Program-made: the position numbers and the translations under genes
Notes under the pieces: model-generated
Told to the model about the DNA's origin: nothing
The model's input: the letters and a program-made list of their open reading frames with translations, nothing else
The model's database searches: none
Shown here: in pieces, positions 1 through 64,000 of the stretch
Layout of the letters: the number at the start of each line of letters is the position of its first letter
Numbering within the stretch: the first letter of the stretch is position 1
Origin: Lachnospiraceae bacterium
GTDB lineage: Bacteria; Bacillota; Clostridia; Lachnospirales; Lachnospiraceae
Assembly: GCA_017473115.1 (NCBI GenBank)
Contig: JAFUNC010000012.1
Location: forward strand, 1-64,000
Reading direction: 5' to 3'
Length of the DNA: 64,000 bases

Positions 1-370
1 CACATGAGCAAGAGTGCTTGCACTCTGCGAAAATGTGGTAGCGTACGTAGTACGCGTTTCATTTGTTTAAGTTCATCCGTTCAAAATCAACATCTAGCTA
101 ATTTTTCCGTTTTACTTTGTTTAGGTTTCTTTCTCTGAATTAATTCTCTTTGCAACTTTAGTATCAGATACTCGCAATGCGAACTCATAAGTGCTTCGCA
201 CTTATTTCGTCACGTGCAGTCGCACTATCAATCCGTAAGCCGCGTCACAAATTTATGCAAGCATAATTTGTGCCTCGTCTTCCGGCTTGGCATTGCTCGT
301 TGCTTCTTGAACTTTCAGGGTTGGATTGCTGTTTATTTGTCAAGGTACATTTCAGCAAATATTTATCTTG
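1..370. repeat. Hairpin-rich noncoding DNA at the left edge
   Basis: No convincing gene is visible here. The stretch is packed with short perfect or near-perfect hairpins: AGAGTGC/GCACTCT near 10-25, AAGTGC/GCACTT around a TTC loop near 189-203, CACAAATT/AATTTGTG near 245-271, and an outer AAGCCG/CGGCTT pair around the last one. This looks like a structured repeat or remnant intergenic element rather than coding sequence. The TTC/GAA hairpin loops resemble those in the element upstream of metK (4632-4753). Function unknown. Confidence 0.4.
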
Positions 371-375
371 CTAAA

Positions 376-403
376 AAAGTGCCGCTCGCTCAGCGGCTTT
401 TTT
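376..403 (+). terminator. Rho-independent terminator, possibly bidirectional
   Basis: A GCCGCT/AGCGGC stem with a 5-base loop is followed by six T on the plus strand and preceded by a run of A, so it could work in both directions. On the plus strand it would end a transcript entering from the left. Confidence 0.7.
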
Positions 404-454
404 ATAATAGCAAAAGGAATTTGTGTTGTCAACAAGAATTTTAAAAATTTTTAT

Positions 455-493
455 TTATCCACAATTGTTTTTTTATTTTCTCTTTTATCCACG
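455..493 (+). other. Two DnaA-box-like sites
   Basis: TTATCCACA (455-463) matches the DnaA box exactly, and TTATCCACG (485-493) differs at one base. They lie in AT-rich DNA between two hairpins. With only two sites this could be chance or a minor DnaA-binding locus. Confidence 0.35.
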
Positions 494-512
494 CAATTAA
501 ACAAATGTAACA

Positions 513-549
513 CAAAACGATATGCCCGCATAATAGGCATATCGTTTAT
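513..549 (-). terminator. Terminator hairpin after the DUF5711 gene
   Basis: A perfect 12-bp stem (515-526 with 536-547) with a short loop lies 8 bases past the stop of the minus-strand gene at 555-1802. The T tract on the minus strand is short (TTTTGTG), so termination may be partial. Confidence 0.55.
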
Positions 550-554
550 ACATT

Positions 555-1802
555 TTATCTTAACTCTATTGTATCTATGGACTCATTGGTCACTACCACA
601 AAACGATTGGAAACGTTTGTCGGCATCACCGCCAATACTCCCGGTCCTAACTCACCTTTGTATTTATCAATTCCGTTTACATTATGAATATAAAAATATT
701 CCGGTCCGTATATAATCAGTCTGCCGTCATCAAAAAACATTTCGCTGTACTCTTCATTATAATATACCGTATCTTCACATTCACCATCACCGTTGTAAAT
801 ATCAATACGATACCGCTCGTCGCCTTCCGTATTATTATGCACCAGCGCAACATATTCTTTACCGAAGAATACTGCCTGAATTTCTTCCTGTACCAAAACC
901 TCTCCGGTACTTGTAGGAATTTCTTCTCCGGAATATACCATCAAGCGGTTGTCTGCCACTGCTACCACTTTAGAATTCTCCACGAACTCTATACAAGGCA
1001 CAATGGCATTGGCATACGTATTGCCGCTTACCAGATTGTCCGTTTTATTCTGTCCGACCTCGCCAAAATTGTAAAATGCAATATTCGTTTTATAACTGGC
1101 TGCATCTTCATATAAATAGGAAATGCCTACCAAATGACCCGATTCCGAAATACATACCGAAATAGGATAACCGCTGTTTCGCATTGTGGTATAAAAAAAG
1201 GCTTTTTGTTCTCCGTCAGTACCATAAATATAAATCGGCATCTTCTGTGAATCATCCAAAACTGCAATTGCCAATCCTTTAGCCGACACCCTAAAAAGCC
1301 TAATCGGCATGCCGGTACTGATTTCTCCGAGCACACTCTGTGTATCCATCATATGAATGGTACTTCCGTTGTAATCCGCAATTCCTACCACATTGTTATC
1401 AATGTCCACTTTAGGATTCTGCATTTCATAAGTTACGTTCCAAATCACTTCACCCTTACTGTCAATGCATTTTGCGCCGTCATTTCCATATATTAAAAAC
1501 TTATCACCAAGCACTTCTACCCGTGCACCGGTCACTACCCGGTTCTCTACGCTGCTTAATGTTTCATATGCAGTATACTCCTTATTAAGATACCTGATAT
1601 AAAAGAATAATGCTGCCAAAATCATAACTGCTACAAAAATACCTACTCGGGTTACAATTTGAGCACGATGCTTAAAAAGTTTTTCTTTCCAATCCCGGTT
1701 ATCCTCCGCCTTCTTTGGCGTAAAACGCTCTAAAGGTTTGAGTTTTCCTTTTTTACGTGATGAAGTTTTAATTCCGAATCTTTTCTTTTTATTATCCTTC
1801 AT
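555..1802 (-). CDS. DUF5711-like membrane-anchored beta-propeller protein
   Basis: A 415-residue protein with a very basic cytoplasmic N terminus (about residues 1-47, rich in Lys/Arg), one membrane helix (about 50-70) and a large outside domain. That domain is made of short beta-rich repeats of the type seen in propeller proteins. The arrangement fits the DUF5711 family common in Lachnospiraceae, whose function is not known. It starts 68 bases after the LysM gene on the same strand and may share its transcript. No catalytic motif is visible. The family name is from memory of the sequence pattern; the topology is read directly. Confidence 0.6.
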   Translation of the reverse strand: MKDNKKKRFGIKTSSRKKGKLKPLERFTPKKAEDNRDWKEKLFKHRAQIVTRVGIFVAVMILAALFFYIRYLNKEYTAYETLSSVENRVVTGARVEVLGDKFLIYGNDGAKCIDSKGEVIWNVTYEMQNPKVDIDNNVVGIADYNGSTIHMMDTQSVLGEISTGMPIRLFRVSAKGLAIAVLDDSQKMPIYIYGTDGEQKAFFYTTMRNSGYPISVCISESGHLVGISYLYEDAASYKTNIAFYNFGEVGQNKTDNLVSGNTYANAIVPCIEFVENSKVVAVADNRLMVYSGEEIPTSTGEVLVQEEIQAVFFGKEYVALVHNNTEGDERYRIDIYNGDGECEDTVYYNEEYSEMFFDDGRLIIYGPEYFYIHNVNGIDKYKGELGPGVLAVMPTNVSNRFVVVTNESIDTIELR

Positions 1803-1870
1803 TCCAATCTCCGTTGCTTTTGTACTCTTATCATCTTATATAGGTCACTTCATACAGTATAACACACTTT

Positions 1871-3250
1871 TTATTGCGGGAGTAGGATTTTTTGCCCATA
1901 TAAAATATTATTCATGTCTTCGATATTATTTATATTGCAAATTTCCTCTGCCTGATGCAGATTTCCATAAAAACGGACACATATTCCATATAACGTATCT
2001 CCTTTGGAAACCTCATACGTAATATACTCCTCTATGGATGTGCTTGTCTCAACAGACTCGTTTAATGCAACAATCTCCTCTGCTGTCGGTTCCTCTTCTT
2101 CTATTTTAACTATTTCTGTCACTTCTTCCGGTATTTTCTCTTCTTCCACAAATTCTTGCGGTTCCGCATTCTCCGTCTCCGCTTCCGTTTCTTCTGTTTC
2201 CGTCATTTCTTCCGCCATTACCATTTCTTCAGTTTCCGGACTTTCCACACCTACTATTACAACTTCCTCTTCTACACTGTCTTCTTTTAATACTATCTCT
2301 TCCTCTTCTATATTTTCTCCGGCTTCTGTTAAATCTTCCGTTACTATGCTCTCTTCTTCCGGCATTTCCGCCTGTAACGCATCCGTTTCCGTGGCCAAAT
2401 CAACTTCCGCACTTTCTTCGCTCATTGTTTCCCATGAAATCGGTACCAACTGTTCCGCAGAACTCTCACGCATTTGATTTACTTCCTCTACCGTCTGTCC
2501 TGCTTCTTTGATTTTATCATATCCGTTCAGACTTTGTACCGAAGTCCCCAAAACAAAAAGCAACAATAACATTGCCGCCATGGATGCCACGGCTGCCAAC
2601 CTGTTTCGAAAGCGTTTTGCTTTCTTTTCTTTATAATAGTTGCGGCAACTCTCTGCCACATTATCGCCTTCTTCATCACACTTATCTTTATGAATTTCAC
2701 CATGCCAATCAATTAAAAAATTTTGCATTGCATCATTTTGTTCATAAAAAATAAAATATCCGTCCGTCTGTTTCGGCATCTCTGTAGGATACAGATAAAA
2801 ATGCTCTTCGCACGTCTTACATTTAATTGTCATTAACAATTCCGGACATCCCATCAACGTTTCCATTCTGGACCTGTAACAATGTTCCCACATAGTACCT
2901 TTATTTTCGCTGTATATGAGTGCCCAGCCCAAAAAGAAGTATTCTGCAAATAATTCTCCCCGGCACCGCATTATTTTTTGAACAGTCTCCCTCGGCAGAC
3001 CGCCTTCTGCGTTTTTTTCACACTCCTGATATACAGCTGCATATATGTAATATTCTTTTACTCCGCCTATTTCACGACAGGTACCAAACAATCCCGCAAA
3101 ACCGTTTTTGGTTTCCGGTGCCCGGGCTATCTGATTTAAATATGTAACCGCATAATCCTCTATGTATATCTTATCACCTTTTCCGATGCGTCCGATTTGC
3201 TTTTTATTTTTTGGCCCTCTTGCATATAAAACATCCTGCGTAATATCCAT
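1871..3250 (-). CDS. Membrane protein with C-terminal LysM and acidic linker
   Basis: 459 residues from the ATG at 3250, which has AAGGAGG seven bases upstream; an earlier in-frame ATG at 3271 would put that ribosome site inside the gene, so it is rejected. Residues 1-210 form a soluble domain whose start (YLNQIAR, then FAGLFG and a YIYAAVY strand) vaguely resembles the JAB/MPN fold but lacks its metal-binding motif. A membrane helix lies at about 217-239, followed by about 160 residues dominated by Glu. A LysM domain (about 411-458, with KGDTLYGICVRFYG) would bind peptidoglycan. Likely links the membrane to the cell wall; role unknown. Confidence 0.6.
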   Translation of the reverse strand: MDITQDVLYARGPKNKKQIGRIGKGDKIYIEDYAVTYLNQIARAPETKNGFAGLFGTCREIGGVKEYYIYAAVYQECEKNAEGGLPRETVQKIMRCRGELFAEYFFLGWALIYSENKGTMWEHCYRSRMETLMGCPELLMTIKCKTCEEHFYLYPTEMPKQTDGYFIFYEQNDAMQNFLIDWHGEIHKDKCDEEGDNVAESCRNYYKEKKAKRFRNRLAAVASMAAMLLLLFVLGTSVQSLNGYDKIKEAGQTVEEVNQMRESSAEQLVPISWETMSEESAEVDLATETDALQAEMPEEESIVTEDLTEAGENIEEEEIVLKEDSVEEEVVIVGVESPETEEMVMAEEMTETEETEAETENAEPQEFVEEEKIPEEVTEIVKIEEEEPTAEEIVALNESVETSTSIEEYITYEVSKGDTLYGICVRFYGNLHQAEEICNINNIEDMNNILYGQKILLPQ

Positions 3251-3380
3251 ATCACTGCCTCCTTGTCCCATTTTTCTTGATACGCTGTCACTCCTGACAC
3301 GTTTTCCTAGAATTTAGCACAGGCAAGTTGTCGATTTTTATCAAATCTCAGGTTCAGAATACAAGAACTTTTCGACAAAT

Positions 3381-3417
3381 AAAAAACCTCCGGCATATCC
3401 CAAGACATGCCGAAGGT
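3381..3417 (-). terminator. Terminator of metK
   Basis: A 10-bp GC-rich stem (CCTTCGGCAT with ATGCCGGAGG, one G-T pair) is followed on the minus strand by six T (3381-3386), 12 bases past the metK stop. A strong intrinsic terminator. Confidence 0.85.
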
Positions 3418-3428
3418 TATCATTTCTT

Positions 3429-4616
3429 TTATAAATATTTCTTTAAATCCGCAACTCTGTCTAACTGTTCCCAAGGAAGATTCAAATCGTTTCTTCCGAA
3501 GTGGCCGTAAGCAGAAGTCTGCTTGTAGATGGGACGACGCAAATTAAGCATCTTAATAATTCCCGCAGGACGGAGATCAAAGTTCTCTCTGATGATTTCT
3601 ACCAGTTTCTCTTCTGAAAGTTTACCGGTTCCAAAAGTATCTACCATAATAGAAGTAGGATGTGCAACACCAATTGCATAAGATAACTGGATTTCACACT
3701 TATCCGCAAGACCTGCCGCAACAATGTTCTTAGCCACATAACGTGCCGCATATGCTGCAGAACGGTCTACCTTTGTACAGTCCTTACCGGAGAATGCACC
3801 GCCACCGTGACGTGCATATCCGCCGTAAGTATCTACAATGATTTTACGACCGGTCAAACCGGAGTCACCATTGGGTCCGCCGATTACAAAACGACCTGTC
3901 GGATTAATAAAATACTTTGTATTCTCATCCAGAAGTTCTGCAGGAAGTACCGGTTCAAAAACATATTTCTTAATATCTTTATGAATCTGTTCCTGTGTTA
4001 CATCGGGATCATGCTGCGTAGATAAAACAACTGCTTCCAAACGGATAGGCTTTCCGTTTTCATCATATTCTACAGAAACCTGGCTCTTTCCATCCGGGCG
4101 AAGATACTTTAAAGTACCATCCTTACGAACTTTGGTTAACTGCAATGTAAGTTTATGTGCCAATGAAATAGGATAAGGCATATACTCTTCCGTTTCATTG
4201 GTTGCATAACCAAACATCATACCCTGATCTCCTGCGCCGATTGCTTCAATCTGATCGTCACTCATTTTATCTTCACGGGCTTCAAGTGCTTTATCAACAC
4301 CCATAGCAATGTCGGCAGACTGCTTGTCTAAAGAAACCATAACGGCACAGGTATTTCCGTCAAAACCATATTCCGAACGATCATAACCGATCTCCGTTAC
4401 CGTCTTACGCACAATAGCAGGAATATCAATGTTTGCTTTGGTAGTTACTTCACCCATAACCACAACAAATCCTGTATTCGTGCAAGTTTCACAAGCCACA
4501 CGGCTCATAGGATCCTGCTCCATTAACGCATCCAAAACCGCATCCGAAATGGCATCACAGATTTTATCAGGATGACCTTCCGTAACGGACTCTGAAGTAA
4601 ATAATCTTTTTTCCAT
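3429..4616 (-). CDS. metK: S-adenosylmethionine synthase
   Basis: Makes S-adenosylmethionine from methionine and ATP in the cytoplasm. 395 residues, normal for the family. Diagnostic motifs are present: the ATP-site GHPDK near residue 14, GAGDQG with the following MFGYAT, and the glycine-rich GGGAFSGKD phosphate loop. The start is set at 4616 because AAGGAGG lies just upstream; an upstream in-frame ATG at 4646 falls before that ribosome site. It is preceded by a SAM-I riboswitch and terminator, so its product should switch it off, and followed by its own terminator, so it is probably a single-gene unit. An inserted hairpin element separates the riboswitch from the gene. Confidence 0.97.
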
Positions 4617-4631
4617 TTTCTTTTCCTCCTT

Positions 4632-4753
4632 CTTGTTCCATAACAATAAGCGTTCGCTCGCGAACTCTTCGCGCCCGAGCGGAATTGCGAAGCAATTAAC
4701 TTCCGTTCCGCGAGGTGCGCATATGATTTTATGTTACGGACTTGTTCCATAAC
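4632..4753 (-). repeat. Hairpin element bounded by a 13-bp direct repeat in the metK leader
   Basis: CTTGTTCCATAAC occurs exactly at 4632-4644 and again at 4741-4753. Between the copies are about 96 bases of GC-richer DNA made of small hairpins: GTTCGC/GCGAAC, AATTGC/GCAATT around GAA, and CGGAA/TTCCG. The direct repeats look like a target duplication around a small non-coding palindromic element. It sits after the riboswitch terminator and before the metK ribosome site, so it lies in the untranslated leader. No transposase is present. Confidence 0.55.
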
Positions 4754-4755
4754 AT

Positions 4756-4780
4756 AAAAAAACCGCTTATCAATAAGCGG
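4756..4780 (-). terminator. Regulatory terminator of the SAM riboswitch
   Basis: CCGCTTA/TAAGCGG (4763-4780) is followed by seven T on the minus strand. The 5' arm contains CTTATTG, the exact complement of CAATAAG in the 3' strand of the riboswitch P1 helix. This gives the usual exclusive choice: SAM-bound P1 leaves the terminator free, while without SAM the 3' P1 strand can pair with the terminator arm and let transcription continue. Confidence 0.85.
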
Positions 4781-4803
4781 ACCTGATGATTTCCATATCA
4801 AAT

Positions 4804-4924
4804 CCTCTTATTGTTCGACACACCGCATTCGCAGTGTCACTCGCTCAGGCAGGCACCTTCCTCTTTAAAGGGGTTGCCGTGGCTTCATCGGTCCTCTGTA
4901 CCTCCACCACTCTGAATAAGAGAT
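4804..4924 (-). promoter_or_regulatory. SAM-I (S-box) riboswitch controlling metK
   Basis: Read on the minus strand, the element has the conserved S-box blocks in order: CTCTTATTCAGAG opening P1, GTGGAGG, GGACCGATGAAGCC, CGGCAACC, AAGGTGCC, and closing GAACAATAAGAG. P1 pairs 4915-4922 with 4805-4812. It lies upstream of metK with an intrinsic terminator in between, so SAM should cause early termination. The only departure from the textbook layout is the extra roughly 110-base element between terminator and gene. Confidence 0.95.
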
Positions 4925-5018
4925 ATAAATAACTTACAATGACTGATTGAAAATGTCAAGTATTTTACATAAATTGTCAATGCCCTACAGATTTCACATT
5001 TTTAAACGTCAAGTTTCG

Positions 5019-5047
5019 TTGACTTTAGACAGGTTTTTCCATATAAT
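5019..5047 (+). promoter_or_regulatory. Sigma-A promoter of the HD-GYP gene
   Basis: TTGACT (5019-5024) and a perfect TATAAT (5042-5047) are separated by 17 bases. Transcription would start about 25 bases before the ATG at 5080. Confidence 0.85.
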
Positions 5048-5079
5048 GATACACAGGGGAAATAAAAGGGAGGGACAAT

Positions 5080-6153
5080 ATGAAGAGAGTCAGAACATCG
5101 GAACTGGTTCCCGGTATGATTACCGCGGAAGATGTTTATAATTATAACGGACAACTGATACTTCCCAAAGGCCTTACTTTAACCGATAAGGCAATTACCC
5201 GTCTTGAATTTTATTCTATTTTAAGTGTACGCGTGAAAGATGAATCCATAGCCGGCATGGATGTGGAAGAAGATACCCGTACCCATTCCGAACGTATTCG
5301 CGAAAGTGAGGAATTCAAAAAATTCCACGAAAGTTTTGATGAAAATCTCATAAGTTTTAAGGAATCCATCAACGATATCGTGGATATGAATGCCAACATC
5401 GATACGGATACCATGTTAACAAACACTCTTGCCATTCTTTCAGAAGCCACCTCAAGTTATCACGCATTCGACATGTTACATAATATGCGTCAATACGATG
5501 ATTTAACTTTTGCACACTGTATGAATGTTGCTTTAATTTGTAACATTTTTTCACAATGGTTAAAATGGCCTGAGCAGGAACAGAATCTTTTAACTTTATG
5601 CGGACTTTTACATGATATCGGCAAATTAAAGATTCCTGATACTATTATTAAAAAACCCGATCGTCTCACAGACGAAGAATATAAAATCGTAAAGACACAC
5701 ACGGTAGAAGGGTTTCATATTTTAAAAGGCAAAAATATCAACTCACACATTATGAATGCTGCTTTGATGCATCATGAAAAATGTGACGGCACTGGTTATC
5801 CGCTTGGTATTCCTGCAGATAAAATCGACCGTTATGCTAAGGCGGTTGCTATTGCCGATGTATATGACGCCATGACATCTGCCAGAATTTATCGTGGCTC
5901 CATGTGCCCGTTCCGTGTAATTGAAATTTTCGAAGCAGAAGGTCTTCAAAAATATGATCCCGAATATATTATGGTTTTTCTTGAAAATATCGTAAACACT
6001 TACCTTCACAACGAAGTAAAATTAAGCAACGGAGAAACCGGCACGGTAATTTTTATCAATAAAAATCAACTCTCCAAGCCGGTTATTAAGCAGGGCGAGA
6101 AATTCCTGGATTTATCCAAAGAACCTGATTTACATATTGATGCCATCTTATAA
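5080..6153 (+). CDS. HD-GYP domain protein, probable cyclic-di-GMP phosphodiesterase
   Basis: 357 residues. An N-terminal domain (about 1-60, starting with SELVPGM and containing LILPKG) is typical of proteins with a C-terminal HD-GYP domain. The catalytic part spans about 140-310 and has HDIGK at 178-182 and HHEKCDGTGYP at 231-241, the latter being the HD-GYP signature. Such proteins hydrolyse cyclic di-GMP, and intact motifs suggest activity. No membrane segment or receiver domain is visible, so it should be cytoplasmic. It has a strong promoter, GGGAGGG seven bases before the ATG, and a terminator, so it is a single-gene unit. Codons at the C terminus after about 320 form an extra beta-rich tail seen in related proteins. 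Confidence 0.88.
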   Translation: MKRVRTSELVPGMITAEDVYNYNGQLILPKGLTLTDKAITRLEFYSILSVRVKDESIAGMDVEEDTRTHSERIRESEEFKKFHESFDENLISFKESINDIVDMNANIDTDTMLTNTLAILSEATSSYHAFDMLHNMRQYDDLTFAHCMNVALICNIFSQWLKWPEQEQNLLTLCGLLHDIGKLKIPDTIIKKPDRLTDEEYKIVKTHTVEGFHILKGKNINSHIMNAALMHHEKCDGTGYPLGIPADKIDRYAKAVAIADVYDAMTSARIYRGSMCPFRVIEIFEAEGLQKYDPEYIMVFLENIVNTYLHNEVKLSNGETGTVIFINKNQLSKPVIKQGEKFLDLSKEPDLHIDAIL

Positions 6154-6156
6154 CAA

Positions 6157-6185
6157 AAAGGACATTTCTTAACGAAATGTCCTTC
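6157..6185. terminator. Bidirectional terminator between the HD-GYP gene and murA
   Basis: A long AAGGACATTTC/GAAATGTCCTT stem with a 4-base loop has T-rich flanks on both strands (CTCTTTTT on plus, TTTTTG on minus), and lies between two convergent genes. Confidence 0.8.
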
Positions 6186-6190
6186 TCTTT

Positions 6191-7483
6191 TTAACCTATT
6201 TTCATTTCAAACTTACGCAAATCTTTATCACTTTCCACCTTTTCCATATGTGCTCCAAGGTGCTTTAACTTCTCAGGAAAATCCTCATAGCCGCGTTCGA
6301 TATATTTAATATCATCAATTACGGTTAGACCCTCTGCCGCAAGACCTGCCAATACCAAAGCCGCTCCCGCTCTTAAATCCGGTGCCGAAACGCTTGCTCC
6401 GGTGTATTTGTTTACGCCACTGATAATTGCAGTGTTGCCTTCTACCTTAACATCAGCACCCATTCTTGCAAGTTCATCCACATATTTAAAACGGTTATCA
6501 AAAATACTTTCCGTAACAATACTGATACCACTTGATAACCCTAATGTAACCGTCATCTGTGGCTGCATATCCGTCGGGAACCCGGGATAAGGCAATGTCT
6601 TAACCTGCGTATTGTTTAATCTCTTGGATGCTACCACACGAACCGCGTCATCAGATTCTTCGATTTCACAACCTATTTCAATCAACTTCGCTGAAATACA
6701 TTCTAAGTGCTTCGGGATTACATTCTTTACCATAATGTCACCCTTGGTAATGGCTGCTGCCATCATGTAAGTACCCGCTTCAATTTGATCCGGAATAATG
6801 GCATATTCCGTCTTATGAAGTCTGTTCACTCCGTTGATACGAATCACGTCAGTTCCGGCACCTTTGATATTAGCGCCCATACTGTTCAGGAAATTAGCCA
6901 AATCAACCACATGGGGTTCTTTTGCCGCATTCTCAATTACCGTTTTCCCTTCTGCCATGACTGCTGCCATCATTACATTAATGGTTGCACCGACAGAAAC
7001 CTTATCCATAAAAATGTGGTTACCTTTTAATTTATTTGCTTCAGCAATTACAAATCCATGTTCTACACGAACATCAGCACCTAATGCACGAAATCCTTTT
7101 AAATGCTGATCAATTGCTCTGGTTCCCAAATTACATCCGCCGGGAAGGGGTACCTCAGCATGTTTGTATTTACCAAGCAGCGCCCCCAACAAATAATAGG
7201 ACGCTCTGATTTTCTTTATATGTTCATCATCAATCACAAGGTTATCAATCTGATAACCATTAATCTTTACGGTATGACGATCCGTCTTAACGACTGTAGC
7301 GCCGACACTTTCCATCGCTTTCATTAGTACATTTGTGTCACGCACATCAGGAACGTTCTCTACCACAACGGTTTCATCTGTCATGATTGCTGCAGCCAAA
7401 ATTGCCAAAGCCGCATTCTTCGCACCGCCGATCTCAACTTCACCGACCAGAGGCACGCCACCTTTCATTGCGTATTGTTCCAT
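6191..7483 (-). CDS. murA: UDP-N-acetylglucosamine 1-carboxyvinyltransferase
   Basis: First committed step of peptidoglycan synthesis: transfers enolpyruvate from phosphoenolpyruvate to UDP-GlcNAc. 430 residues from the ATG at 7483, which has GAGGTG four bases upstream; a TTG four codons earlier is a less likely start. Visible motifs are the N-terminal GAKNAAL (about 20-26) and the loop PGGCNLGTR with Cys117 in the position of the catalytic, fosfomycin-sensitive cysteine. Length and motifs are normal. It stands alone between noncoding gaps. Clostridia often have two copies; only one is in this window. Confidence 0.95.
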   Translation of the reverse strand: MEQYAMKGGVPLVGEVEIGGAKNAALAILAAAIMTDETVVVENVPDVRDTNVLMKAMESVGATVVKTDRHTVKINGYQIDNLVIDDEHIKKIRASYYLLGALLGKYKHAEVPLPGGCNLGTRAIDQHLKGFRALGADVRVEHGFVIAEANKLKGNHIFMDKVSVGATINVMMAAVMAEGKTVIENAAKEPHVVDLANFLNSMGANIKGAGTDVIRINGVNRLHKTEYAIIPDQIEAGTYMMAAAITKGDIMVKNVIPKHLECISAKLIEIGCEIEESDDAVRVVASKRLNNTQVKTLPYPGFPTDMQPQMTVTLGLSSGISIVTESIFDNRFKYVDELARMGADVKVEGNTAIISGVNKYTGASVSAPDLRAGAALVLAGLAAEGLTVIDDIKYIERGYEDFPEKLKHLGAHMEKVESDKDLRKFEMKIG

Positions 7484-7663
7484 AAAACACCTCAACTTAT
7501 TAGGTTTTGTAAGCCCATCAACCCAATCATGCTTATAGTATTATATACCAAAACACTTCAATTGTAAACCTTTCGACCAAAATCCTTACATTTCCGTCAA
7601 AATATTACATATTCCCCATAGATTCTGTTTTCGGCAGAATCCCCATATATCAACTCTCATATA

Positions 7664-9232
7664 TCACAAATAATCCAACGGATTTACCTGGCTTCCGTTA
7701 ATCAGGATTTCAAAATGAACATGAGGTCCGGAACTTACACCGGTATTACCGCTCAATGCAATTCTGTCTCCCTGGGATACCGTCTGTCCCACAGACACCT
7801 GTACCTTACTCAAATGAGCATATCTGGTCTGTCTTCCGTCCGGATGATTGATGTATACCACATAACCATATCCGCTACCCCAGCCGGCTTTCACAACGGT
7901 ACCACCCGAAGATGCATAAACAGGTGTACCCACCGGCGTAGCCCAGTCAACACCTTTATGGTAAGTAGACGCACCTGCCGTAGGTGCACTTCTGCGACCA
8001 AATCTCGACGACAAACGACCACCTGAAATAGGTTTTACGTAAGTCGGCGGAACAATCGTTCCTCGTTCTACAATTTTAGGAACCGCCTCCATGATCACTT
8101 CTTCTTTGACAATGGTACGACTCATTTCTTCATCATTTTCATACGTAACATCTGCAACCACTTCGCGGAATCCTGCGGAAGGTTCCTGTAAAGTTACCAT
8201 CTGCGTTGTATACCATTCATCATTCGGTATATAAATAATCTCCGCCTCATAAATTTCCTCGTAATGCTCGCGATTGGTCCAAACCACCGACAATTCCGGT
8301 TCCGGTACCGTAATAATCAATTCATCTCCGATATTTAAAGTGGAATTGACATTATCCAAAATATTACCGTTCATTTCCACAATCGTTTCCATGGGAATTC
8401 CCACTGTCATGGAAATCTCTGAAAGCGTATCACCGGCTTGAACTTCATAAATCTGCTGAACTTCCTGTTCTTCGGTCAAAAGATTTGTGGCTTCTTCCAA
8501 AGTACTTAATTCTTCTTCCAGAATATAAGCTTCTACCACTTCCACTTCTTCTGAAAAGCCGATTTCCTTCAACCCCAAATCAAACTCTTCAAACTCCATA
8601 TAGTCATTTAACAGTTCCTCGTCTACCGTCTGCGGCATATATCCTTCCACGCCTGCAGATATATCCCATGCATCATATTCACTGTTGCTACGGGATACAC
8701 TGGCTGTTAACACATTTAACTCACGGTCAGGATGCAAATTCATATTCAATTCATATCGACCTTCCGTATCATATCTGGCAATGGTCGAAGATAATAATGC
8801 GCCCACTTCTTCTGCTGTTCGTAAATTAACGGTCTGACTGTTTACTTTTACAGTATATGCACGTATTAAAGTTTCTTTCTCATGTTCGGACATTACTTTT
8901 TTGATATTGGCAGTAACAGTCTCGGCATCATCGCACTTGCTCCAAATGACTTCTTTTCCCTCATAGCGAATCACCGGTTCTTCCACAATATACAATCCAT
9001 CCGCTTCCTCTGCCAATTCTCTTCTCGCCTCGCGGATACAATCCTCTACCATTTCTTTATCTGCCACAAAGCCCACTTCATGCTCGTACAAATAAACCGT
9101 AAAACGATTCTCGCCGGTAGATTCATAAAACTCGATACGCGGTAAAAAGAATGCGGCAATGCCCCAAGCACCAAGCAGCACCTTAAGCGCATGCATTTTT
9201 AACCTTTTATGATAATGCGTAATGTATTTCAT
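7664..9232 (-). CDS. LysM, G5-like and M23 peptidase cell-wall hydrolase
   Basis: 522 residues: a short cytoplasmic start, one membrane helix (about 16-32), a long outside alpha/beta region, a LysM domain (about 262-310, with QAGDTLSEIS), a G5-like beta region (about 311-395) and a C-terminal M23 endopeptidase domain (about 400-522). The peptidase keeps its zinc motifs, HKGVD near 442 and HVHFE near 505, so it should cut peptide cross-links in peptidoglycan. Domain order matches Firmicute cell-separation or sporulation hydrolases. Downstream at 7621-7641 is a small hairpin without a T run. The gene appears monocistronic. Confidence 0.9.
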   Translation of the reverse strand: MKYITHYHKRLKMHALKVLLGAWGIAAFFLPRIEFYESTGENRFTVYLYEHEVGFVADKEMVEDCIREARRELAEEADGLYIVEEPVIRYEGKEVIWSKCDDAETVTANIKKVMSEHEKETLIRAYTVKVNSQTVNLRTAEEVGALLSSTIARYDTEGRYELNMNLHPDRELNVLTASVSRSNSEYDAWDISAGVEGYMPQTVDEELLNDYMEFEEFDLGLKEIGFSEEVEVVEAYILEEELSTLEEATNLLTEEQEVQQIYEVQAGDTLSEISMTVGIPMETIVEMNGNILDNVNSTLNIGDELIITVPEPELSVVWTNREHYEEIYEAEIIYIPNDEWYTTQMVTLQEPSAGFREVVADVTYENDEEMSRTIVKEEVIMEAVPKIVERGTIVPPTYVKPISGGRLSSRFGRRSAPTAGASTYHKGVDWATPVGTPVYASSGGTVVKAGWGSGYGYVVYINHPDGRQTRYAHLSKVQVSVGQTVSQGDRIALSGNTGVSSGPHVHFEILINGSQVNPLDYL

Positions 9233-9414
9233 AAACTATTCTCCATAGTTACAGTTTGCATATAACAGTTTATTTTAGCATTCTATAACACAGCAAGTCA
9301 AGTTAAGGTTTTTCGCAAAGCGCACTTGACGTCCGTCACAAAATGGAGTATGTTAGATTTTGGTTTGTATTATATAAAATATTATTATAAATATATTATT
9401 TATGGAGGCGCATT

Positions 9415-10590
9415 ATGAATTACGCAGAAGAATCTTTAAAGAAACATGGTGAATGGAAAGGTAAAATCGAGGTTGTAAGCCGCGTACCCGTTTCCACCAA
9501 AGACGATTTATCATTGGCATACACTCCCGGTGTTGCAGAACCCTGTCTTGAAATCCAGAAGGATGTCGAAAAAAGTTATGAATACACCAGACGTTGGAAC
9601 ACCTGTCTTGTTGTAACAGATGGTACAGCAGTACTTGGTTTAGGCGATATCGGTCCCGAAGCAGGTATGCCTGTTATGGAAGGTAAATGTGTGCTTTTCA
9701 AATCATTCGGTGATGTTGATGCTTTCCCTCTTTGCATCAAATCCAAAGATGTAGATGAAATTGTTAACACCGTATACTTAATTTCCGGTTCTTGCGGCGG
9801 CGTAAACTTAGAAGACATCGCAGCTCCCCGTTGTTTCGAAATCGAAAAGAAATTAAAAGAAAAATGCGATATTCCTATTTTCCACGATGATCAGCATGGT
9901 ACCGCAATTATCACACTTGCAGGTCTCATCAATGCATTAAAAGTAGTTGGCAAAACCAAGGAAGAAATCAAAGTAGTTGTAAACGGTGCAGGCGCTGCCG
10001 CAACCGCAATCACCAAATTAATTCTTTCTTATGGTGTTAAAAATGTTATTATGTGCGACCGTACAGGTGCTGTTTATGAAGGTCGTAAAGAAGGTATGAA
10101 TCCTTTCAAAGAAGAAATGGCTAAATTAACCAACTTTGAAAAGAAAGCAGGTTCTCTTGAAGATGTTATCGTTGGTGCTGACGTATTTATCGGTGTATCC
10201 GCTCCCGGTGCATTAACCACTGAAATGGTTAAGACCATGAACAAGGATGCTATCGTATTTGCATGTGCAAATCCTACACCGGAAATTTTCCCTGACGAAG
10301 CAAAAGCAGGCGGTGCACGCGTAGTTTCTACAGGACGTAGTGATTTCCCCAACCAGATTAATAACGTACTTGCATTCCCCGCATTGTTCCGTGGTGCATT
10401 CGACGTTCGTGCAAAAGACATCAACGAAGAAATGAAGATTGCTGCTTCTCTTGCACTTGCAAACTTAATTTCAGACGAAGAATTAAACGAAGATTACATC
10501 ATTCCTGCAGCCTTTGATCCTCGTGTAAAAGACGCTGTATCCAAGGCAGTTGCTCAGGCAGCAAGAGATTCCGGTGTTGCAAGAATATAA
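9415..10590 (+). CDS. NAD(P)-dependent malic enzyme
   Basis: Oxidative decarboxylation of malate to pyruvate, or the reverse. 391 residues, the short bacterial form without a phosphotransacetylase tail. It shows the malic motifs YTPGVAEPC, TDGTAVLGLGDIGP, KSFGDVDAFP and the metal-binding FHDDQHGTA, then a Rossmann VVNGAGAAA. GGAGG lies seven bases before the ATG. A strong terminator follows, so it is a single-gene unit. It lies close to the mdh-fumarase-fumarate reductase block but on the other strand, and may supply malate to it or draw from it. Cofactor preference cannot be read reliably. Confidence 0.93.
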   Translation: MNYAEESLKKHGEWKGKIEVVSRVPVSTKDDLSLAYTPGVAEPCLEIQKDVEKSYEYTRRWNTCLVVTDGTAVLGLGDIGPEAGMPVMEGKCVLFKSFGDVDAFPLCIKSKDVDEIVNTVYLISGSCGGVNLEDIAAPRCFEIEKKLKEKCDIPIFHDDQHGTAIITLAGLINALKVVGKTKEEIKVVVNGAGAAATAITKLILSYGVKNVIMCDRTGAVYEGRKEGMNPFKEEMAKLTNFEKKAGSLEDVIVGADVFIGVSAPGALTTEMVKTMNKDAIVFACANPTPEIFPDEAKAGGARVVSTGRSDFPNQINNVLAFPALFRGAFDVRAKDINEEMKIAASLALANLISDEELNEDYIIPAAFDPRVKDAVSKAVAQAARDSGVARI

Positions 10591-10641
10591 TCATCTAATT
10601 ACATAATGTATGTCTTACTATATTTTTGAATAGTAAACGAA

Positions 10642-10679
10642 AAAAGCGCGAGGCTGAATAATCAGACTCGCGCTTTTAT
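10642..10679 (+). terminator. Terminator of the malic enzyme gene
   Basis: An 11-bp AAAAGCGCGAG/CTCGCGCTTTT stem, with a second inner CTGA/TCAG pair, ends in a T-rich tail about 50 bases after the stop codon. Confidence 0.85.
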
Positions 10680-10692
10680 TTTTACACTAACT

Positions 10693-10718
10693 AAAACGGA
10701 CCGGTTTTCACCGGTCCG
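10693..10718 (-). terminator. Terminator of the coiled-coil protein gene
   Basis: CGGACCGG/CCGGTCCG stem with a 6-base loop; four T follow on the minus strand. It is placed 10 bases past the stop at 10729. Confidence 0.7.
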
Positions 10719-10728
10719 CAATCATATT

Positions 10729-11904
10729 TTAAACAATTCCCAAAATAGAGAGAACTGTAAGCACCACATTGACTAAGCCTAATGCAATTGCAATAATCAC
10801 CATCGTCTTGGTAGATTTCATTTTGGTATACAATTCCTGATTATGCTTGGTCAAACCTTCTGTCTGATTCTTAAGTTCATCCACTACAACAGCTTGTACA
10901 TTACGATACACTTTTACGTTCTCTTTGTGTACAAAGTCATCTGACTGTCTGAACATTTCTTCAAGAGCCTTCTTATTCTCCGCTTCTCTTGCAACTCTTT
11001 CTTCTTCCTTACGAAGTTCTTCCTCTGCTTTACGCTGTTCTTCTTCCGCCTTACGAAGTTCTTCCTCTTCAGAAGGTTTCTGAATGGTATCTACAGTAGA
11101 ACGGATATATTCCAAATGGTCGGCAATTTCACGATTTTCACGTCTGATTGTCAATAATGCGTTATCAACGGAAGTTTTAACGGATGACTTTAAGTCTTCA
11201 TTGGAATTCTTCAAATCCTCTGTGGTGGCTTTGATTTCTTCCGTAGAAATCTTCATGTCCTCTGTAGAAATCATTACCCCATGCACTGTAGAACGCATCT
11301 GCTCCATAGATTCTTTTACTTCATCTGCAGAATTTCTTACTTCAGCCACTGCAGTCTGCATACCCTCAACAGAGTTACGCACTTCCAATGCAGAACTGGT
11401 AACATCATCTGCGGAAGAACGAACCATATCGGTTGCATAACGGATTTCATCCGCTGTAGTCTTCACATCTTCTGCAATTTGTCTAACCGCTGCCACGGAA
11501 CCGGTAACTTCCTGTGTGGTCTGCTTCATCTGATCCACAGGCGCCATCAATGCACCGCTGACAGATTCATTTAACGCAGTTCCTACCGTAGAATCAAGAT
11601 TACTTAATGCCTCGTCTACCGCCTTCATAATTTCATCCGACAGACTTGCTGCAAGTTCTCCGGTATCTCCGCCGGACTTCTGCACTCCCTGCACTTTACT
11701 GATACTCTCATCTACCAATGCATATATACGATCCGTAAGTTCTGAATTCTTATAATTCAACTTACGCATATCCTGTAAAATGCCTTCATAAGCAGCCACC
11801 TGTTCCTGCAATCTCTGCATTTCAGATGCTTCCGCCTGTGCATTTGCACGAATCATCTCCTGTGCATTATATTTCTGCGCCAGTTTATCCATAAAATTAT
11901 CCAT
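10729..11904 (-). CDS. Tail-anchored heptad-repeat coiled-coil protein
   Basis: 391 residues from the ATG at 11904, which follows GGAGGG by six bases; an upstream ATG would place that site inside the gene. About residues 15-290 are predicted continuous coiled coil. Between about 140 and 250 there is a clear repeat every seven residues with patterns such as VRNSADEVKES, ISTEDMKIS and ATTEDLKNS. A Glu/Lys/Arg-rich stretch (about 285-325) follows, and a single hydrophobic segment (about 366-390) ends the protein. This makes it a tail-anchored membrane protein with a cytoplasmic rod. It lacks a chemoreceptor signalling hairpin or ligand domain. Function unknown. Confidence 0.6.
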   Translation of the reverse strand: MDNFMDKLAQKYNAQEMIRANAQAEASEMQRLQEQVAAYEGILQDMRKLNYKNSELTDRIYALVDESISKVQGVQKSGGDTGELAASLSDEIMKAVDEALSNLDSTVGTALNESVSGALMAPVDQMKQTTQEVTGSVAAVRQIAEDVKTTADEIRYATDMVRSSADDVTSSALEVRNSVEGMQTAVAEVRNSADEVKESMEQMRSTVHGVMISTEDMKISTEEIKATTEDLKNSNEDLKSSVKTSVDNALLTIRRENREIADHLEYIRSTVDTIQKPSEEEELRKAEEEQRKAEEELRKEEERVAREAENKKALEEMFRQSDDFVHKENVKVYRNVQAVVVDELKNQTEGLTKHNQELYTKMKSTKTMVIIAIALGLVNVVLTVLSILGIV

Positions 11905-12370
11905 CGTTTTCCCTCCAACTTGCCCCATTTCTCTTACGAAACGAAAAAATACATAGATTATATCTATTTTATCATTTTTTATTTTTTTTTACAATACGAA
12001 AGTGCGGAAAGTTCAGTTGACCTAATGTTTTTATGCTATCGTTTTCTCATTTATTTATTTTGGGCTTCTTCCGATTAGTGCATTGTTTTTCAATTTATGT
12101 AAACGAAATATTTAAACTACTTTTACTTTATGTTCATTTTTTATTCATATTTCTTGGTTATACTAAAAACAGTTAAAGAAAACAATTCATTCATGTGACA
12201 TTAACATTGCTAACAATTTTTTTCATAATGCCTCGGTGTTGGAATCAACATCGGGGCACTCCTCATTTTAGAGACATTTTTATTTGGACAATCCATACAA
12301 TTCTGTTATAATTGCCTATGGATGTGATCATATTAAGCAAACGCTGCATTTTTTGAAAGGATATTCCCTT
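11905..12370. other. Noncoding gap with promoter and isolated hairpin
   Basis: AT-rich DNA between two divergent genes with no plausible coding sequence. It contains a 12-bp stem with GAAT loop at 12230-12257 (GCCTCGGTGTTG with CAACATCGGGGC), without an adjacent T run on either strand, and then the promoter at 12284-12312. The hairpin could be a small RNA end or a protein site; nothing settles this. Confidence 0.4.
12284..12312 (+). promoter_or_regulatory. Sigma-A promoter of the small conserved gene
   Basis: TTGGAC (12284-12289) and TATAAT (12307-12312) are 17 bases apart. The start of transcription near 12319 excludes an earlier in-frame ATG at 12284 and supports translation from 12371. 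Confidence 0.75.
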
Positions 12371-12643
12371 ATGTTTCGTTTATGGGTAAAAATTATAAAA
12401 GAAAATCATTTGCTGAAAGAAACCGTAGTAGACGACGGTTCGGACAAAACCCGAACCCATAAAATTTTTGACGGTTTGGAAGAAGCGTGTATACAATTTG
12501 ATGTATGTAAACCAATCTGGCTCGACTCCACCATTGCGGACTTTAAACGATTAAGCAAAGCACGTTTTACCGCAGATAATTTTATCGAGCCCATTGATTT
12601 TGATTATATGGAAATTCAGGTTCTGGAGGAAGATTTTCTATAA
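12371..12643 (+). CDS. Small conserved hypothetical protein
   Basis: 90 residues, beginning MFRLWVKI. It mixes alpha and beta elements and has no membrane segment, signal peptide or known motif. The start follows AAAGGA by nine bases and fits the promoter upstream. I have the impression of a short protein family common in Clostridia, but cannot name it. Its stop codon overlaps that of spoVT, which runs the other way, so the two transcripts must overlap at their 3' ends. Confidence 0.6.
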   Translation: MFRLWVKIIKENHLLKETVVDDGSDKTRTHKIFDGLEEACIQFDVCKPIWLDSTIADFKRLSKARFTADNFIEPIDFDYMEIQVLEEDFL

Positions 12644-13180
12644 CTCCATTTGTTTTCCGAGAAAAGAGGCTGCAGCAAGTACCAGTTTGCGCTCTACTTC
12701 TCCTAAACCTTCTTTTTCATCTGCAGATAACAGAAATACTGCACCCACAACGTCTCCTTCGCTGATAATCGGTGACATCACCTGCCAATTACATTCCTTT
12801 TCGTCCTCTGCAAGCACAACAAACGACTTATCATTCTTGCCGGCCATAATGCCTTCACGTTTTTCCATTTTACGTTCTACTTCTTTACTGATATGCTTAT
12901 TTAATAATGTCTTCATACCTCCGGAAACTGCAATGTAGCGGTCTCTATCCGCGATTACGGCCACTTTACCGGACACCTGAGAAAGGCTGTCTGCATACTG
13001 CTTGGCAAATCCGTTCATCTCCCCGATGGAAGAATATTTTTTTAAGATAATTTCACCCTCCCTGTCGGTAAAAATTTCCAGCGGGTCACTTTCCCTGATT
13101 CTTAACGTACGACGAATTTCTTTTGGAATTACAATTCGTCCCAAATCATCTATTCTTCTCACAATCCCTGTTGCTTTCAT
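12638..13180 (-). CDS. spoVT: AbrB/SpoVT-type transcription regulator
   Basis: 180 residues from the second of two adjacent ATGs, chosen because GGAG lies five bases upstream. Residues 1-50 are a swapped-hairpin AbrB DNA-binding domain (TGIVRRIDDLGRIVIPKEIR), and 55-180 form a GAF-like domain, the SpoVT layout. In Bacillus, SpoVT tunes late forespore gene expression; the ligand of its GAF domain is unknown. The gene supports a spore-forming ancestry but does not prove this strain sporulates. It ends by overlapping the converging gene by six bases, leaving no room for a terminator between them. Confidence 0.88.
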   Translation of the reverse strand: MKATGIVRRIDDLGRIVIPKEIRRTLRIRESDPLEIFTDREGEIILKKYSSIGEMNGFAKQYADSLSQVSGKVAVIADRDRYIAVSGGMKTLLNKHISKEVERKMEKREGIMAGKNDKSFVVLAEDEKECNWQVMSPIISEGDVVGAVFLLSADEKEGLGEVERKLVLAAASFLGKQMEL

Positions 13181-13302
13181 CATTTCTCCTTTCATGGGGA
13201 AATTATTTCTTGCGCAAATAAAAATTCCACCATTTACATTTTCTAGTTCGTTTCTAGTATCTGTAAACAGTGGAATTTTATTCTAAAATCCAATTTTAAA
13301 TT

Positions 13303-13863
13303 TTATTTATTTCTCTGTGCAAGATATGCTGCTCTACCATCTTCGTAAAGGTTCTTTCCTTCGCTGTCAATAATAACAACCAAAGGCATATCTTCTACAT
13401 AAAGTTTTCTTAACGCTTCTGCGCCAAGATCTTCGTATGCAATCAGTTCGCACTTCTTAATACATTTCGCAAGTAATGCACCCGCGCCACCGATAGCACC
13501 AAAGTATACGCCATTGTATTTCTTCATTGCTTCAATTACTTCAGGAAGACGTGCGCCCTTACCAATCATACCTCTTGCACCAACTGACATCATAGTAGGC
13601 GCATAAGCGTCCATACGGCCGCTGGTAGTAGGACCTGCAGAACCGATTACCTGACCGGGCTTTGCAGGAGTAGGTCCTACGTAGTAGATGGTTGCATCTG
13701 TAGGATCCATGGGAAGGGGTTCGCCCTTAGCAAGTGCTTCACACATTCTCTTGTGACCTGCATCACGTGATGTGTAAATGGTACCTGTTAAATAAACAGT
13801 ATCACCTGCATGTAATGTTTTAGCCAATTCTTCTGTTAAAGGTAATGTAATATGCTTCTCCAT
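13303..13863 (-). CDS. Class I fumarate hydratase, beta subunit
   Basis: 186 residues matching the C-terminal half of iron-sulfur fumarases, with the conserved GSAGPTTSGRMD and AIGGAGALLAKCI stretches. With the alpha subunit it hydrates fumarate or dehydrates malate. It is the last gene of the block and overlaps the alpha gene by one base (TAATG), with a perfect GGAGGTGA ribosome site inside the preceding gene, so the two are translated together. The same family includes tartrate dehydratases, but the neighbouring fumarate reductase and malate dehydrogenase favour fumarase. Confidence 0.88.
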   Translation of the reverse strand: MEKHITLPLTEELAKTLHAGDTVYLTGTIYTSRDAGHKRMCEALAKGEPLPMDPTDATIYYVGPTPAKPGQVIGSAGPTTSGRMDAYAPTMMSVGARGMIGKGARLPEVIEAMKKYNGVYFGAIGGAGALLAKCIKKCELIAYEDLGAEALRKLYVEDMPLVVIIDSEGKNLYEDGRAAYLAQRNK

Positions 13864-14705
13864 TAGATCACCTCCGATTTATGACGGGTTACATGGCAGT
13901 TAATGTTGATTGCACAAGGCATACCTGCAATGTGTGTGGGTAATGTTTCAATGTTAAGACCGATAGCGGTTGTTCTTCCGCCAAAGCCCTGAGGTCCGAT
14001 ACCAAGTTCATTGATCTTTTCAAGCATTTCTTTTTCAAGGTCTGCATAGTAAGGATCGGGATTTTCTGAATCAATAGGACGCATCAACGCTTTCTTTGCA
14101 AGCAATGCAGCCTTATCAAATGTACCACCGATACCAACGCCTACAACCATGGGAGGGCAAGGGTTGGGTCCTGCTGTTTCAACAGTTTCAATGATAAAAT
14201 CCTTAATTCCTTCAATACCGTGAGAAGGCTTAAACATTCTGATTGCACTCATGTTTTCACTACCGAAGCCCTTAGGACCTACAGTAATTTTAACATTCTC
14301 GCCGGGAACGATTTCGGTATAGATCATAGCAGGTGTATTGTCACCTGTGTTACCGCGTCTTACCGGATCTTTTACAACGGATTTTCTTAAATATCCCTTG
14401 TCATAACCGCGACGTACACCTTCGTTGATTGCGTCTGTCAAGTCGCCTCCTACAAAATGTACATCCTGGCCAATCTCTAAGAATACGCAAGCCATACCTG
14501 TATCCTGGCAAATGGGCACATTCTCATTGTCAGCGATTTCAAAGTTTTCAATGATGTTGTCTAAAACGCCTTTGGCGATTTCACCATCTTCACAAGCACG
14601 GCAATTCTTGATTGCACATTTTACATCTTCAGGAAGATGTGTGTTTGCGTCGATACAAAGTTTTTCAACAACGTCAGTTACATTACTTACGTTAATTTCG
14701 CGCAT
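13863..14705 (-). CDS. Class I fumarate hydratase, alpha subunit
   Basis: 280 residues, the N-terminal half of oxygen-sensitive [4Fe-4S] fumarases. Conserved elements include PICQDTGMACVFL, RGNTGDNTPA, GPKGFGSENMS and NPCPPMVVGVGIGG; the cysteines in these motifs would hold the catalytic cluster. In this pathway it would run from malate to fumarate. A GGAG-type site precedes the ATG. An inverted repeat (GCATTGCA/TGCAATGC, about 14739-14766) lies between it and the transporter gene upstream and may act as a partial terminator or RNA stabiliser. Confidence 0.9.
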   Translation of the reverse strand: MREINVSNVTDVVEKLCIDANTHLPEDVKCAIKNCRACEDGEIAKGVLDNIIENFEIADNENVPICQDTGMACVFLEIGQDVHFVGGDLTDAINEGVRRGYDKGYLRKSVVKDPVRRGNTGDNTPAMIYTEIVPGENVKITVGPKGFGSENMSAIRMFKPSHGIEGIKDFIIETVETAGPNPCPPMVVGVGIGGTFDKAALLAKKALMRPIDSENPDPYYADLEKEMLEKINELGIGPQGFGGRTTAIGLNIETLPTHIAGMPCAININCHVTRHKSEVI

Positions 14706-14773
14706 AGTTTTTCTCCTTTTTAAAATTAATTAATCGGGGCATTGCACATTCAAAAAATTGCAATGCTCGATAG

Positions 14774-16030
14774 TTAGAATAAGATAATCAGGAACTGTGA
14801 CACAAGAACTACTGAGATTAATGCAATAGGGTATGTAGCTGCATATGCTGCTGCAACATCTTCTGTTCCTGCTGTGTTAATTAATGTTCCAAGCGCAGGT
14901 GTACTTGTCATACCGCCTGTGATAGAACCAAGGTTGTTGAGAAGACTTAACTTCACAACATATTTTGCAAAAAGGAAACCAAGAATCATCGGTACGATTG
15001 TCATGATAACACCATATACAAAGTACAATACGTGGAATTCTGCAACGAATTCAGCACCACCCGGGATACCTGCACCGATAAGGAATAACATAAGACCTAA
15101 CTCACGGAATACCTTAAGTGTTGTTTCAGGAGGCATAAAACTGATTTTACCGATTCTTCCGAAATGTCCGAATACAAGTGACATCAAAAGACATCCGCCT
15201 GTAGTTGTCAAAGCAAATGTTGTTCCGCTTAATCCCTGTGCACTCAAAGGTACCTTAATCATACCAACAAAAATACCGCATACTGCTGCAAGTGCAAAAG
15301 GAGCAATACCGAAACCGTCCAGTTCAATTAACTTACCATCATATTTCTTTGCTTCGCCATCAGAAGCCTGAACAAGTTTTGCTCTTTCTTCTTCCATATT
15401 AGCCTTCATAAACTTCGGCATAAGCTGTACAAAGAGTACAACACCGATAACACCGAACAAATATGCAATACCATGACCTACGGATACGATACCTTCCAAA
15501 GAAGGATCTACAGTAGCCTTCGCTGCCGAGAACGCAGGTGTTGATGTTAACGAACCTGAAAGAAGACCAACAATCATAGCTGTCATTTCATCGTGAGGTA
15601 CATCCGGCTGAAGCCATCTGCCCAAAAAGATACATCCGATTGCAGAAAGACCGCCACCAATGATAACAACAAGACCTAATGCAACATATGATTTAAAGTT
15701 TTTCTTCATATTTCCGAAAAATTTAGGTCCGGCAATAAAGCCTACAGAAGTTACAAAAAGAATCAAACCAAGGTTTTCAACAATTTTAAGCGCATTTTCT
15801 GCATAATTTACAGCAGTTCCGTCCGCCATTTTTACGGTAAGTTGGTTGCACAAAGGTTCATAGAAAAAGCATCCGAAAAGGAGTGCTACGATGAATACAC
15901 CTGCTGTACCCAAGTTAACGCCTTTAATAGAAATACGACCAAGTGCGTAACCTAAAAAGGTAATAATTAAAAGACTAAACATTAAAAATGTGATTCCGGT
16001 AATGGGAATAACACCGCCAAAAAGTGACAT
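14774..16030 (-). CDS. AspT/YidE-family (AAEx) transporter, possible succinate exporter
   Basis: 418 residues, about 10-12 membrane helices in two related halves. Each half has the family signature, GSLTSTPAF near residue 160 and GGMTSTPAL near 385. The start at 16030 is chosen because AGGAAGGA lies just before it. Relatives are the aspartate:alanine exchanger AspT and the Corynebacterium succinate exporter SucE1. Unlike those of about 540 residues, this protein has no RCK/TrkA_C domains between the halves, only a short charged loop. Its place between fumarase and fumarate reductase genes suggests export of succinate or exchange of C4-dicarboxylates; the substrate is inferred. Confidence 0.72.
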   Translation of the reverse strand: MSLFGGVIPITGITFLMFSLLIITFLGYALGRISIKGVNLGTAGVFIVALLFGCFFYEPLCNQLTVKMADGTAVNYAENALKIVENLGLILFVTSVGFIAGPKFFGNMKKNFKSYVALGLVVIIGGGLSAIGCIFLGRWLQPDVPHDEMTAMIVGLLSGSLTSTPAFSAAKATVDPSLEGIVSVGHGIAYLFGVIGVVLFVQLMPKFMKANMEEERAKLVQASDGEAKKYDGKLIELDGFGIAPFALAAVCGIFVGMIKVPLSAQGLSGTTFALTTTGGCLLMSLVFGHFGRIGKISFMPPETTLKVFRELGLMLFLIGAGIPGGAEFVAEFHVLYFVYGVIMTIVPMILGFLFAKYVVKLSLLNNLGSITGGMTSTPALGTLINTAGTEDVAAAYAATYPIALISVVLVSQFLIILF

Positions 16031-16143
16031 AATTTTTTCCTTCCTCATTTCATATATTTACGCATTGCGGGGCGAAAACGTTTTTCACGCCTTCGCCCGA
16101 CAAAAACATACATTATTTTTTAACCACGGCACACGTCCGATTT

Positions 16144-17745
16144 TTATCTTTCGTGACGGGCATATTTGGGAAGAAGCAAAGGTGATACATCATTTGTTTC
16201 AATGCCTGCTGCCTTTAATTCTTCTGCATATGCTGCAACATGGTCAATATTCATGGTACCCAACTCAACAGTCTTAGCCTTAGCTGCTGCAGCCTTACCT
16301 GCATTACGGCCGAATACAATGATGTCAAGTAATGAATTACCCATCAAACGGTTTCTTCCGTGGATACCTCCAACCGCTTCACCTGCTACAAGCAAGTTAT
16401 CGATTGCCTTGGTAAATCCTTCGCCGCCGATTTCCAAACCACCATTCTGGTAGTGGAGTGTAGGGTAAATCAAAATGGGTTCTTTTCTCATATCGATGTC
16501 GTAGTTTAAGTACATACGAAGCATCGCAGGAATTCTCTTTTCGATGGTTCCGGGTCCGCCGATCATTTCAATCATGGGAGTATCCAACCATACACCGCTT
16601 CCGAGAGGTGTGGTTACACCCTTACCTCTGTCAGAGCATTCACGAATGATAGATGCTGCTGAAACGTCACGTGTCTCAAGGGGATGCATAAATGCTTCAC
16701 CATCCACGTTAACAAGCATTGCGCCAAGAGAACGAACCTTCTCTGTTACCAATGCACCGAAAATCTGTGCAGGGTAAGCAACACCTGTAGGGTGATACTG
16801 GATTGTATCCTGGTATAAAAGGGGTGCACCTGCACGGTATCCCAATACCAAACCGTCAGCAGTAGCGCCGTAGTGGTTTGATGTAGGGAAGTTCTGGTAG
16901 TGAAGACGACCTGCACCACCGGTTGCGATAACTACGGTTTTAGCCTTAGCTACTAAGTAATCGCCGGTTTCCATGTTGAGGAGAACTGCACCTGCAATCT
17001 GTCCCTTCTCATCTTTGATTAATTCAACTGCTGAAGTAAATTCAACAACGGGAATCTGACGGTTGATTACTTCGTCACGAAGTGTACGCATGATTTCCGC
17101 ACCTGAGTAGTCCTTACAAGCATGCATACGCTTTCTTGAAGTACCACCACCGTGTGTAGTAACCATTCTTCCGTCTTCGTCCTTATCGAACATAACGCCT
17201 AATTTATTTAACCACTGGATTGCATCGGGCGCTTCCATAACAAGGCGTCTTAAAAGTTCGGGTCTTGCAGCAAAGTGTCCGCCACCAAAAGCATCAAGAT
17301 AGTGCTGAACGGGTGAATCGTTCTCTTTATCTGCAGCCTGGATACCGCCTTCTGCCATCATGGTGTTGGCATCACCGATACGAAGTTTTGTTACGATCAT
17401 AACGTTTGCACCTGCTTCGTGTGCTTCGATTGCTGCAGAAGAACCTGCACCACCACCACCAATAACGAGTACGTCTACGTCGTAATCAACTTTATTTAAA
17501 TCAACCTTGTCTGTTAAAAGACGGCTGTTTGAGTGAAGAAGGTGTCCTAACTCTGTAGGAACCTTCTGACCCTTGTTGGGTCCGATTTTGATTTCTACAA
17601 ATCCATCTTCTCTATAGTCAGGATGGTAAGCTTTCAGAAGGGTTTCCTTTTCCTCAGCGGTCATACGTCTGGGTTCGGTTTTCATACGTTCTGCTCTTGT
17701 AGCTTCCACCTTTTTAATGGATTCCTGCATTTCTGCTGTAAACAT
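16144..17745 (-). CDS. frdA: Soluble fumarate reductase flavoprotein subunit
   Basis: 533 residues. After an unusual 85-residue N-terminal extension comes an FAD domain (GGGGAG, 96-101). Residues corresponding to the E. coli FrdA active site are all visible: His318 in YHPTG, Arg359 in TRDVS, His431 in HYQNGG and Arg466 in RNRLMGNS. The covalent FAD histidine of FrdA (HTVAAEGG) is replaced by Asn127 (NTMMAEGG), so FAD should be non-covalent. The C-terminal helical domain of classical FrdA is mostly missing. No membrane anchor subunit is encoded nearby. It should reduce fumarate to succinate with electrons from FrdB. Confidence 0.87.
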   Translation of the reverse strand: MFTAEMQESIKKVEATRAERMKTEPRRMTAEEKETLLKAYHPDYREDGFVEIKIGPNKGQKVPTELGHLLHSNSRLLTDKVDLNKVDYDVDVLVIGGGGAGSSAAIEAHEAGANVMIVTKLRIGDANTMMAEGGIQAADKENDSPVQHYLDAFGGGHFAARPELLRRLVMEAPDAIQWLNKLGVMFDKDEDGRMVTTHGGGTSRKRMHACKDYSGAEIMRTLRDEVINRQIPVVEFTSAVELIKDEKGQIAGAVLLNMETGDYLVAKAKTVVIATGGAGRLHYQNFPTSNHYGATADGLVLGYRAGAPLLYQDTIQYHPTGVAYPAQIFGALVTEKVRSLGAMLVNVDGEAFMHPLETRDVSAASIIRECSDRGKGVTTPLGSGVWLDTPMIEMIGGPGTIEKRIPAMLRMYLNYDIDMRKEPILIYPTLHYQNGGLEIGGEGFTKAIDNLLVAGEAVGGIHGRNRLMGNSLLDIIVFGRNAGKAAAAKAKTVELGTMNIDHVAAYAEELKAAGIETNDVSPLLLPKYARHER

Positions 17746-17757
17746 ATTTATCCCTCC

Positions 17758-18432
17758 TTATTTCTCGATTTCTCTTGTGTTGTATAATTCCTTCATCTCT
17801 GTAATGGGCTTCTGCATAATCTGTTCGATTAATTCATCATAAGCACCACTGTTGATTTCCTCAACACGGTTTGCCAAATGCTCTGTTTCGGGAGCAATGT
17901 ACTTACCGGTGAGACGTCTTGCCAAAAGACCAACCATAGGATGAGAAATACCTGCGGGACATCTTGTTGCACAGCATCCACAACTTACACAGTCAAATGA
18001 TTCTTCAGCACACTTCTCAAATTCGCCTCTCTGAGCATATGCAATGTACTGCATAACATTTAAGTCCTGTGTACAAGCCTTTGTACAAGCGTTACATCCG
18101 ATACAACTGTAGATTTCAGGATAAAGTTCCATCATAATCTGCTGTGTAGGTCTGATTTCGTTAATATCATAAGTTCTCTTGTCAGTAGGGAAGAAGGGAA
18201 TGCTTGCTACGTACATACCTTCCTGAACCTGTGTCTGACATGCAAGACAAGTTTTTAATTCGTTCTTACCTTTAATTCTGTAAATAGTTGCGCATGCACC
18301 GCAGAAACCGTGACGGCAGCCACATCCTCTGTTCAAGGTGTAGCCTGCATATTCCATAGCTGTCATGATTGTTAAATCTGCAGGTACGCTGTATTTCTTA
18401 CCAAAAAAGTATACATTTACCATATTTTCCAT
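17758..18432 (-). CDS. frdB: Fumarate reductase iron-sulfur subunit
   Basis: 224 residues. An N-terminal plant-type [2Fe-2S] domain uses the cysteines of CRHGFCGAC (39-47) and CLAC (62-65). A C-terminal domain has two four-cysteine motifs, CIGCNACTKAC (110-120) and CVSCGCCATRCP (148-159). In classical FrdB the last cluster is a [3Fe-4S] site that touches the quinone; here the full four-cysteine set predicts [4Fe-4S], matching the absence of a membrane anchor. It lacks the HdrB-like CCG domain fused to methanogen TfrB, but a separate HdrB is encoded in the operon. It ends 12 bases before frdA. Confidence 0.88.
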   Translation of the reverse strand: MENMVNVYFFGKKYSVPADLTIMTAMEYAGYTLNRGCGCRHGFCGACATIYRIKGKNELKTCLACQTQVQEGMYVASIPFFPTDKRTYDINEIRPTQQIMMELYPEIYSCIGCNACTKACTQDLNVMQYIAYAQRGEFEKCAEESFDCVSCGCCATRCPAGISHPMVGLLARRLTGKYIAPETEHLANRVEEINSGAYDELIEQIMQKPITEMKELYNTREIEK

Positions 18433-18470
18433 TTTGGAATACCAGTCCTTTCGTATTTTATAAAAGCCTC

Positions 18471-19325
18471 TTAATATTCGTTAGGCAGCTCGTCAATCTC
18501 GTCGAAACGGAATACGGGGCCGTCCTTACATACATATTTAGAACCAATGTTACAACGTCCACACTTACCGATACCGCACTTCATACGAAGTTCGAAAGTA
18601 GTGTAAATCTGCTCATCCTGGAAGCCTAATTCCTTAAGACCCTGAAGAACAAACTTAATCATGATAGGCGGTCCGCAGACAAGAACTGTTTTATCTGTAG
18701 AGAATTCCAGTTCTTTTAAGTATGCAGGTACAAAACCTACATGTCCGTCCCAGCCTTCCTGCTCACGGTCAATGGTCAAGTGTACATTCACACCTTCCGT
18801 CTTCATCCACAATTCCTGGATTTCTTTTAACTGAACCAGATCATCTGCGGAACGTGAGCCGTAAAGGATATCGATGGTTCCGTAATTCGCTCTGTTATCA
18901 ATTGCATAATTGATTACGGAACGAAGAGGCGCAAGACCGATACCACCGGCGATGAATAAAAGGTTCTTGCCTTTTAATTCGGTTTCAACCGGGAAATGAT
19001 TTCCGTAAGGTCCTCTTACGGTAATTTCATCACCAACCTGGAGGCTGTGAAGATAATCTGTAAGCTGACCGCATTTTTTGATACTGAACTCCTGGAATTC
19101 CTTATTCGTAGGAGATGATGTAATAGAGAACATTGCCTCACTTACGCCGGGAGCACATAACATTGCACACTGACCGGGCATATGCTCAAATAACTTGCCG
19201 CCTTCGGGAGCGTTTACACGGAAAGTTTTAACATCCGGTGTCTCCTGACGGATATCTGTAATTACATCAACCTTAGGAATCAAAGTGTCCAGTTCATAAT
19301 TGGTATGACAATTGCATTCACACAT
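18471..19325 (-). CDS. FlxA-like FAD/NAD(H)-binding oxidoreductase subunit
   Basis: 284 residues of the ferredoxin-reductase superfamily, close to AsrB, PyrK and hydrogenase gamma subunits. It has an FAD-binding barrel (about 10-115, with the motif SITSSP for flavin), an NAD-binding domain (FIAGGIGLAPLRS near 125) and a C-terminal [2Fe-2S] site (CGIGKCGRCNIG, about 251-262). It should take hydride from NADH and pass single electrons to its partners. Together with the next three genes it makes a FlxABCD set as described for Desulfovibrio. Its ATG overlaps the end of the FlxB gene. Confidence 0.85.
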   Translation of the reverse strand: MCECNCHTNYELDTLIPKVDVITDIRQETPDVKTFRVNAPEGGKLFEHMPGQCAMLCAPGVSEAMFSITSSPTNKEFQEFSIKKCGQLTDYLHSLQVGDEITVRGPYGNHFPVETELKGKNLLFIAGGIGLAPLRSVINYAIDNRANYGTIDILYGSRSADDLVQLKEIQELWMKTEGVNVHLTIDREQEGWDGHVGFVPAYLKELEFSTDKTVLVCGPPIMIKFVLQGLKELGFQDEQIYTTFELRMKCGIGKCGRCNIGSKYVCKDGPVFRFDEIDELPNEY

Positions 19326-20356
19326 TATTCATTACCTCCCTGATTCTCAAAAGCTTTGATTACTTTTACAATGTTTAAGGATGCAGGACACTTATCAACG
19401 CAACGTCCGCAACCTACACATGAGTACATACCGTCATTGTTTGCAGGGAAGTATACTAACTTATGCATAAATCTCTGACGGAATCTCTGCATCTGGCTAT
19501 TACGGTTATTACCATGAGCCATCATTGTAAAATCGGAATACATACATGAATCCCAGCAACGATAACGCTGTACGCCGTGACCTGTATCGTAATCCTTAAT
19601 ATCATAGCACTGGCAGGTAGGACATACGAATGTACATGTACCGCATGCTAAACAAGGCTTATAAAGTTCTTCCCAAACGGGTGATTCGAACTTTTCCATA
19701 AGAACGTCGCCGTTCCAGCCTTCTAATGAAAGGTTAGAGTAAGGAAGTTTTTCAACGATAGCGCGAATTGCTGCCTTCTCTTCTTCTACCTTAGTTTCAT
19801 CTGCATCTACCAATAAGCCTTCAACAGCCTTGGTCAATGCTTCACCCTTTTCTGTAATTGCCTTCCAGTAAAGTTCGCCGTCAATCATCCATGTCGCAAC
19901 ATCAGCAACAGGGTCGGCACAGTCTGTACCGAACACCTTACAGAAACAGGTTTCTTCGGGTTCGTGACAAGCAAGTGCTACGATAGTACCGTGTGCACGT
20001 CTTGCCGCATAAAAAGTATCTACGGGTTCAGCAAGGAATACCTTGTCTAAAACCTCAACCCCCTTCACGTCACAAGCCTTCATACCGAATACAACAAAGT
20101 TCTGTGACTGTAATTCTTCGGGTGTAATTTTAATTTTCTTATCTTCCTTTGTACAGGTGTACAAGTTTTCGCTCTGGGGGAAGAAAGCATCTTTAGCAGA
20201 TTTTACGGTTTTTAATGTGTCCAAATCCACTTCTGCTTCTTCTGTCCAATATGCAAAATTTGTCTGGTTTGCAACTTTTACGGGAAGATATAATTCATTG
20301 GTTTCCGCAATCTTGGAGAATAATGCGGAAAGATTTTCTTTTGCTATCTTAAACAT
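19325..20356 (-). CDS. FlxB-like iron-sulfur electron-transfer subunit (AsrA-like)
   Basis: 343 residues. The N-terminal 220 residues match the AsrA/hydrogenase beta-type domain (FGMKACDVKGVEVLD), with extra cysteines in CHEPEETCFC that probably bind another cluster. The C terminus has two ferredoxin motifs, CLACGTCTFVCPTCQC and CVGCGRCVDKCPAS. It should carry electrons between the FAD subunit and the rest of the complex. It overlaps FlxA by one base and is followed by it directly, which implies fixed stoichiometry. Confidence 0.82.
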   Translation of the reverse strand: MFKIAKENLSALFSKIAETNELYLPVKVANQTNFAYWTEEAEVDLDTLKTVKSAKDAFFPQSENLYTCTKEDKKIKITPEELQSQNFVVFGMKACDVKGVEVLDKVFLAEPVDTFYAARRAHGTIVALACHEPEETCFCKVFGTDCADPVADVATWMIDGELYWKAITEKGEALTKAVEGLLVDADETKVEEEKAAIRAIVEKLPYSNLSLEGWNGDVLMEKFESPVWEELYKPCLACGTCTFVCPTCQCYDIKDYDTGHGVQRYRCWDSCMYSDFTMMAHGNNRNSQMQRFRQRFMHKLVYFPANNDGMYSCVGCGRCVDKCPASLNIVKVIKAFENQGGNE

Positions 20357-20359
20357 ACA

Positions 20360-21334
20360 TTATCTCCTTTCTGTTACGATGCTGGGCTCACAATCTTCAA
20401 ATGTGAAGTTTGTAAGAGGTCCTCTTGCTTCGCTGTCTGCACCTGCCTGGAACTCACCATAAAATTCATTAATATCCTTAATGAACTTACGGTTAAACAA
20501 GTGAAGGGGGATACCCTGAGGACAAACACGGCTGCACTCGCCACAGTCTGTACATCTTCCCGCTACGTGGAATGCACGGATAATGTGGAACATCTTCTCT
20601 TCAAAAGAATCCACATTTGCCTTCTGTGCGGTATCGAACTTAGTACTGTCAAATACACACTTACGGCAACTACATGCAGGACAGACATTTCTGCAGGCAT
20701 TACAACGGATACATTTGCTTAATTCTTTCTGGAAGAATGCAAACTTTTCTTCAGGACTCATTGCTTCGATTTTTTCAACTTCCGCAAATCTTTCTGCGTC
20801 CTTGGTATCCTTTGATTCGCCGATGATTTCATCGTAAATCATATGTTCCTTACCCTTACATACGTGACATCTCTCAAGCATTGCGTCTGCATATGCGCAG
20901 GTCTTTTCTCCGTAAAGAGTCTGGATTGTCAATGTGTCACAAGCGTCAGACATTTCTGCACCGGAGATACTCTGGATACCCTTAATGCCCATTTCTTTTA
21001 ACTTGTCAACATTTAACTTACCCTTGCAGCCTACACCTACAATGTAAGCCTTATCACGGTCTACACGATGTTCCTTAATCAACTGATTAAAACTGTATGT
21101 ATCACAAGGCTTTAAACATACCATGGTCTTGCCTTCCAACTTGGAAGCCTCGATCATGTATTTGCTAAGGTTCGCACCGCAAAATCCGTTATATACGAAA
21201 TTGTCTAATTCTTCAGCGCTAGTGAAGTAAGCCGGTTCAGGATTGTAAGGCAAATCACCGGCTTTCCAGCCAAGTACACGAACTACGGTACCGTCGGCAA
21301 GAAGTTCTTTTGCGCGGTTCACTAATTCTTGCAT
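20360..21334 (-). CDS. FlxC-like iron-sulfur subunit (FrhB-like)
   Basis: 324 residues with a dehydrogenase-beta-like core (residues about 70-200; motifs CLKPCDTYSF and GVGCKGKL) and many cysteines: CHVC near 159, CIRCNACRNVCPACSCRKC (about 213-231) and CTDCGECSRVCPQG (about 265-278). The similarity is to coenzyme F420 hydrogenase beta-type and Flx iron-sulfur proteins. It should be an electron wire. GGAGG lies six bases before the ATG, within the end of the MvhD-like gene, which it overlaps by 13 bases. Confidence 0.8.
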   Translation of the reverse strand: MQELVNRAKELLADGTVVRVLGWKAGDLPYNPEPAYFTSAEELDNFVYNGFCGANLSKYMIEASKLEGKTMVCLKPCDTYSFNQLIKEHRVDRDKAYIVGVGCKGKLNVDKLKEMGIKGIQSISGAEMSDACDTLTIQTLYGEKTCAYADAMLERCHVCKGKEHMIYDEIIGESKDTKDAERFAEVEKIEAMSPEEKFAFFQKELSKCIRCNACRNVCPACSCRKCVFDSTKFDTAQKANVDSFEEKMFHIIRAFHVAGRCTDCGECSRVCPQGIPLHLFNRKFIKDINEFYGEFQAGADSEARGPLTNFTFEDCEPSIVTERR

Positions 21335-21759
21335 CTTAAATCCTCCAATCTTACGTTTTCACCAAGAGAGTGGATTTTCTCTACGAATTCATTCATGGTT
21401 GTAGAGAACTTCACACCTTCTGCGGCAGATACCCATTCAACACGGGTACGGCCGTTTTCCACACCGATATAATCAAGCATGGAGAATAATAATGTCATAC
21501 GTCTTCTTGCGTAGTAATTACCTGTGCTGTAATGGCAGTCTCCGGGGTGGCAACCACACATGATAACGCCATCTGCACCCTTCTGGAATGCACGAAGGAT
21601 GAACATAGGATTTACACGGCATGAACACGGTACACGAATAATTTTAACATCAGCAGGATATGCCAAACGGCTGCTACCTGCAAGGTCAGCACCTGCATAA
21701 CTACACCAGTTACAGCAGAATGCAACAATTTTAGGTCTAAATTCTTTTTCTATCGACAT
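21322..21759 (-). CDS. mvhD: MvhD-like (FlxD) [2Fe-2S] subunit
   Basis: 145 residues from the ATG at 21759, where GGAGGTGG is nine bases upstream; a longer in-frame reading toward 21849 would only extend into hdrA. It has the MvhD cysteine pattern: CCNWCSYAGAD, CSCRVNP and CGCHPGDCHY. In methanogens MvhD links the electron donor to HdrA; in Flx-Hdr complexes FlxD does the same. It starts inside the last codons of hdrA (10-base overlap). Confidence 0.88.
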   Translation of the reverse strand: MSIEKEFRPKIVAFCCNWCSYAGADLAGSSRLAYPADVKIIRVPCSCRVNPMFILRAFQKGADGVIMCGCHPGDCHYSTGNYYARRRMTLLFSMLDYIGVENGRTRVEWVSAAEGVKFSTTMNEFVEKIHSLGENVRLEDLRCKN

Positions 21760-23738
21760 ATCGCATCCACCTCCGCAAGAATCTGTCTGTTTGAGAATCC
21801 CTGAAGGTCCATAGCACCGGAAGGACAAACAACGGTACAAGCACCACAACCCTGACAGAGTGCGTTGTTAACAACTGCAATTCTTCTGTCTTCACGGATA
21901 CCGTGGTCATTTACCTGTTTCACTTCATAAGTGATTGCACCGTAAGGACATACATTAGCACAGGTTGAACATCCGTTACACATAAGTTCGTCAGCCTTTG
22001 CTGTACAAGGGTTGGTCATCAGCTTGTCTTTTGCAAGAAGGCCGATTGCTTTAACCGCAGCAGCACCTGCTTGAGCAACGGTTTCGGGAATATCCTTAGG
22101 TCCCTGACATACACCTGATAAGAATACACCTGCTGTAGGAGATTCTACAGGACGAAGTTTGGGATGTGCCTCTGTAAGGAAGTTATTGGTATCAATACTT
22201 GCTGTAAGCATTGTTGCAATCTTTCTTACGGAAGGGTCGGGCTCGATTGCAGTTGCGAGAACTACCATATCAGCCTCTTTTAAAATCTGCTTATTGTCGA
22301 TTAAGTCTGCGCCCTGTACCAAAAGTTTACCATTGGGAAGAGGAGCAACCTTACCAACCTGACCCTTAATGTAATTTACACCGTATTCTTCAACTGCTCT
22401 TCTGTAGAACTCGTCGAAGTTCTTACCGGGTGTACGAACGTCAATGTAAAATACAGTAACGTTAACATCAGGATACTTATCACGAATCAACATTGCATGC
22501 TTAGCAGTATACATACAGCAGATCTTAGAGCAGTAACTCTTACCTCTGTTGTCTGCACAACGGCTGCCTACACACTGGATGAATACCATCTCCTTGGGAG
22601 CCTTACCGTCAGAAAGACGTTCAAGGTGACCCTTTGTAGGACCTGCAGCATTCATGATACGTTCTAATTCAAGAGAAGTGATAACGTCCTTGCTCTGGCT
22701 GTATGCATATTCATCATACTTATCAAGTTTGATGGTATCAAAACCGGTAGCAACTACGATTGCACCATACTTCTCTGTAATAATTTCATCCTGCTGAGCG
22801 TAATCGATAGCGCCCGCCTGACAAACCTTTTCACATAAACCGCACTTACCGGTCTTGAACTTGATACAAGCATCACGATCAATAACGGGCACGTTCGGAA
22901 TAGCCTGTGCAAAAGGAGTGTAGATTGCACTTCTTGTGTTAAGTCCGCGGTTGAATTCGCTGGGTGCCTTCTTGGAAGGACATTTTTCCTGGCAAACGCC
23001 ACAACCGGTACACTTATTCATATCTACGCTTCTTGCTTTTTTACGGATATCAACAGTAAAATCACCAACGAAACCTGTAACCTTTTCTACTTCGCTATAT
23101 GTATAGATATTAATCTTTTCATGCGCAGAAGCTTCCACCATCTTCGGTGTAAGGATACATGCTGAACAGTCAAGGGTAGGGAATGTCTTGTCTAACTGTG
23201 ACATTCTGCCACCGATACTGGGTGTCTTTTCTACGATATCTACTTCATAGCCTGCGTCTGCAATATCAATTGCAGTCTGGATACCGGCGATACCACCACC
23301 GATAACCAATGCACGCTTGGTTACACGGCTCTCGCCGGGCTGAAGAGGAGCATTTAAGTTAACCTTAGCGATTGCTGCTCTAGCAAGAATAACCGCCTTC
23401 TTGGTTGCCTCTTCCATATCTTTATGTATCCATGAACAATGTTCACGAATATTCGCAATCTCTACCATATAAGGATTTACACCCGCACGTTCTGCAGCCT
23501 TACGGAAAGTTGCTTCATGCATACGGGGTGAACAGGAACATACAACGATACCTGTTAATCCTTTTTCTTTTACTGCTTCGAGAATCTTTGCCTGACCTGC
23601 TTCAGAACACATATACTGGTAATCTTCCGCATGAACAACGCCGGGCTCTAACAGTGCCATTTCAACCACTTTTTTAACATCTACCGTTGCAGCAATATTA
23701 CTACCGCAATGACAGACAAATACACCTATTCTCTGCAC
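21750..23738 (-). CDS. hdrA: Heterodisulfide reductase subunit A (bifurcating flavoprotein)
   Basis: 662 residues, the full-length form. N-terminal cysteine domain (CHCGSN 9-14; CSCSPRMHE 67-75), a thioredoxin-reductase-like FAD domain (GGGIAG 147-152), the HdrA-specific LDCSACILTP (189-198), an inserted ferredoxin domain (CTGCGVCQEKCP near 243 and CGLCEKVC near 305) and a C-terminal ferredoxin domain (CNGCSTCANVCP near 598; CQGCGACTVVCP near 635). In methanogens HdrA splits electron pairs between a low-potential ferredoxin and HdrBC. All parts are present, so bifurcation is possible, though not proven. Confidence 0.93.
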   Translation of the reverse strand: MQRIGVFVCHCGSNIAATVDVKKVVEMALLEPGVVHAEDYQYMCSEAGQAKILEAVKEKGLTGIVVCSCSPRMHEATFRKAAERAGVNPYMVEIANIREHCSWIHKDMEEATKKAVILARAAIAKVNLNAPLQPGESRVTKRALVIGGGIAGIQTAIDIADAGYEVDIVEKTPSIGGRMSQLDKTFPTLDCSACILTPKMVEASAHEKINIYTYSEVEKVTGFVGDFTVDIRKKARSVDMNKCTGCGVCQEKCPSKKAPSEFNRGLNTRSAIYTPFAQAIPNVPVIDRDACIKFKTGKCGLCEKVCQAGAIDYAQQDEIITEKYGAIVVATGFDTIKLDKYDEYAYSQSKDVITSLELERIMNAAGPTKGHLERLSDGKAPKEMVFIQCVGSRCADNRGKSYCSKICCMYTAKHAMLIRDKYPDVNVTVFYIDVRTPGKNFDEFYRRAVEEYGVNYIKGQVGKVAPLPNGKLLVQGADLIDNKQILKEADMVVLATAIEPDPSVRKIATMLTASIDTNNFLTEAHPKLRPVESPTAGVFLSGVCQGPKDIPETVAQAGAAAVKAIGLLAKDKLMTNPCTAKADELMCNGCSTCANVCPYGAITYEVKQVNDHGIREDRRIAVVNNALCQGCGACTVVCPSGAMDLQGFSNRQILAEVDAICR

Positions 23739-23743
23739 GTTTC

Positions 23744-24133
23744 TTACCTCCTGTATCTTCTGAATGCACTAACCAATAACTGCTGAGGCAGATCCGGATC
23801 AAGAAGTTCCGGAATTTCATTGGGTGACAGATAATCCTGTCCCTTCTGACGCACAACAACCTGTCTTGCAGCATCGATTAACTTGCCGGGCTTCACATCT
23901 CTGGGGCAACGTTCCACGCATGCAAAACATGAAAGGCATTTCCATAATGATTTTGAATTCACGAGAGATTCAACATCTTCGTTTACTACATAAGATACAA
24001 ACTGATGAGGTTTGATGTCCATCTCGTTGTAAGAAGGACAAGATGCGGAACACTTACCGCACTTCATACACTTAAGAGGATTCACGCCGCTGATTTCTTT
24101 GATTAATTCAGCCTGCTTTTTAGCCGTATTCAT
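23744..24133 (-). CDS. hdrC: Heterodisulfide reductase subunit C
   Basis: 129 residues, soluble, with two [4Fe-4S] motifs: CMKCGKCSASCP (about 22-33) and CLSCFACVERCP (about 65-76). It relays electrons from HdrA to HdrB. The gene overlaps hdrB by one base and ends five bases before hdrA, so the three subunits are translationally linked. Confidence 0.92.
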   Translation of the reverse strand: MNTAKKQAELIKEISGVNPLKCMKCGKCSASCPSYNEMDIKPHQFVSYVVNEDVESLVNSKSLWKCLSCFACVERCPRDVKPGKLIDAARQVVVRQKGQDYLSPNEIPELLDPDLPQQLLVSAFRRYRR

Positions 24134-24927
24134 TACTTAGCCACCTCCTCTTTTACGCCTAAAGCCTCTGCAAGCAACTCTGTAAAATAAACTACAGGAA
24201 GCTTGTCATTGCCATTTTTCTTTAAATTGTAGAGACACAAAGGACAGGCTGTGATAAGCATCTCTGCTCCCATACCGTCTGCGCTGTCCATAATGCGTTC
24301 GCACATAGACTTAGACATGTCTTTTTCTTTTAAAGAGATATAACCGCCGCAGCATTCATTTCTGTAAGGATATACTACGGGAGTTGCGCCGAGCGCACGG
24401 ATAAAATCTTCGATGATGGTAGGATTTTCAGGATTATCAAATTCCAAAATCTTACCGGGGCGAAGAAGAAGGCAGCCGTAATATGCACCAATCTTCTTAT
24501 CTGTAAGCGGATTCACCACTTTTTCTTTAATCTTGTCGAATCCTACGCGGTCACGGAGCACTTCCAAAAAGTGAAGCACTTCGGTTTCACCTGCATAAGG
24601 TTCTTCCAACTGCATATAGTTGTTGGCTCTGGTACGAATATCATCCACATTCTTCATATCGTCATTTACGCGCTTAATAACATGATGACATGCAGAACAT
24701 AAGGTAACCAGATCCTGGCCCTTTTCTTTTGCCTCATTCAAGGCACGAACTGAAGAAAGCTTGCTTGCGATTTCGTCAGAACCCAAAGGGTATACCCCAC
24801 CACAACACTGCCAGTTCTCGATTTCTTCCAGTTCGAATCCCAAAGCCTTAGCTGAAACTCTTGCATATGCATCCAAGTCTTTTGCCTTGGTTCTAAGGGT
24901 ACATCCCGGATAGTAACTGTACTTCAT
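24133..24927 (-). CDS. hdrB: Heterodisulfide reductase subunit B
   Basis: 264 residues from the ATG at 24927, preceded by AGAAAGGA; the longer in-frame reading lacks a ribosome site. It has two cysteine-rich CCG domains (CCGG at 41-44 with CSACHH, and CCGG near 192 with CPLC), which in HdrB hold the two non-cubane [4Fe-4S] clusters that reduce a disulfide. No CoM/CoB chemistry is expected here, so the acceptor is either another thiol or, as the operon suggests, the FrdB clusters. In methanogen TfrB the same CCG domain is fused to FrdB. Confidence 0.9.
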   Translation of the reverse strand: MKYSYYPGCTLRTKAKDLDAYARVSAKALGFELEEIENWQCCGGVYPLGSDEIASKLSSVRALNEAKEKGQDLVTLCSACHHVIKRVNDDMKNVDDIRTRANNYMQLEEPYAGETEVLHFLEVLRDRVGFDKIKEKVVNPLTDKKIGAYYGCLLLRPGKILEFDNPENPTIIEDFIRALGATPVVYPYRNECCGGYISLKEKDMSKSMCERIMDSADGMGAEMLITACPLCLYNLKKNGNDKLPVVYFTELLAEALGVKEEVAK

Positions 24928-24959
24928 AGTTCTATTGTCCTTTCTCCATAGTTTAATAA

Positions 24960-25015
24960 ACAATTCAGAGCCATACATACGCAAAGAAAAAATCTTGCGA
25001 ATGACTCTGAATTGT
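24960..25015 (-). terminator. Long hairpin between mdh and hdrB
   Basis: ACAATTCAGAG and CTCTGAATTGT (24960-24970 with 25005-25015) enclose a second inner stem (CGCAAG/CTTTGCG). On the minus strand only three T follow directly. It may partly terminate mdh transcripts and set a lower level for the hdr-flx-frd genes, or stabilise the mdh RNA. Confidence 0.5.
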
Positions 25016-25030
25016 ACATATATTTATCTT

Positions 25031-25978
25031 TTATAATTCAATCTGAGCAATAATTTCCTTAAGTGCATCGGCACTTGCCTTTAACTGTGCGATTTCGTCT
25101 TCAGTTAACTTAACAGGCACTTTACCCTGGATACCGTTAGGTCCAACTAAAGTTAATGTACTTACACATACATCTTCGATGCCATATTCGCCGTGCATTA
25201 ATGAAGACACGGTTGCCATAGACTCATCTGAAGCCATTAAGATACCGCAAAGTGCACATACTGATGCAGAAACTGCGTAGAAAGTAGCACCCTTGTTAGC
25301 AATAACCTGTCCGCCGGATTTTCTTACATATGTAATCATGGCTTCCTTGTCAACAGGCTTTACATCCTTGTCAATGTTCTTTACAAGTTCTACATAGTCA
25401 TCTGCAGGTACACCGCATACGCTTGCGATAGACCAAGGAATGAAAGATGTGTCGCCATGCTCACCAAACACATATGCATGAATGTTCTTCTGTGCAAGGC
25501 TGTAGTGTTCAGAAAGTCCGCAACGAAGACGAGCGGTATCAAGGATAGTACCTGAACCGATAATCTGGTTTTCGGGAAGTCCTGAAATCTTTGTGAATAC
25601 ATAAGTCATAATGTCAACAGGGTTGCTTACGATAATGTAAAGTGCATCAGGCGCATTCTTTACGATTTCGGGTGTAATGCTCTTTAAAATGTTAACATTT
25701 GTCTGTGTAAGCTCAATTCTTGTCTGACCGGGCTTACGAGCGATACCTGAAGTAATGATAACGATATCAGAATCCTTAGCATCAACATATTCACCAGCGG
25801 TGATCTTGATGGGATCACGGAAACAGGTACCCTGTTCGATATCCATTACTTCTCCTTCTACTTTCTGCTTGTTGATATCGATCAAAACGATTTCTGAAGC
25901 GATATCCTGCTGAGAAAGTGTGTACGCGATTGTGGAACCAACACTACCGGCTCCGATGATTGTAATTTTTCTGCTCAT
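25031..25978 (-). CDS. mdh: LDH/MDH-family dehydrogenase, probably malate dehydrogenase
   Basis: 315 residues with an NAD-binding GAGSVGS (9-15) and catalytic His174 in FGEHGD, substrate Arg87 and Arg150. The residue that sets specificity in this family (position 102 in lactate dehydrogenase numbering, Gln in LDH and Arg in MDH) is Arg81 here, in ARKPGQTR. That favours oxaloacetate over pyruvate. Being the first gene before the hdr-flx-frd-fumarase block also fits a malate dehydrogenase. Overall similarity is LDH-like, so automatic annotation may call it lactate dehydrogenase. AAAGGAG lies 9 bases upstream of the ATG. Confidence 0.75.
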   Translation of the reverse strand: MSRKITIIGAGSVGSTIAYTLSQQDIASEIVLIDINKQKVEGEVMDIEQGTCFRDPIKITAGEYVDAKDSDIVIITSGIARKPGQTRIELTQTNVNILKSITPEIVKNAPDALYIIVSNPVDIMTYVFTKISGLPENQIIGSGTILDTARLRCGLSEHYSLAQKNIHAYVFGEHGDTSFIPWSIASVCGVPADDYVELVKNIDKDVKPVDKEAMITYVRKSGGQVIANKGATFYAVSASVCALCGILMASDESMATVSSLMHGEYGIEDVCVSTLTLVGPNGIQGKVPVKLTEDEIAQLKASADALKEIIAQIEL

Positions 25979-26201
25979 ACTGATAAACTCCTTTGTTTAT
26001 TTTTTAACAATCTAAGTGTCCGTATATAGGATATCATAATAAAAGCCTTAAAACAAGGATTTTTTCAAGGTATAACGACGATTTTTAGCAAAACTTTGCC
26101 GCTGTTTTTTGTGCATTTTTGAGTTAGCATTTGCTTACTTTGTTTTATCCGCATATTATGGTAAAATTACTTTAATCTGATTCACGTAAATTGTGAAATA
26201 T

Positions 26202-26234
26202 AAAAAGTTGCAGAACTTTAAGTCCTGCAACTTT
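26202..26234 (-). terminator. Terminator of nagB
   Basis: AAAGTTGCAG/CTGCAACTTT stem with an 11-base loop, followed by five T on the minus strand; nine bases after the nagB stop. Confidence 0.8.
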
Positions 26235-26242
26235 AATCTTTA

Positions 26243-26974
26243 TTACATATTCACTTTAGACAACGCTGCAGCATCCGCTACTACAGTACAATCCGGATGC
26301 AACTGTAAAACAGATGCAGGAACTTCCGGTGTTACCGGTCCGAAAAATGCTTTCTGTACAATGTCTGCTTTGTCTTCGCCACTTACTACCACAAGCACTT
26401 TCTTAGCCTGCATAATAGTCTTAATTCCCATGGTGTATGCCTGCTTAGGCACATCATCGTAGGATGCAAAGAAACGCTGGTTTGCTTTGATGGTAGACTC
26501 TGTCAAATCCACACAATGTGTTTCCAAAGGAAACTCTGATGCAGGTTCATTAAAACCGATATGACCGTTGTGTCCGAGACCAAGCAACTGCAAATCCTGG
26601 CCGCCTACGGAATGAATAATCTCATTGTACGCATTGCATGCCTTATCACTGTCAGGTTCCGTTCCGTCAGGAAGGAAGGTTTTTTCTTTGTTGATGTTAA
26701 CGTGGCTGAATAAATTATCATTCATAAAATAGTAGTAACTCTGGTCATTTTCTTTGGTAATGCCCTTATACTCATCCAAGTTTACGGTTGTCACTTCAGA
26801 AAAATCCAAATCTCCCATTTCATACTTTGCTACCAGTTCTTTGTAAGTTCCGATGGGGGTAGAACCTGTTGCCAGACCTAACACGCAGTCAGGTTTAACA
26901 TAAATCTGTGCAGCAATTAAGTTTGCAGCCTTGCGGCTCATTTCGTCGTAATCTTTCGCTTTGATAATTTTCAT
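26243..26974 (-). CDS. nagB: Glucosamine-6-phosphate deaminase
   Basis: Converts glucosamine-6-phosphate to fructose-6-phosphate and ammonia, allowing amino sugars to be used. 243 residues from the ATG at 26974, with AAAGGGG upstream; a TTG three codons earlier is possible but less likely. Motifs: GLATGSTP (phosphate loop), VTTVNLDEY and LGLGHNGHIGFNEP, the catalytic region. It has its own terminator and a long AT-rich upstream region, so it is probably transcribed alone. Confidence 0.95.
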   Translation of the reverse strand: MKIIKAKDYDEMSRKAANLIAAQIYVKPDCVLGLATGSTPIGTYKELVAKYEMGDLDFSEVTTVNLDEYKGITKENDQSYYYFMNDNLFSHVNINKEKTFLPDGTEPDSDKACNAYNEIIHSVGGQDLQLLGLGHNGHIGFNEPASEFPLETHCVDLTESTIKANQRFFASYDDVPKQAYTMGIKTIMQAKKVLVVVSGEDKADIVQKAFFGPVTPEVPASVLQLHPDCTVVADAAALSKVNM

Positions 26975-27177
26975 AATTTTCAAGCCCCTTTACGTTAGAT
27001 TTTGAACTCCGTAAACCGAAGTCCAATTGTGCTTTGCACATTTTTTTACAAGGGAATTATACACCCATCTTTTTTTCAAAACAACTACTTTTTTTCGACA
27101 AATTTTTCATTTTTTTACATTTTTTTCTTCTGTCACACTTACAAATGTCTCGAATTACCCGAATCTCTTTTCCAAAA

Positions 27178-27206
27178 TAAAAAAGGCGAAAGTTTCCTTT
27201 CGCCTT
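27178..27206 (-). terminator. Terminator of the DUF4190 gene
   Basis: AAGGCGAAAG/CTTTCGCCTT with a 4-base loop (27183-27206) and a T-rich tail on the minus strand. Confidence 0.85.
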
Positions 27207-27216
27207 CTCGCTTTTA

Positions 27217-27651
27217 TTAATATCCGTAATATGCTTCGTTAAAGCCATCCACAAATCCTTCCCAGAATGATTCCAGTCCGCCGCCGAATACCCAGAAACT
27301 CATATCGCAACAGAATCCCATCACAAGACCAATGATGCCGCATACCAATCCGGCAATTGCCATACCCTGAATTTTTCCTCTCTTCTTACCGCTGATAATG
27401 GCGAAAATAATCGCAACCGCACCGCAAAGGAATCCCATACCGCAACAACAGCAACATACAATACTGATGATACCGAAAATCATGGAAGTAATTGCTGCAC
27501 CATTACCGCTTTTCTTTACAGGTGCCTGCATCCCCGCACTATATGCATACTGATAATTATCTGCAGACTGCTGTCCGTTATAAGACGCGTCGTTATAATT
27601 ATAATTATTGTTATAATCGTTATTGTTATATCCGTTATTATTGTAATCCAT
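27217..27651 (-). CDS. DUF4190-like small membrane protein with Asn/Tyr-rich head
   Basis: 144 residues. The first 35 are a low-complexity stretch of Asn and Tyr. Two hydrophobic segments follow (about 52-84 and 93-115), rich in Gly and with a run of five cysteines. The core resembles DUF4190 proteins, common small membrane proteins of unknown function in Firmicutes. The Asn/Tyr head is disordered. The gene is bounded by its own terminator and a separate ribosome site. Confidence 0.6.
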   Translation of the reverse strand: MDYNNNGYNNNDYNNNYNYNDASYNGQQSADNYQYAYSAGMQAPVKKSGNGAAITSMIFGIISIVCCCCCGMGFLCGAVAIIFAIISGKKRGKIQGMAIAGLVCGIIGLVMGFCCDMSFWVFGGGLESFWEGFVDGFNEAYYGY

Positions 27652-27741
27652 GGCAATCTCCTTTATCTTTTGTTTTCTCTCATTATAAAAAAATACTTCT
27701 CAACAGTCAATTACTTTTACTGTTGTAATTAGCATTTGTTT

Positions 27742-28500
27742 TTATCCCAATAAATAGTCTGTTACCAGCATCACACAAAAACCGACCAGCAACGCATATG
27801 TCGCACCGCGCTGATTGCCGTGAGCATGCGTTTCCGGAATCATTTCGTCACTGATAATGTACAACATGGTTCCGCCTGCAAATGCCAATGCAAAAGGAAG
27901 AATCGCCGTTGAAATGCTTACCGCAAAATATCCGACTAAAGTACCGATAATTTCCACAACACCGGTTAATGCCGCACACAGGAACGTTTTCTTCGGCGTT
28001 ACCCCTGCTGCCAACATAGGTCCGATAATTACCATACCTTCCGGAATATTCTGTAACGCAATACCGCCTGCAATTAAAAATGCCTGCGCCACATCTTCCG
28101 AGCCAAAGCCCACACCTGCCGCTATACCTTCCGGCAAGTTATGGATGGCAATTGCCAGCACAAACAAAAGCACTTTATTCAAATTCGCATTTCGATGTGC
28201 CTCTTCCTCTTCTTGGGCTCCTACGATTTTATGAAGGTGAGGCACCAATTTATCAATCAGATTCAAACATACCGCACCGACAAAAATTCCCGCAACGGTA
28301 ATCAGCAACCCTTCTTTACCGCCGTAATCCAGCGACGGCACAATTAACCCGAGCACTGCCGCTGCCAGCATTACACCCGCAGCAAAGGATAATACAATAT
28401 CCGCAAATTTGTGCGACAGCCCTTTAAATACAAAACCGATGCAGGAACCAAAAATGGTTGCACCGCCTACGCCAAGGGCCGTTAATAATACCATTTCCAT
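27742..28500 (-). CDS. ZIP-family metal transporter
   Basis: 252 residues with about eight membrane helices. The family metal-site motifs are present: HNLPEG in helix 4 and QNIPEG in helix 5, after a loop with HLH and a run of four Glu. ZIP proteins bring zinc, iron or manganese into the cytoplasm. Closest in style to ZupT/YbaX-type proteins. No metal-responsive operator was recognised upstream, so the metal is not predicted. Confidence 0.9.
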   Translation of the reverse strand: MEMVLLTALGVGGATIFGSCIGFVFKGLSHKFADIVLSFAAGVMLAAAVLGLIVPSLDYGGKEGLLITVAGIFVGAVCLNLIDKLVPHLHKIVGAQEEEEAHRNANLNKVLLFVLAIAIHNLPEGIAAGVGFGSEDVAQAFLIAGGIALQNIPEGMVIIGPMLAAGVTPKKTFLCAALTGVVEIIGTLVGYFAVSISTAILPFALAFAGGTMLYIISDEMIPETHAHGNQRGATYALLVGFCVMLVTDYLLG

Positions 28501-28565
28501 AAAAAACTCCCATCAATCCAAGACTTCTTTTACAGTATATATAGAATGCATTTTATAAAAAATGT

Positions 28566-29549
28566 TTACTGCATAAAATATGCATCCACACCGTCAGCGA
28601 TTCCCACTGCCATCTTCTGTTGATATTCCGACGTTGCCATTAACGTATCCTCCTCCGGATTAGACATAAAACCCATCTCCACAATTGTGGTAGGAACCGT
28701 ACACCAGTTAATCCCGCTCATGGTATCTGTTTCAATAATACTGCGTTTTTTACATCCTGTATGATTCACAAACCCATCCAAAACACACTCAGACAACGTT
28801 CGGCTTTCCTCATATAAATATCCATTGTATGGATTATTTGCGGTCTGACACATGGTAAGTGCACCGTGTACCGACGAATCCTCCGAACCGTTGGCATGAA
28901 TACGTATAAAAGCATCTGCCTCTGCTTCATTGGCTATCGCTGCACGTTCAGCATTGCTCATATTCACATCATGGGTTTCCCGAACCATAATAACAGTATA
29001 TCCTCTTGTTATAAGTTCATCCCTTAACAGCAACGAAACCGCAAGATTCAATTCGTATTCTTTCAGACCCGTAACGCAACCCGTTGTTCCGCTTGAAACT
29101 TTAGGCTTGGTTGTTGTTGCCCCGGGACCGACAGGTTCATGCTCACTATTCCCTTGCAACTGATGCCCTGCATCAATTACCACCACTTTGCCTTCACCCG
29201 TATTTTCAACAGATTGAGCATCGGATTCTTCCTGCAATACCGCGTTTTCTTCTACAGTTGCATCCGCATTCTGCTCCTGTCCCTCCGGTTCTGACAATAT
29301 TTCATCTTCTTCAACCGGATTCTCTGCTTCAGAATCATTCTCACTGCATATCTCTGAAGTTGACTCTGCAACCGATTCTTCCACGGACACCGTTATGCTT
29401 GTCTCTTCCGAAATGATTTCATACTCGGTAATTTCCACCAAAGGAATCTGCTCCGTTGTCTCATTCTGCAGTTCCGTGCAACCGGTCAGAAGAATCATGC
29501 TTAAGATAAAAGTCATAAGTCCAACGAAACTTTTTACTATTTTACCCAT
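28566..29549 (-). CDS. N-acetylmuramoyl-L-alanine amidase lipoprotein
   Basis: 327 residues from the ATG at 29549. A signal peptide ends in LLTGC, with Cys24 as the lipidated residue, so it is anchored outside the membrane. An acidic linker (about 25-130) precedes an Amidase_3 domain: VVVIDAGHQ with the first zinc His, an HAN motif, and VEMGFMSNPEED with the catalytic Glu. It should remove stem peptides from peptidoglycan. Its ribosome site GGAGGATTGA overlaps the stop of the dGTPase gene, with one base between them, so translation is coupled. Confidence 0.88.
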   Translation of the reverse strand: MGKIVKSFVGLMTFILSMILLTGCTELQNETTEQIPLVEITEYEIISEETSITVSVEESVAESTSEICSENDSEAENPVEEDEILSEPEGQEQNADATVEENAVLQEESDAQSVENTGEGKVVVIDAGHQLQGNSEHEPVGPGATTTKPKVSSGTTGCVTGLKEYELNLAVSLLLRDELITRGYTVIMVRETHDVNMSNAERAAIANEAEADAFIRIHANGSEDSSVHGALTMCQTANNPYNGYLYEESRTLSECVLDGFVNHTGCKKRSIIETDTMSGINWCTVPTTIVEMGFMSNPEEDTLMATSEYQQKMAVGIADGVDAYFMQ

Positions 29550-29550
29550 G

Positions 29551-30774
29551 TCAATCCTCCTCAAAGTATCCCTTGTACTCAACTTTCAAAGAACTGTCAG
29601 GGAACAGATAGCGGAACAATTCTACAAAATAATCATCCGTCATACTTGCAATATAATCCACTACCAATTCATCCGGTGTTGTCTCACTGTAAGCAACTCC
29701 GCGTCTGTAGGGCTTTGTCATCTCCTCCACATAAGAAATATGGTGTTTGTATAACATCGTATTCCTTGTAAGGTTTTTGGCCTCTTTTAAAAGGTATTCA
29801 TACATTTTCTCAATCATCGGATAGATGGATTCCTCATATACGGTTTCCACATCCTTCTGTTTATAAATTCTCTGGTAATTCTCCTTCTTTGCAAGAGAGA
29901 ATGCCTCATAAAAGGCATCATCCATTTCCAAGTGATCTTTGCCGTAACTGTTCTCGATAATGTTTACCGTCATATTATTTATAATTTCCGCATTGGTTTT
30001 ACCGATTACATTACCGCTAAAAGCATCACTGTCCTCATATACCCCAAGGCGCTTGGCATCCTGACGGTCCTTTCCCAGATACGCAATAATATCCGATACT
30101 CTCACTACACAGGCTTCCAGCGTGGAAGGCACCAGCCTTTTGATTGCGCCTGCGTCCACATAACACTCTTCCATCTTAGCATCAAAAGTCGCAAAGTCTT
30201 CGTAATGCTTGGGCTTGTAATTTTTACACTCCATCTCACCGTTATGACAAATAATACCGTCCAGTGTCTGCAAACTTAAATTCAAAGGAAAAATCACATC
30301 CAACACTCTTGCGCTCTGAATATTGTGGTTAAAAAGTCTGCCCGTATTGGCGCAGTAAATCTCGCTTAACTTATACTCGCCCGGATGACCGAAGGGAGTA
30401 TGGCCGATATCATGTCCCAATGCTGCCGCTTCAATTAAATCCGTATTCAGATTCAATACACTGCCGATATTTCTGGCAATTCTTGCCACCAACTGCACAT
30501 GCTGGGCACGACGGGTAATATCATCATTGTGATACAACGAAAACACCTGGGTCTTGTCCATGTAACGACTGTAATAAGGAATATGCATGATCTTCTCCAC
30601 ATCCCTTACAAAAGCCGGTCGCCAGATATTTGCCTTATCGTGGCTCGGATCGCGACGGATAATATCCTCATCCATACAGGCATAAGGATTTACCTTATGC
30701 TCCACCCTGTCTTTTGCAATCTGCTCCTGCAATTCGGGACTGAGCGACTTATATTTTCTGTTATTACTATCCAT
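29551..30774 (-). CDS. HD-domain dGTP triphosphohydrolase-like protein
   Basis: 407 residues of the dGTPase family: RRAQHVQLVARIARNI, the metal-binding LGHDIGHTPFGHPGE (about 118-132) and a later DIIAYLGKD that supplies the last HD aspartate. It may cleave dGTP to deoxyguanosine and triphosphate and so control nucleotide pools, although some relatives prefer other nucleotides. It is translated just before the amidase and 40 bases after fbp on the same strand. Confidence 0.85.
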   Translation of the reverse strand: MDSNNRKYKSLSPELQEQIAKDRVEHKVNPYACMDEDIIRRDPSHDKANIWRPAFVRDVEKIMHIPYYSRYMDKTQVFSLYHNDDITRRAQHVQLVARIARNIGSVLNLNTDLIEAAALGHDIGHTPFGHPGEYKLSEIYCANTGRLFNHNIQSARVLDVIFPLNLSLQTLDGIICHNGEMECKNYKPKHYEDFATFDAKMEECYVDAGAIKRLVPSTLEACVVRVSDIIAYLGKDRQDAKRLGVYEDSDAFSGNVIGKTNAEIINNMTVNIIENSYGKDHLEMDDAFYEAFSLAKKENYQRIYKQKDVETVYEESIYPMIEKMYEYLLKEAKNLTRNTMLYKHHISYVEEMTKPYRRGVAYSETTPDELVVDYIASMTDDYFVELFRYLFPDSSLKVEYKGYFEED

Positions 30775-30814
30775 TTATATTCTCCTTATCGCCTACCATC
30801 CAAACAGGCGCACC

Positions 30815-32773
30815 TTACAATCGGTTGCCGACACTTCCCTGCTGATACGCCTTCAAAAGTTGCTCTAAATCCTGAATACTACTCTTAAGTCTCTTACCGA
30901 TATCCGTATCCGCAATATACATTCTGCGGGCAAAATTCTCCACCACCAACGTATCGGAAATAATATCCGTTTCTTCGGTAATTGCCTTTTCCGTGGTTTC
31001 AAACTGTTCATGAGCAACTAAGCGCATACCGTGTGAATTGGATACCAGTGTGTAGCCGGCAATACCGGTTTTATCATGATATGCCTTGGAAAATCCGCCA
31101 TCAATCATCAGCACCTTGCCACCACATTTAATGGGAGTTTCTCCGTTCTTGGTTTCAATAGGCACATGACCGTTAATAATGTGACCGTTATTCACATCCG
31201 CACCGAATTCTGCAAGAATTTTATCTGCGGTGGCCACATCTTCAATCAAATTATAATAAGCATCCTTCTCTTCTTTGTGCGTGATTTTATCTGCAACAAA
31301 CAAACGCTCAAACGTTGCCATCTTGGCACGGCCGTAAGCAGGAGACTTCGGACCGTTCCACAAGTACCAAAGAATATCGCCACCCTTCTGGTGTTCATCC
31401 GTACCGGGCTTACCAAAAAATCCGTGACGCGCATGTTCTTCCAAGACATCGTACATTTCTTTACCGCTTACTTCCCTGTCGCCGATAAAAGTCTTGCTGA
31501 ACGCACCATTTTCATCCATGGGCACACAACCATGGTATAAAAGGTTTCCGTTAGATACACGGTACAAACTTCCTTTTTGATATAAAAGTCTGATATGTTT
31601 CTGCAATTTCTCGCAGTTCATAAAAGCCTTCTTCAAATGCTCCACAAGTTTCCATTCATCCTCTGTCAACTCATAAGGATTTGCAGGATCTACGGTAGGG
31701 AAATCACAATCCTTCAACGGATAGTCCACTCCCTCAATGCAAACCGTCTTCTTTTCGTAATTAATTTTATCCAACAAAAGGTTACCTTCCATGCCAAACT
31801 CAGGATTTCTCTGAATCAGACGCCCTTCCAACTTAAACTGTAACATGGTAATCGCTTTATACATACGCATTTCCACTTCGGAAGCATTGGTAAACTGACC
31901 CTTGCTGTCCTCTTTTAATCCAAAACAGGAACAATCCGCATCTTTATAAAAATGCAACGTAAAACTTGCCAAAGGCAAAAGATTAATTCCGTAACCATCC
32001 TCTAAAACCGACAAATTGCCATAGCGGGCAGACATACGGATTACATTGGCAATACATGCCGCATTACCACCGGCGGCACCCATCCACACCACATCATGAT
32101 TTCCCCAGACAAAATCCAGAGAATGATATCTGCACAATGTATCCATAATGATATGCGGTCCGGGACCTCTGTCATAAATATCACCGATTACATGAAGGTG
32201 GTCCACAACCATGCGTTGAATCAATTCACACAAAGTCACAATAACCGCATCCGCCTGACCGATTCTTACGATGGTCTGCAAAATGCTGTTGTAATACTGC
32301 TCCTTGTCGTAGACTTCTTCCTTCTCCGTAATCAATTCTTCCACAACATAAACAAATCCCTTGGGAATCGCCTTACGTACCTTAGAACGGGTATATTTGG
32401 AAGACACGCACTTTACCACTTGCACCAAATGATGCAACGTCATCATATACCAATCTTCAATATCTTCTTCCTTGGCTTTTACAATCTCCAGTTTCTCCTT
32501 GGGATAATAAATTAAGGTAGCCAACTGTCTTTTATAACTGTTGCTGACAGTCTTGCCCATAACTTCATCTATTTTGCGGCGCACGGAACCGGAGCCGTTC
32601 TTCAGTACATGAACGAACTGCTCGTACTCACCGTGAATATCCGTAAGAAAGTGCTCGGTACCCTTGGGTAACGCAAGAATCGCCTGCAAGTTAATAATCT
32701 CCACCGCCGCCGCATTCTCGGTAGGATACTGCTTTGCCAATAAAGATAAGTATTTTTCGTGTTCGTATTGCAT
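30815..32773 (-). CDS. fbp: Class III fructose-1,6-bisphosphatase
   Basis: Gluconeogenic conversion of fructose-1,6-bisphosphate to fructose-6-phosphate. 652 residues, the large Firmicute form with a calcineurin-like metal core: DIHGEYEQF near 43, GDIYDRGPGPH near 196 and WGNHD near 219. Its presence fits with YvcK, GlgC/GlgD and malic enzyme in suggesting active gluconeogenic and glycogen metabolism. It heads an apparent fbp-dGTPase-amidase transcript. Confidence 0.95.
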   Translation of the reverse strand: MQYEHEKYLSLLAKQYPTENAAAVEIINLQAILALPKGTEHFLTDIHGEYEQFVHVLKNGSGSVRRKIDEVMGKTVSNSYKRQLATLIYYPKEKLEIVKAKEEDIEDWYMMTLHHLVQVVKCVSSKYTRSKVRKAIPKGFVYVVEELITEKEEVYDKEQYYNSILQTIVRIGQADAVIVTLCELIQRMVVDHLHVIGDIYDRGPGPHIIMDTLCRYHSLDFVWGNHDVVWMGAAGGNAACIANVIRMSARYGNLSVLEDGYGINLLPLASFTLHFYKDADCSCFGLKEDSKGQFTNASEVEMRMYKAITMLQFKLEGRLIQRNPEFGMEGNLLLDKINYEKKTVCIEGVDYPLKDCDFPTVDPANPYELTEDEWKLVEHLKKAFMNCEKLQKHIRLLYQKGSLYRVSNGNLLYHGCVPMDENGAFSKTFIGDREVSGKEMYDVLEEHARHGFFGKPGTDEHQKGGDILWYLWNGPKSPAYGRAKMATFERLFVADKITHKEEKDAYYNLIEDVATADKILAEFGADVNNGHIINGHVPIETKNGETPIKCGGKVLMIDGGFSKAYHDKTGIAGYTLVSNSHGMRLVAHEQFETTEKAITEETDIISDTLVVENFARRMYIADTDIGKRLKSSIQDLEQLLKAYQQGSVGNRL

Positions 32774-32866
32774 ATCGTTTCTCCTAAAATGAAATCTATT
32801 CTATAATTTTACAAAAAGCACCCCTATAAGGCAAGTTGCGATATATGAGGTGCATAGTTCTCCTGT

Positions 32867-32890
32867 ATAAAAGGAAGTCTTATGCTTCCT
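32867..32890 (-). terminator. Weak terminator overlapping the amidohydrolase stop
   Basis: AGGAAG/CTTCCT stem (32873-32890) overlapping the stop codon, then TTTTAT on the minus strand. Short stem; moderate confidence. Confidence 0.5.
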
Positions 32891-33674
32891 ACAAATCAAA
32901 TACTCTTACAAAATTATCATATAAAATCTTTTGATTGGTTTCGTCTCCCAACTTCAGATTCAGAAATCTCTCCAATTCTGTCTTGGGCTTCCACATCGGG
33001 AAGTCCGTACCAAAGAAGAAATGGTCCTCTCCGAATCGTTCAATCAGACGAAGTGCAGTATTTCTGTCAATGAACGGCAATGAACTGGAAGTATCATAAA
33101 ATACATTGTCAAACTTAGGATTTCTGTAGGCATCTTCCCAACGCTGATATCCTCCAAAATGTGACGCCAAAATAATCAATTCCGGAAACTCCTGCGCAAC
33201 TCTCGCCATTCTCTGGGGCGCAGAATAATCATAACGGTCATCTCCCATATGTAAAAGAAGTTTTAACCCTTTATCACTCATAGACTTATAAATGGGGTAC
33301 ATCTTCGGATCGTCAATATCATACTGCTGCATATCGTTATGGAACTTCACACCCACAATACCCATCTCTTTCATACGGTCAAGTTCCGCATCATAATCTT
33401 CGAAGTCCTTATGCATTCCGCCAAATCCGATAAACTTCGGATGCGCCTTGCATTCTGCCGCAATAAAATCATTAATGCTGACGACCTGCGCAGGACTTAG
33501 TGCCGACGAACAAACTAAAATCCTCTCGCTACCGATCTGCTCTTCCTTTTCCAGCAAACTATGACTGGATGCATCGGAATACATAGGGATATCATAAAAA
33601 TGCCCGATGGATTCTGCTGCTTTTATTGCAATTTTATCCGGGAATATATGTGCATGTGCATCTATGATTTTCAT
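32889..33674 (-). CDS. Amidohydrolase family protein (Amidohydro_2)
   Basis: 261 residues forming a TIM-barrel metal hydrolase. Visible metal-binding motifs are DAHAHIFP (5-12), GVKFHND, LLLHMGD, SHFGG and the late FGTDFP with the catalytic Asp. The family includes decarboxylases and lactone hydrolases, so the substrate is open. It stands alone between fbp and lspA on the same strand. Confidence 0.82.
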   Translation of the reverse strand: MKIIDAHAHIFPDKIAIKAAESIGHFYDIPMYSDASSHSLLEKEEQIGSERILVCSSALSPAQVVSINDFIAAECKAHPKFIGFGGMHKDFEDYDAELDRMKEMGIVGVKFHNDMQQYDIDDPKMYPIYKSMSDKGLKLLLHMGDDRYDYSAPQRMARVAQEFPELIILASHFGGYQRWEDAYRNPKFDNVFYDTSSSLPFIDRNTALRLIERFGEDHFFFGTDFPMWKPKTELERFLNLKLGDETNQKILYDNFVRVFDL

Positions 33675-33745
33675 TTTTTAACCTTCTTCCTGACGAAATT
33701 TATCATTCAGACATAACTATTTCTTACTTTGCGGAATTACTCATT

Positions 33746-34348
33746 CTACTCTTCCGACACTTTTGAAACTTCTTCGATTGAATCTGCTTCCATCTCATCT
33801 GTTCCCGTTGTATCCGTTTCCTTGTTTTTCTTTTTCAAATGAAACATCCTGTCGAAGTCTTCTTCCGAATACTTAAAAATTACCAATACCGCTAACAACG
33901 CAAACGACACACAGATAAAAGAATCCGCCACATTAAAAATCGGAAAGTCAATGGCTTTAACATAAAACATATCCACTACATATCCTTGGCAAAAATCACC
34001 GCGGAACATTCTGTCAATCAAATTACCGATGGCACCGCCTGCAAGGGTTACCGTCAAAATCCGCATAGGACGGAATTTCTTTTCGTATGGTAATTTCGCG
34101 TAAAACCACGCCATAACTGCCAATACAACAGGGGTGATTACTACAAAAAGCCACTGCTTGTTCTGAAGCATTCCCCATGCCATACCTTTGTTTGGAATTA
34201 CCTGCAACTCAAACACGTTTTCAATCAAAACGACCTTATTGTACATACCGATTTTATCAAGGCATACTTCTTTTACCAACTGGTCAAGAAGCACTACCGC
34301 TACCACACCGAGTATCGGTAAAATATATCGCAAAAAAACTTTTTTCAT
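33746..34348 (-). CDS. lspA: Lipoprotein signal peptidase II
   Basis: 200 residues, four membrane helices. Catalytic aspartates occur in GNLIDR and FNVADS, the standard pair. It removes signal peptides from lipoproteins such as the amidase nearby. It carries an unusual charged C-terminal tail of about 35 residues, rich in Lys then Glu. The gene lies in a run of minus-strand genes with its own ribosome site. Confidence 0.95.
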   Translation of the reverse strand: MKKVFLRYILPILGVVAVVLLDQLVKEVCLDKIGMYNKVVLIENVFELQVIPNKGMAWGMLQNKQWLFVVITPVVLAVMAWFYAKLPYEKKFRPMRILTVTLAGGAIGNLIDRMFRGDFCQGYVVDMFYVKAIDFPIFNVADSFICVSFALLAVLVIFKYSEEDFDRMFHLKKKNKETDTTGTDEMEADSIEEVSKVSEE

Positions 34349-34424
34349 CTAAAATAAAACTCCTGCAATTTCTAAGGCATTGATCTATCTGTGTGACACG
34401 CCACTGCCTCTACGCTGATTTCGC

Positions 34425-35435
34425 TTATAAAATATTCACGCCGTGAGCCTTGGCAATTTCATGCACTTCCTTCGGCCAGATCGATGACTGTACTTCACCA
34501 ATATGGGCGCGCTGTAAAAAGAACATGCAGATACGGGACTGTCCGATACCGCCACCAATGGTGTAAGGAAGATTTGCTTCCAAAACATCCTTCTGGAAAG
34601 GCATAGATGCTCTGTCCTCGCAGCCGGAAATTTTTAACTGACGTTCCAAGGCTTCCTCATCCACACGAATACCCATGGAAGACAATTCCAAAGCCATATC
34701 AAGTACGGGATAGTAAACCAAAATATCACCGTTCAAATCCCAGTCATCATAGTCCGGTGCACGTCCGTCGTGTCTTTCGCCGGAATTTAAGGCACCGCCG
34801 ATTTTGGAAAGGAATACCGCACCTTTTTCCTTGGTAATTAAGTTTTCTCTCTCCTTAGGGGTTTTATCCGGATACAGATCCTCCAACTCCTGGGTTGTGA
34901 TAAACGTAATCTCGTTGGGTAAGAACGGATCCATAAAATGGTACTTTCCGCACATAAAATACTCCGTCTGCTTAATTGCCATAAAAATGCGGAATACGGT
35001 TTCTTTTAAGGTTCCTTCGTTACGCTCGCTCTTGTCGATGATGCGCTCCCAGTCCCACTGGTCCACGTAAATGGAGTGAATATTGTCCGTCTCCTCATCA
35101 CGACGAATCGCGGTCATATCGGTATACAAACCTTCGCCTACTTCAAAACCGTACTCACGAAGAGCAAGTCTTTTCCACTTAGCAAGGGAATGTACGATTT
35201 CAACCTCTGCATCATCTTGTTCCTTAATGCCGAAAGTAACCGGTCTTTCCACGCCGTTTAAGTTATCATTCAAACCACTTTCGGGCTTTACAAAAAGCGG
35301 TGCGGACACACGGGTTAAATTCAACGCCGACGCCAATGCACGCTCGAAATAGTCTTTTACCTCTTTGATTGCAATCTCGGTTTCCTTAATGGGTTGGGGG
35401 CTCTTGTAGCCCTCGGGGATATAAATTTTACTCAT
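34425..35435 (-). CDS. asnA: Aspartate-ammonia ligase
   Basis: Makes asparagine from aspartate, ammonia and ATP. 336 residues, a class II synthetase-like fold; motifs include VERPVTFGIK, KWKRLALREYG, GLYTDMTAIRRDE and a C-terminal GGGIGQSRICM. It lies just downstream of asnS on the same strand, so free asparagine and its tRNA charging enzyme are encoded together. No T-box leader was recognised. Confidence 0.95.
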   Translation of the reverse strand: MSKIYIPEGYKSPQPIKETEIAIKEVKDYFERALASALNLTRVSAPLFVKPESGLNDNLNGVERPVTFGIKEQDDAEVEIVHSLAKWKRLALREYGFEVGEGLYTDMTAIRRDEETDNIHSIYVDQWDWERIIDKSERNEGTLKETVFRIFMAIKQTEYFMCGKYHFMDPFLPNEITFITTQELEDLYPDKTPKERENLITKEKGAVFLSKIGGALNSGERHDGRAPDYDDWDLNGDILVYYPVLDMALELSSMGIRVDEEALERQLKISGCEDRASMPFQKDVLEANLPYTIGGGIGQSRICMFFLQRAHIGEVQSSIWPKEVHEIAKAHGVNIL

Positions 35436-35540
35436 AAAATTACTCCTGAATATTCATTTCTTTTTGATTGATTTTATAATCCGAAATGTGATTTTATGAT
35501 TCTGTTAAGGACCATAAAATCAATTATAAAAAGCATATGT

Positions 35541-35579
35541 ATAATAACAAAGCAAGGGTTGAAGCAATTTTCAACCCTT
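35541..35579 (-). terminator. Hairpin between asnS and asnA
   Basis: AAGGGTTGAA/TTCAACCCTT stem (35554-35579), 8 bases past the asnS stop, then GCTTTGTTATT on the minus strand. The T run is interrupted, so read-through into asnA is likely. Confidence 0.6.
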
Positions 35580-35587
35580 AAAACTTC

Positions 35588-36979
35588 TTATAGATCACAG
35601 TTGTTTACGGTTCTGGGGAACGGAATGACATCACGGATGTTACCCATACCGGTTAAGTACATTACGCAACGTTCAAAACCAAGTCCGAAACCTGCGTGTC
35701 TTGCAGAACCGTACTTACGAAGATCCAGATAAAAGTCATAATCTTCTTCGTTAAGTCCAAGCTCCTTCATACGGGCAGACAACTTCTCGTAGTCATCCTC
35801 ACGCTGGCTGCCGCCGATGATTTCACCGATTCCGGGAACAAGGCAGTCCATAGCCGCAACGGTTTTACCGTCATCGTTTAACTTCATGTAGAAGGCTTTA
35901 ATCTCCTTGGGATAATCGGTTACGAATACAGGACGCTTGAAGATTTCTTCGGTAAGATATCTTTCATGCTCTGTCTGTAAATCACAGCCCCAGCTTACTT
36001 TATAATCAAAATTGTCATTGTTCTTTTCCAAGATTTCAATTGCTTCTGTGTAGGTTACATGACCGAATTCGGAGTTCATAACACCTTCCAGTCTTTCGAT
36101 AAGACCCTTATCAATGAAGTTGTTGAAGAACGCCATTTCCTCCGGCGCATTTTCAAGCACATAACGAATTACATATTTTATCATGCTTTCTGCAAGCATC
36201 ATATCGTCTTTTAAATCCGCAAATGCAATTTCCGGCTCAATCATCCAGAACTCTGCCGCATGACGGGTAGTATTGGAATTCTCCGCACGGAAGGTAGGTC
36301 CGAATGTATAGATATTACGGAACGCCATAGCGTATGTTTCACCGTTTAACTGACCGCTTACGGTAAGGTTTGTATTCTTTCCGAAGAAGTCCTGAGAGTA
36401 ATCCACTTTACCGTCTTCTGTCTTAGGCACATTGTTCATGTCCATAGTGGTTACAGTGAACATTTCGCCTGCACCTTCACAGTCACTTCCTGTAATTAAA
36501 GGAGTGTGCACATATACGAAATCTCTCTCCTGGAAGAACTTATGAATTGCATAAGCACAAAGAGAACGCACACGGAACACAGCCTGGAACGTATTGGTTC
36601 TGGGACGTAAATGTGTCATGGTACGAAGATACTCTAAGGTATGTCTCTTCTTCTGCAAAGGATAATCCGGTGTGGATGCACCTTCTACCGTAATCTCTGT
36701 TGCCTGAATTTCGAAAGGCTGCTTTGCTTCCGGTGTTGCCACCAATTTACCTTTTACAATTAAAGCGGTACCAACGTTTGCCTTGCTGATTTCCGCGAAA
36801 TTATCCATGGTATCGTGATAAACCACCTGAAGGGGTTCAAAGAATGTACCGTCATTTAATACGATAAAACCAAAAGTCTTGCTGTCGCGAATACTGCGCA
36901 CCCAGCCGCCCACTTCGATTTCTTTGTCCAAATACTGTTCTCTGTTTCTGAAAAGTTCTCTTACTGATATGAGTTCCAT
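35588..36979 (-). CDS. asnS: Asparaginyl-tRNA synthetase
   Basis: 463 residues. An N-terminal OB-fold anticodon-binding domain ([16 protein letters not shown]) is followed by the class II catalytic core with [17 protein letters not shown] and the motif 3 region [15 protein letters not shown]. It charges tRNA-Asn. A strong promoter and an AAGGAGA ribosome site lie upstream. Confidence 0.97.
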
Positions 36980-37044
36980 ACTGGTCTCCTTGTTTCTTTC
37001 CTGCTTTTTATGTTTCTTATTTATTATAAAATGAATTTCATTCT

Positions 37045-37073
37045 TTTATATCGTGTTACGGTAAAAAAGTCAA
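37045..37073 (-). promoter_or_regulatory. Sigma-A promoter of asnS
   Basis: On the minus strand TTGACT (37068-37073) and TATAAA (37045-37050) are 17 bases apart, about 65 bases before the asnS ATG. Confidence 0.75.
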
Positions 37074-37186
37074 TACAACTTGCGATATAAACACTTCTCA
37101 CCCATAGCACAACCTTGATTATAACGCAGAAACGCTGAGTTTACAAATGTTTTTTACAGGTTCGGGAATTTTTATTACCGTTTCAC

Positions 37187-37708
37187 TTATAAAACCAATT
37201 CATATATGGAAAATAACGGTATCATTTCGATTCCTCTTTCCAAATCCACATCGCCGGCATATCGGAAGCCGCACTTCTCATACAATTTTCGCGCCGGCAC
37301 ATTATCGGGTACCACGTCAAGGCGAATTGCACTGTAACCGTGTTCTTTTGCATACCGGATACAATATTCCACCATTTCTCTTCCAATCCCTCTGCCCTGC
37401 ATGGCAGGATTGGTTGCCAGGGTATGACATACCATATATTTGCCTTGCGGAATTACGGCACTCCAATTTGCGTTTTCATACTTCCCCTGCGGGTCATCAT
37501 TTAAAACAAAAGCCCCAAGAATGCCTTCGTCATCCAGGCAAACAAACTGCTGGCGTAAGGCCGTCTTTTCTTTTACGGAATGTTCGGAAGGATATTTTTT
37601 ATACTCCCATTTCGGATAGTTTACCGTCTCATCCAAATATAAAACCACCCGGTCATAAAAGGCCCCGACTTCCGCTATATCTTTCTCTTCACATAATCTT
37701 ATTTCCAC
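37187..37708 (-). CDS. GNAT-family N-acetyltransferase
   Basis: 173 residues with the GNAT acetyl-CoA motif Q-G-R-G-I-G (QGRGIGREMVEY) and a late PDNVPARKLYEKCGF. Substrate unknown. Located between the asnS promoter and the tryptophanase-family gene terminator. Confidence 0.85.
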   Translation of the reverse strand: MEIRLCEEKDIAEVGAFYDRVVLYLDETVNYPKWEYKKYPSEHSVKEKTALRQQFVCLDDEGILGAFVLNDDPQGKYENANWSAVIPQGKYMVCHTLATNPAMQGRGIGREMVEYCIRYAKEHGYSAIRLDVVPDNVPARKLYEKCGFRYAGDVDLERGIEMIPLFSIYELVL

Positions 37709-37761
37709 TTTTATACGCTCCTAAACGTTTCTCAACTATCAATGTTAATACCGGAAATGAT

Positions 37762-37794
37762 AAAAAACAAGGAGTAAAATCCCTTTACTCCCTG
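37762..37794 (-). terminator. Terminator of the tryptophanase-family gene
   Basis: CAGGGAGTAAA/TTTACTCCTTG stem (37768-37794) followed by six T on the minus strand. Confidence 0.85.
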
Positions 37795-37815
37795 TTTATT
37801 TTATCTTTTATGCTT

Positions 37816-39264
37816 TTACTGGTCTTCGCCAAAATCCGCAATGTATGCTTCGATTAACTTCTCAGGCCAATCGGAAACTGCCTCCAATTTACCGGTGAAG
37901 AAGCGGAGTGTCTTGGGTTCATGAACGAATCTTAAACCGCCGATTAAATGTCTGTGGTCGTATAACCATTTTACTCTGTCGATTACATACTCTGTCTGCG
38001 AAAGTGTAAATACTCTTCGAGGGAATGCGAGACGAACCATTTCTACCGATGCAATGTGCTCTGTTCCGTCAGCATTTCTTTCTTCAGAAAGCGTACCTCT
38101 TTCCATACCGCGGATACCGCCGCAAAGGTAAAGTGCCGCTACCAAAGAACCTGCGGGATACTGTTCTGCCGGAATGTGGTCCACCACCTGACGGGCGTCA
38201 ATGTGTGCACCAAGACCGCCGCCGGGTGTAATCATAGGAACACCTAACTTGTCAAGTTCTGTTACACAATGATTGATAAACTGAGGTCCCTGGGAAATGA
38301 TATCCATATCCATGGTTTCTTCAAAACCGATGATAAGCGCTTCCATTTCTTTTACCGACATACCGCCGTATGTAAGGAAACCTTCGAACATTGTGATGTA
38401 ATCTTCCATGGCGTGGAACATTGCTTCATCTCTTACCATAATTCCGCCGCCGCGGCCGAAACCGAATTTACGTGCCGAAAAGTAAATGATATCGAAGAGA
38501 TCCGCAATCATTCTTGTAATCTCAGCAATGGATTTGTCCTTCATACTCTCTTCTCTTGTTTTAATAAAATACAGGTTATCCTGTAAAAGAGATGCGTCCA
38601 AAACGGTTACGATTCCGTGCTTTTTCGCTAGTTCTGTTGCTTCCTTCATATTTTCATAAGAAATGGGCTGACCGCCGATTAAGTTGGTGCCGGCTTCCAA
38701 ACGAAGGTATGCAATATTGTCTGCGCCTTCTTTTTCAATGCAGGCTTTTACCTTATCAAGGTCAATATTTCCCTTAAACGGCAAGTTACTCTTAACCACA
38801 AGGCCTTCATCTTTTACAAGTTCTTCCACTCTGCCGCCAAGACGGGTTACATGCGCCTTGGATGTGGTAAAATGGTAGTTCATAATAACGCAGTTTCCGG
38901 GTTTTACAAAGTGCTGCGCAATGATATGTTCACAAGCACGTCCCTGATGGGCGGGAAGTAAATATTCGATACCGAAAATCTCGGTCAACTTTTTGTTCAT
39001 TCTGTAGAAGGTTTCACTTCCTGCGTATGCATCATCAGCGCGAAGCATTGCGGACTGCATATTATCGCTCATGGCATTTACGCCGGAGTCGGTAAGCATA
39101 TCCATAAAAATATCGCCGTTATGAAGCATAAAAGTATTAAAACCTGCTTCTTTTAATTTATTCAAACGCTCCTTTGCCGGTAAAAGAGAAAGTTTCTGCA
39201 CGATTTTGACCTTATGCATTTCAACAGGCACCGGTGCTCTATTATAAAATTTAATTTCTGACAT
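37816..39264 (-). CDS. Tryptophanase-family beta-eliminating lyase
   Basis: 482 residues from the ATG at 39264, preceded by GGAGGAAACA; an earlier in-frame start lies before this site. It is a PLP-dependent fold type I enzyme close to tryptophanase and tyrosine phenol-lyase. Lys266, in SARK, takes the place of the PLP lysine of SAKK/SGKK. The next residues (FGFGRGGG) differ from the KDAMVPMGG of classical tryptophanase, so the substrate may not be tryptophan. It would split an amino acid into a leaving group, pyruvate and ammonia. Divergent from a LysR regulator that probably controls it. Confidence 0.75.
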   Translation of the reverse strand: MSEIKFYNRAPVPVEMHKVKIVQKLSLLPAKERLNKLKEAGFNTFMLHNGDIFMDMLTDSGVNAMSDNMQSAMLRADDAYAGSETFYRMNKKLTEIFGIEYLLPAHQGRACEHIIAQHFVKPGNCVIMNYHFTTSKAHVTRLGGRVEELVKDEGLVVKSNLPFKGNIDLDKVKACIEKEGADNIAYLRLEAGTNLIGGQPISYENMKEATELAKKHGIVTVLDASLLQDNLYFIKTREESMKDKSIAEITRMIADLFDIIYFSARKFGFGRGGGIMVRDEAMFHAMEDYITMFEGFLTYGGMSVKEMEALIIGFEETMDMDIISQGPQFINHCVTELDKLGVPMITPGGGLGAHIDARQVVDHIPAEQYPAGSLVAALYLCGGIRGMERGTLSEERNADGTEHIASVEMVRLAFPRRVFTLSQTEYVIDRVKWLYDHRHLIGGLRFVHEPKTLRFFTGKLEAVSDWPEKLIEAYIADFGEDQ

Positions 39265-39349
39265 TATTGTTTCCTCCGTAGGTATTGTTTTTTTATATGA
39301 GTCAGTATACAATACATCTTATAATAAATAAAATTGATAATTCGAATAG

Positions 39350-39378
39350 TTGCCATCGAAAATTTCGATGCTTATAAT
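39350..39378 (+). promoter_or_regulatory. LysR-gene promoter overlapping a palindromic LysR-type site
   Basis: TTGCCA (39350-39355) and TATAAT (39373-39378) with 17 bases between. In the spacer sits a 17-bp perfect palindrome, CATCGAAAATTTCGATG (39354-39370), which fits the T-N11-A LysR box. A bound regulator would block its own promoter and could act on the divergent lyase gene. The -10 ends only three bases before GGAG, so this promoter would give a transcript lacking most of the ribosome site. Confidence 0.65.
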
Positions 39379-39393
39379 ACGGAGATAACAGAT

Positions 39394-40290
39394 ATGGAAA
39401 TCAGAAACTTAATTACATTTGTTCACGTAGCGGAAATGAACAGTTTTACCAAGGCGGCGGAAACCTTGGGTTACTCCCAATCCACCATTTCTTTTCAAAT
39501 TAAGCAGTTGGAAATCGAATTGGGTTGCCTTCTTTTTGAACGCATTAACCACACCATAAATTTAACGGACAAAGGAGAAGAACTTTTAAAATATGCCCAT
39601 ACCATAAATGCCCTTACCGATGAATTTATGGAGAATATGAACTCGCCTAAAGAATTACACGGTTTTATTCATTTTGTATCCCCTGACTCCGTCTGCGAAG
39701 ATATGCTTCTGACCAACTATTATGATTTTCGCAGGAAGTACCCGAAGATTAACTTGAAATTCACTAACGCGGATACGCAGGTGATGTTTGATATGCTTGA
39801 CAGCAATGAAGCAGATGTCATCATTACCCTGGATAACCACATTTATCAAAAGGACTATATTATCGCCAAGGAAGAGCATGTAGATATGCACTTCGTGGCA
39901 AGCATTAACTCGCCTTTTGCGCATAAGAAGAATCTTTCCATCAAAGACATTGCGGACCAACCTTTTATCTTGACGGAAAGAAGTATGGGTTACAGACGCT
40001 CTTTCGACAAAGAACTTGCCAAAAGATCCATTGATATCACTCCCGTTCTTGAAATCGGAAGAACAGATATTATCACGAAAGTTTTGGAAGAAAATCCGGA
40101 TTGTATCTCTTACCTTCCCTACTTTACCGCAGACCGGAAAGTAAAGGAAGGCACGTTAGTATATCTTGATGTTTGTGATATGCAGACCGATATCTGGAAA
40201 CAACTTATTTATCATAAAAACAAGTGGCTTTCAAATTCCATGAAAGCGTTTTTGGAATACGTGAAGGAAAACGAATTTAAGTGGGAGTAA
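39394..40290 (+). CDS. LysR-family transcription regulator
   Basis: 298 residues from the ATG at 39394, which has GGAG nine bases upstream. N-terminal winged helix-turn-helix (about 1-60; SFTKAAETLGYSQSTISFQIKQLE) and a LysR substrate-binding domain (about 88-290). Ligand unknown. It is divergent from the tryptophanase-family gene, the common arrangement for LysR regulators and their targets, and a LysR-type palindrome lies in the shared region. Confidence 0.9.
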   Translation: MEIRNLITFVHVAEMNSFTKAAETLGYSQSTISFQIKQLEIELGCLLFERINHTINLTDKGEELLKYAHTINALTDEFMENMNSPKELHGFIHFVSPDSVCEDMLLTNYYDFRRKYPKINLKFTNADTQVMFDMLDSNEADVIITLDNHIYQKDYIIAKEEHVDMHFVASINSPFAHKKNLSIKDIADQPFILTERSMGYRRSFDKELAKRSIDITPVLEIGRTDIITKVLEENPDCISYLPYFTADRKVKEGTLVYLDVCDMQTDIWKQLIYHKNKWLSNSMKAFLEYVKENEFKWE

Positions 40291-40319
40291 TTTTTCAACT
40301 AATATTTTTTGATACGTTA

Positions 40320-40664
40320 TTACTGTGCCAGTTTGTACAGCGCAAGTTGATTTAAACTCACACCCTCACGTTCTGCTTCAATTGCCAGACGCTGATGAAG
40401 GGTTTTGGGAAGTCGAACCACAAACTTTCCGCTATAATTCCCAACAACATCGGGAACAGGTATCGGCAAGTTATTTTCTAATTTGACTTCCAAATATAAT
40501 TCCATTGCTTCATTCAAACTTGCATACAATTCTTCCAACGTATCAGCGGTACTTTGACAACCATCAAGTTCTAATATTCTTCCATAAAAGTAATGTCCGC
40601 TTTCATCATTCATCTCTTGCACCAATCTGGTATAAGGTAGTTTCATATAATCTTTGAGTTCCAT
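40320..40664 (-). CDS. hicB: HicB-like antitoxin
   Basis: 114 residues. The N-terminal part is the HicB RNase-H-like fold (YFYGRILELDGCQSTADTLEELYASLNEAMELYL); the C terminus (about 78-114) is a ribbon-helix-helix DNA-binding domain (GKFVVRLPKTLHQRLAIEAEREG). It should neutralise HicA and repress the pair. Located 42 bases after hicA. Confidence 0.87.
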   Translation of the reverse strand: MELKDYMKLPYTRLVQEMNDESGHYFYGRILELDGCQSTADTLEELYASLNEAMELYLEVKLENNLPIPVPDVVGNYSGKFVVRLPKTLHQRLAIEAEREGVSLNQLALYKLAQ

Positions 40665-40706
40665 CTTTTCACTCCTCTCTTTTATATTATATCCTATCGG
40701 TACTTT

Positions 40707-40934
40707 TTATTTGCTAATCCGATTTAAAATGTCCACTATATATGCTTTTTTCAAGGGCTTTTCTTGTTTAATTGTAATTAAATCTCCGGTCTCTTTGCTG
40801 AGATACTGTTTATGACTTCCTTTTTGCCTTACTGCGACATAGCCAAAGGCACCTAATACTTTATCAGCTTCCTCCGGACGTATTCCGTTCGGTTGCTGTT
40901 TCATCTTTTGTAGAATCTTTTCAACATTAGGCAT
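40707..40934 (-). CDS. hicA: HicA-like mRNA interferase toxin
   Basis: 75 residues with the HicA double-stranded-RNA-binding-like fold. The catalytic His lies in KGSHKQY near 40. HicA cleaves mRNA when HicB is lost. AGGAG lies just before the ATG. Toxin-first order is typical of hicAB. Confidence 0.85.
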   Translation of the reverse strand: MPNVEKILQKMKQQPNGIRPEEADKVLGAFGYVAVRQKGSHKQYLSKETGDLITIKQEKPLKKAYIVDILNRISK

Positions 40935-40952
40935 TCTACCTCTCCTTTCTTT

Positions 40953-40981
40953 ATAGTACTATATTTAGTATCGTTTGTCTA
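40953..40981 (-). promoter_or_regulatory. Possible hicAB promoter with palindromic operator
   Basis: TAGACA (40976-40981) and TACTAT (40953-40958) are 17 bases apart, and the spacer holds the near-palindrome TACTAAATATAGTA. The implied leader before hicA is very short. Low confidence. Confidence 0.35.
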
Positions 40982-41124
40982 TTGGATTTTAGTTAAGATT
41001 TTTATTAGCAAAAGATTTGCACCCTCACTCTAATAGGGCTAAAAATAGAATTAAGAAATAAAGAATTACAATTAAAAAGGCAACTATAGGTCACTTTAAT
41101 GTATAAAGTGACCCATTCTACAAT

Positions 41125-41552
41125 TTACACATCCAATTTCTTTCCGTTTAAAACTCGCCACTTTTCATATTCTTCAATATCCGTTGAAACCAACTTTAAA
41201 CATAAAGCAGTAACAGCTACATCATCTACCACACCAAATACCGGTATAGCATCCGGAATCAAATCAAATGGATTTACAATAAAGAGTAACGCACTAATCA
41301 TTGCAATAATTGTACCCACTGGTACTTCAGTATACTCTTTTTTTACATAGCTTTTAATCATAGACATCATAATTGGCACTTGAGATAAAGCATTTCCGAC
41401 TTTAGGAATTGATTTCAGTTTTTTTCGAGTCGCTGAAATAATCTTTCCAATTTATCTTCATCTTCTAGAATCTTTTCAGCTTCTTCATAATTTCTCTCTA
41501 ATGCAATTCTAGCCTTTTCTTCATCTACTGTAAATTTTTCTGTTGTACTCAT
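41125..41552 (-). pseudogene. DUF1232 (YkvA-like) membrane protein split by a frame change
   Basis: A start at 41552 with AGGAGGGA upstream opens a 45-residue reading frame (MSTTEKFTVDEE..., charged helix) that stops at 41415. In the -1 frame, directly from the A7 run at 41419-41425, translation continues through LKSIPKVGNALSQVP, a membrane segment and the family motif NPFDLIPDAIPVFG to a stop at 41125. Joined, the product would be about 142 residues, the normal size and layout of YkvA-like proteins. The junction reads GAA AAA AAC TGA, a heptamer of A AAA AAC type, so the break may be programmed -1 frameshifting, a real mutation, or a homopolymer read error. Confidence 0.75.
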
Positions 41553-41794
41553 AGTATCCCTCCTATAATATTTTTTGTATTATACCCCTTGTTTTTTTCG
41601 CGAAAAAAAATATATTAAAACCAAATATTTTGTAACATTATATCAAAGAAACTTATGGCTTACAATATTAACAATTACAGTAAAACAACAAAGGAACCAT
41701 CACTCATATGTAATGATTCCTTTTATTCAAAAAACAATACACGACCAGACTTTATTTGAACAAGAACATTTTCTCCCTATGTTTTTAGCCTTGT

Positions 41795-42421
41795 TTATTT
41801 GTTAATCAAACCATTAAGTTTTGATTTTAAAGTCAAACCTCTAGTATAAATATCATTATACATCGCTTCTTGATCAGGTGTTTGAGGATTTACTAAATCA
41901 AAAAAAGTGATTCTCACACTAATCAAATACTGATACTCTTTTTTAATATCGAAATACTCATTAAGTTTCTCTTTCTTTACATAACCATTAGATGCTAAAT
42001 CAATAATTGCATCAAAAGAAGAAAAAGGTAATGTCTGCAAATTATTTACCACTTTGTTTTCGGAATCAGTTTTATTCCCATCTATTTTGGGCATTATGTA
42101 CTTTCCTATCATTTCTCTATTATCAAGGAAGTTTAAATTGCTCAAACATTCCTGATAAGTCTTGTTAAGTAAGACATCCACTGTATCTCTTGCATTTGCA
42201 TCTTTTTCGTTTTGCTTGTTATCAATATAATAAAACGAAATTACATACAAAATTAGTACAATAGACGTATCAAAAAAAATGCTAAATAGAGCCACATTGA
42301 TATTGTTCGGACTTACACCTATAAGCAATGGAATATTCACGTAATCGATCACCAAATATGCAATCAGAACTAAAATAACTGAAATAATAATTTTCCTTAT
42401 TTTCTTTTTCGTATCAGCCAT
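41795..42421 (-). CDS. Unknown two-helix membrane protein coupled to the AbiEi-like gene
   Basis: 208 residues from the ATG at 42421, with GGAGG nine bases upstream inside the preceding gene; it overlaps that gene's end by eight bases. Two hydrophobic segments at about 9-30 and 42-66 anchor it, followed by about 140 cytoplasmic residues with many Lys, Asn and Asp. No nucleotidyltransferase motif or known effector domain is visible. Its position is that of the AbiEii toxin in standard AbiE systems. Translational coupling suggests the pair works together. Function not recognised. Confidence 0.6.
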   Translation of the reverse strand: MADTKKKIRKIIISVILVLIAYLVIDYVNIPLLIGVSPNNINVALFSIFFDTSIVLILYVISFYYIDNKQNEKDANARDTVDVLLNKTYQECLSNLNFLDNREMIGKYIMPKIDGNKTDSENKVVNNLQTLPFSSFDAIIDLASNGYVKKEKLNEYFDIKKEYQYLISVRITFFDLVNPQTPDQEAMYNDIYTRGLTLKSKLNGLINK

Positions 42422-43013
42422 TGAGCAATACCTCCATAAGCTCCATAACCTTTTTATAAACTCGTAGTTTCTTTGCATATTCAGAAAGCACTTTAAGATT
42501 TTTCCGGGTATCTTTTGCATATGCATTTACAGCTTTACTAAACATTTCATTATCTATCTTCCCACGATGCTTAAACATATCGCAAATAGTTCGCTCACGA
42601 TCGTAAATTGCAAAAGCAACACCATTTTCTGTAATTGTGGTTTTACCCAACTCGTAAATATCATCTTTTACATAATAGACTTTTATTGGCACAGAAGTAT
42701 TCAGTTTGCGCGATGCACTTCGCGGAACGGTAACAGACCATACTCTTGGCATAAAGTCACTGTAACCATAGTGAAAAAGTGCCGATTCCATACTGATAAC
42801 AGCTTCCGGAATGGTAGATGCGATTATCTGCTCGTCCGAAAGAATCAATGAATCTGCAAGCTGATAATATCCTTGGCAAACACGCTGAAGGTATCCATCA
42901 GAACAAAGCTTATATATTTTCTCTTTTGGCACACCGGCGGCTATAAGAACAGACAGTTTCGCAATTCCACCGTTTTCATTGATTACGTTTTTTATAATAT
43001 CTTTGTGTTCCAC
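42414..43013 (-). CDS. AbiEi-like antitoxin/transcription regulator
   Basis: 199 residues starting at a GTG with GGAGG six bases upstream. The N terminus (about 1-50) is a winged helix (GGIAKLSVLIAAGVPKEKIYKL) followed by RVCQGYYQLAD, and the rest matches the AbiEi antitoxin C-terminal domain (ISMESALFHYGYS, YDRERTICDMFKH). AbiEi proteins repress their own operon and counter the AbiEii nucleotidyltransferase in type IV toxin-antitoxin and phage-abortive systems. Here the next gene is not AbiEii but an unknown membrane protein. It has a good promoter with a downstream palindrome. Confidence 0.82.
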   Translation of the reverse strand: MEHKDIIKNVINENGGIAKLSVLIAAGVPKEKIYKLCSDGYLQRVCQGYYQLADSLILSDEQIIASTIPEAVISMESALFHYGYSDFMPRVWSVTVPRSASRKLNTSVPIKVYYVKDDIYELGKTTITENGVAFAIYDRERTICDMFKHRGKIDNEMFSKAVNAYAKDTRKNLKVLSEYAKKLRVYKKVMELMEVLLNG

Positions 43014-43037
43014 GTTTTGCCTCCAACAAAAGATAAC

Positions 43038-43092
43038 ACATTTTATAAAATGTTTTCTTTTGTATTATATCACAAGCAAATAAATATAACAA
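43038..43092 (-). promoter_or_regulatory. Promoter and palindromic operator of the AbiEi-like operon
   Basis: TTGTTA (43087-43092) and a perfect TATAAT (43064-43069) are 17 bases apart on the minus strand. Just past the expected start of transcription lies a perfect 16-bp palindrome, ACATTTTATAAAATGT (43038-43053), well placed for repression by the AbiEi-like protein. Confidence 0.7.
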
Positions 43093-43094
43093 CG

Positions 43095-43126
43095 AAAAAA
43101 CTGAGCAAAAATGCCTTTTGCTCAGT
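43095..43126 (-). terminator. Terminator of mfd
   Basis: ACTGAGCAAAA/TTTTGCTCAGT stem (43100-43126) followed by six T on the minus strand, 12 bases after the mfd stop. It separates mfd from the AbiEi operon promoter. Confidence 0.9.
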
Positions 43127-43137
43127 CATAATATTCC

Positions 43138-46100
43138 TTAAAACAACACTTCCATATCGCACAGCAACTGCTCGGTCTTTTCTAACAGAAGCACCTCGTC
43201 CTTCTCAATCAGGCCGTGCTTCTCGTATTTTAATTCAAAGCCCGGTGTACCGGTACGGACAAACTGCATTTTGCCGTCGTATTGTTTTAAAAAGTTTTCC
43301 AAATTCTCCGTTTTCACCGGCGCGTCCGGTTTGACGGAGATTTTTATTTTACCGAAAGATCCTTTGATTTCGGTTACGTACATACGATGAGCCGTGGCGC
43401 GGATTAAGGCAATGCGGAGAAGATGTGCCGCGGGTTTCGGAATCGCGCCAAAGCGGTCCAAGAGTTCCTCTTCCGTCTGCTCATAATCGGTCTTACCTTC
43501 AATGGACGCAATTCGCTGATAAATCTCTAACTTCTGCACTTCGTTCACAATGTATTCCATCGGAATGTATGCATCCACGTCCAAATCCACCAGGGTTTCA
43601 AAATCCTCTTGTACGGTTTCACCCTTCTGCTTCATTACCTCGGCGTTCAGCATTTTACAATAAAGTTCATAACCTACCGCCTCCATATGGCCGTGCTGTT
43701 TTAAGCCAAGGATATTTCCGGCACCGCGGATTTCCAAATCACGCATACTGATTTTAAAACCGCTGCCAAGTTCGGTAAACTCACGAATCGCCTGAAGACG
43801 CTTCTCTGCATCTTCTTTGAGAATTTTATTCCTGCGATACATAAGGAAAGCGTACGCCGTCTTATTAGAACGCCCCACGCGACCGCGAAGCTGATACAAC
43901 TGCGACAAGCCAAGTCTGTCGGAATCGTGAATAATCATGGTATTTACATTGGAAATATCAAGGCCCGTTTCAATGATGGTGGTTGACACCAGCACGTCGA
44001 TTTCGCCATTGATAAAATCATACATAATCTGTTCCAGTTCGTTTTCCTTCATCTGTCCGTGGGCAAAAGAAACCCTTGCTTCCGGCACAAGTCTTGAAAC
44101 CATAGCCGCCACATCCGCAATGTCAAGCACGCGGTTATAGACATAGTAAACCTGACCGCCACGGGCAAGTTCACGGACAATGGCCTCCCGCACCATCTCT
44201 TCGTTATACTCCATAACGAAGGTTTGAATAGGCAGTCTGTCCTGGGGCGGTTCCTCCAAAATACTCATATCGCGGATGCCGATGAGACTCATATGCAACG
44301 TTCTCGGAATCGGTGTTGCCGTTAAGGTCAACACATCCACATCCTCGCGCAAACGCTTGATTTTTTCTTTATGAGTAACGCCAAAGCGTTGTTCTTCGTC
44401 AATGATTAAAAGTCCCAGATTTTTTAACTGCACATCGTCGGATAAAAGCCTGTGAGTTCCCACCACGATGTCCACCATACCTTTTTTCAGGTCCTCGATG
44501 GTCTTTTTATTCTGGGTATTACTGCGAAATCTCGATAAAAGTTCAATCCGCATGGGGAAGTCTTTCATTCGTTGCACAAAAGTATTGTAATGCTGCTGGG
44601 CTAAAATCGTGGTGGGCACTAAGTACACTACCTGCTTTCCCTCCATAACTGCCTTAAACGCCGCGCGGATTGCAATCTCAGTCTTGCCGTAACCTACGTC
44701 ACCGCAGATTAAGCGCTCCATGATTTTACCGCTTTCCATATCTGCCTTGGTAGCCTCAATAGCTGCTAACTGGTCTTCCGTTTCCTCATAAGGGAACAGT
44801 TCCTCAAACTCCTTCTGCCAAACCGTATCCTTGCCATAGCGGTAGCCATTGGCCTGCTGTCTCTTGGCATAAAGTTCCACCAGTTCTTTTGCTACGCCGG
44901 ATACAGCCTGACGCACCTTGGTCTTGGTACGGTTCCACTCCTGGGTGCCGAGTTTATTAATCTTGGGCTTTTTACCGTCTGCGGAAGAATACTTCTGAAT
45001 CATATCAAAAGCAGTTGCCAGCACGTAAAGATTCGCATTATCTTTATACTCAATCTTCATGTAATCTTTGGTAACACCATCCGTGGAAATCTTCTCGATT
45101 CCGCGATAAATTCCCATACCGTAATTTTCGTGCACCACATAATCGCCCACTTTTAACTCTGAAAAATCTTTGATTTTCTGACCGGTATAGGCGGATACTT
45201 TTTTCTTCTTTTTCTTACGTTCCGCGCCGAAAATATCCGTATCCGAAAGCACGACAAAACGAATCAGGGGATATTCAAATCCCTGACGTACTTTACCGTA
45301 GAACGTCATTACCGCACCGGGTTCTAACGCTCTGTCTCTATTCTCACTGTAAAAGGCATGCACACCCTCTGCCGTAATATCTTCTGCCAGACGTTTCGCA
45401 CGCGTCCTTGAGGAAGAAACTACCAGCACACGATACCCGTTCTTCTTGAAGCGTTTTAAGTCTTTCATCAACTGTTCCACACTTCCGTTGTATGGTGAAA
45501 TGGAAATGACCTGTAACGGCAAACGTTCCACGAACTTAATAGGACTCTTGGTAAAATCAAGAACCGACACTGCAACAAGAGACTTCTTTTGTAAATCAGC
45601 ATAGGTGGCTTTTAGCGATTTTAAAAGTGCCATCTGACCGGGCAACACATATCCCTTCTCGGCGCGATGGCTCATACTGTCCGCAAACTCTAACTCTACA
45701 GCCTTACCGTGCACATCAATTTTGGATATTTCATCCAAAAAAATACCCACTTTCCGCTCGCCGAATAAATCCAGGAACTTCTCTGCTTCCGGATAAAAAT
45801 AACGGATATAACTTTCCAGATTGCAGAAATTTTTAAATTCCTCAATCTGTTCTTTTAACTCTTCAAACTGCTTCTTGATGCGATACGCCTCTTCGGTTTT
45901 AAAAGCATCCCGCAGAGTCTTTTCATTTTTCTTGGCATCTTTTTCGATGCGTTTTAAACCATCTTCCAAAACCGTTTCCGATACAAGCATTTCGGTTGCC
46001 GGATATACGGTGATGCTCCGAAGTTTCTCGATGGAACGTTGGCTTTGCACGTCAAAACTTCGGATAGAGTCCACCTCATCGCCCCACATTTCAATTCGAA

Positions 46101-46665
46101 ACGGATTTTCCTCCGTCAAATCAAATACATCAATAATGCCACCGCGGATTGAGAACTGCCCCGGTTCTTCCACCTGCGCCACGTTGCGATATCCCATACT
46201 GCTCAAGCGGTATGCAATGGCTGCCTCCTCAGTTACTGCACCTTTTTTCAGTGATAAAATATTCTTTTCATAAACCGATAAAGGTACCACAGGGTGCATA
46301 AAAGAATCAATTGTAGTTACAATTGTAATTTGATTACCTTCCAAGATTTTGCGGATTACCCGCATACGCTCGGTGGTAATCCTGTTTCCGAATACATCGG
46401 CCTGATAAAAAATCAAATCCTTAGCAGGATAGTAATACACGGACTTATCATAAAAGGAATAGTCCTGCACAATTTCCTTCGCTTTTAACTCGTCGTAGGT
46501 TACGATTAGTTTCACATCGTAATCACCCGCCAGACCGCTGATCAAATGCAACTTCTGGCTTTCCGCACAACCGGTGAGTTCTACCGGACCGGCATTTTTA
46601 CGAAGGAGTTCCTGCACCTTTTCATACTCCGCAAGTTCCTGTAGCGGTGCATTTAATAAGTTCAT
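43138..46665 (-). CDS. mfd: Transcription-repair coupling factor
   Basis: 1175 residues, full length. It frees RNA polymerase stalled at DNA damage and recruits UvrA. Domains in order: UvrB-like N terminus (about 1-380), CarD-like RNA-polymerase-interaction domain (about 495-555; VGDYVVHENYGMGIY), RecG-like translocase with Walker A GDVGYGKTE, DEEQ box and motif TATPIPRT, and a C-terminal TRCF domain. GAGG precedes the ATG. In many Firmicutes it directly follows pth; here a damaged hydrolase gene and a palindromic element lie between. Confidence 0.97.
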   Translation of the reverse strand: MNLLNAPLQELAEYEKVQELLRKNAGPVELTGCAESQKLHLISGLAGDYDVKLIVTYDELKAKEIVQDYSFYDKSVYYYPAKDLIFYQADVFGNRITTERMRVIRKILEGNQITIVTTIDSFMHPVVPLSVYEKNILSLKKGAVTEEAAIAYRLSSMGYRNVAQVEEPGQFSIRGGIIDVFDLTEENPFRIEMWGDEVDSIRSFDVQSQRSIEKLRSITVYPATEMLVSETVLEDGLKRIEKDAKKNEKTLRDAFKTEEAYRIKKQFEELKEQIEEFKNFCNLESYIRYFYPEAEKFLDLFGERKVGIFLDEISKIDVHGKAVELEFADSMSHRAEKGYVLPGQMALLKSLKATYADLQKKSLVAVSVLDFTKSPIKFVERLPLQVISISPYNGSVEQLMKDLKRFKKNGYRVLVVSSSRTRAKRLAEDITAEGVHAFYSENRDRALEPGAVMTFYGKVRQGFEYPLIRFVVLSDTDIFGAERKKKKKKVSAYTGQKIKDFSELKVGDYVVHENYGMGIYRGIEKISTDGVTKDYMKIEYKDNANLYVLATAFDMIQKYSSADGKKPKINKLGTQEWNRTKTKVRQAVSGVAKELVELYAKRQQANGYRYGKDTVWQKEFEELFPYEETEDQLAAIEATKADMESGKIMERLICGDVGYGKTEIAIRAAFKAVMEGKQVVYLVPTTILAQQHYNTFVQRMKDFPMRIELLSRFRSNTQNKKTIEDLKKGMVDIVVGTHRLLSDDVQLKNLGLLIIDEEQRFGVTHKEKIKRLREDVDVLTLTATPIPRTLHMSLIGIRDMSILEEPPQDRLPIQTFVMEYNEEMVREAIVRELARGGQVYYVYNRVLDIADVAAMVSRLVPEARVSFAHGQMKENELEQIMYDFINGEIDVLVSTTIIETGLDISNVNTMIIHDSDRLGLSQLYQLRGRVGRSNKTAYAFLMYRRNKILKEDAEKRLQAIREFTELGSGFKISMRDLEIRGAGNILGLKQHGHMEAVGYELYCKMLNAEVMKQKGETVQEDFETLVDLDVDAYIPMEYIVNEVQKLEIYQRIASIEGKTDYEQTEEELLDRFGAIPKPAAHLLRIALIRATAHRMYVTEIKGSFGKIKISVKPDAPVKTENLENFLKQYDGKMQFVRTGTPGFELKYEKHGLIEKDEVLLLEKTEQLLCDMEVLF

Positions 46666-46694
46666 AGTTACCTCACTTTTATGGTGGACGAATC

Positions 46695-46826
46695 CCCAAG
46701 ATAACTATATTCTCGTCAGGCACGCTCTCGCTGCTCGACACACGTAGCGGTACATACGGTTCTAAAATACAGAACCTAGTACCGACGGCGTCGAAAGCAC
46801 CTTCCTTAGAATATAGTTATCTTGGG
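46695..46826. repeat. 132-bp element with 19-bp perfect terminal inverted repeats
   Basis: CCCAAGATAACTATATTCT at 46695-46713 and its exact complement at 46808-46826 bound a GC-richer centre with its own hairpin (GGTTCT/AGAACC). No coding capacity. The shape is that of a small non-autonomous transposable or palindromic repeat element. It lies in the noncoding gap upstream of mfd. No clear flanking duplication was found. Confidence 0.6.
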
Positions 46827-46913
46827 CATTCTGTTTTACGATAAAAAATGTCAGTTCCGAAAATGTACTATTTTGCGGAATGATACACTTATAATCATCG
46901 CCATTTTCTTAAT

Positions 46914-47556
46914 TTAAATATCACTCTGCAAATTCTTTATAAAATCTACAATTGCATTATTTACTTCTTCCGGATTATCGGCGTTAGAATTATGTGATGC
47001 ATTATTGATTATGATTAAGGGATAGCCCGTTCGCTTTGTCCATTCCCTATTATATGCTTTTACTTTTCCGGTTCTGTCTTTATCGCCTAATATCAACAAA
47101 ACAGGACAAGGTATTTCCATATCCGATAAATCGTCCAGCAAGGACGCGTACCCGATTCCCATTAAATGGCACAACTCGTTCTTGGGGTACTGTTGCAACA
47201 TAGATAACATATTTTCATATGCGTATTGCGTCGTCGAAACCTGCTTTGCAATCGCTTTCTGCATCATATTATATGGATACAGATGCGACATCCATTCTAC
47301 CTGACGCAACCAAAAGCGGTCACTTTTTGAATAATAAATCTCACCATAGGGCGTTGAGTCAATTGAAATAAAACCTTTTACCCTCTCCGGATAGTTCCTG
47401 ATAAAAGATTGCGAAAAGTATCCACCCAACGACTGCCCTATTAAAATCACCTGTTAAACCATGAAGGAAAAACAGGGTATCTCGTTGTTTGGCAACCGCT
47501 CTCGAAATCCAATAATAGACATTTCCGCGGTCAGATTTTATTATCTTTTCGTCCAT
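46914..47556 (-). pseudogene. Alpha/beta hydrolase gene with an internal deletion
   Basis: The front part reads MDEKIIKSDRGNVYYW and reaches the oxyanion-hole HGLTG; the rest, in another frame, starts VILIGQSLGGYF with the nucleophile Ser and continues to a late ASHNSN catalytic His. In intact relatives about 50-60 residues separate HG from GQSLGG; here they touch. The junction shares GTGAT between the expected ends, consistent with a microhomology deletion that also shifted the frame. The product is likely inactive. Confidence 0.72.
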
Positions 47557-47558
47557 CT

Positions 47559-48137
47559 CTACTCCTGCGCAACCTTCCTGTTGAAACGGTTCATCGCCTC
47601 GTCTACTTCATCTGCCAACAACAATTTTACGGCGTCGATACAACGCTCTGCCGCGTCCTTTTCAGCCTTGATTTCGTCTTCGGTAAAATGTCCCAGCACG
47701 TAGTCCGCCAAATCCATTTTAGACGGTTTCTCGCCCACGCCAACCTTAATGCGCAGGAACACATCTCCGCCCAAGTGCTGTAAAATATTCTTGATACCGT
47801 TGTGCCCGCCGGCACTGCCCTTGGTACGGATACGAAGTCCGCCCACGGGAAGGCTGATATCATCATAAATCACAATCAACTCGCTCTCCGGGTCCACCTT
47901 ATAATAGTCTATGAGTTCGCGAACACTTTCACCACTCAAATTCATAAAAGTCTGGGGCTTAGCCAGAATCACTCGCTGTCCTTCGATGACGCCCTTACCA
48001 ACCAACGCCTTGTGCTTTTTATCCAAAACATCAATGTTGTACTTATTTGCAATGGCATCAATCACCGAAAAACCAATGTTGTGCCTTGTGTTGTTATATT
48101 TCAATCCCGGATTTCCCAGGCCTACGATAATGTACAT
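47559..48137 (-). CDS. pth: Peptidyl-tRNA hydrolase (internal start)
   Basis: 192 residues from the internal ATG at 48137, the normal length for Pth. It releases tRNA from prematurely ended peptides and is essential. Catalytic and binding residues: Asn and His in GLGNPGLKYNNTRHNIGF, Asn in TFMNLSG, Asp in YDDISLP and Asn in GGHNGIKN. GGAGAG sits four bases before the ATG. It lies two bases from the damaged hydrolase and upstream of mfd, close to the pth-mfd order common in Firmicutes. Confidence 0.92.
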   Translation of the reverse strand: MYIIVGLGNPGLKYNNTRHNIGFSVIDAIANKYNIDVLDKKHKALVGKGVIEGQRVILAKPQTFMNLSGESVRELIDYYKVDPESELIVIYDDISLPVGGLRIRTKGSAGGHNGIKNILQHLGGDVFLRIKVGVGEKPSKMDLADYVLGHFTEDEIKAEKDAAERCIDAVKLLLADEVDEAMNRFNRKVAQE

Positions 48138-48986
48138 TTTCTCTCCTCTTTCCTTCACCCATTCGGGGATTTCGATTATACTCCCCGTGGACAAATACTG
48201 CAAGCGCCCGCCCAAAGTATTTTTCATTCTATCATACGCTTTGACTCCGGTGCAATGCCCCGTATAGTAGACAGCCTCGGTCTTTGTCAATTCTTCTACC
48301 ACTTCATCTATAAAAGCAGTACTCTCGTACTTCTTCGTGGGCGGATTATACAGATGAAAACCGCCGATTACGACACTCATCTTTTGCCCGGCAACCACTT
48401 CCGCTTTTCTTTGGATATTAACAATTCCTGCATGAGAACAACCTGCAACAAGGACTTTTTTATCCTGCTCCGTAATCAGCAGATTATGCTCGTGGTCAAA
48501 CGTATCCGCAACTATTTTACCCTGCTTCTTTGCAAATAAAACGCGATTTGATGCAGAGAAAAATTGCTCCGTATTTACCCCTGAAAACAGCGTCAACTCC
48601 TCATCAATCTTCGTAATTTCCTCTGTAAAAACAAATCGCGACTCGTCCGTAACAGATGCATCAATCCCTACACCAAAAGGCAGGCCAAGCACCTTAATAT
48701 AATGGGGCTCCAATGCCTGTTTGCGAATATAGATTTTCGCAGTTTTATTCAATGCAAGAAACTTCTTCAGCCCACCGCCATGATCCGCATGTCCATGCGA
48801 AATGACCACAATATCAACCTGCGCAAGGTCAACGTTTAACTTCTTTGCGTTTTCGGCAAATAAACCATTCGTCCCCAAATCGAAAAGGATTTTGTGGTTG
48901 GCAGTTTCGATATAAAGGCTAAGCCCGTGCTTACAACGCAAGTCGGGTGATGAAGTTGTATTTTCTACTAAGGTTACAATTTTCAT
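47559..48986 (-). CDS. In-frame fusion: metallo-beta-lactamase-fold hydrolase plus peptidyl-tRNA hydrolase
   Basis: 475 residues without a stop between two complete proteins. Residues 1-283 are a metallo-beta-lactamase-fold enzyme (metal motif SHGHADHGGG about 63-72, later CSHAGIVNI and GHCTG), of the type near dihydropterin ribofuranosyl synthases. Residues 284-475 are Pth. The first part normally ends around the STGSIIEI at about 265-272; here it runs on into Pth. A ribosome site GGAGAG and ATG lie at the junction, so Pth can also be made alone. Whether the long form is used is unknown. Confidence 0.8.
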   Translation of the reverse strand: MKIVTLVENTTSSPDLRCKHGLSLYIETANHKILFDLGTNGLFAENAKKLNVDLAQVDIVVISHGHADHGGGLKKFLALNKTAKIYIRKQALEPHYIKVLGLPFGVGIDASVTDESRFVFTEEITKIDEELTLFSGVNTEQFFSASNRVLFAKKQGKIVADTFDHEHNLLITEQDKKVLVAGCSHAGIVNIQRKAEVVAGQKMSVVIGGFHLYNPPTKKYESTAFIDEVVEELTKTEAVYYTGHCTGVKAYDRMKNTLGGRLQYLSTGSIIEIPEWVKERGEKMYIIVGLGNPGLKYNNTRHNIGFSVIDAIANKYNIDVLDKKHKALVGKGVIEGQRVILAKPQTFMNLSGESVRELIDYYKVDPESELIVIYDDISLPVGGLRIRTKGSAGGHNGIKNILQHLGGDVFLRIKVGVGEKPSKMDLADYVLGHFTEDEIKAEKDAAERCIDAVKLLLADEVDEAMNRFNRKVAQE

Positions 48987-49021
48987 AATGAAATATCCTT
49001 CTTAAGCAAAACGTGATTCTC

Positions 49022-49459
49022 CTACTCCAGCCACTGTATAAAAGCGGTTTTATCCGTACAATTGTAGCCCGCGCATTTATAAAAGTTAAGCGTCGCATCT
49101 TCTTTTGCGCCCGTCAGTAGCATTATTTTGTAGCAATTCATCTGCTTTGCAATTTCTTTAGCAAAGTTTAAGCATTCCTTCGCATAACCTTTACCGCGGT
49201 AATCTTTATGTGTCACCACATTCTCGATAAAAGCATAAGGTCTTACACCTCGCGTCAAATTCGGAATGATTACGCACACGCAGGAAGAAACGATTCTATC
49301 ATCAACAATTTTGACTATGATATGATGATTCTCGTCCCGCATAATCGTCTGCCAGGTTTGTGCCAAATGCTCAGACTCTTCAGGTAGAGAAGTCTCGTGT
49401 AAGTGTAAATATAATTCTAAAAGTTGATTTAATTCGTTTTCTTTGATTTCTCTGACCAT
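49022..49459 (-). CDS. GNAT-family N-acetyltransferase
   Basis: 145 residues with VVTHKDYRGKGYAKECLNFA, the acetyl-CoA loop, and the C-terminal NFYKCAGY. Substrate unknown. Located between the fused hydrolase/pth gene and the Fic-fold gene. Confidence 0.87.
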   Translation of the reverse strand: MVREIKENELNQLLELYLHLHETSLPEESEHLAQTWQTIMRDENHHIIVKIVDDRIVSSCVCVIIPNLTRGVRPYAFIENVVTHKDYRGKGYAKECLNFAKEIAKQMNCYKIMLLTGAKEDATLNFYKCAGYNCTDKTAFIQWLE

Positions 49460-49545
49460 ACCGGTACCTCTTCTATAATATACGTTCTTTCACTCAGATT
49501 ATCTTTATTTCTGACCATAATATAGTTAATCTTTAATCACATAAA

Positions 49546-50484
49546 TTAAAAATTTCTCCAACACTTCTCACGCAAAAACACTCCTATCATTTCCAGCGGT
49601 GCACCTTCATAATATTCTATTAATAACTTCTTGAATTCGGGCACTTCCTTTTCCGGTATAACCAGGAAACCACTGCCTTGCGCAATCAGATAATGATTTG
49701 CAAAAATCACGGATGCCCTTTTATTTCCGTCCTTAAATACCTGCGTTTTCATACAATACATGCACAATTCAATCGCGATTTCGATTGGCTCTTTATCCTG
49801 CTTTCTTATTTCTTCAATACGCTCAATCACAACCGTTTCAATCGGAAGCGGTGGCACATAACTCGTTCCTCCTATCTGCACCGGAATACCTCTGATGCGA
49901 CCACCATCATAAAAGAATCCTTCATTTACCAGTTTCGTAATGTGGCACAGCATATGATAATTACTCTCACTCTGTATTACATCCCTGTCAAGAATGAATT
50001 CCCATGCGTGTTTCAGATTCAGAATCTTCTGCACATCTGTGGCAGAAACTCCATTTACCTGTCCATTCTCAATAATATCCTCTGTCTGCAGAAATGATGT
50101 TGCCACACCTTCCAACACTGCCTGATCATAGATATTGGCTTTCATATTTGCTCTGGCAAAATCTATATTCTGCAGTACCCTTAAAGATAATTCTTTATCT
50201 TCGTATCCGAAACCAATTAATTCTTTGTTTATTTTTCGAATACTCTTATTTAAGTCTTTTCGCTCTTTCGCATTTCGCAATAGTAACTGATATAAAGCAT
50301 CCGAATAAACATCAACATACGTAGATGTTAATTTTCCTGCCACTCTCTTGCGGATATATAAATATTTAGTACCGTTTACTTCCTTAATCTCAGGATTCCC
50401 ATCATACGGCATTAAATTAAGCCGTACCTGTATATCTGCTCTTTGTTGCAATAACTCCTGTATTTCAGCATAATTTGCAGCCAT
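49546..50484 (-). CDS. Fic-fold protein with a degenerate active site
   Basis: 312 residues; ATG at 50484, chosen over an earlier GTG because GAGG lies eight bases upstream. The Fic core is clear: a flap GGRIRGIPVQIGGTSYVPP (about 194-212) and the loop QVFKDGNKR (248-256). The catalytic His of the HPFxDGNGR motif is Gln248, and the inhibitory-helix region has QAVLEG where (S/T)xxxEG is usual. AMP transfer may therefore be lost or changed. Its promoter is surrounded by four repeated operator-like sites, which suggests autoregulation. Role unknown; perhaps a DNA-binding or defence-linked Fic relative. Confidence 0.78.
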   Translation of the reverse strand: MAANYAEIQELLQQRADIQVRLNLMPYDGNPEIKEVNGTKYLYIRKRVAGKLTSTYVDVYSDALYQLLLRNAKERKDLNKSIRKINKELIGFGYEDKELSLRVLQNIDFARANMKANIYDQAVLEGVATSFLQTEDIIENGQVNGVSATDVQKILNLKHAWEFILDRDVIQSESNYHMLCHITKLVNEGFFYDGGRIRGIPVQIGGTSYVPPLPIETVVIERIEEIRKQDKEPIEIAIELCMYCMKTQVFKDGNKRASVIFANHYLIAQGSGFLVIPEKEVPEFKKLLIEYYEGAPLEMIGVFLREKCWRNF

Positions 50485-50502
50485 TTGTAACACCTCTTTC
50501 CG

Positions 50503-50603
50503 TTAGGGAACTTTTATACGCAATATTATATACAAAAGTTCCCTAAATATCAATAAAATTTTAGGGAACTTTTTATCTGTATTTCATCGCGAAAGTTCCC
50601 TAA
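50503..50603 (-). promoter_or_regulatory. Promoter with four copies of a TTAGGGAACTTTT operator
   Basis: The 13-base site occurs at 50503-50515 (+), 50534-50546 (-), 50561-50573 (+) and, shortened, at 50592-50603 (-), forming two inverted pairs repeated 58 bases apart. A minus-strand promoter, TTGATA (50548-50553) and TATAAT (50525-50530), 17 bases apart, has one copy in its spacer and another at the start of transcription. This looks like tight repression of the Fic-fold gene, probably by its own product or a partner. Confidence 0.72.
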
Positions 50604-50647
50604 TTATATAAAGGCAATTAACATACACGTAAGCCACATCTTCCCAA

Positions 50648-51724
50648 TCACTTTTTCGACTTATATTTCGCACCCGTAAGAAAACACATAAACGGTATTC
50701 TTATACTTATTTCACAACTTATAAAAGTTGCCAAATATGCCAAAATTACGCTACCTATAAATAAAACAACGGTGCGCTTTCCAATCAATCCATACAATAT
50801 GTATTGAAACAGAACAACCCATATAAAATGATAAATATAAAACAAGAACGATCTCTGATTCATATAATCGGAAATTTTACCACTAAAATTCCAATATCTC
50901 TTTGCTAATCCTATGAGCGCAATAATCATCACCCACTCAGATACATACTTGGCAATAGTATTCAACAAAGTATATTCATTATCAATCCAAAGGAAAAGAT
51001 ACACATTCAAAACAGTTGCTACGAATCCAATACCAAACAATAACCAACAATTCTTCTCTGCTTTGTTGACAATTTTCTCACTGGAAAATACATAATAACC
51101 AAGCAGGAAAAGATATAAATATTCCACAAGACTTTTTCCACCTATAGAAAGCAGTTCACTCAAAAAAGGCAACGGCAAGCCCAAGAGTAAAACACCCCAA
51201 AACGGAATTGATTTTTCCAATTTGAAAATTACTTTTTTAAACAGAGCAATGATGCCGATGCCTACAACCGAGATAACCAATAGGTATAACAGAAACCAAA
51301 ACTGTCCCATGGAAAATCCACCATCGGCACCAATCAAGTCTGTACATTTTGTAAAAAATACTGCATAGTGTTCAAAAAATCCGCCACTGTAAGAATAATT
51401 AAACTTATCCGCAATATATGTCATGATGGGCATTAATACAATTGTTCCAAACAGAAAAGGAACAAGTAACCTTTTAACCCTTTCAATCAAATACTCTTTG
51501 TTTGTTCTTTTTCTCAGCGCGAATTTCGTACTTATGCCTGCCAGCACAAATAACAACGGCATAAAATAAGGACTGAAAAATACAATAATACTACTTATTA
51601 CTCGATTCCCTTCAAAGAAAATATAATTCGGTTCACCCCATGCATTCCATGCCATCGCCACGTGATAAGGTATTAATATCAAAAGAATTATCCATCTTAA
51701 ATTGTCAATGTAATGTTTCCTCAT
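50648..51724 (-). CDS. Acyltransferase 3 family membrane protein
   Basis: 358 residues, about ten membrane helices, starting YIDNLRW (the family's D-x-LRG-like start) and containing PYHVAMAWNAW with the helix-1 His. These proteins add acetyl or other acyl groups to surface sugars. No sugar-synthesis genes are nearby, so the substrate is open. Confidence 0.85.
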   Translation of the reverse strand: MRKHYIDNLRWIILLILIPYHVAMAWNAWGEPNYIFFEGNRVISSIIVFFSPYFMPLLFVLAGISTKFALRKRTNKEYLIERVKRLLVPFLFGTIVLMPIMTYIADKFNYSYSGGFFEHYAVFFTKCTDLIGADGGFSMGQFWFLLYLLVISVVGIGIIALFKKVIFKLEKSIPFWGVLLLGLPLPFLSELLSIGGKSLVEYLYLFLLGYYVFSSEKIVNKAEKNCWLLFGIGFVATVLNVYLFLWIDNEYTLLNTIAKYVSEWVMIIALIGLAKRYWNFSGKISDYMNQRSFLFYIYHFIWVVLFQYILYGLIGKRTVVLFIGSVILAYLATFISCEISIRIPFMCFLTGAKYKSKK

Positions 51725-51729
51725 GAATT

Positions 51730-52248
51730 TTATCCTTCAAACTCCTTCGCCAACACAGCATACACATAAAAATCCTCATACTTATTTTGATCTGTTTTAT
51801 TCGGAAAAATCTCTTTATGTTCCGCTTCGCGACGCATCCCCAAACGTGCTACCAAACGATTGGATTTATCGTTTCGCTTATTCACTTCCGCAATGATACG
51901 GCGCACGCCTATTGTTTTAAAAGCATAGGCCATCATACCCTTTACGCTTTCGCAGGCATAACCCTTGCCTTGGAATCCCCCGTGGAAGGTATAACCGATT
52001 TCAAAAGTTCCGAAATCTCTCTTGGAGAAATAGATTTTACCAATCACCTTATCATCCAAAACCACCGCATAGAATTCATCGCTTTTCGCAAAGGATTCAG
52101 CCTCCTTCACGCAAGCCTCCCGTGTAAAAGTCTCATAGGGTTCAAAATATGTCACCTCCGGGTCCGTTAAGATTTCCGCCAAATCTTCCCAGTCCTCAGG
52201 TTTGAACTTTCTCACTGTCAAACGTTCCGTTGTAAATAATGCAGACAT
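51730..52248 (-). CDS. GNAT-family acetyltransferase (RimJ/RimL type)
   Basis: 172 residues with TERLTVRKFKPEDW at the start, GGFQGKGYACESVKGMMAYAF, and NKRNDKSNRLVARLGM near the end, all typical of ribosomal-protein-type acetyltransferases. Substrate unknown. Confidence 0.88.
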   Translation of the reverse strand: MSALFTTERLTVRKFKPEDWEDLAEILTDPEVTYFEPYETFTREACVKEAESFAKSDEFYAVVLDDKVIGKIYFSKRDFGTFEIGYTFHGGFQGKGYACESVKGMMAYAFKTIGVRRIIAEVNKRNDKSNRLVARLGMRREAEHKEIFPNKTDQNKYEDFYVYAVLAKEFEG

Positions 52249-52259
52249 TTGTATTCCTC

Positions 52260-52709
52260 CTAAAAGAGATACTTATCATCTCTTAACCATTCTTCTTGAA
52301 CTTCTTTAGATCTGTTCTTAGGCTGCCAAAACACTTTAAAGCATATGCCACCAACAACCACAAACAAGATTCCCAACGCATAATTGGTGGTTGTAGGCCA
52401 CTCCGGATTCTCCGGATTAATAAATAATGTATAGGGCTTGCCGTCTTTCATTGTAAAAGCGTTAAAACTGCCAAGCGCAACATCCTTATAAATCACACCT
52501 TCGTATTCATAAGTTACATAGGCTTTTCGGGTATTACCTTCGCCGTCCCAAGAAGTACGAACTGCCAATTGGCACTCCACCTTATCATACGCCACCATAT
52601 GATGAACGCTGACGCCAATCATGACCACACCTATCAGTACAAAAATAAGACACATATACGAAACTACGTTTTTATTTTTTCCGTTGTTAACCTTTTTCAA
52701 CATCCCCAT
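52260..52709 (-). CDS. DUF3592-like membrane protein
   Basis: 149 residues with two membrane helices (about 18-38 and 110-130) around a beta-rich outer domain containing AYVTYEYEG and LFINPENPEW, the pattern of DUF3592 proteins. Function unknown. Confidence 0.6.
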   Translation of the reverse strand: MGMLKKVNNGKNKNVVSYMCLIFVLIGVVMIGVSVHHMVAYDKVECQLAVRTSWDGEGNTRKAYVTYEYEGVIYKDVALGSFNAFTMKDGKPYTLFINPENPEWPTTTNYALGILFVVVGGICFKVFWQPKNRSKEVQEEWLRDDKYLF

Positions 52710-52719
52710 TGCTTTTTCC

Positions 52720-53268
52720 TCACTTTGACGTGCGTTTTACTTCCCTGATATTCATTCCTACCAGTTTGCCGTAACAGTCGGTATATAACTTTTTATACTC
52801 ATCAAAATTCAATTCACAATCATAGCCCATGCTTACCAATTCCACACCAAAGACCTTGGCAACAACTCCAACTTCCTTCATTCCGTTTCTCTCATAAAAG
52901 GCTTTACGCCCGATACGCTGTTCCATATTCTTTGCTTTCACATAAACGCTCTCAATTTCCAAAAAGAAACGATAGTCTTTGTACTGCTCCTGCAACCATT
53001 TTAAACATCTGCTGCCGTACCCTTTTCCGCGGGCATCTTCTGCCACCGCAAAATAATCTAGCATTACCAAATCACCGCTGTTCATGGTGATTGCAAAGCC
53101 TTTAAATGTTCCTTCTTCTTCAATCAGCCACACATCCGCCTTGTTCTTTTTATGGGTAGAACGAATTAATCCTAAGGGTTTTCGTTCCGCCAGCGGAAAT
53201 GCTTTTTTATATAGTTTTGAAATATTACGCCAGTCGGCGTCTGTTTTTATTGCTCTATATTCAATCAA
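52720..53268 (-). CDS. GNAT-family N-acetyltransferase
   Basis: 182 residues; acetyl-CoA loop AEDARGKGYGSRCLKWL and FYERNGM. Third of five GNAT genes in this stretch. Substrate unknown. Confidence 0.85.
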   Translation of the reverse strand: MIEYRAIKTDADWRNISKLYKKAFPLAERKPLGLIRSTHKKNKADVWLIEEEGTFKGFAITMNSGDLVMLDYFAVAEDARGKGYGSRCLKWLQEQYKDYRFFLEIESVYVKAKNMEQRIGRKAFYERNGMKEVGVVAKVFGVELVSMGYDCELNFDEYKKLYTDCYGKLVGMNIREVKRTSK

Positions 53269-53315
53269 TTTGTTATATCCTTTATTTAAAATATTACGTA
53301 CGGATAGTAATATCT

Positions 53316-53648
53316 CTATCCTTCCATCATCTCAATCGTCACGCGATTCCACTGATACTTCTCCATATCAACCTTACCATCCACAAATCCTACTCCCTCG
53401 TTTTGCAGCAATGTAATCTGCTGATTCTCACCGCCGAAAGCAAAGGCTTTGGACACTTCGCCCAAACGGTTCACTACGCGATGACAGGGGATTGTTTTCG
53501 GGTCCGGATTTGAATGCAGGGCATATCCCACCACGCGGGACCACCTTTTATTTCCTGCAAGAGACGCAACTTGTCCGTATGTTGCAACCTTACCTTTTGG
53601 AATTTGTTTTACGACATCATAGATTAATTCAAATGTGGATTTATTCAT
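53316..53648 (-). CDS. MGMT-family DNA alkyl-repair protein
   Basis: 110 residues from the ATG at 53648, preceded by GAGG. It has the AdaB/Ogt DNA-binding helix (GKVATYGQVASLAG) and IPCHRV, with the alkyl-accepting cysteine, but lacks the N-terminal domain of Ogt, so it is the short form. It could repair O6-alkylguanine or flag it for excision repair. Ten bases downstream of the LURP-like gene. Confidence 0.82.
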   Translation of the reverse strand: MNKSTFELIYDVVKQIPKGKVATYGQVASLAGNKRWSRVVGYALHSNPDPKTIPCHRVVNRLGEVSKAFAFGGENQQITLLQNEGVGFVDGKVDMEKYQWNRVTIEMMEG

Positions 53649-53658
53649 CGCCACCTCG

Positions 53659-54129
53659 TTAATTTCTCGAACACTTCTCCGCATCAATTGCCAAAACCAC
53701 CATCAATGCACACAATACATTCTGCGGATTTTCCACCGTGATGGAATAAGTGTCCGTCCAATTAAGAAGTTCTTTGTTCACGGTTGCTATGCATGTTCCG
53801 GCACGATTTTTAATCTCGTAGTCCCATCCGAAAAAATCGCCTTCCACATGCCAGCCATTGTAATCAATATCATATTTTGCACTAAAAAAGGTAAATTCTC
53901 TCGCTATACTCCCAACGCAATTACCACCTAAATATAGATCAAATTTCGGCATCAATTTAAATAATCTTTCCTGTATCATGCCCAACTCATTTCCATTGGC
54001 ATCATAAATTCTAAGGCAATGTCCCAATGACGGTTCACCTTTTACCGTAAATAGTGTGCGCCCCATTTCGTCGTATATATCATAACTATGAAACCAAGAA
54101 AACATTCTTTGTTTAAATAAAAGTTTCAT
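53659..54129 (-). CDS. LURP-one-related (DUF567-like) protein
   Basis: 156 residues, an all-beta barrel of the Tubby/LURP-one type: FSWFHSYDIYDEMG, ANGNELGMIQERLF and YDIDYNGWHVEGDFFGWDY. No catalytic residues; these proteins may bind phospholipids. It overlaps the end of the comB gene by 17 bases. Confidence 0.72.
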   Translation of the reverse strand: MKLLFKQRMFSWFHSYDIYDEMGRTLFTVKGEPSLGHCLRIYDANGNELGMIQERLFKLMPKFDLYLGGNCVGSIAREFTFFSAKYDIDYNGWHVEGDFFGWDYEIKNRAGTCIATVNKELLNWTDTYSITVENPQNVLCALMVVLAIDAEKCSRN

Positions 54130-54820
54130 TTCCTACTCTCCTCGCCACATACCCTATCCCATCCTTCTCAATCCGAATGATAAAAGGAAATTTGTTATAT
54201 TGAATACACATCCAAAAATCCGCCGTCGGAAAAACTTCTTTCTGCGCTTCATCAAAGAAATGCTTACCACCTGTAAACTGCAATTCTTCCGTACGCGCTT
54301 TCATATCCTGCAGTTCATTTCCTTCGAGAATACTTTTGATATACTCTGCGCAAAGTTCATCTTCCAAGGCCTGCGTCACGCCATTGTTACCCATACAAAC
54401 CAAGGACACTACTTCAGGATTTTTAATTTTAATATACTCTGCAACAGCCCTTGCATTCACAAGGCTCCCTGTTATAATCTCACTAGCACCCGTAGCATTC
54501 ACAATGCCCTGGGTTCCTGCACTTGTGGTATGGATAATGGTTTTACCTTCTACTCTCTCCCTGCTTACGGAAGACGGTGAATTCCCATAGTCAAAACCTT
54601 CACACATTTTACCCCGGCGTTCACCGATTAAAAGACTATTGTCCAAGGTCTCTTTTAGCCGGAAGGCCTCTTCAATGGTGCCCACGGGACGAATTTCTTT
54701 CACACCCATATCATGTAAATAACACTCTAATGAGAAAGCGCGAAACACGTCAATAATGACGGTCAGCCCCTCCGCTTGCTTTGCACCTTCTATGTAATGC
54801 AAAATGTTAATCTTGCTCAT
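54113..54820 (-). CDS. comB: 2-phosphosulfolactate phosphatase-like protein
   Basis: 235 residues from the ATG at 54820, which has AAGGAG upstream. Motifs VIIDVFRAF, GERRGKMCEGFDYGNSP and HTTSAGTQG are those of ComB. In methanogens this enzyme takes part in coenzyme M synthesis; in bacteria with no other CoM genes the true substrate is usually unknown, and none is seen here. Confidence 0.85.
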   Translation of the reverse strand: MSKINILHYIEGAKQAEGLTVIIDVFRAFSLECYLHDMGVKEIRPVGTIEEAFRLKETLDNSLLIGERRGKMCEGFDYGNSPSSVSRERVEGKTIIHTTSAGTQGIVNATGASEIITGSLVNARAVAEYIKIKNPEVVSLVCMGNNGVTQALEDELCAEYIKSILEGNELQDMKARTEELQFTGGKHFFDEAQKEVFPTADFWMCIQYNKFPFIIRIEKDGIGYVARRVGNETFI

Positions 54821-54951
54821 TGTGGTACTCCTTCTAGTAAGACTCAACTTATACTGTTCAAAACATAGCCATTAAGATTTTGCCTACATTTCAATTAATT
54901 AAAATACACAATAATCATATCACAATTTTTTTTACAATTCATTAACAATAT

Positions 54952-54981
54952 AAAAACGCCCTCGTTTTCCCATCCGAGAGC
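54952..54981 (-). terminator. Terminator of the DUF3800 gene
   Basis: GCTCTCG/CGAGGGC stem with one G-T pair and five T on the minus strand, 20 bases after the stop. Confidence 0.75.
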
Positions 54982-55000
54982 ATTCTTTCTTTGTCTTTAT

Positions 55001-55681
55001 TTATATAAATTCCTTTTTCTTAATTCCTTTCAGGAAATCCTTCTTCAAATCTCTCTTTGAATGAAAAATTTTCTTTTCCGAATTTGACAAGTCCTGATGT
55101 TCTGTTTTTACTCGCAACAACTCCAACGTACAAATCAAATCCGCAACTTGAAATAAGCGATATTCATTCGGAATCACTTTTCGCATATCATAATCAACCA
55201 GTTGTGTCGCAAATACTGTATTGAGGATACGATTTAACTCATGCTGTCCATTATCATAATATAAAATGACCTTGCTATAACTCTGAAAATATGTAAGATT
55301 ATCCCTAATAAACTGAGATAAATCTCTTGCCATTCTCGCTTCCAGTTTAAAAATATTATCATACTCAGATTTTTTATACACAAACGACTTATACTTGATA
55401 TCACATCCAAGCGTAAAATAAAATAATTTAGAAAATATCATCCGTCTTTCATTTGGTTCAAAATACCTGTATGGTTCTTCTCTTCTTATTAGCGGTTCTG
55501 TATGAATCGCCTGTTCGTTACCGTAACCTAAATTCTTTAATGCTTCATTTAGTTTCCCTATTTCCCCCGATATATCTACACTCTGGTCATGCATAATCAT
55601 AGTAATAATATAATATGGTGCATGCTTTTCATATTCACCTAAATCACCGGATTCATCTACAAATACACTTAATTCTCTCAT
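55001..55681 (-). CDS. DUF3800 protein
   Basis: 226 residues opening FVDESGD (residues 7-13), the RNase-H-like acidic motif of DUF3800, and ending with QVADLICTLELLRVK, its conserved C-terminal pattern. The family is often found near mobile or defence genes and near conserved RNA structures; its reaction is unknown but an acid-rich RNase H-like site suggests nucleic acid binding or cutting. Here the ATG lies just 15 bases after the terminator of a predicted small RNA, so its transcription would need read-through. Confidence 0.82.
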   Translation of the reverse strand: MRELSVFVDESGDLGEYEKHAPYYIITMIMHDQSVDISGEIGKLNEALKNLGYGNEQAIHTEPLIRREEPYRYFEPNERRMIFSKLFYFTLGCDIKYKSFVYKKSEYDNIFKLEARMARDLSQFIRDNLTYFQSYSKVILYYDNGQHELNRILNTVFATQLVDYDMRKVIPNEYRLFQVADLICTLELLRVKTEHQDLSNSEKKIFHSKRDLKKDFLKGIKKKEFI

Positions 55682-55695
55682 ATTACCCCTACAAT

Positions 55696-55770
55696 AAAAA
55701 AAGCGGGGAGTCTCCCCGCCAAATAGGTTGGACCTGGGTCTTTCGACCAGCCCATTGTAAACTTGTTTAC
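55696..55770 (-). ncRNA. Predicted ~75-nt structured RNA upstream of the DUF3800 gene
   Basis: Starts about seven bases after a perfect -10 and ends at a strong terminator (GCGGGGA/TCCCCGC then seven T, 55696-55719). Inside is GGTC-GAAA-GACC, a stable GNRA-capped stem, flanked by complementary bases (TGGG and CCCA) and a following GGTCCAACC. There is no reading frame of use. Conserved RNAs upstream of DUF3800 genes have been reported in comparative studies; whether this is one of those motifs needs a covariance search. Confidence 0.72.
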
Positions 55771-55776
55771 ACTTTT

Positions 55777-55805
55777 ATTATATGCAGAAAAACAAATTTA
55801 TGCAA
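55777..55805 (-). promoter_or_regulatory. Promoter of the small RNA/DUF3800 unit
   Basis: TTGCAT (55800-55805) and a perfect TATAAT (55777-55782) separated by 17 bases on the minus strand. Upstream at 55829-55843 is a 15-base inverted repeat, AGGTAGGACTTACCT, a possible regulator site. Confidence 0.8.
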
Positions 55806-55917
55806 TGATTTTTCATAACTTTCACTTAAGGTAGGACTTACCTATAATATTAGGCTAACACATTTTATATTTTAGTCAATATTTTTTCATCGTCAAAATT
55901 CGACAATCATTTCGCTT

Positions 55918-56430
55918 CTACAACTCAATCACATACATCCGTGCAGGCTTTCCTTCTGCCTCAAACTCCCGCTCCGGCACGCCACCGTTTTTTACAATGG
56001 TTTTAACGGACGCAATGTTATCTTGGAAAGTTGCCATATGCAACTCTGTCATTCCGGCCTGCTTTGCCACCTCTTTTATCTGGCGAAGCATTTCAGTTGC
56101 ATAACCTTTGCGACGCTCTCCGGGTCGGACACTGTAACCGCTGTTTCCGAAGTCCTGAAGAAAATCATTTAAGGTATGGCGCAAATCAATAATGCCTACA
56201 ATACGTCCCTCTTCGTTCACGGCGAAAAACGTATCCGTCACCACCCAAGCCGGATTCACCGTCTCGGGCGATGTATTATTGTTTACAGATACCAGCCACT
56301 CTTCGTAGGAATCCATTTGATCCAAAAGTTCGCTACCGTTGATTTCCTTATCACCATATTCAAAATGTTCTTTTTTATAATCCAGCGCAGCCTCTTTCAT
56401 CTCGGCTGTGGGGCGCACCAAATGTAACAT
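55918..56430 (-). CDS. GNAT-family N-acetyltransferase
   Basis: 170 residues with VRPGERRKGYATEMLRQI (acetyl-CoA loop) and NIASVKTIVKNGG. Fifth GNAT protein of the window. Substrate unknown. Confidence 0.88.
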   Translation of the reverse strand: MLHLVRPTAEMKEAALDYKKEHFEYGDKEINGSELLDQMDSYEEWLVSVNNNTSPETVNPAWVVTDTFFAVNEEGRIVGIIDLRHTLNDFLQDFGNSGYSVRPGERRKGYATEMLRQIKEVAKQAGMTELHMATFQDNIASVKTIVKNGGVPEREFEAEGKPARMYVIEL

Positions 56431-56465
56431 GCTTCTCTCCTAACTTTAAACCATTCATTTGCAAA

Positions 56466-57593
56466 TTATTGATCCGAATATTCTACATAAACACCATCTT
56501 CAAAGTAGCGACCATAAATTGAAAATTGTTTCAAAGTATCTTCTATCTCGTATTCACTCATGTTCAACTTCAAATATTCTTCGAAACCTGTCAAATCAAC
56601 ATATTCAGGATAACTAAGTAAGATATATGTAATCTGACAATTTTCCTCATCTACCAAGGCATATTCATACTGATAATCAACGCCGTCTGTTGCCACGTAT
56701 GCCGGTAGCGCATAACTTTCATCATCATATCGAATACCTACCGTGATATCCGCCACCGTACATTCAATAGAGGCAAGCCTCTCTACTTCTGCCTTGTAAT
56801 CTTCCACACTGTATTCTCCTTGCAAAATAATATATCCGTCCGTATCAAAAAATCCTGTTTTTAAATTAGATACAAATGTCGGTTCAATCATATATGCTGT
56901 ATCATCCGGAAAGACTAATAAATCACTTCCCAAATCCCCACCATATTCTTCGCATATGGCGGTTTTATCATAATTTTCAATACCGCTTTGACTTTCAAAA
57001 GGCGCACTTTCCAATATGAATACCGGTATCAGTGCAATCAGATATCTTATTACGAAATAAAATACCCAAGCCGCCACCACGATAATCAGTATGTTGCATC
57101 CTTTTACAAATTTCCGGTGCTTTGCAATTCTTTCAAGCATTCCGTTAATATATAAAGTCAATATTACCATAACCGTAAAAACAGCTATAGATAATACATA
57201 CGCTATCAGCGATGGTATTCCGGGTTCATAATCAATGCTTTGCAAGCCCAAAATAATCGCCATAAAAATTGTTCCCACCAAACTAATGAGTCTTACTCCC
57301 ACCAAAAGCATACTTTTCTGCTCTTCGGCATAATCTGCCATCTTGGTCGCAACCTCTTTTACTTCTTCATTCATTTTCTCGCTTTTCCTTTCACCATCAA
57401 TGATTTCTTTCATATCAACCTGATAGAATTCCGCCAACTCTACAAGAACGCTTAAATCAGGCATATTACTTCCGGTTTCCCATCTGGACACCGTACGGTC
57501 TGACACGCGGAACTGCTCTGCCAATTGCTCCTGCGTCAATTCCTTCTCTTTTCTGAGTTCCTTCAAAAAACGACCGATTTTTTTCTGGTCCAT
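56466..57593 (-). CDS. XRE-family regulator with membrane helices
   Basis: 375 residues from the ATG at 57593, preceded by AAAGGAGG. Residues 5-60 are a Cro/C1-type helix-turn-helix (LTQEQLAEQFRVSDRTVSRWE). Then come about three membrane helices (about 95-195) and a C-terminal domain of about 170 residues outside or inside the membrane, with no known motif. It could be a membrane-bound sensor that binds DNA. Targets unknown. Confidence 0.75.
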   Translation of the reverse strand: MDQKKIGRFLKELRKEKELTQEQLAEQFRVSDRTVSRWETGSNMPDLSVLVELAEFYQVDMKEIIDGERKSEKMNEEVKEVATKMADYAEEQKSMLLVGVRLISLVGTIFMAIILGLQSIDYEPGIPSLIAYVLSIAVFTVMVILTLYINGMLERIAKHRKFVKGCNILIIVVAAWVFYFVIRYLIALIPVFILESAPFESQSGIENYDKTAICEEYGGDLGSDLLVFPDDTAYMIEPTFVSNLKTGFFDTDGYIILQGEYSVEDYKAEVERLASIECTVADITVGIRYDDESYALPAYVATDGVDYQYEYALVDEENCQITYILLSYPEYVDLTGFEEYLKLNMSEYEIEDTLKQFSIYGRYFEDGVYVEYSDQ

Positions 57594-57635
57594 GGCGTTA
57601 CCTCCTTTCATTGACAGCGTACTTCAACTGCTTTA

Positions 57636-57671
57636 CAAAAAACACGACACAAAGCGAGAAATGCCGTGTTT
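57636..57671 (-). terminator. Terminator of yvcK
   Basis: AAACACG/CGTGTTT stem with a larger loop, six T on the minus strand; 40 bases after the yvcK stop. Confidence 0.6.
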
Positions 57672-57711
57672 CTGTAAATCAGACATTATTTGTCCGGTAT
57701 AAAATTTGTGC

Positions 57712-58668
57712 TTACTCCTTCTCACTCAACAAGTATCCGAATATATGCATTCCAAGTTTTAACACATTATGGCGAAGCAGGTTGTTTTTTACCGTAACAT
57801 AATCATCGCTGATGACCGTTTCCACGAACCTCTCCGTTTCCTCCCTGTCAAGTTCAACCGGATCTTTCTGTTCCAAAGACTCATAACGCTTTGCCATTGT
57901 CTCATCGATTTTACCGGCGTTAGCAACTACAACATCTATCTTGCGCTTGCCAAGATACTGGTTAATCAGGCGTATATGGTCGGAGACTTTGAAATCCTCC
58001 GTTTCCCCGGGCTGGGTCACCATATTGCAGACATACATAATCTTACCTTGGCTTCGGTCAATGGCATCCACAATCTCCTCACAAATCAAATTCGGAATAA
58101 TACTGGTAAAAAGACTTCCCATACTAAGCACAATTAAATCCGCCTCTTCCAGGGCTTTTACCGCTTCTTTGGTAGGCACGGGTTTTTCCTTATAAAAGAC
58201 ACGCTTCACAGCATTCTGATTCTCCGTGATGTTGTGTTCTCCTTCCACTATGCTCCCGTCCGCCATCTCCCCCACGAGGACTACATTGTCTTCCGTCAAC
58301 GGTACAACTTTACCTTTTAAATTAAAAACCTTGCTTAATGCTTCAATACCATCCGATAAATTACCCGTAATTTCGGAAGATGCCGTCAAAAGAAGATTAC
58401 CAACAGTATGGCCGTCTAAATCGCTGGTCGTATGAAAACGATAATTAAAAAGTTCCATAACCAAAGGTTCCGTTTCCGATAATGCAACCAAAACTCTTCG
58501 TATATCCCCAACTGCCGGAATACTGAATTCCTCACGCAAAACGCCGGTACTTCTTCCGTCATCACACACGGATACAATTGCTGTTAAATCAACAGGAAAT
58601 TCCTTTAATCCGCGAAGCAAAGTAGACGAACCGGTGCCGCCGCCCAAAACCACAACTTTTCTTTTCAT
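57712..58668 (-). CDS. yvcK: YvcK/CofD-like gluconeogenesis factor
   Basis: 318 residues. N-terminal Rossmann VVVLGGGTGSSTLLRGL, then VSVCDDGRSTG and PAVGDIRR, all YvcK hallmarks. In Bacillus it binds UDP-GlcNAc, is needed for growth on gluconeogenic carbon and for cell-wall control. It stands alone with its own terminator. Usual neighbours whiA and rapZ are not in this window. Confidence 0.92.
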   Translation of the reverse strand: MKRKVVVLGGGTGSSTLLRGLKEFPVDLTAIVSVCDDGRSTGVLREEFSIPAVGDIRRVLVALSETEPLVMELFNYRFHTTSDLDGHTVGNLLLTASSEITGNLSDGIEALSKVFNLKGKVVPLTEDNVVLVGEMADGSIVEGEHNITENQNAVKRVFYKEKPVPTKEAVKALEEADLIVLSMGSLFTSIIPNLICEEIVDAIDRSQGKIMYVCNMVTQPGETEDFKVSDHIRLINQYLGKRKIDVVVANAGKIDETMAKRYESLEQKDPVELDREETERFVETVISDDYVTVKNNLLRHNVLKLGMHIFGYLLSEKE

Positions 58669-58880
58669 AAAAATCTCCCTACTTTTTACAATCTATAATA
58701 TTACGAACTGTGATTATTTCATCTTTATAAAACAGCCGTTCCGTTATTGTTACAATCAACCACCTACGCCTTTCATATTAACATATTCGCTTTATTCCGA
58801 AAAGAAAATATTACATTTGCATATAAGTTTATTTTTTACAAATACTATAGTGAAAATACAATGAAAACGGAGAATAATCT

Positions 58881-59180
58881 ATGAATAAAGATAAAAAAGA
58901 ATTAGGCGCAGAACTTGCCTATGCTGCTTTCGATGAAGTTCCCACTCCCAAAGCAGACGCAAAAGAAATCATCGGCCTTGTAAAGACAAGCGGACGAATT
59001 ACAGGATATCGCTTATCCGACGGTATCACCGTATCCAAAGAAGAAGGTGTTGCCATGGCCAAAACAGGCGACATCAAAGGAGTCGGGGTCGCACATCGTA
59101 AGGACTCTGAATATCTCAAATCCCTGCCGGACGGTACCGAAAATAATAATCTTGGAAATCTACCTTCCGTAAGTGGTTAA
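58881..59180 (+). CDS. DUF3892-domain small protein
   Basis: 99 residues with the DUF3892 pattern IIGLVKTSGRITGYRLSDGITVSKEEGVAMAKTGDIKGVGVAHRK, a small beta-rich domain of unknown function. GGAG precedes the ATG. It converges on spoVG, sharing a bidirectional terminator. Confidence 0.7.
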   Translation: MNKDKKELGAELAYAAFDEVPTPKADAKEIIGLVKTSGRITGYRLSDGITVSKEEGVAMAKTGDIKGVGVAHRKDSEYLKSLPDGTENNNLGNLPSVSG

Positions 59181-59190
59181 AAACAAATAA

Positions 59191-59217
59191 AAAGGGGTGT
59201 CAAAACGACACCCCTTT
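59191..59217. terminator. Bidirectional terminator between DUF3892 gene and spoVG
   Basis: AAAGGGGTGTC/GACACCCCTTT with a 5-base loop; T-rich on the minus side, short T run on the plus side. Serves both converging genes. Confidence 0.85.
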
Positions 59218-59224
59218 ATCATTT

Positions 59225-59503
59225 TTATGAAACTGATTCCCTGTCTACACCGATATACTCTTCATATGCTTTCAAAATTATCTCCTGAATATACTCACGA
59301 GTCTCCGGCTTGATAGGATGCGCAATGTCACGATAATCGTCCTCTGACATTTTCCGGCTGGGCATTGCAATGAATGGCCCTTTATCACCCTCGATAATCT
59401 TGATATCGTGAACCACGAATTCGTTATCCAACGTAATGGACGCAACGGCTTTTAACTTGCCATCGCTTGAAATCTTTCGCACTCGAACATCTGTAATGGT
59501 CAC
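59225..59503 (-). CDS. spoVG: SpoVG, RNA-binding regulator
   Basis: 92 residues, full length, with a GTG start after [16 protein letters not shown] and [11 protein letters not shown] are the family hallmarks. It binds RNA and DNA and affects septation and sporulation in Bacillus. It follows glgD by 54 bases and may share its transcript. Confidence 0.95.
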
Positions 59504-59556
59504 GGTAACCCTCCTTCCCCTCTAGGACAGTTGTTGTTAACACATAACAATTCGCT

Positions 59557-60675
59557 TTATACGTCGTATCTTTCGTTCTTCTCAATTAAGACTTTAATTT
59601 CACCTTCGCCTACATAATAAGAATTTGCACGAATGGTATCACGACTCTCAACGATACAGTTCTCAATGTGAGTATTATCTCCGATGTATACATCATTTAA
59701 AATGATGGAATTCTTAATGGTACAATTGTTGCCCACAAATACCTTCTTGAAGATAATGGAGTTTTCAACCTTACCATTGATAATGCTGCCGCTGGATACA
59801 AGACTGTTCTTAACATCAGAACCAACATTGTATTTTGCAGGAGCCAAATCATCCACCTTAGAATATACCGCAGGATATTCACGGAAGAAATAATTTCTTA
59901 CATCCGGTTTTAAGAAGTCCATATTGGTCTCATAATAATCTTCAACAGATGCAATGTTCTTCCAGTAGTCTTTCATCTTATAGCCGAAAATTCTCTTCAT
60001 TCCCTTATAACGAATTAAAATATCCGCTACCAGGTCATGTCTGCCCTCTTCTGCAGATTTTTCGATTAACTCAATCAAAAGTCTTCTTCTGATGACATAG
60101 ATACCGCAAGAAACCGTATTGGATTTTGCAACAACAGGTTTCTCTTCAAATTCTTCAATGCGGCTTTCTTCATTCATCTTAATGATACCGTATCGGTCTA
60201 CGTTCATTCCTTCCGGCATGTCCTTGCAAACTACGGTAATGTCAGCCTTTTTATCAATATGATATTCAAGAACCTTATTGTAATCCATCTTATATACGCA
60301 ATCGCCTGATGCAATTACGACGTAAGGTTCATGGCTGTTCTTTAAGAAATCAAGATTCTGATAAATCGCATCTGCGGTACCGCGGTACCAGTTGCTGTTA
60401 TCTGCCGTCACAACAGGTGTAAATACGTATAAACCACCCTGCTTACGACCGAAGTCCCACCACTTGGAAGAACTTAAGTGTTCATTTAAACTGCGGGCAT
60501 TGTACTGTGTTAAAACTGCCACACGCTGAATGTGAGAGTTCGACATATTACTTAATGCGAAGTCAATACTTCTGTAACTACCTGCTACGGGCATAGCGGA
60601 AATCGCTCTCTTCTGAGACAATTCACGCATTCTGTGGTTATGGCCGCCGGCCAAAATAATTCCTATCGCTCTCAT
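59557..60675 (-). CDS. glgD: GlgD, regulatory ADP-glucose pyrophosphorylase subunit
   Basis: 372 residues: nucleotidyltransferase fold without several catalytic residues of GlgC (N-terminal GGHNHRMRELSQKRA replaces GGQGSRL) and a left-handed beta-helix C terminus (about 280-360). In Firmicutes it pairs with GlgC to control glycogen synthesis. Its ATG overlaps the glgC stop (TAATG). Confidence 0.93.
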   Translation of the reverse strand: MRAIGIILAGGHNHRMRELSQKRAISAMPVAGSYRSIDFALSNMSNSHIQRVAVLTQYNARSLNEHLSSSKWWDFGRKQGGLYVFTPVVTADNSNWYRGTADAIYQNLDFLKNSHEPYVVIASGDCVYKMDYNKVLEYHIDKKADITVVCKDMPEGMNVDRYGIIKMNEESRIEEFEEKPVVAKSNTVSCGIYVIRRRLLIELIEKSAEEGRHDLVADILIRYKGMKRIFGYKMKDYWKNIASVEDYYETNMDFLKPDVRNYFFREYPAVYSKVDDLAPAKYNVGSDVKNSLVSSGSIINGKVENSIIFKKVFVGNNCTIKNSIILNDVYIGDNTHIENCIVESRDTIRANSYYVGEGEIKVLIEKNERYDV

Positions 60676-61946
60676 TATTCGTCACCTGCCTTAATCAAAG
60701 TTTTACCACTGCCAAGGTACATATCAGGATAATCTTCTACCGTAGTATTACCTGATACTACTGAGTTCTTACCTACTGATACACCGTTAGGCACCACTGT
60801 CTTTTCACCGATGGTTACAAGGCCGTGATTATAAATGTGAGGTGCCGTATCGTTATCGATTTCTTCACCGACACCCAGTTTTACATCATTACCGATGATA
60901 ACGTTTTCTGCAATAATACCCTTGTTGATTTCACAATTCTTTCCGATGGTGGTATCGTTCATAATAATGGAATCACGAACTACCGTACCTTCTTCAATGG
61001 TTACCCCACAACCAATGATGGAATTGTAAACTTTTCCGCAAATTACGGAACCTTCTCCAATCAGACACTTCTCTACCACACTGTCAGCAGACATATACTG
61101 AGGCGGTAATTTATCACTCTTTGTATAAATCTTCCAATAGTCTTCATAAAGGTTAAATACGGGAACGATATCAATCAATTCCATATTTGCTTCCCAGTAT
61201 GAATGTAATGTTCCAACGTCTTTCCAGTATCCGTTGTACTCATAAGCATATAAAGGCGCTCCCTTTTCATGGCAATAAGGAATAATATGCTTACCAAAGT
61301 CAAGGTTGGGCTGGTCAGCCTTTGCAAGCAGTGCTTCTTTCAAAGTCTTCCAGTTAAAGATGTAAATACCCATAGAAGCAAGATTACTTCTGGGATTTGC
61401 AGGCTTTTCTTCGAAGTCTACAATCTTACGGTTCTCGTCTGTAATAACGATACCGAATCTCTTCGCTTCTTCCAAAGGCACGGGCATAGCTGCTAATGTA
61501 ACTTCTGCACCGTTCTGTTTATGGAAGTCGAGCATCACTTCATAATCCATCTTGTAAATATGGTCACCTGATAAAATCAGAACATATTCCGGATTAAAAC
61601 TGTCCATGTAATCGATATTCTGGTAAATCGCATTCGCCGTACCTGTATACCACTCGCTGTTGGAACTCTTTTCATAAGGAGGTAATACGGTTACACCACC
61701 AATGTTACGGTCCAAATCCCAAGGAATACCGATACCGATATGTGTATTCAGACGAAGCGGCTGATACTGTGTCAAAACACCTACCGTGTCAACGCCTGAG
61801 TTAATGCAGTTACTCAAAGGGAAGTCGATAATACGATACTTTCCACCAAAAGCCACTGCGGGTTTTGCTACTTTTGCTGTCAGAATACCGAGACGGCTAC
61901 CCTGACCACCTGCAAGTAACATAGCAATCATTTCTTTCTTGATCAT
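60675..61946 (-). CDS. glgC: Glucose-1-phosphate adenylyltransferase
   Basis: 423 residues from the ATG at 61946, after AAGGGG; an earlier in-frame ATG lies before this site. It makes ADP-glucose from ATP and glucose-1-phosphate. Motifs: [43 protein letters not shown]. The beta-helix C terminus binds regulators. Transcribed with glgD, with a promoter upstream. Confidence 0.96.
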
Positions 61947-62060
61947 GTCTTCACCCCTTAGCTGTATTTGTGTCATTTCTGCACTGAATTTTTATAACAA
62001 GTAAGAAAACCCCCAATATGTTTTCTCACCTTTTATGGAATCCCCGCATACACTTATAGT

Positions 62061-62089
62061 ATTATAACATGTCGAATTGTAAAAGTGAA
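62061..62089 (-). promoter_or_regulatory. Sigma-A promoter of glgCD
   Basis: TTCACT (62084-62089) and a perfect TATAAT (62061-62066) are 17 bases apart on the minus strand, giving a leader of about 110 bases for glgC. Confidence 0.6.
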
Positions 62090-62247
62090 CTGTTTGCACG
62101 AAATTATTCGCCAATTTTGTCATTTTTTCTGTGTAATTTTAATAAAATTGACGGAAAACGCAGGTATTTTTTGGATATAATGCCAATTTTTGTTTTCCTT
62201 CATTATAAAATGTTTTTTCACTTTTCACAAAAACCGCCAAAACACTC

Positions 62248-62276
62248 TTGGTTTTTCTGCGATGACAGTGTATTAT
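62248..62276 (+). promoter_or_regulatory. Sigma-A promoter of murC
   Basis: TTGGTT (62248-62253) and TATTAT (62271-62276), 17 bases apart, place the start of transcription near 62283. This excludes upstream in-frame start codons and supports the ATG at 62312. Confidence 0.65.
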
Positions 62277-62311
62277 TAAAGCAATATTATTTAATAAAAG
62301 AGGAAAATCTT

Positions 62312-63691
62312 ATGTATGAAATAGATTTTAACACTCCCATACATGTACATTTTATCGGAATCGGCGGCATCAGCATGAGCGGTCTGGCTCAGGTTCTTTT
62401 GTCCAAAAGTTTTACGGTGTCCGGCTCCGATAATTTAAAATCGGCACTGACAGAGGAATTAAGCAGAACCGGCGCAGAAATTTTTATCGGGCAGCGTGCT
62501 TCCAATATTTCCGAAGATATTGATTTGGTGGTATATACTGCTGCCATCCATGAAGACAATCCGGAATTTGCCCGTTGTGTGGAATTATCGTTGCCAATGC
62601 TTTCAAGAGCACAGTTTTTAGGGCAGTTAATGCGCAACTATAAAAATGCCATTGCAGTCAGCGGAACCCACGGCAAAACCACAACTTCATCTATGGCTTC
62701 TGAAATCCTTATGGCTGCGGATTTGGATCCCACACTTTCCATTGGCGGGATTTTGAAAAGTATTAACGGCAACATCCGTGTAGGAGGTTCGGACGTTTTT
62801 TTGACGGAAGCCTGTGAATATACCAACAGTTTCTTAAACTTCTTCCCTAAAATCGGCATCATTCTAAATGTGGAAGAAGACCATATGGACTTTTTTAAAG
62901 ATATTCATGAAATCCGTGAATCTTTCCATAAATTTGCAAAACTGATTCCAAATGACGGTGTTTTACTGATTAACCATGACATTGAAGGTCGTGATATCAT
63001 TACCAAAGACCTGAATTGCCCCGTAAAAACCTTTGGTTTTGCTCCGGAATGCGACTATTATGCTTCCGATTTGGAAATCGATGACCACGGAAACTACCAT
63101 TTTGTTTTCCATACGCCTTCCAACGACAAACAGGAAATCCTATTGGAAGTTGTCGGCAAACACAATGTATGCAATGCATTGGCGGCGCTGGCCATGGCGG
63201 ACTTTTTGAACATTCCCATGGAAACTGCCGCAAGAGGTCTTCAGTCTTTTACCGGCACCGACAGGCGATTTGAATTTAAGGGAAGTCTCGGTGGGGTCAA
63301 TATTGTAGATGATTATGCACATCATCCCACGGAGATTGCTGCAACCTTGGAGGCAGCCAAAAACTATCCGCACCAGCATTTATGGTGTGTATTCCAGCCT
63401 CACACTTATACCAGGACCAAAGCATTCCTGCATGACTTTGCAGAAGTATTATCCAAAGCGGAACATGTAGTACTTGCGGATATTTACGCAGCCCGCGAAA
63501 CCAATACCTTGGGCATAAGTTCTAAAGATTTACAGAAAGAAATTATCAAATTAGGTGGAGATTGCCACTTTTTCCCCTCTTTTGATGAAATTGAAAATTT
63601 TTTATTACAAAATTGTATCCCCGGAGACTTGTTGATAACTATGGGCGCCGGAGATGTAGTAAAAATCGGAGAAAATCTCCTGGGCAACTAA
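62312..63691 (+). CDS. murC: UDP-N-acetylmuramate-L-alanine ligase
   Basis: 459 residues. Cytoplasmic peptidoglycan enzyme that adds L-alanine to UDP-MurNAc using ATP. Motifs: N-terminal Rossmann HFIGIGGISMSGLAQ, the ATP loop SGTHGKTTT and the late DDYAHHPTEI. AGAGG lies eight bases upstream. It is head-to-head with glgCD and runs toward the DnaA-box cluster. Confidence 0.96.
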   Translation: MYEIDFNTPIHVHFIGIGGISMSGLAQVLLSKSFTVSGSDNLKSALTEELSRTGAEIFIGQRASNISEDIDLVVYTAAIHEDNPEFARCVELSLPMLSRAQFLGQLMRNYKNAIAVSGTHGKTTTSSMASEILMAADLDPTLSIGGILKSINGNIRVGGSDVFLTEACEYTNSFLNFFPKIGIILNVEEDHMDFFKDIHEIRESFHKFAKLIPNDGVLLINHDIEGRDIITKDLNCPVKTFGFAPECDYYASDLEIDDHGNYHFVFHTPSNDKQEILLEVVGKHNVCNALAALAMADFLNIPMETAARGLQSFTGTDRRFEFKGSLGGVNIVDDYAHHPTEIAATLEAAKNYPHQHLWCVFQPHTYTRTKAFLHDFAEVLSKAEHVVLADIYAARETNTLGISSKDLQKEIIKLGGDCHFFPSFDEIENFLLQNCIPGDLLITMGAGDVVKIGENLLGN

Positions 63692-63692
63692 C

Positions 63693-63855
63693 TTATCCAC
63701 ACTATCCACAGATTTTGAGTGTACTTAGCATCCACAAGGTCTGTGGATATTTTTTGTTTACATAACATTTTTGCAAACCCCGGTTTTGTGCGTTTTTTTA
63801 TCATTTTTTTAAATTATGTGGACTATGTTTTTCCTGGTTATCCACATTGTCCACA
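63693..63855 (+). other. DnaA-box cluster with AT-rich stretch, possible origin
   Basis: Two exact TTATCCACA boxes (63693-63701, 63838-63846) and three one-mismatch boxes (63702-63710; 63742-63750 reversed; 63847-63855), plus weaker copies at 63728 and 63817. Between them is a T-rich stretch (about 63751-63815) that could melt. The first two and last two boxes are directly adjacent. Most genes of the window run leftward, away from this site, as expected for leading-strand genes of a fork starting here. Alternatives: the dnaA promoter region or a DnaA-controlled gene. Confidence 0.7.
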
Positions 63856-63925
63856 AAACCCGAAACCCCAGTAAAATCAAGGCTTTCCGGCAATTTTACC
63901 TATTCCTTTTTTGAAAAGTCTGTGT

Positions 63926-63931
63926 TATAAT
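63926..63931 (+). promoter_or_regulatory. Extended -10 promoter before the edge gene
   Basis: TGT-TATAAT at 63923-63931 forms an extended -10; no good -35 is seen. It is about 65 bases before the ATG at 63996. A hairpin, TCGGACA/TGTCCGGA, lies in the leader at about 63954-63977. Confidence 0.45.
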
Positions 63932-63995
63932 CACTCTTGCTTTGAAAATTATATTCGGACAAAATTTCCCTGTCCGGATTTTAAGGGGAATAGAT

Positions 63996-64000
63996 ATGAA
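63996..64000 (+). CDS. Start of a gene cut by the window edge
   Basis: An ATG with AAGGGGAA seven bases upstream begins at 63996; only five bases are visible. Its place just after the DnaA-box cluster would fit dnaA, but the sequence shown cannot confirm it. Confidence 0.4.

What the first reader, a model, noticed from the sequence alone, without database searches (positions are those of the whole stretch)
13303..25978. Operon joining a soluble fumarate reductase to a complete Flx-Hdr electron-transfer complex
Seen: 13 minus-strand genes with mostly overlapping ends encode MDH, HdrB, HdrC, HdrA, MvhD/FlxD, FlxC, FlxB, FlxA, FrdB, FrdA, a C4-type transporter and both fumarase subunits, with no quinone-binding membrane subunit. 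Known: Flx-Hdr complexes oxidise NADH and are thought to bifurcate electrons between ferredoxin and a disulfide; methanogen TfrAB is a fumarate reductase in which an FrdB part is fused to an HdrB part. Inference: here HdrB is separate, and HdrABC-FlxABCD feeds FrdAB, making an NADH-driven, possibly ferredoxin-reducing, soluble fumarate reductase that lets the cell conserve energy from oxaloacetate to succinate.
Basis: partly seen in the sequence, partly recalled or inferred. Interest (0 to 1): 0.92.

Follow-up and report, generated by a model that had tools for sequence, protein, structure and literature searches.

The report
NADH-driven, possibly bifurcating, fumarate reductase operon
A gut bacterium carries one operon that joins a membrane-free fumarate reductase to a complete NADH-oxidising Hdr/Flx electron-transfer complex, probably so that making succinate also charges the cell's energy carrier ferredoxin; the idea is already in print for a related bacterium but has not been proven.

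Summary
Thirteen minus-strand genes (13303-25978) encode MDH, HdrBCA, FlxDCBA, FrdBA, an AspT/YidE-type transporter and fumarase alpha/beta, with no membrane anchor. In the 80 nearest FrdA relatives hdrBCA-flxDCBA-frdBA is complete and in order in 57, and cut by a contig end in the other 23. Of 391 genomes of the class, 54 have this FrdB and all 54 have FlxC; 5 others have FlxC.

The same kind of operon, with the same bifurcation hypothesis, is already published for Pseudoclostridium thermosuccinogenes (PMC7282089, citing a 2019 preprint that I could not read). So this is a new member of a known, unproven kind.

What I add: in other classes the same FrdBA pair has different redox neighbours, and its Flx-Hdr linkage is not one clade and occurs in different gene orders. 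FrdB keeps two cubane-type [4Fe-4S] motifs, FrdA has Asn where the FAD-linking His would be, and HdrB keeps ten cluster cysteines. This favours NADH > Flx > HdrA > HdrC/B > FrdB > FrdA. Against obligate coupling: 17 of 38 out-of-class loci show no adjacent Hdr, and 4 of those 38 genomes gave no HdrB or FlxC match.

The parts
26204..26234 (-). terminator-like hairpin between nagB and mdh; likely upstream border of the operon
   Evidence: 14 pairs, T-rich tail
25031..25978 (-). malate dehydrogenase (LDH-like MDH; Arg at the substrate-specificity site)
24133..24927 (-). HdrB, two complete CCG motifs (ORF listed to 24984; start probably Met20)
23744..24133 (-). HdrC, two [4Fe-4S] motifs
21750..23738 (-). 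HdrA (HdrA2-like, FAD plus several Fe-S motifs), proposed bifurcation site
21322..21759 (-). FlxD/MvhD (PF02662; ORF listed to 21849, start probably Met31); HdrA and FlxD together cover most of the fused HdrA2 model
20360..21334 (-). FlxC, Fe-S protein
19325..20356 (-). FlxB, ShyB/HydB/AsrA-like Fe-S subunit
18471..19325 (-). FlxA, FAD/NAD(P)H-binding subunit with [2Fe-2S] (DHODB-type)
17758..18432 (-). FrdB, [2Fe-2S] + 2x[4Fe-4S], no CCG domain, no hydrophobic helix
16144..17745 (-). FrdA, fumarate reductase flavoprotein with catalytic residues; Asn127 at the covalent-FAD His position; about 90-aa N-terminal extension; no C-terminal flavoprotein domain found
14774..16048 (-). AspT/YidE/YbjL-type transporter, likely C4-dicarboxylate/succinate handling (inferred)
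13863..14705 (-). class I fumarase alpha subunit
13303..13863 (-). class I fumarase beta subunit

Best explanation
It is a reductive-branch operon (oxaloacetate to succinate) whose last step is a cytoplasmic NADH:fumarate reductase built from the Flx-Hdr complex and a special FrdBA pair. Shown by sequence: the genes, their cofactor motifs, the catalytic residues and the conserved linkage. Inferred: NADH is oxidised at FlxA; electrons pass through FlxB/C/D to the FAD of HdrA, which bifurcates them. One electron stream goes to ferredoxin. The other goes via HdrC and the HdrB clusters to FrdB and the FAD of FrdA, which reduces fumarate. Overall: 2 NADH + fumarate + 2 Fd(ox) -> 2 NAD+ + succinate + 2 Fd(red), about -49 to -33 kJ/mol with recalled potentials. 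Rnf, encoded elsewhere in the genome, could reoxidise ferredoxin and pump ions. Fumarate thus takes the place of the heterodisulfide as the high-potential acceptor.
For: Linkage: the nine-gene core is complete and in order in 57 of 80 related loci and cut by contig ends in the other 23; in 41 of 53 class loci, with 11 cut by contig ends and 1 permuted. Co-occurrence: FrdB in 54 of 391 genomes of the class, FlxC in all 54 and in 5 of the 337 others. Linked loci are not one clade on the FrdBA tree (p-AU 5.8e-11; 4 changes) and differ in gene order (hdrBCA-flxDCBA-frdBA; frdBA-hdrBCA-flxDCBA; hdrCBA-flxDCBA-frdBA). In 5 other loci only hdrC and hdrB were seen next to frdBA (one of them cut by contig ends), which points to HdrCB as the direct donor. 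HdrB keeps the ten CCG cysteines in 115 of 115 sequences. FrdB keeps C39, C44, C47 and C65 and the eight [4Fe-4S] cysteines in 172 of 172, and FrdA its four tested catalytic His/Arg residues in 173 of 173. HdrA and FlxD match positions 1-640 and 643-773 of the fused HdrA2 model. HdrB is the only CCG-domain protein found in the genome. Rnf C, D and G are present. No Sdh_cyt and no other full-length FrdA-like gene except NadB was found. In print: the operon of P. thermosuccinogenes rises about 4-fold at low CO2, and added H2 almost abolished its succinate in an older study cited there (PMC7282089).
Against: No biochemistry. In other classes FrdBA shows no adjacent Hdr in 17 of 38 loci, and 4 of those 38 genomes gave no HdrB or FlxC match, so FrdBA can work with other donors. 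HdrB keeps every disulfide-reductase cysteine, which it would not obviously need if it only passed electrons on. Bifurcation cannot be read from sequence. The published expression change was not significant for all subunits, and in the older study a lower redox potential (Na2S) had the opposite effect to H2, which the authors call confusing. The genome is 85% complete, so absences in it are weak.
Confidence: 0.66

Rival explanations
1. Indirect, thiol-mediated coupling: HdrB reduces a disulfide (small thiol or protein), and that thiol then feeds FrdAB, as in TfrAB or the DsrC model.
For: The ten CCG cysteines of HdrB are kept. PMC11636981 (passages) offers direct transfer, or transfer via ferredoxin and a DsrC-like protein, as alternatives.
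Against: FrdB has no CCG domain through which TfrB takes thiol electrons (role recalled), and no thiol carrier gene was recognised in the operon. HdrCB sits directly beside frdBA in loci without adjacent HdrA or Flx.
Confidence: 0.12
2. Non-bifurcating NADH:fumarate reductase: Flx (and Hdr as a simple wire) passes both electrons to FrdB; no ferredoxin is reduced.
For: NADH to fumarate alone is strongly exergonic (about -68 kJ/mol with recalled potentials), so bifurcation is not needed to drive it.
Against: The full HdrA with its Fe-S motifs and all of HdrB and HdrC are kept, which is costly if unused; the H2 effect in P. thermosuccinogenes fits ferredoxin coupling (PMC7282089), though the Na2S effect there does not.
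Confidence: 0.12
3. Shared regulation only: Flx-Hdr serves another acceptor, and FrdAB takes electrons from a soluble donor such as ferredoxin, while the genes share one operon because both serve redox balance.
For: FrdBA shows no adjacent Hdr in 17 of 38 out-of-class loci, and 4 of those 38 genomes gave no HdrB or FlxC match. In six of seven fumarase-frdBA genomes hdrB and flxC lie together on another contig. Five genomes of the class have FlxC without FrdB.
Against: Linkage occurs on separate branches in different gene orders. In the class, FlxC without FrdB is rare (5 of 59), and 4 of these 5 are distant FlxC relatives (best match 90-125 bits; one more is in a 62% complete genome).
Confidence: 0.07
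4. Quinone-linked fumarate reductase in which the HdrB-like protein is an SdhE-type anchor.
For: HdrB scores as high on the SdhE model as on HdrB (142.6 and 141.4 bits), though below both cut-offs. One UbiA-type prenyltransferase is in the genome; other quinone genes were not searched for.
Against: HdrC, HdrA and Flx are all beside it, no hydrophobic helix is seen in HdrB or FrdBA, there is no Sdh_cyt match, and FrdB has no [3Fe-4S] motif.
Confidence: 0.03

Closest known systems
'Succinate operon' of Pseudoclostridium thermosuccinogenes (PMC7282089; Koendjbiharie & van Kranenburg 2019 preprint, title only seen)
   Same: Fumarate hydratase, Flx-Hdr (seven locus-tag steps), fumarate reductase and a putative transporter; the same proposal that succinate formation is coupled to ferredoxin reduction (passages and section 8).
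   Different: In the window mdh opens the operon and fumarase follows the transporter. I did not compare sequences with that strain.
FlxABCD-HdrABC of Desulfovibrio vulgaris (Ramos et al. 2015; title seen in reference lists)
   Same: Same seven kinds of subunit.
   Different: There it is tied to ethanol metabolism (title) and a DsrC-type acceptor (recalled); here to FrdBA.
TfrAB thiol:fumarate reductase of methanogens
   Same: FrdA scores highest on TfrA among NCBIfam models; FrdB and HdrB match parts of the first and last stretch of TfrB.
   Different: HdrB is a separate subunit within Flx-Hdr; scores are below the TfrA/TfrB cut-offs; no CCG domain on FrdB.
Hdr-Flx with TfrAB in the reductive TCA cluster of the Riftia symbiont (PMC11636981)
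   Same: Same idea: Hdr-Flx passing NADH electrons to a fumarate reductase (passages).
   Different: Carbon fixation cluster with 2-oxoglutarate:ferredoxin oxidoreductase; its tfrAB did not share the expression pattern.
HdrA2B2C2 of Methanosarcina (PMC5296606; title and start of abstract in a search listing only; organism recalled)
   Same: HdrA and FlxD match the fused HdrA2 model (790 and 176 bits).
   Different: Below the model cut-off (1100); donor and acceptor differ.

Membership tests
Flx-Hdr complex (FlxABCD-HdrABC) | All seven subunits with their domains (NAD/FAD flavoprotein, Fe-S subunits, FlpD, HdrA, HdrB, HdrC) | tested here: met
   PF00175/PF10418, PF17179, PF02662 (182.7 bits), HdrA2-like, CCG x2, Fer4
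Flx-Hdr complex (FlxABCD-HdrABC) | HdrB with two complete CCG motifs for noncubane [4Fe-4S] clusters | tested here: met
   spacing; ten cysteines in 115 of 115
Flx-Hdr complex (FlxABCD-HdrABC) | NADH oxidation with flavin-based bifurcation to ferredoxin | not testable with these tools
   needs enzyme assay
P. thermosuccinogenes type succinate operon | flx-hdr and frdAB clustered with fumarase and a transporter | tested here: met
   against the gene list in PMC7282089; order differs in part; transcription as one unit not tested
P. thermosuccinogenes type succinate operon | Sequence orthology to that strain's proteins | not tested
   named strain not fetched
TfrAB thiol:fumarate reductase | TfrB fusion of FrdB-like and CCG (HdrB-like) parts | tested here: not met
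   FrdB has no CCG; TfrA 334.5 of 718 bits, TfrB 30.2 of 385 bits
Quinone-linked Sdh/Frd (complex II) | [3Fe-4S] centre in FrdB | tested here: not met
   C148, C151, C154 and C158 present in 172 of 172 (feature of complex II recalled)
Quinone-linked Sdh/Frd (complex II) | Histidine for covalent FAD | tested here: not met
   alignment; Asn127 in 173 of 173
Quinone-linked Sdh/Frd (complex II) | Membrane anchor subunit | tested here: not met
   (genome 85% complete)
Fumarate reductase (catalytic function) | Substrate-binding and proton-transfer residues (His, Thr-Glu, Arg, His, Arg) | tested here: met
   H318, E335, R338, H431, R466 in 173 of 173; T334 in 172 of 173 (one Ser); roles recalled
SdhABE / methylmenaquinol:fumarate reductase | SdhE equivalog score | tested here: not met
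   142.6 bits, cut-off 500
L-aspartate oxidase (NadB) | NadB equivalog score and nad context | tested here: not met
   below cut-offs; a separate NadB lies next to nadC
L-lactate dehydrogenase (for the mdh gene) | Gln at the substrate-specificity position | tested here: not met
   Arg in 79 of 79 best hits, though LDH models are passed

The most novel reading that the evidence does not exclude
FrdBA is a portable, membrane-free fumarate reductase with FrdB as an all-purpose electron socket. On separate lineages of one phylum it has been wired to Flx-Hdr, to HdrCB alone, to a giant-HdrA complex, or to cytochrome modules. In the Hdr-linked versions fumarate replaces the heterodisulfide as the high-potential acceptor of an Hdr-type bifurcating machine, so the HdrB clusters serve as a wire and not as a disulfide-cleaving site.
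Probability: 0.4. Interest if true: 0.75.

Novelty: new member of a known kind. Interest (0 to 1): 0.55.

Why it matters
If right, many gut Clostridia make succinate with a soluble enzyme that stores energy as reduced ferredoxin instead of through a quinone chain, which changes ATP budgets for succinate and propionate fermentation and for rumen and gut hydrogen balance. The varied partner modules found here give natural comparisons that make the open question (does Hdr feed Frd, directly or via thiols?) testable, and the survey names cultured strains that carry the operon.

Tried and rejected
Rejected: (1) a real second copy of the operon: contig C20 is a redundant piece of C11 (2 mismatches in 16,683 bases); the relative G019 shows the same kind of redundancy. 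(2) LDH for the first gene: Arg at the specificity site. (3) NadB for FrdA: a separate nadB next to nadC exists. (4) A membrane-bound Frd. (5) Internal promoters or terminators as evidence of separate transcription: promoter-like hits do not exceed shuffles (31 found, 35.6 expected) and terminator-like hits do so only slightly (17 found, 12.2 expected, sd 3.6).

Led nowhere: structure prediction of FrdA and FrdB failed, so the N-terminal extension of FrdA and the FrdB-HdrB contact were not modelled. The 2019 preprint could not be read. Papers opened for passages that I did not use: PMC7174568, PMC6776011, PMC4149029, PMC5861303.

One search was read by eye for the 12 loci that its script did not mark complete. 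In one search I looked at 176 loci: FrdA was complete in 172 and FrdB in 171 (5 rows failed the length or end filter; 4 had no hit), plus the window; HdrB was taken from 114 loci plus the window (9 rows failed the filter; the rest had no hit). Of the 17 loci called 'no adjacent Hdr', L257, L269 and L290 show under 2.5 kb upstream of frdB and L256 and L284 little downstream, so a neighbour beyond the contig end is possible there. Of the 5 hdrCB loci, L265 is a 3.8-kb contig without frdA. Of the 11 giant-HdrA loci, hdrCBA is visible in 9 and cut off in L278 and L288. Only a few members of the contexts were scanned with Pfam; the rest were assigned by blast label or clustering. The tree used 71 rows and that used 56 (L274, a long branch, and 14 rows thinned out). 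Trees are quick ones without the mixture model; L280 and L291 are also flagged as long branches, and class E rows sit inside the canonical group with a long-branch warning. The one-clade test was done on groups named after the tree had been seen. The own genome is 85% complete.

Full report
OBSERVATION. The block 13303-25978 holds thirteen minus-strand genes in the order mdh, hdrB, hdrC, hdrA, flxD, flxC, flxB, flxA, frdB, frdA, transporter, fumarase alpha, fumarase beta (domains). Gaps are 95 nt at most and several genes overlap. A terminator-like hairpin lies between nagB and mdh. spoVT follows fumarase beta by 107 nt. By a crude hydropathy scan no protein of the block except the transporter has a clear hydrophobic helix. 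The copy on contig C20 is an assembly redundancy.

ANATOMY. FlxA has the FAD, NAD and [2Fe-2S] domains of a DHODB/sulfhydrogenase-gamma protein. FlxD is an MvhD/FlpD protein (182.7 bits). HdrA and FlxD match positions 1-640 and 643-773 of the 777-position fused HdrA2 model (790 and 176 bits, below its cut-off of 1100). HdrB has two CCG motifs (C28, C60/61, C96, C99 and C171, C211/212, C247, C250), kept in 115 of 115 sequences, and is the only CCG-domain protein found in the genome (its redundant contig aside). FrdB has a [2Fe-2S] motif and two CX2CX2CX3C motifs; C39, C44, C47, C65 and all eight [4Fe-4S] cysteines are kept in 172 of 172. Standard complex II has a [3Fe-4S] at the second site (recalled), so this FrdB looks like a soluble wire. 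FrdA aligns with fumarate reductases and succinate dehydrogenases from about residue 88 on. H318, E335, R338, H431 and R466 are kept in 173 of 173, T334 in 172 of 173, and the position of the FAD-linking His is Asn127 in 173 of 173. From recall, E. coli FrdA without that His still reduces fumarate but loses succinate oxidation; if that holds here, the enzyme would favour fumarate reduction (inference). No Succ_DH_flav_C domain was found in FrdA, and there is a conserved N-terminal extension of 85-94 residues in all contexts, of unknown function.

MDH. The family models call it lactate dehydrogenase. The three solved LDHs shown have Gln at the specificity site; this protein and all other best MDH-like hits in the loci (79 of 79) have Arg, the malate type (rule recalled). 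With fumarase, mdh completes oxaloacetate to fumarate.

CONSERVATION IN THE CLASS. The best 80 FrdA relatives include Lachnospiraceae and Oscillospiraceae MAGs and isolates (Blautia glucerasea, Mordavella massiliensis, Dorea sp., Ohessyouella blattaphilus). Of 80 loci, 57 have hdrBCA-flxDCBA-frdBA complete on one strand; in the other 23 the series is cut within 179 bases of the contig end. Mdh at 55% identity or more is upstream in 39 of 54 loci long enough to tell (3 more weak, 12 none). Downstream (63 loci long enough): transporter-fumA-fumB 23, fumAB 21, fumAB-transporter 10, transporter alone 7, neither 2. In 391 genomes drawn from the class, FrdB is found in 54 and FlxC in 59, including all 54. 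Of the 5 FlxC-only genomes one is 62% complete and four have distant FlxC relatives. Of the 53 class loci fetched, 41 have the whole core, 11 are cut by contig ends and one (L182) has frdBA in front of hdrBCA-flxD. Fisher's test gives p about 6e-61, but genomes are related, so this is only descriptive. Within the window's genus strong FrdB matches are in 5 of 31 genomes, so the operon is patchy.

OUTSIDE THE CLASS. In 398 genomes of the phylum, 38 besides the own genome have FrdB, at 254-347 bits. Their loci fall into: full flx-hdr in 5 (four permuted, one hdrCBA-flxDCBA-frdBA); hdrC-hdrB only in 5 (one on a 3.8-kb contig); a giant HdrA-like protein and flxD in 11 (hdrCBA visible in 9; frames of 1053-1098 aa in seven loci and 1489 aa in L272); fumarase and no adjacent hdr seen in 7 (five with a malic-enzyme-type gene, one of them checked by Pfam; L257 and L269 cut upstream); no HdrB or FlxC match in the genome in 4 (a pyruvate-carboxylase-type gene in front of frdB in three, one checked by Pfam); Fe-S or cytochrome-type neighbours in 6 (Pfam in L261, L289, L290 and L292; L291 and L293 by likeness only). 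FlxC was found somewhere in 34 and HdrB in 33 of these 38 genomes, so in most of them a Flx-Hdr-like set may exist in addition; the genomes of the five hdrCB loci also have FlxC elsewhere. In the seven fumarase genomes flxC lies on other contigs, with hdrB about 4 kb away in six. Four genomes (G513, G516, G734, G814) matched neither. On the FrdBA tree flx-hdr linkage needs four changes, and holding the linked rows together is rejected (p-AU 5.8e-11; 3.2e-8 with L280 free; groups were named after a first tree was seen). Counts of changes cannot tell gain from loss, but the different gene orders mean that the link was kept or remade through rearrangement.

MECHANISM. Best reading: NADH > FlxA > FlxBC > FlxD > HdrA; there electrons split, one stream to ferredoxin, one via HdrC and HdrB to FrdB and FrdA. 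The hdrCB-frdBA loci suggest that HdrCB is the direct donor of FrdB. Energetics with recalled potentials: about -68 kJ/mol for NADH + fumarate and -49 or -33 kJ/mol with bifurcation to ferredoxin at -420 or -500 mV. RnfC and RnfD score well above their cut-offs and RnfG just under its cut-off (101.1 of 102 bits). Electron flow, bifurcation and complex formation are all inferred.

KNOWN WORK. PMC7282089 (passages, section 8) describes in P. thermosuccinogenes a 'succinate operon' with fumarate hydratase, the Flx-Hdr bifurcation complex, fumarate reductase and a putative succinate transporter. [quoted passage not shown] PMC11636981 (passages) proposes Hdr-Flx feeding thiol-fumarate reductase in the Riftia symbiont. 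My paper searches listed no paper whose title or abstract start describes the partner-swapping FrdBA family or an enzyme test of the complex; only held papers were searched, most hits were seen as listings, and the preprint may contain part of this.

VERDICT. Observation confirmed; interpretation sound as a hypothesis but already in print; new member of a known, unproven kind, with the varied-partner pattern as the useful addition.

Noticed in passing
G000 contig C20 (L105) against window 12075-28757: Whole 16,683-base contig is a 99.99% copy of part of the window contig: redundant assembly piece that would inflate copy counts.
   Followed up: yes
window 4805-4922 (-): SAM riboswitch aptamer (Rfam RF00162, 68.2 bits).
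   Followed up: no
window 55705-55754 (-): DUF3800-XI RNA (Rfam RF02975, 66.2 bits).
   Followed up: no
window 47559-48986 (-): 475-aa frame in which aminoacyl-tRNA hydrolase covers only residues 286-455; about 285 residues in front are unexplained (fusion or wrong start).
   Followed up: no
window 12638-13195 (-): spoVT, a sporulation regulator, lies 107 nt behind the fumarase beta gene on the same strand.
   Followed up: no
L266, L270, L271: frdBA directly behind a pyruvate-carboxylase-type gene (Pfam for L266, clustering for the others) in genomes with no HdrB or FlxC match: another donor must exist.
   Followed up: partly
L261, L289-L293: The same FrdBA type beside FMN-binding Fe-S, NapC/NirT-like cytochrome c or cytochrome b561-Fe-S genes (Pfam in L261, L289, L290, L292; L291 by clustering and L293 by likeness only).
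   Followed up: partly
L281 11732-14944 (-) and similar loci: Giant HdrA-like protein (1,070 aa, Pyr_redox_2 plus Fer4 domains) between hdrCBA and flxD-frdBA; nature of its electron donor unknown.
   Followed up: no
window 37816-39312 (-): Tryptophanase/tyrosine phenol-lyase family protein that passes only the broad subfamily model.
   Followed up: no
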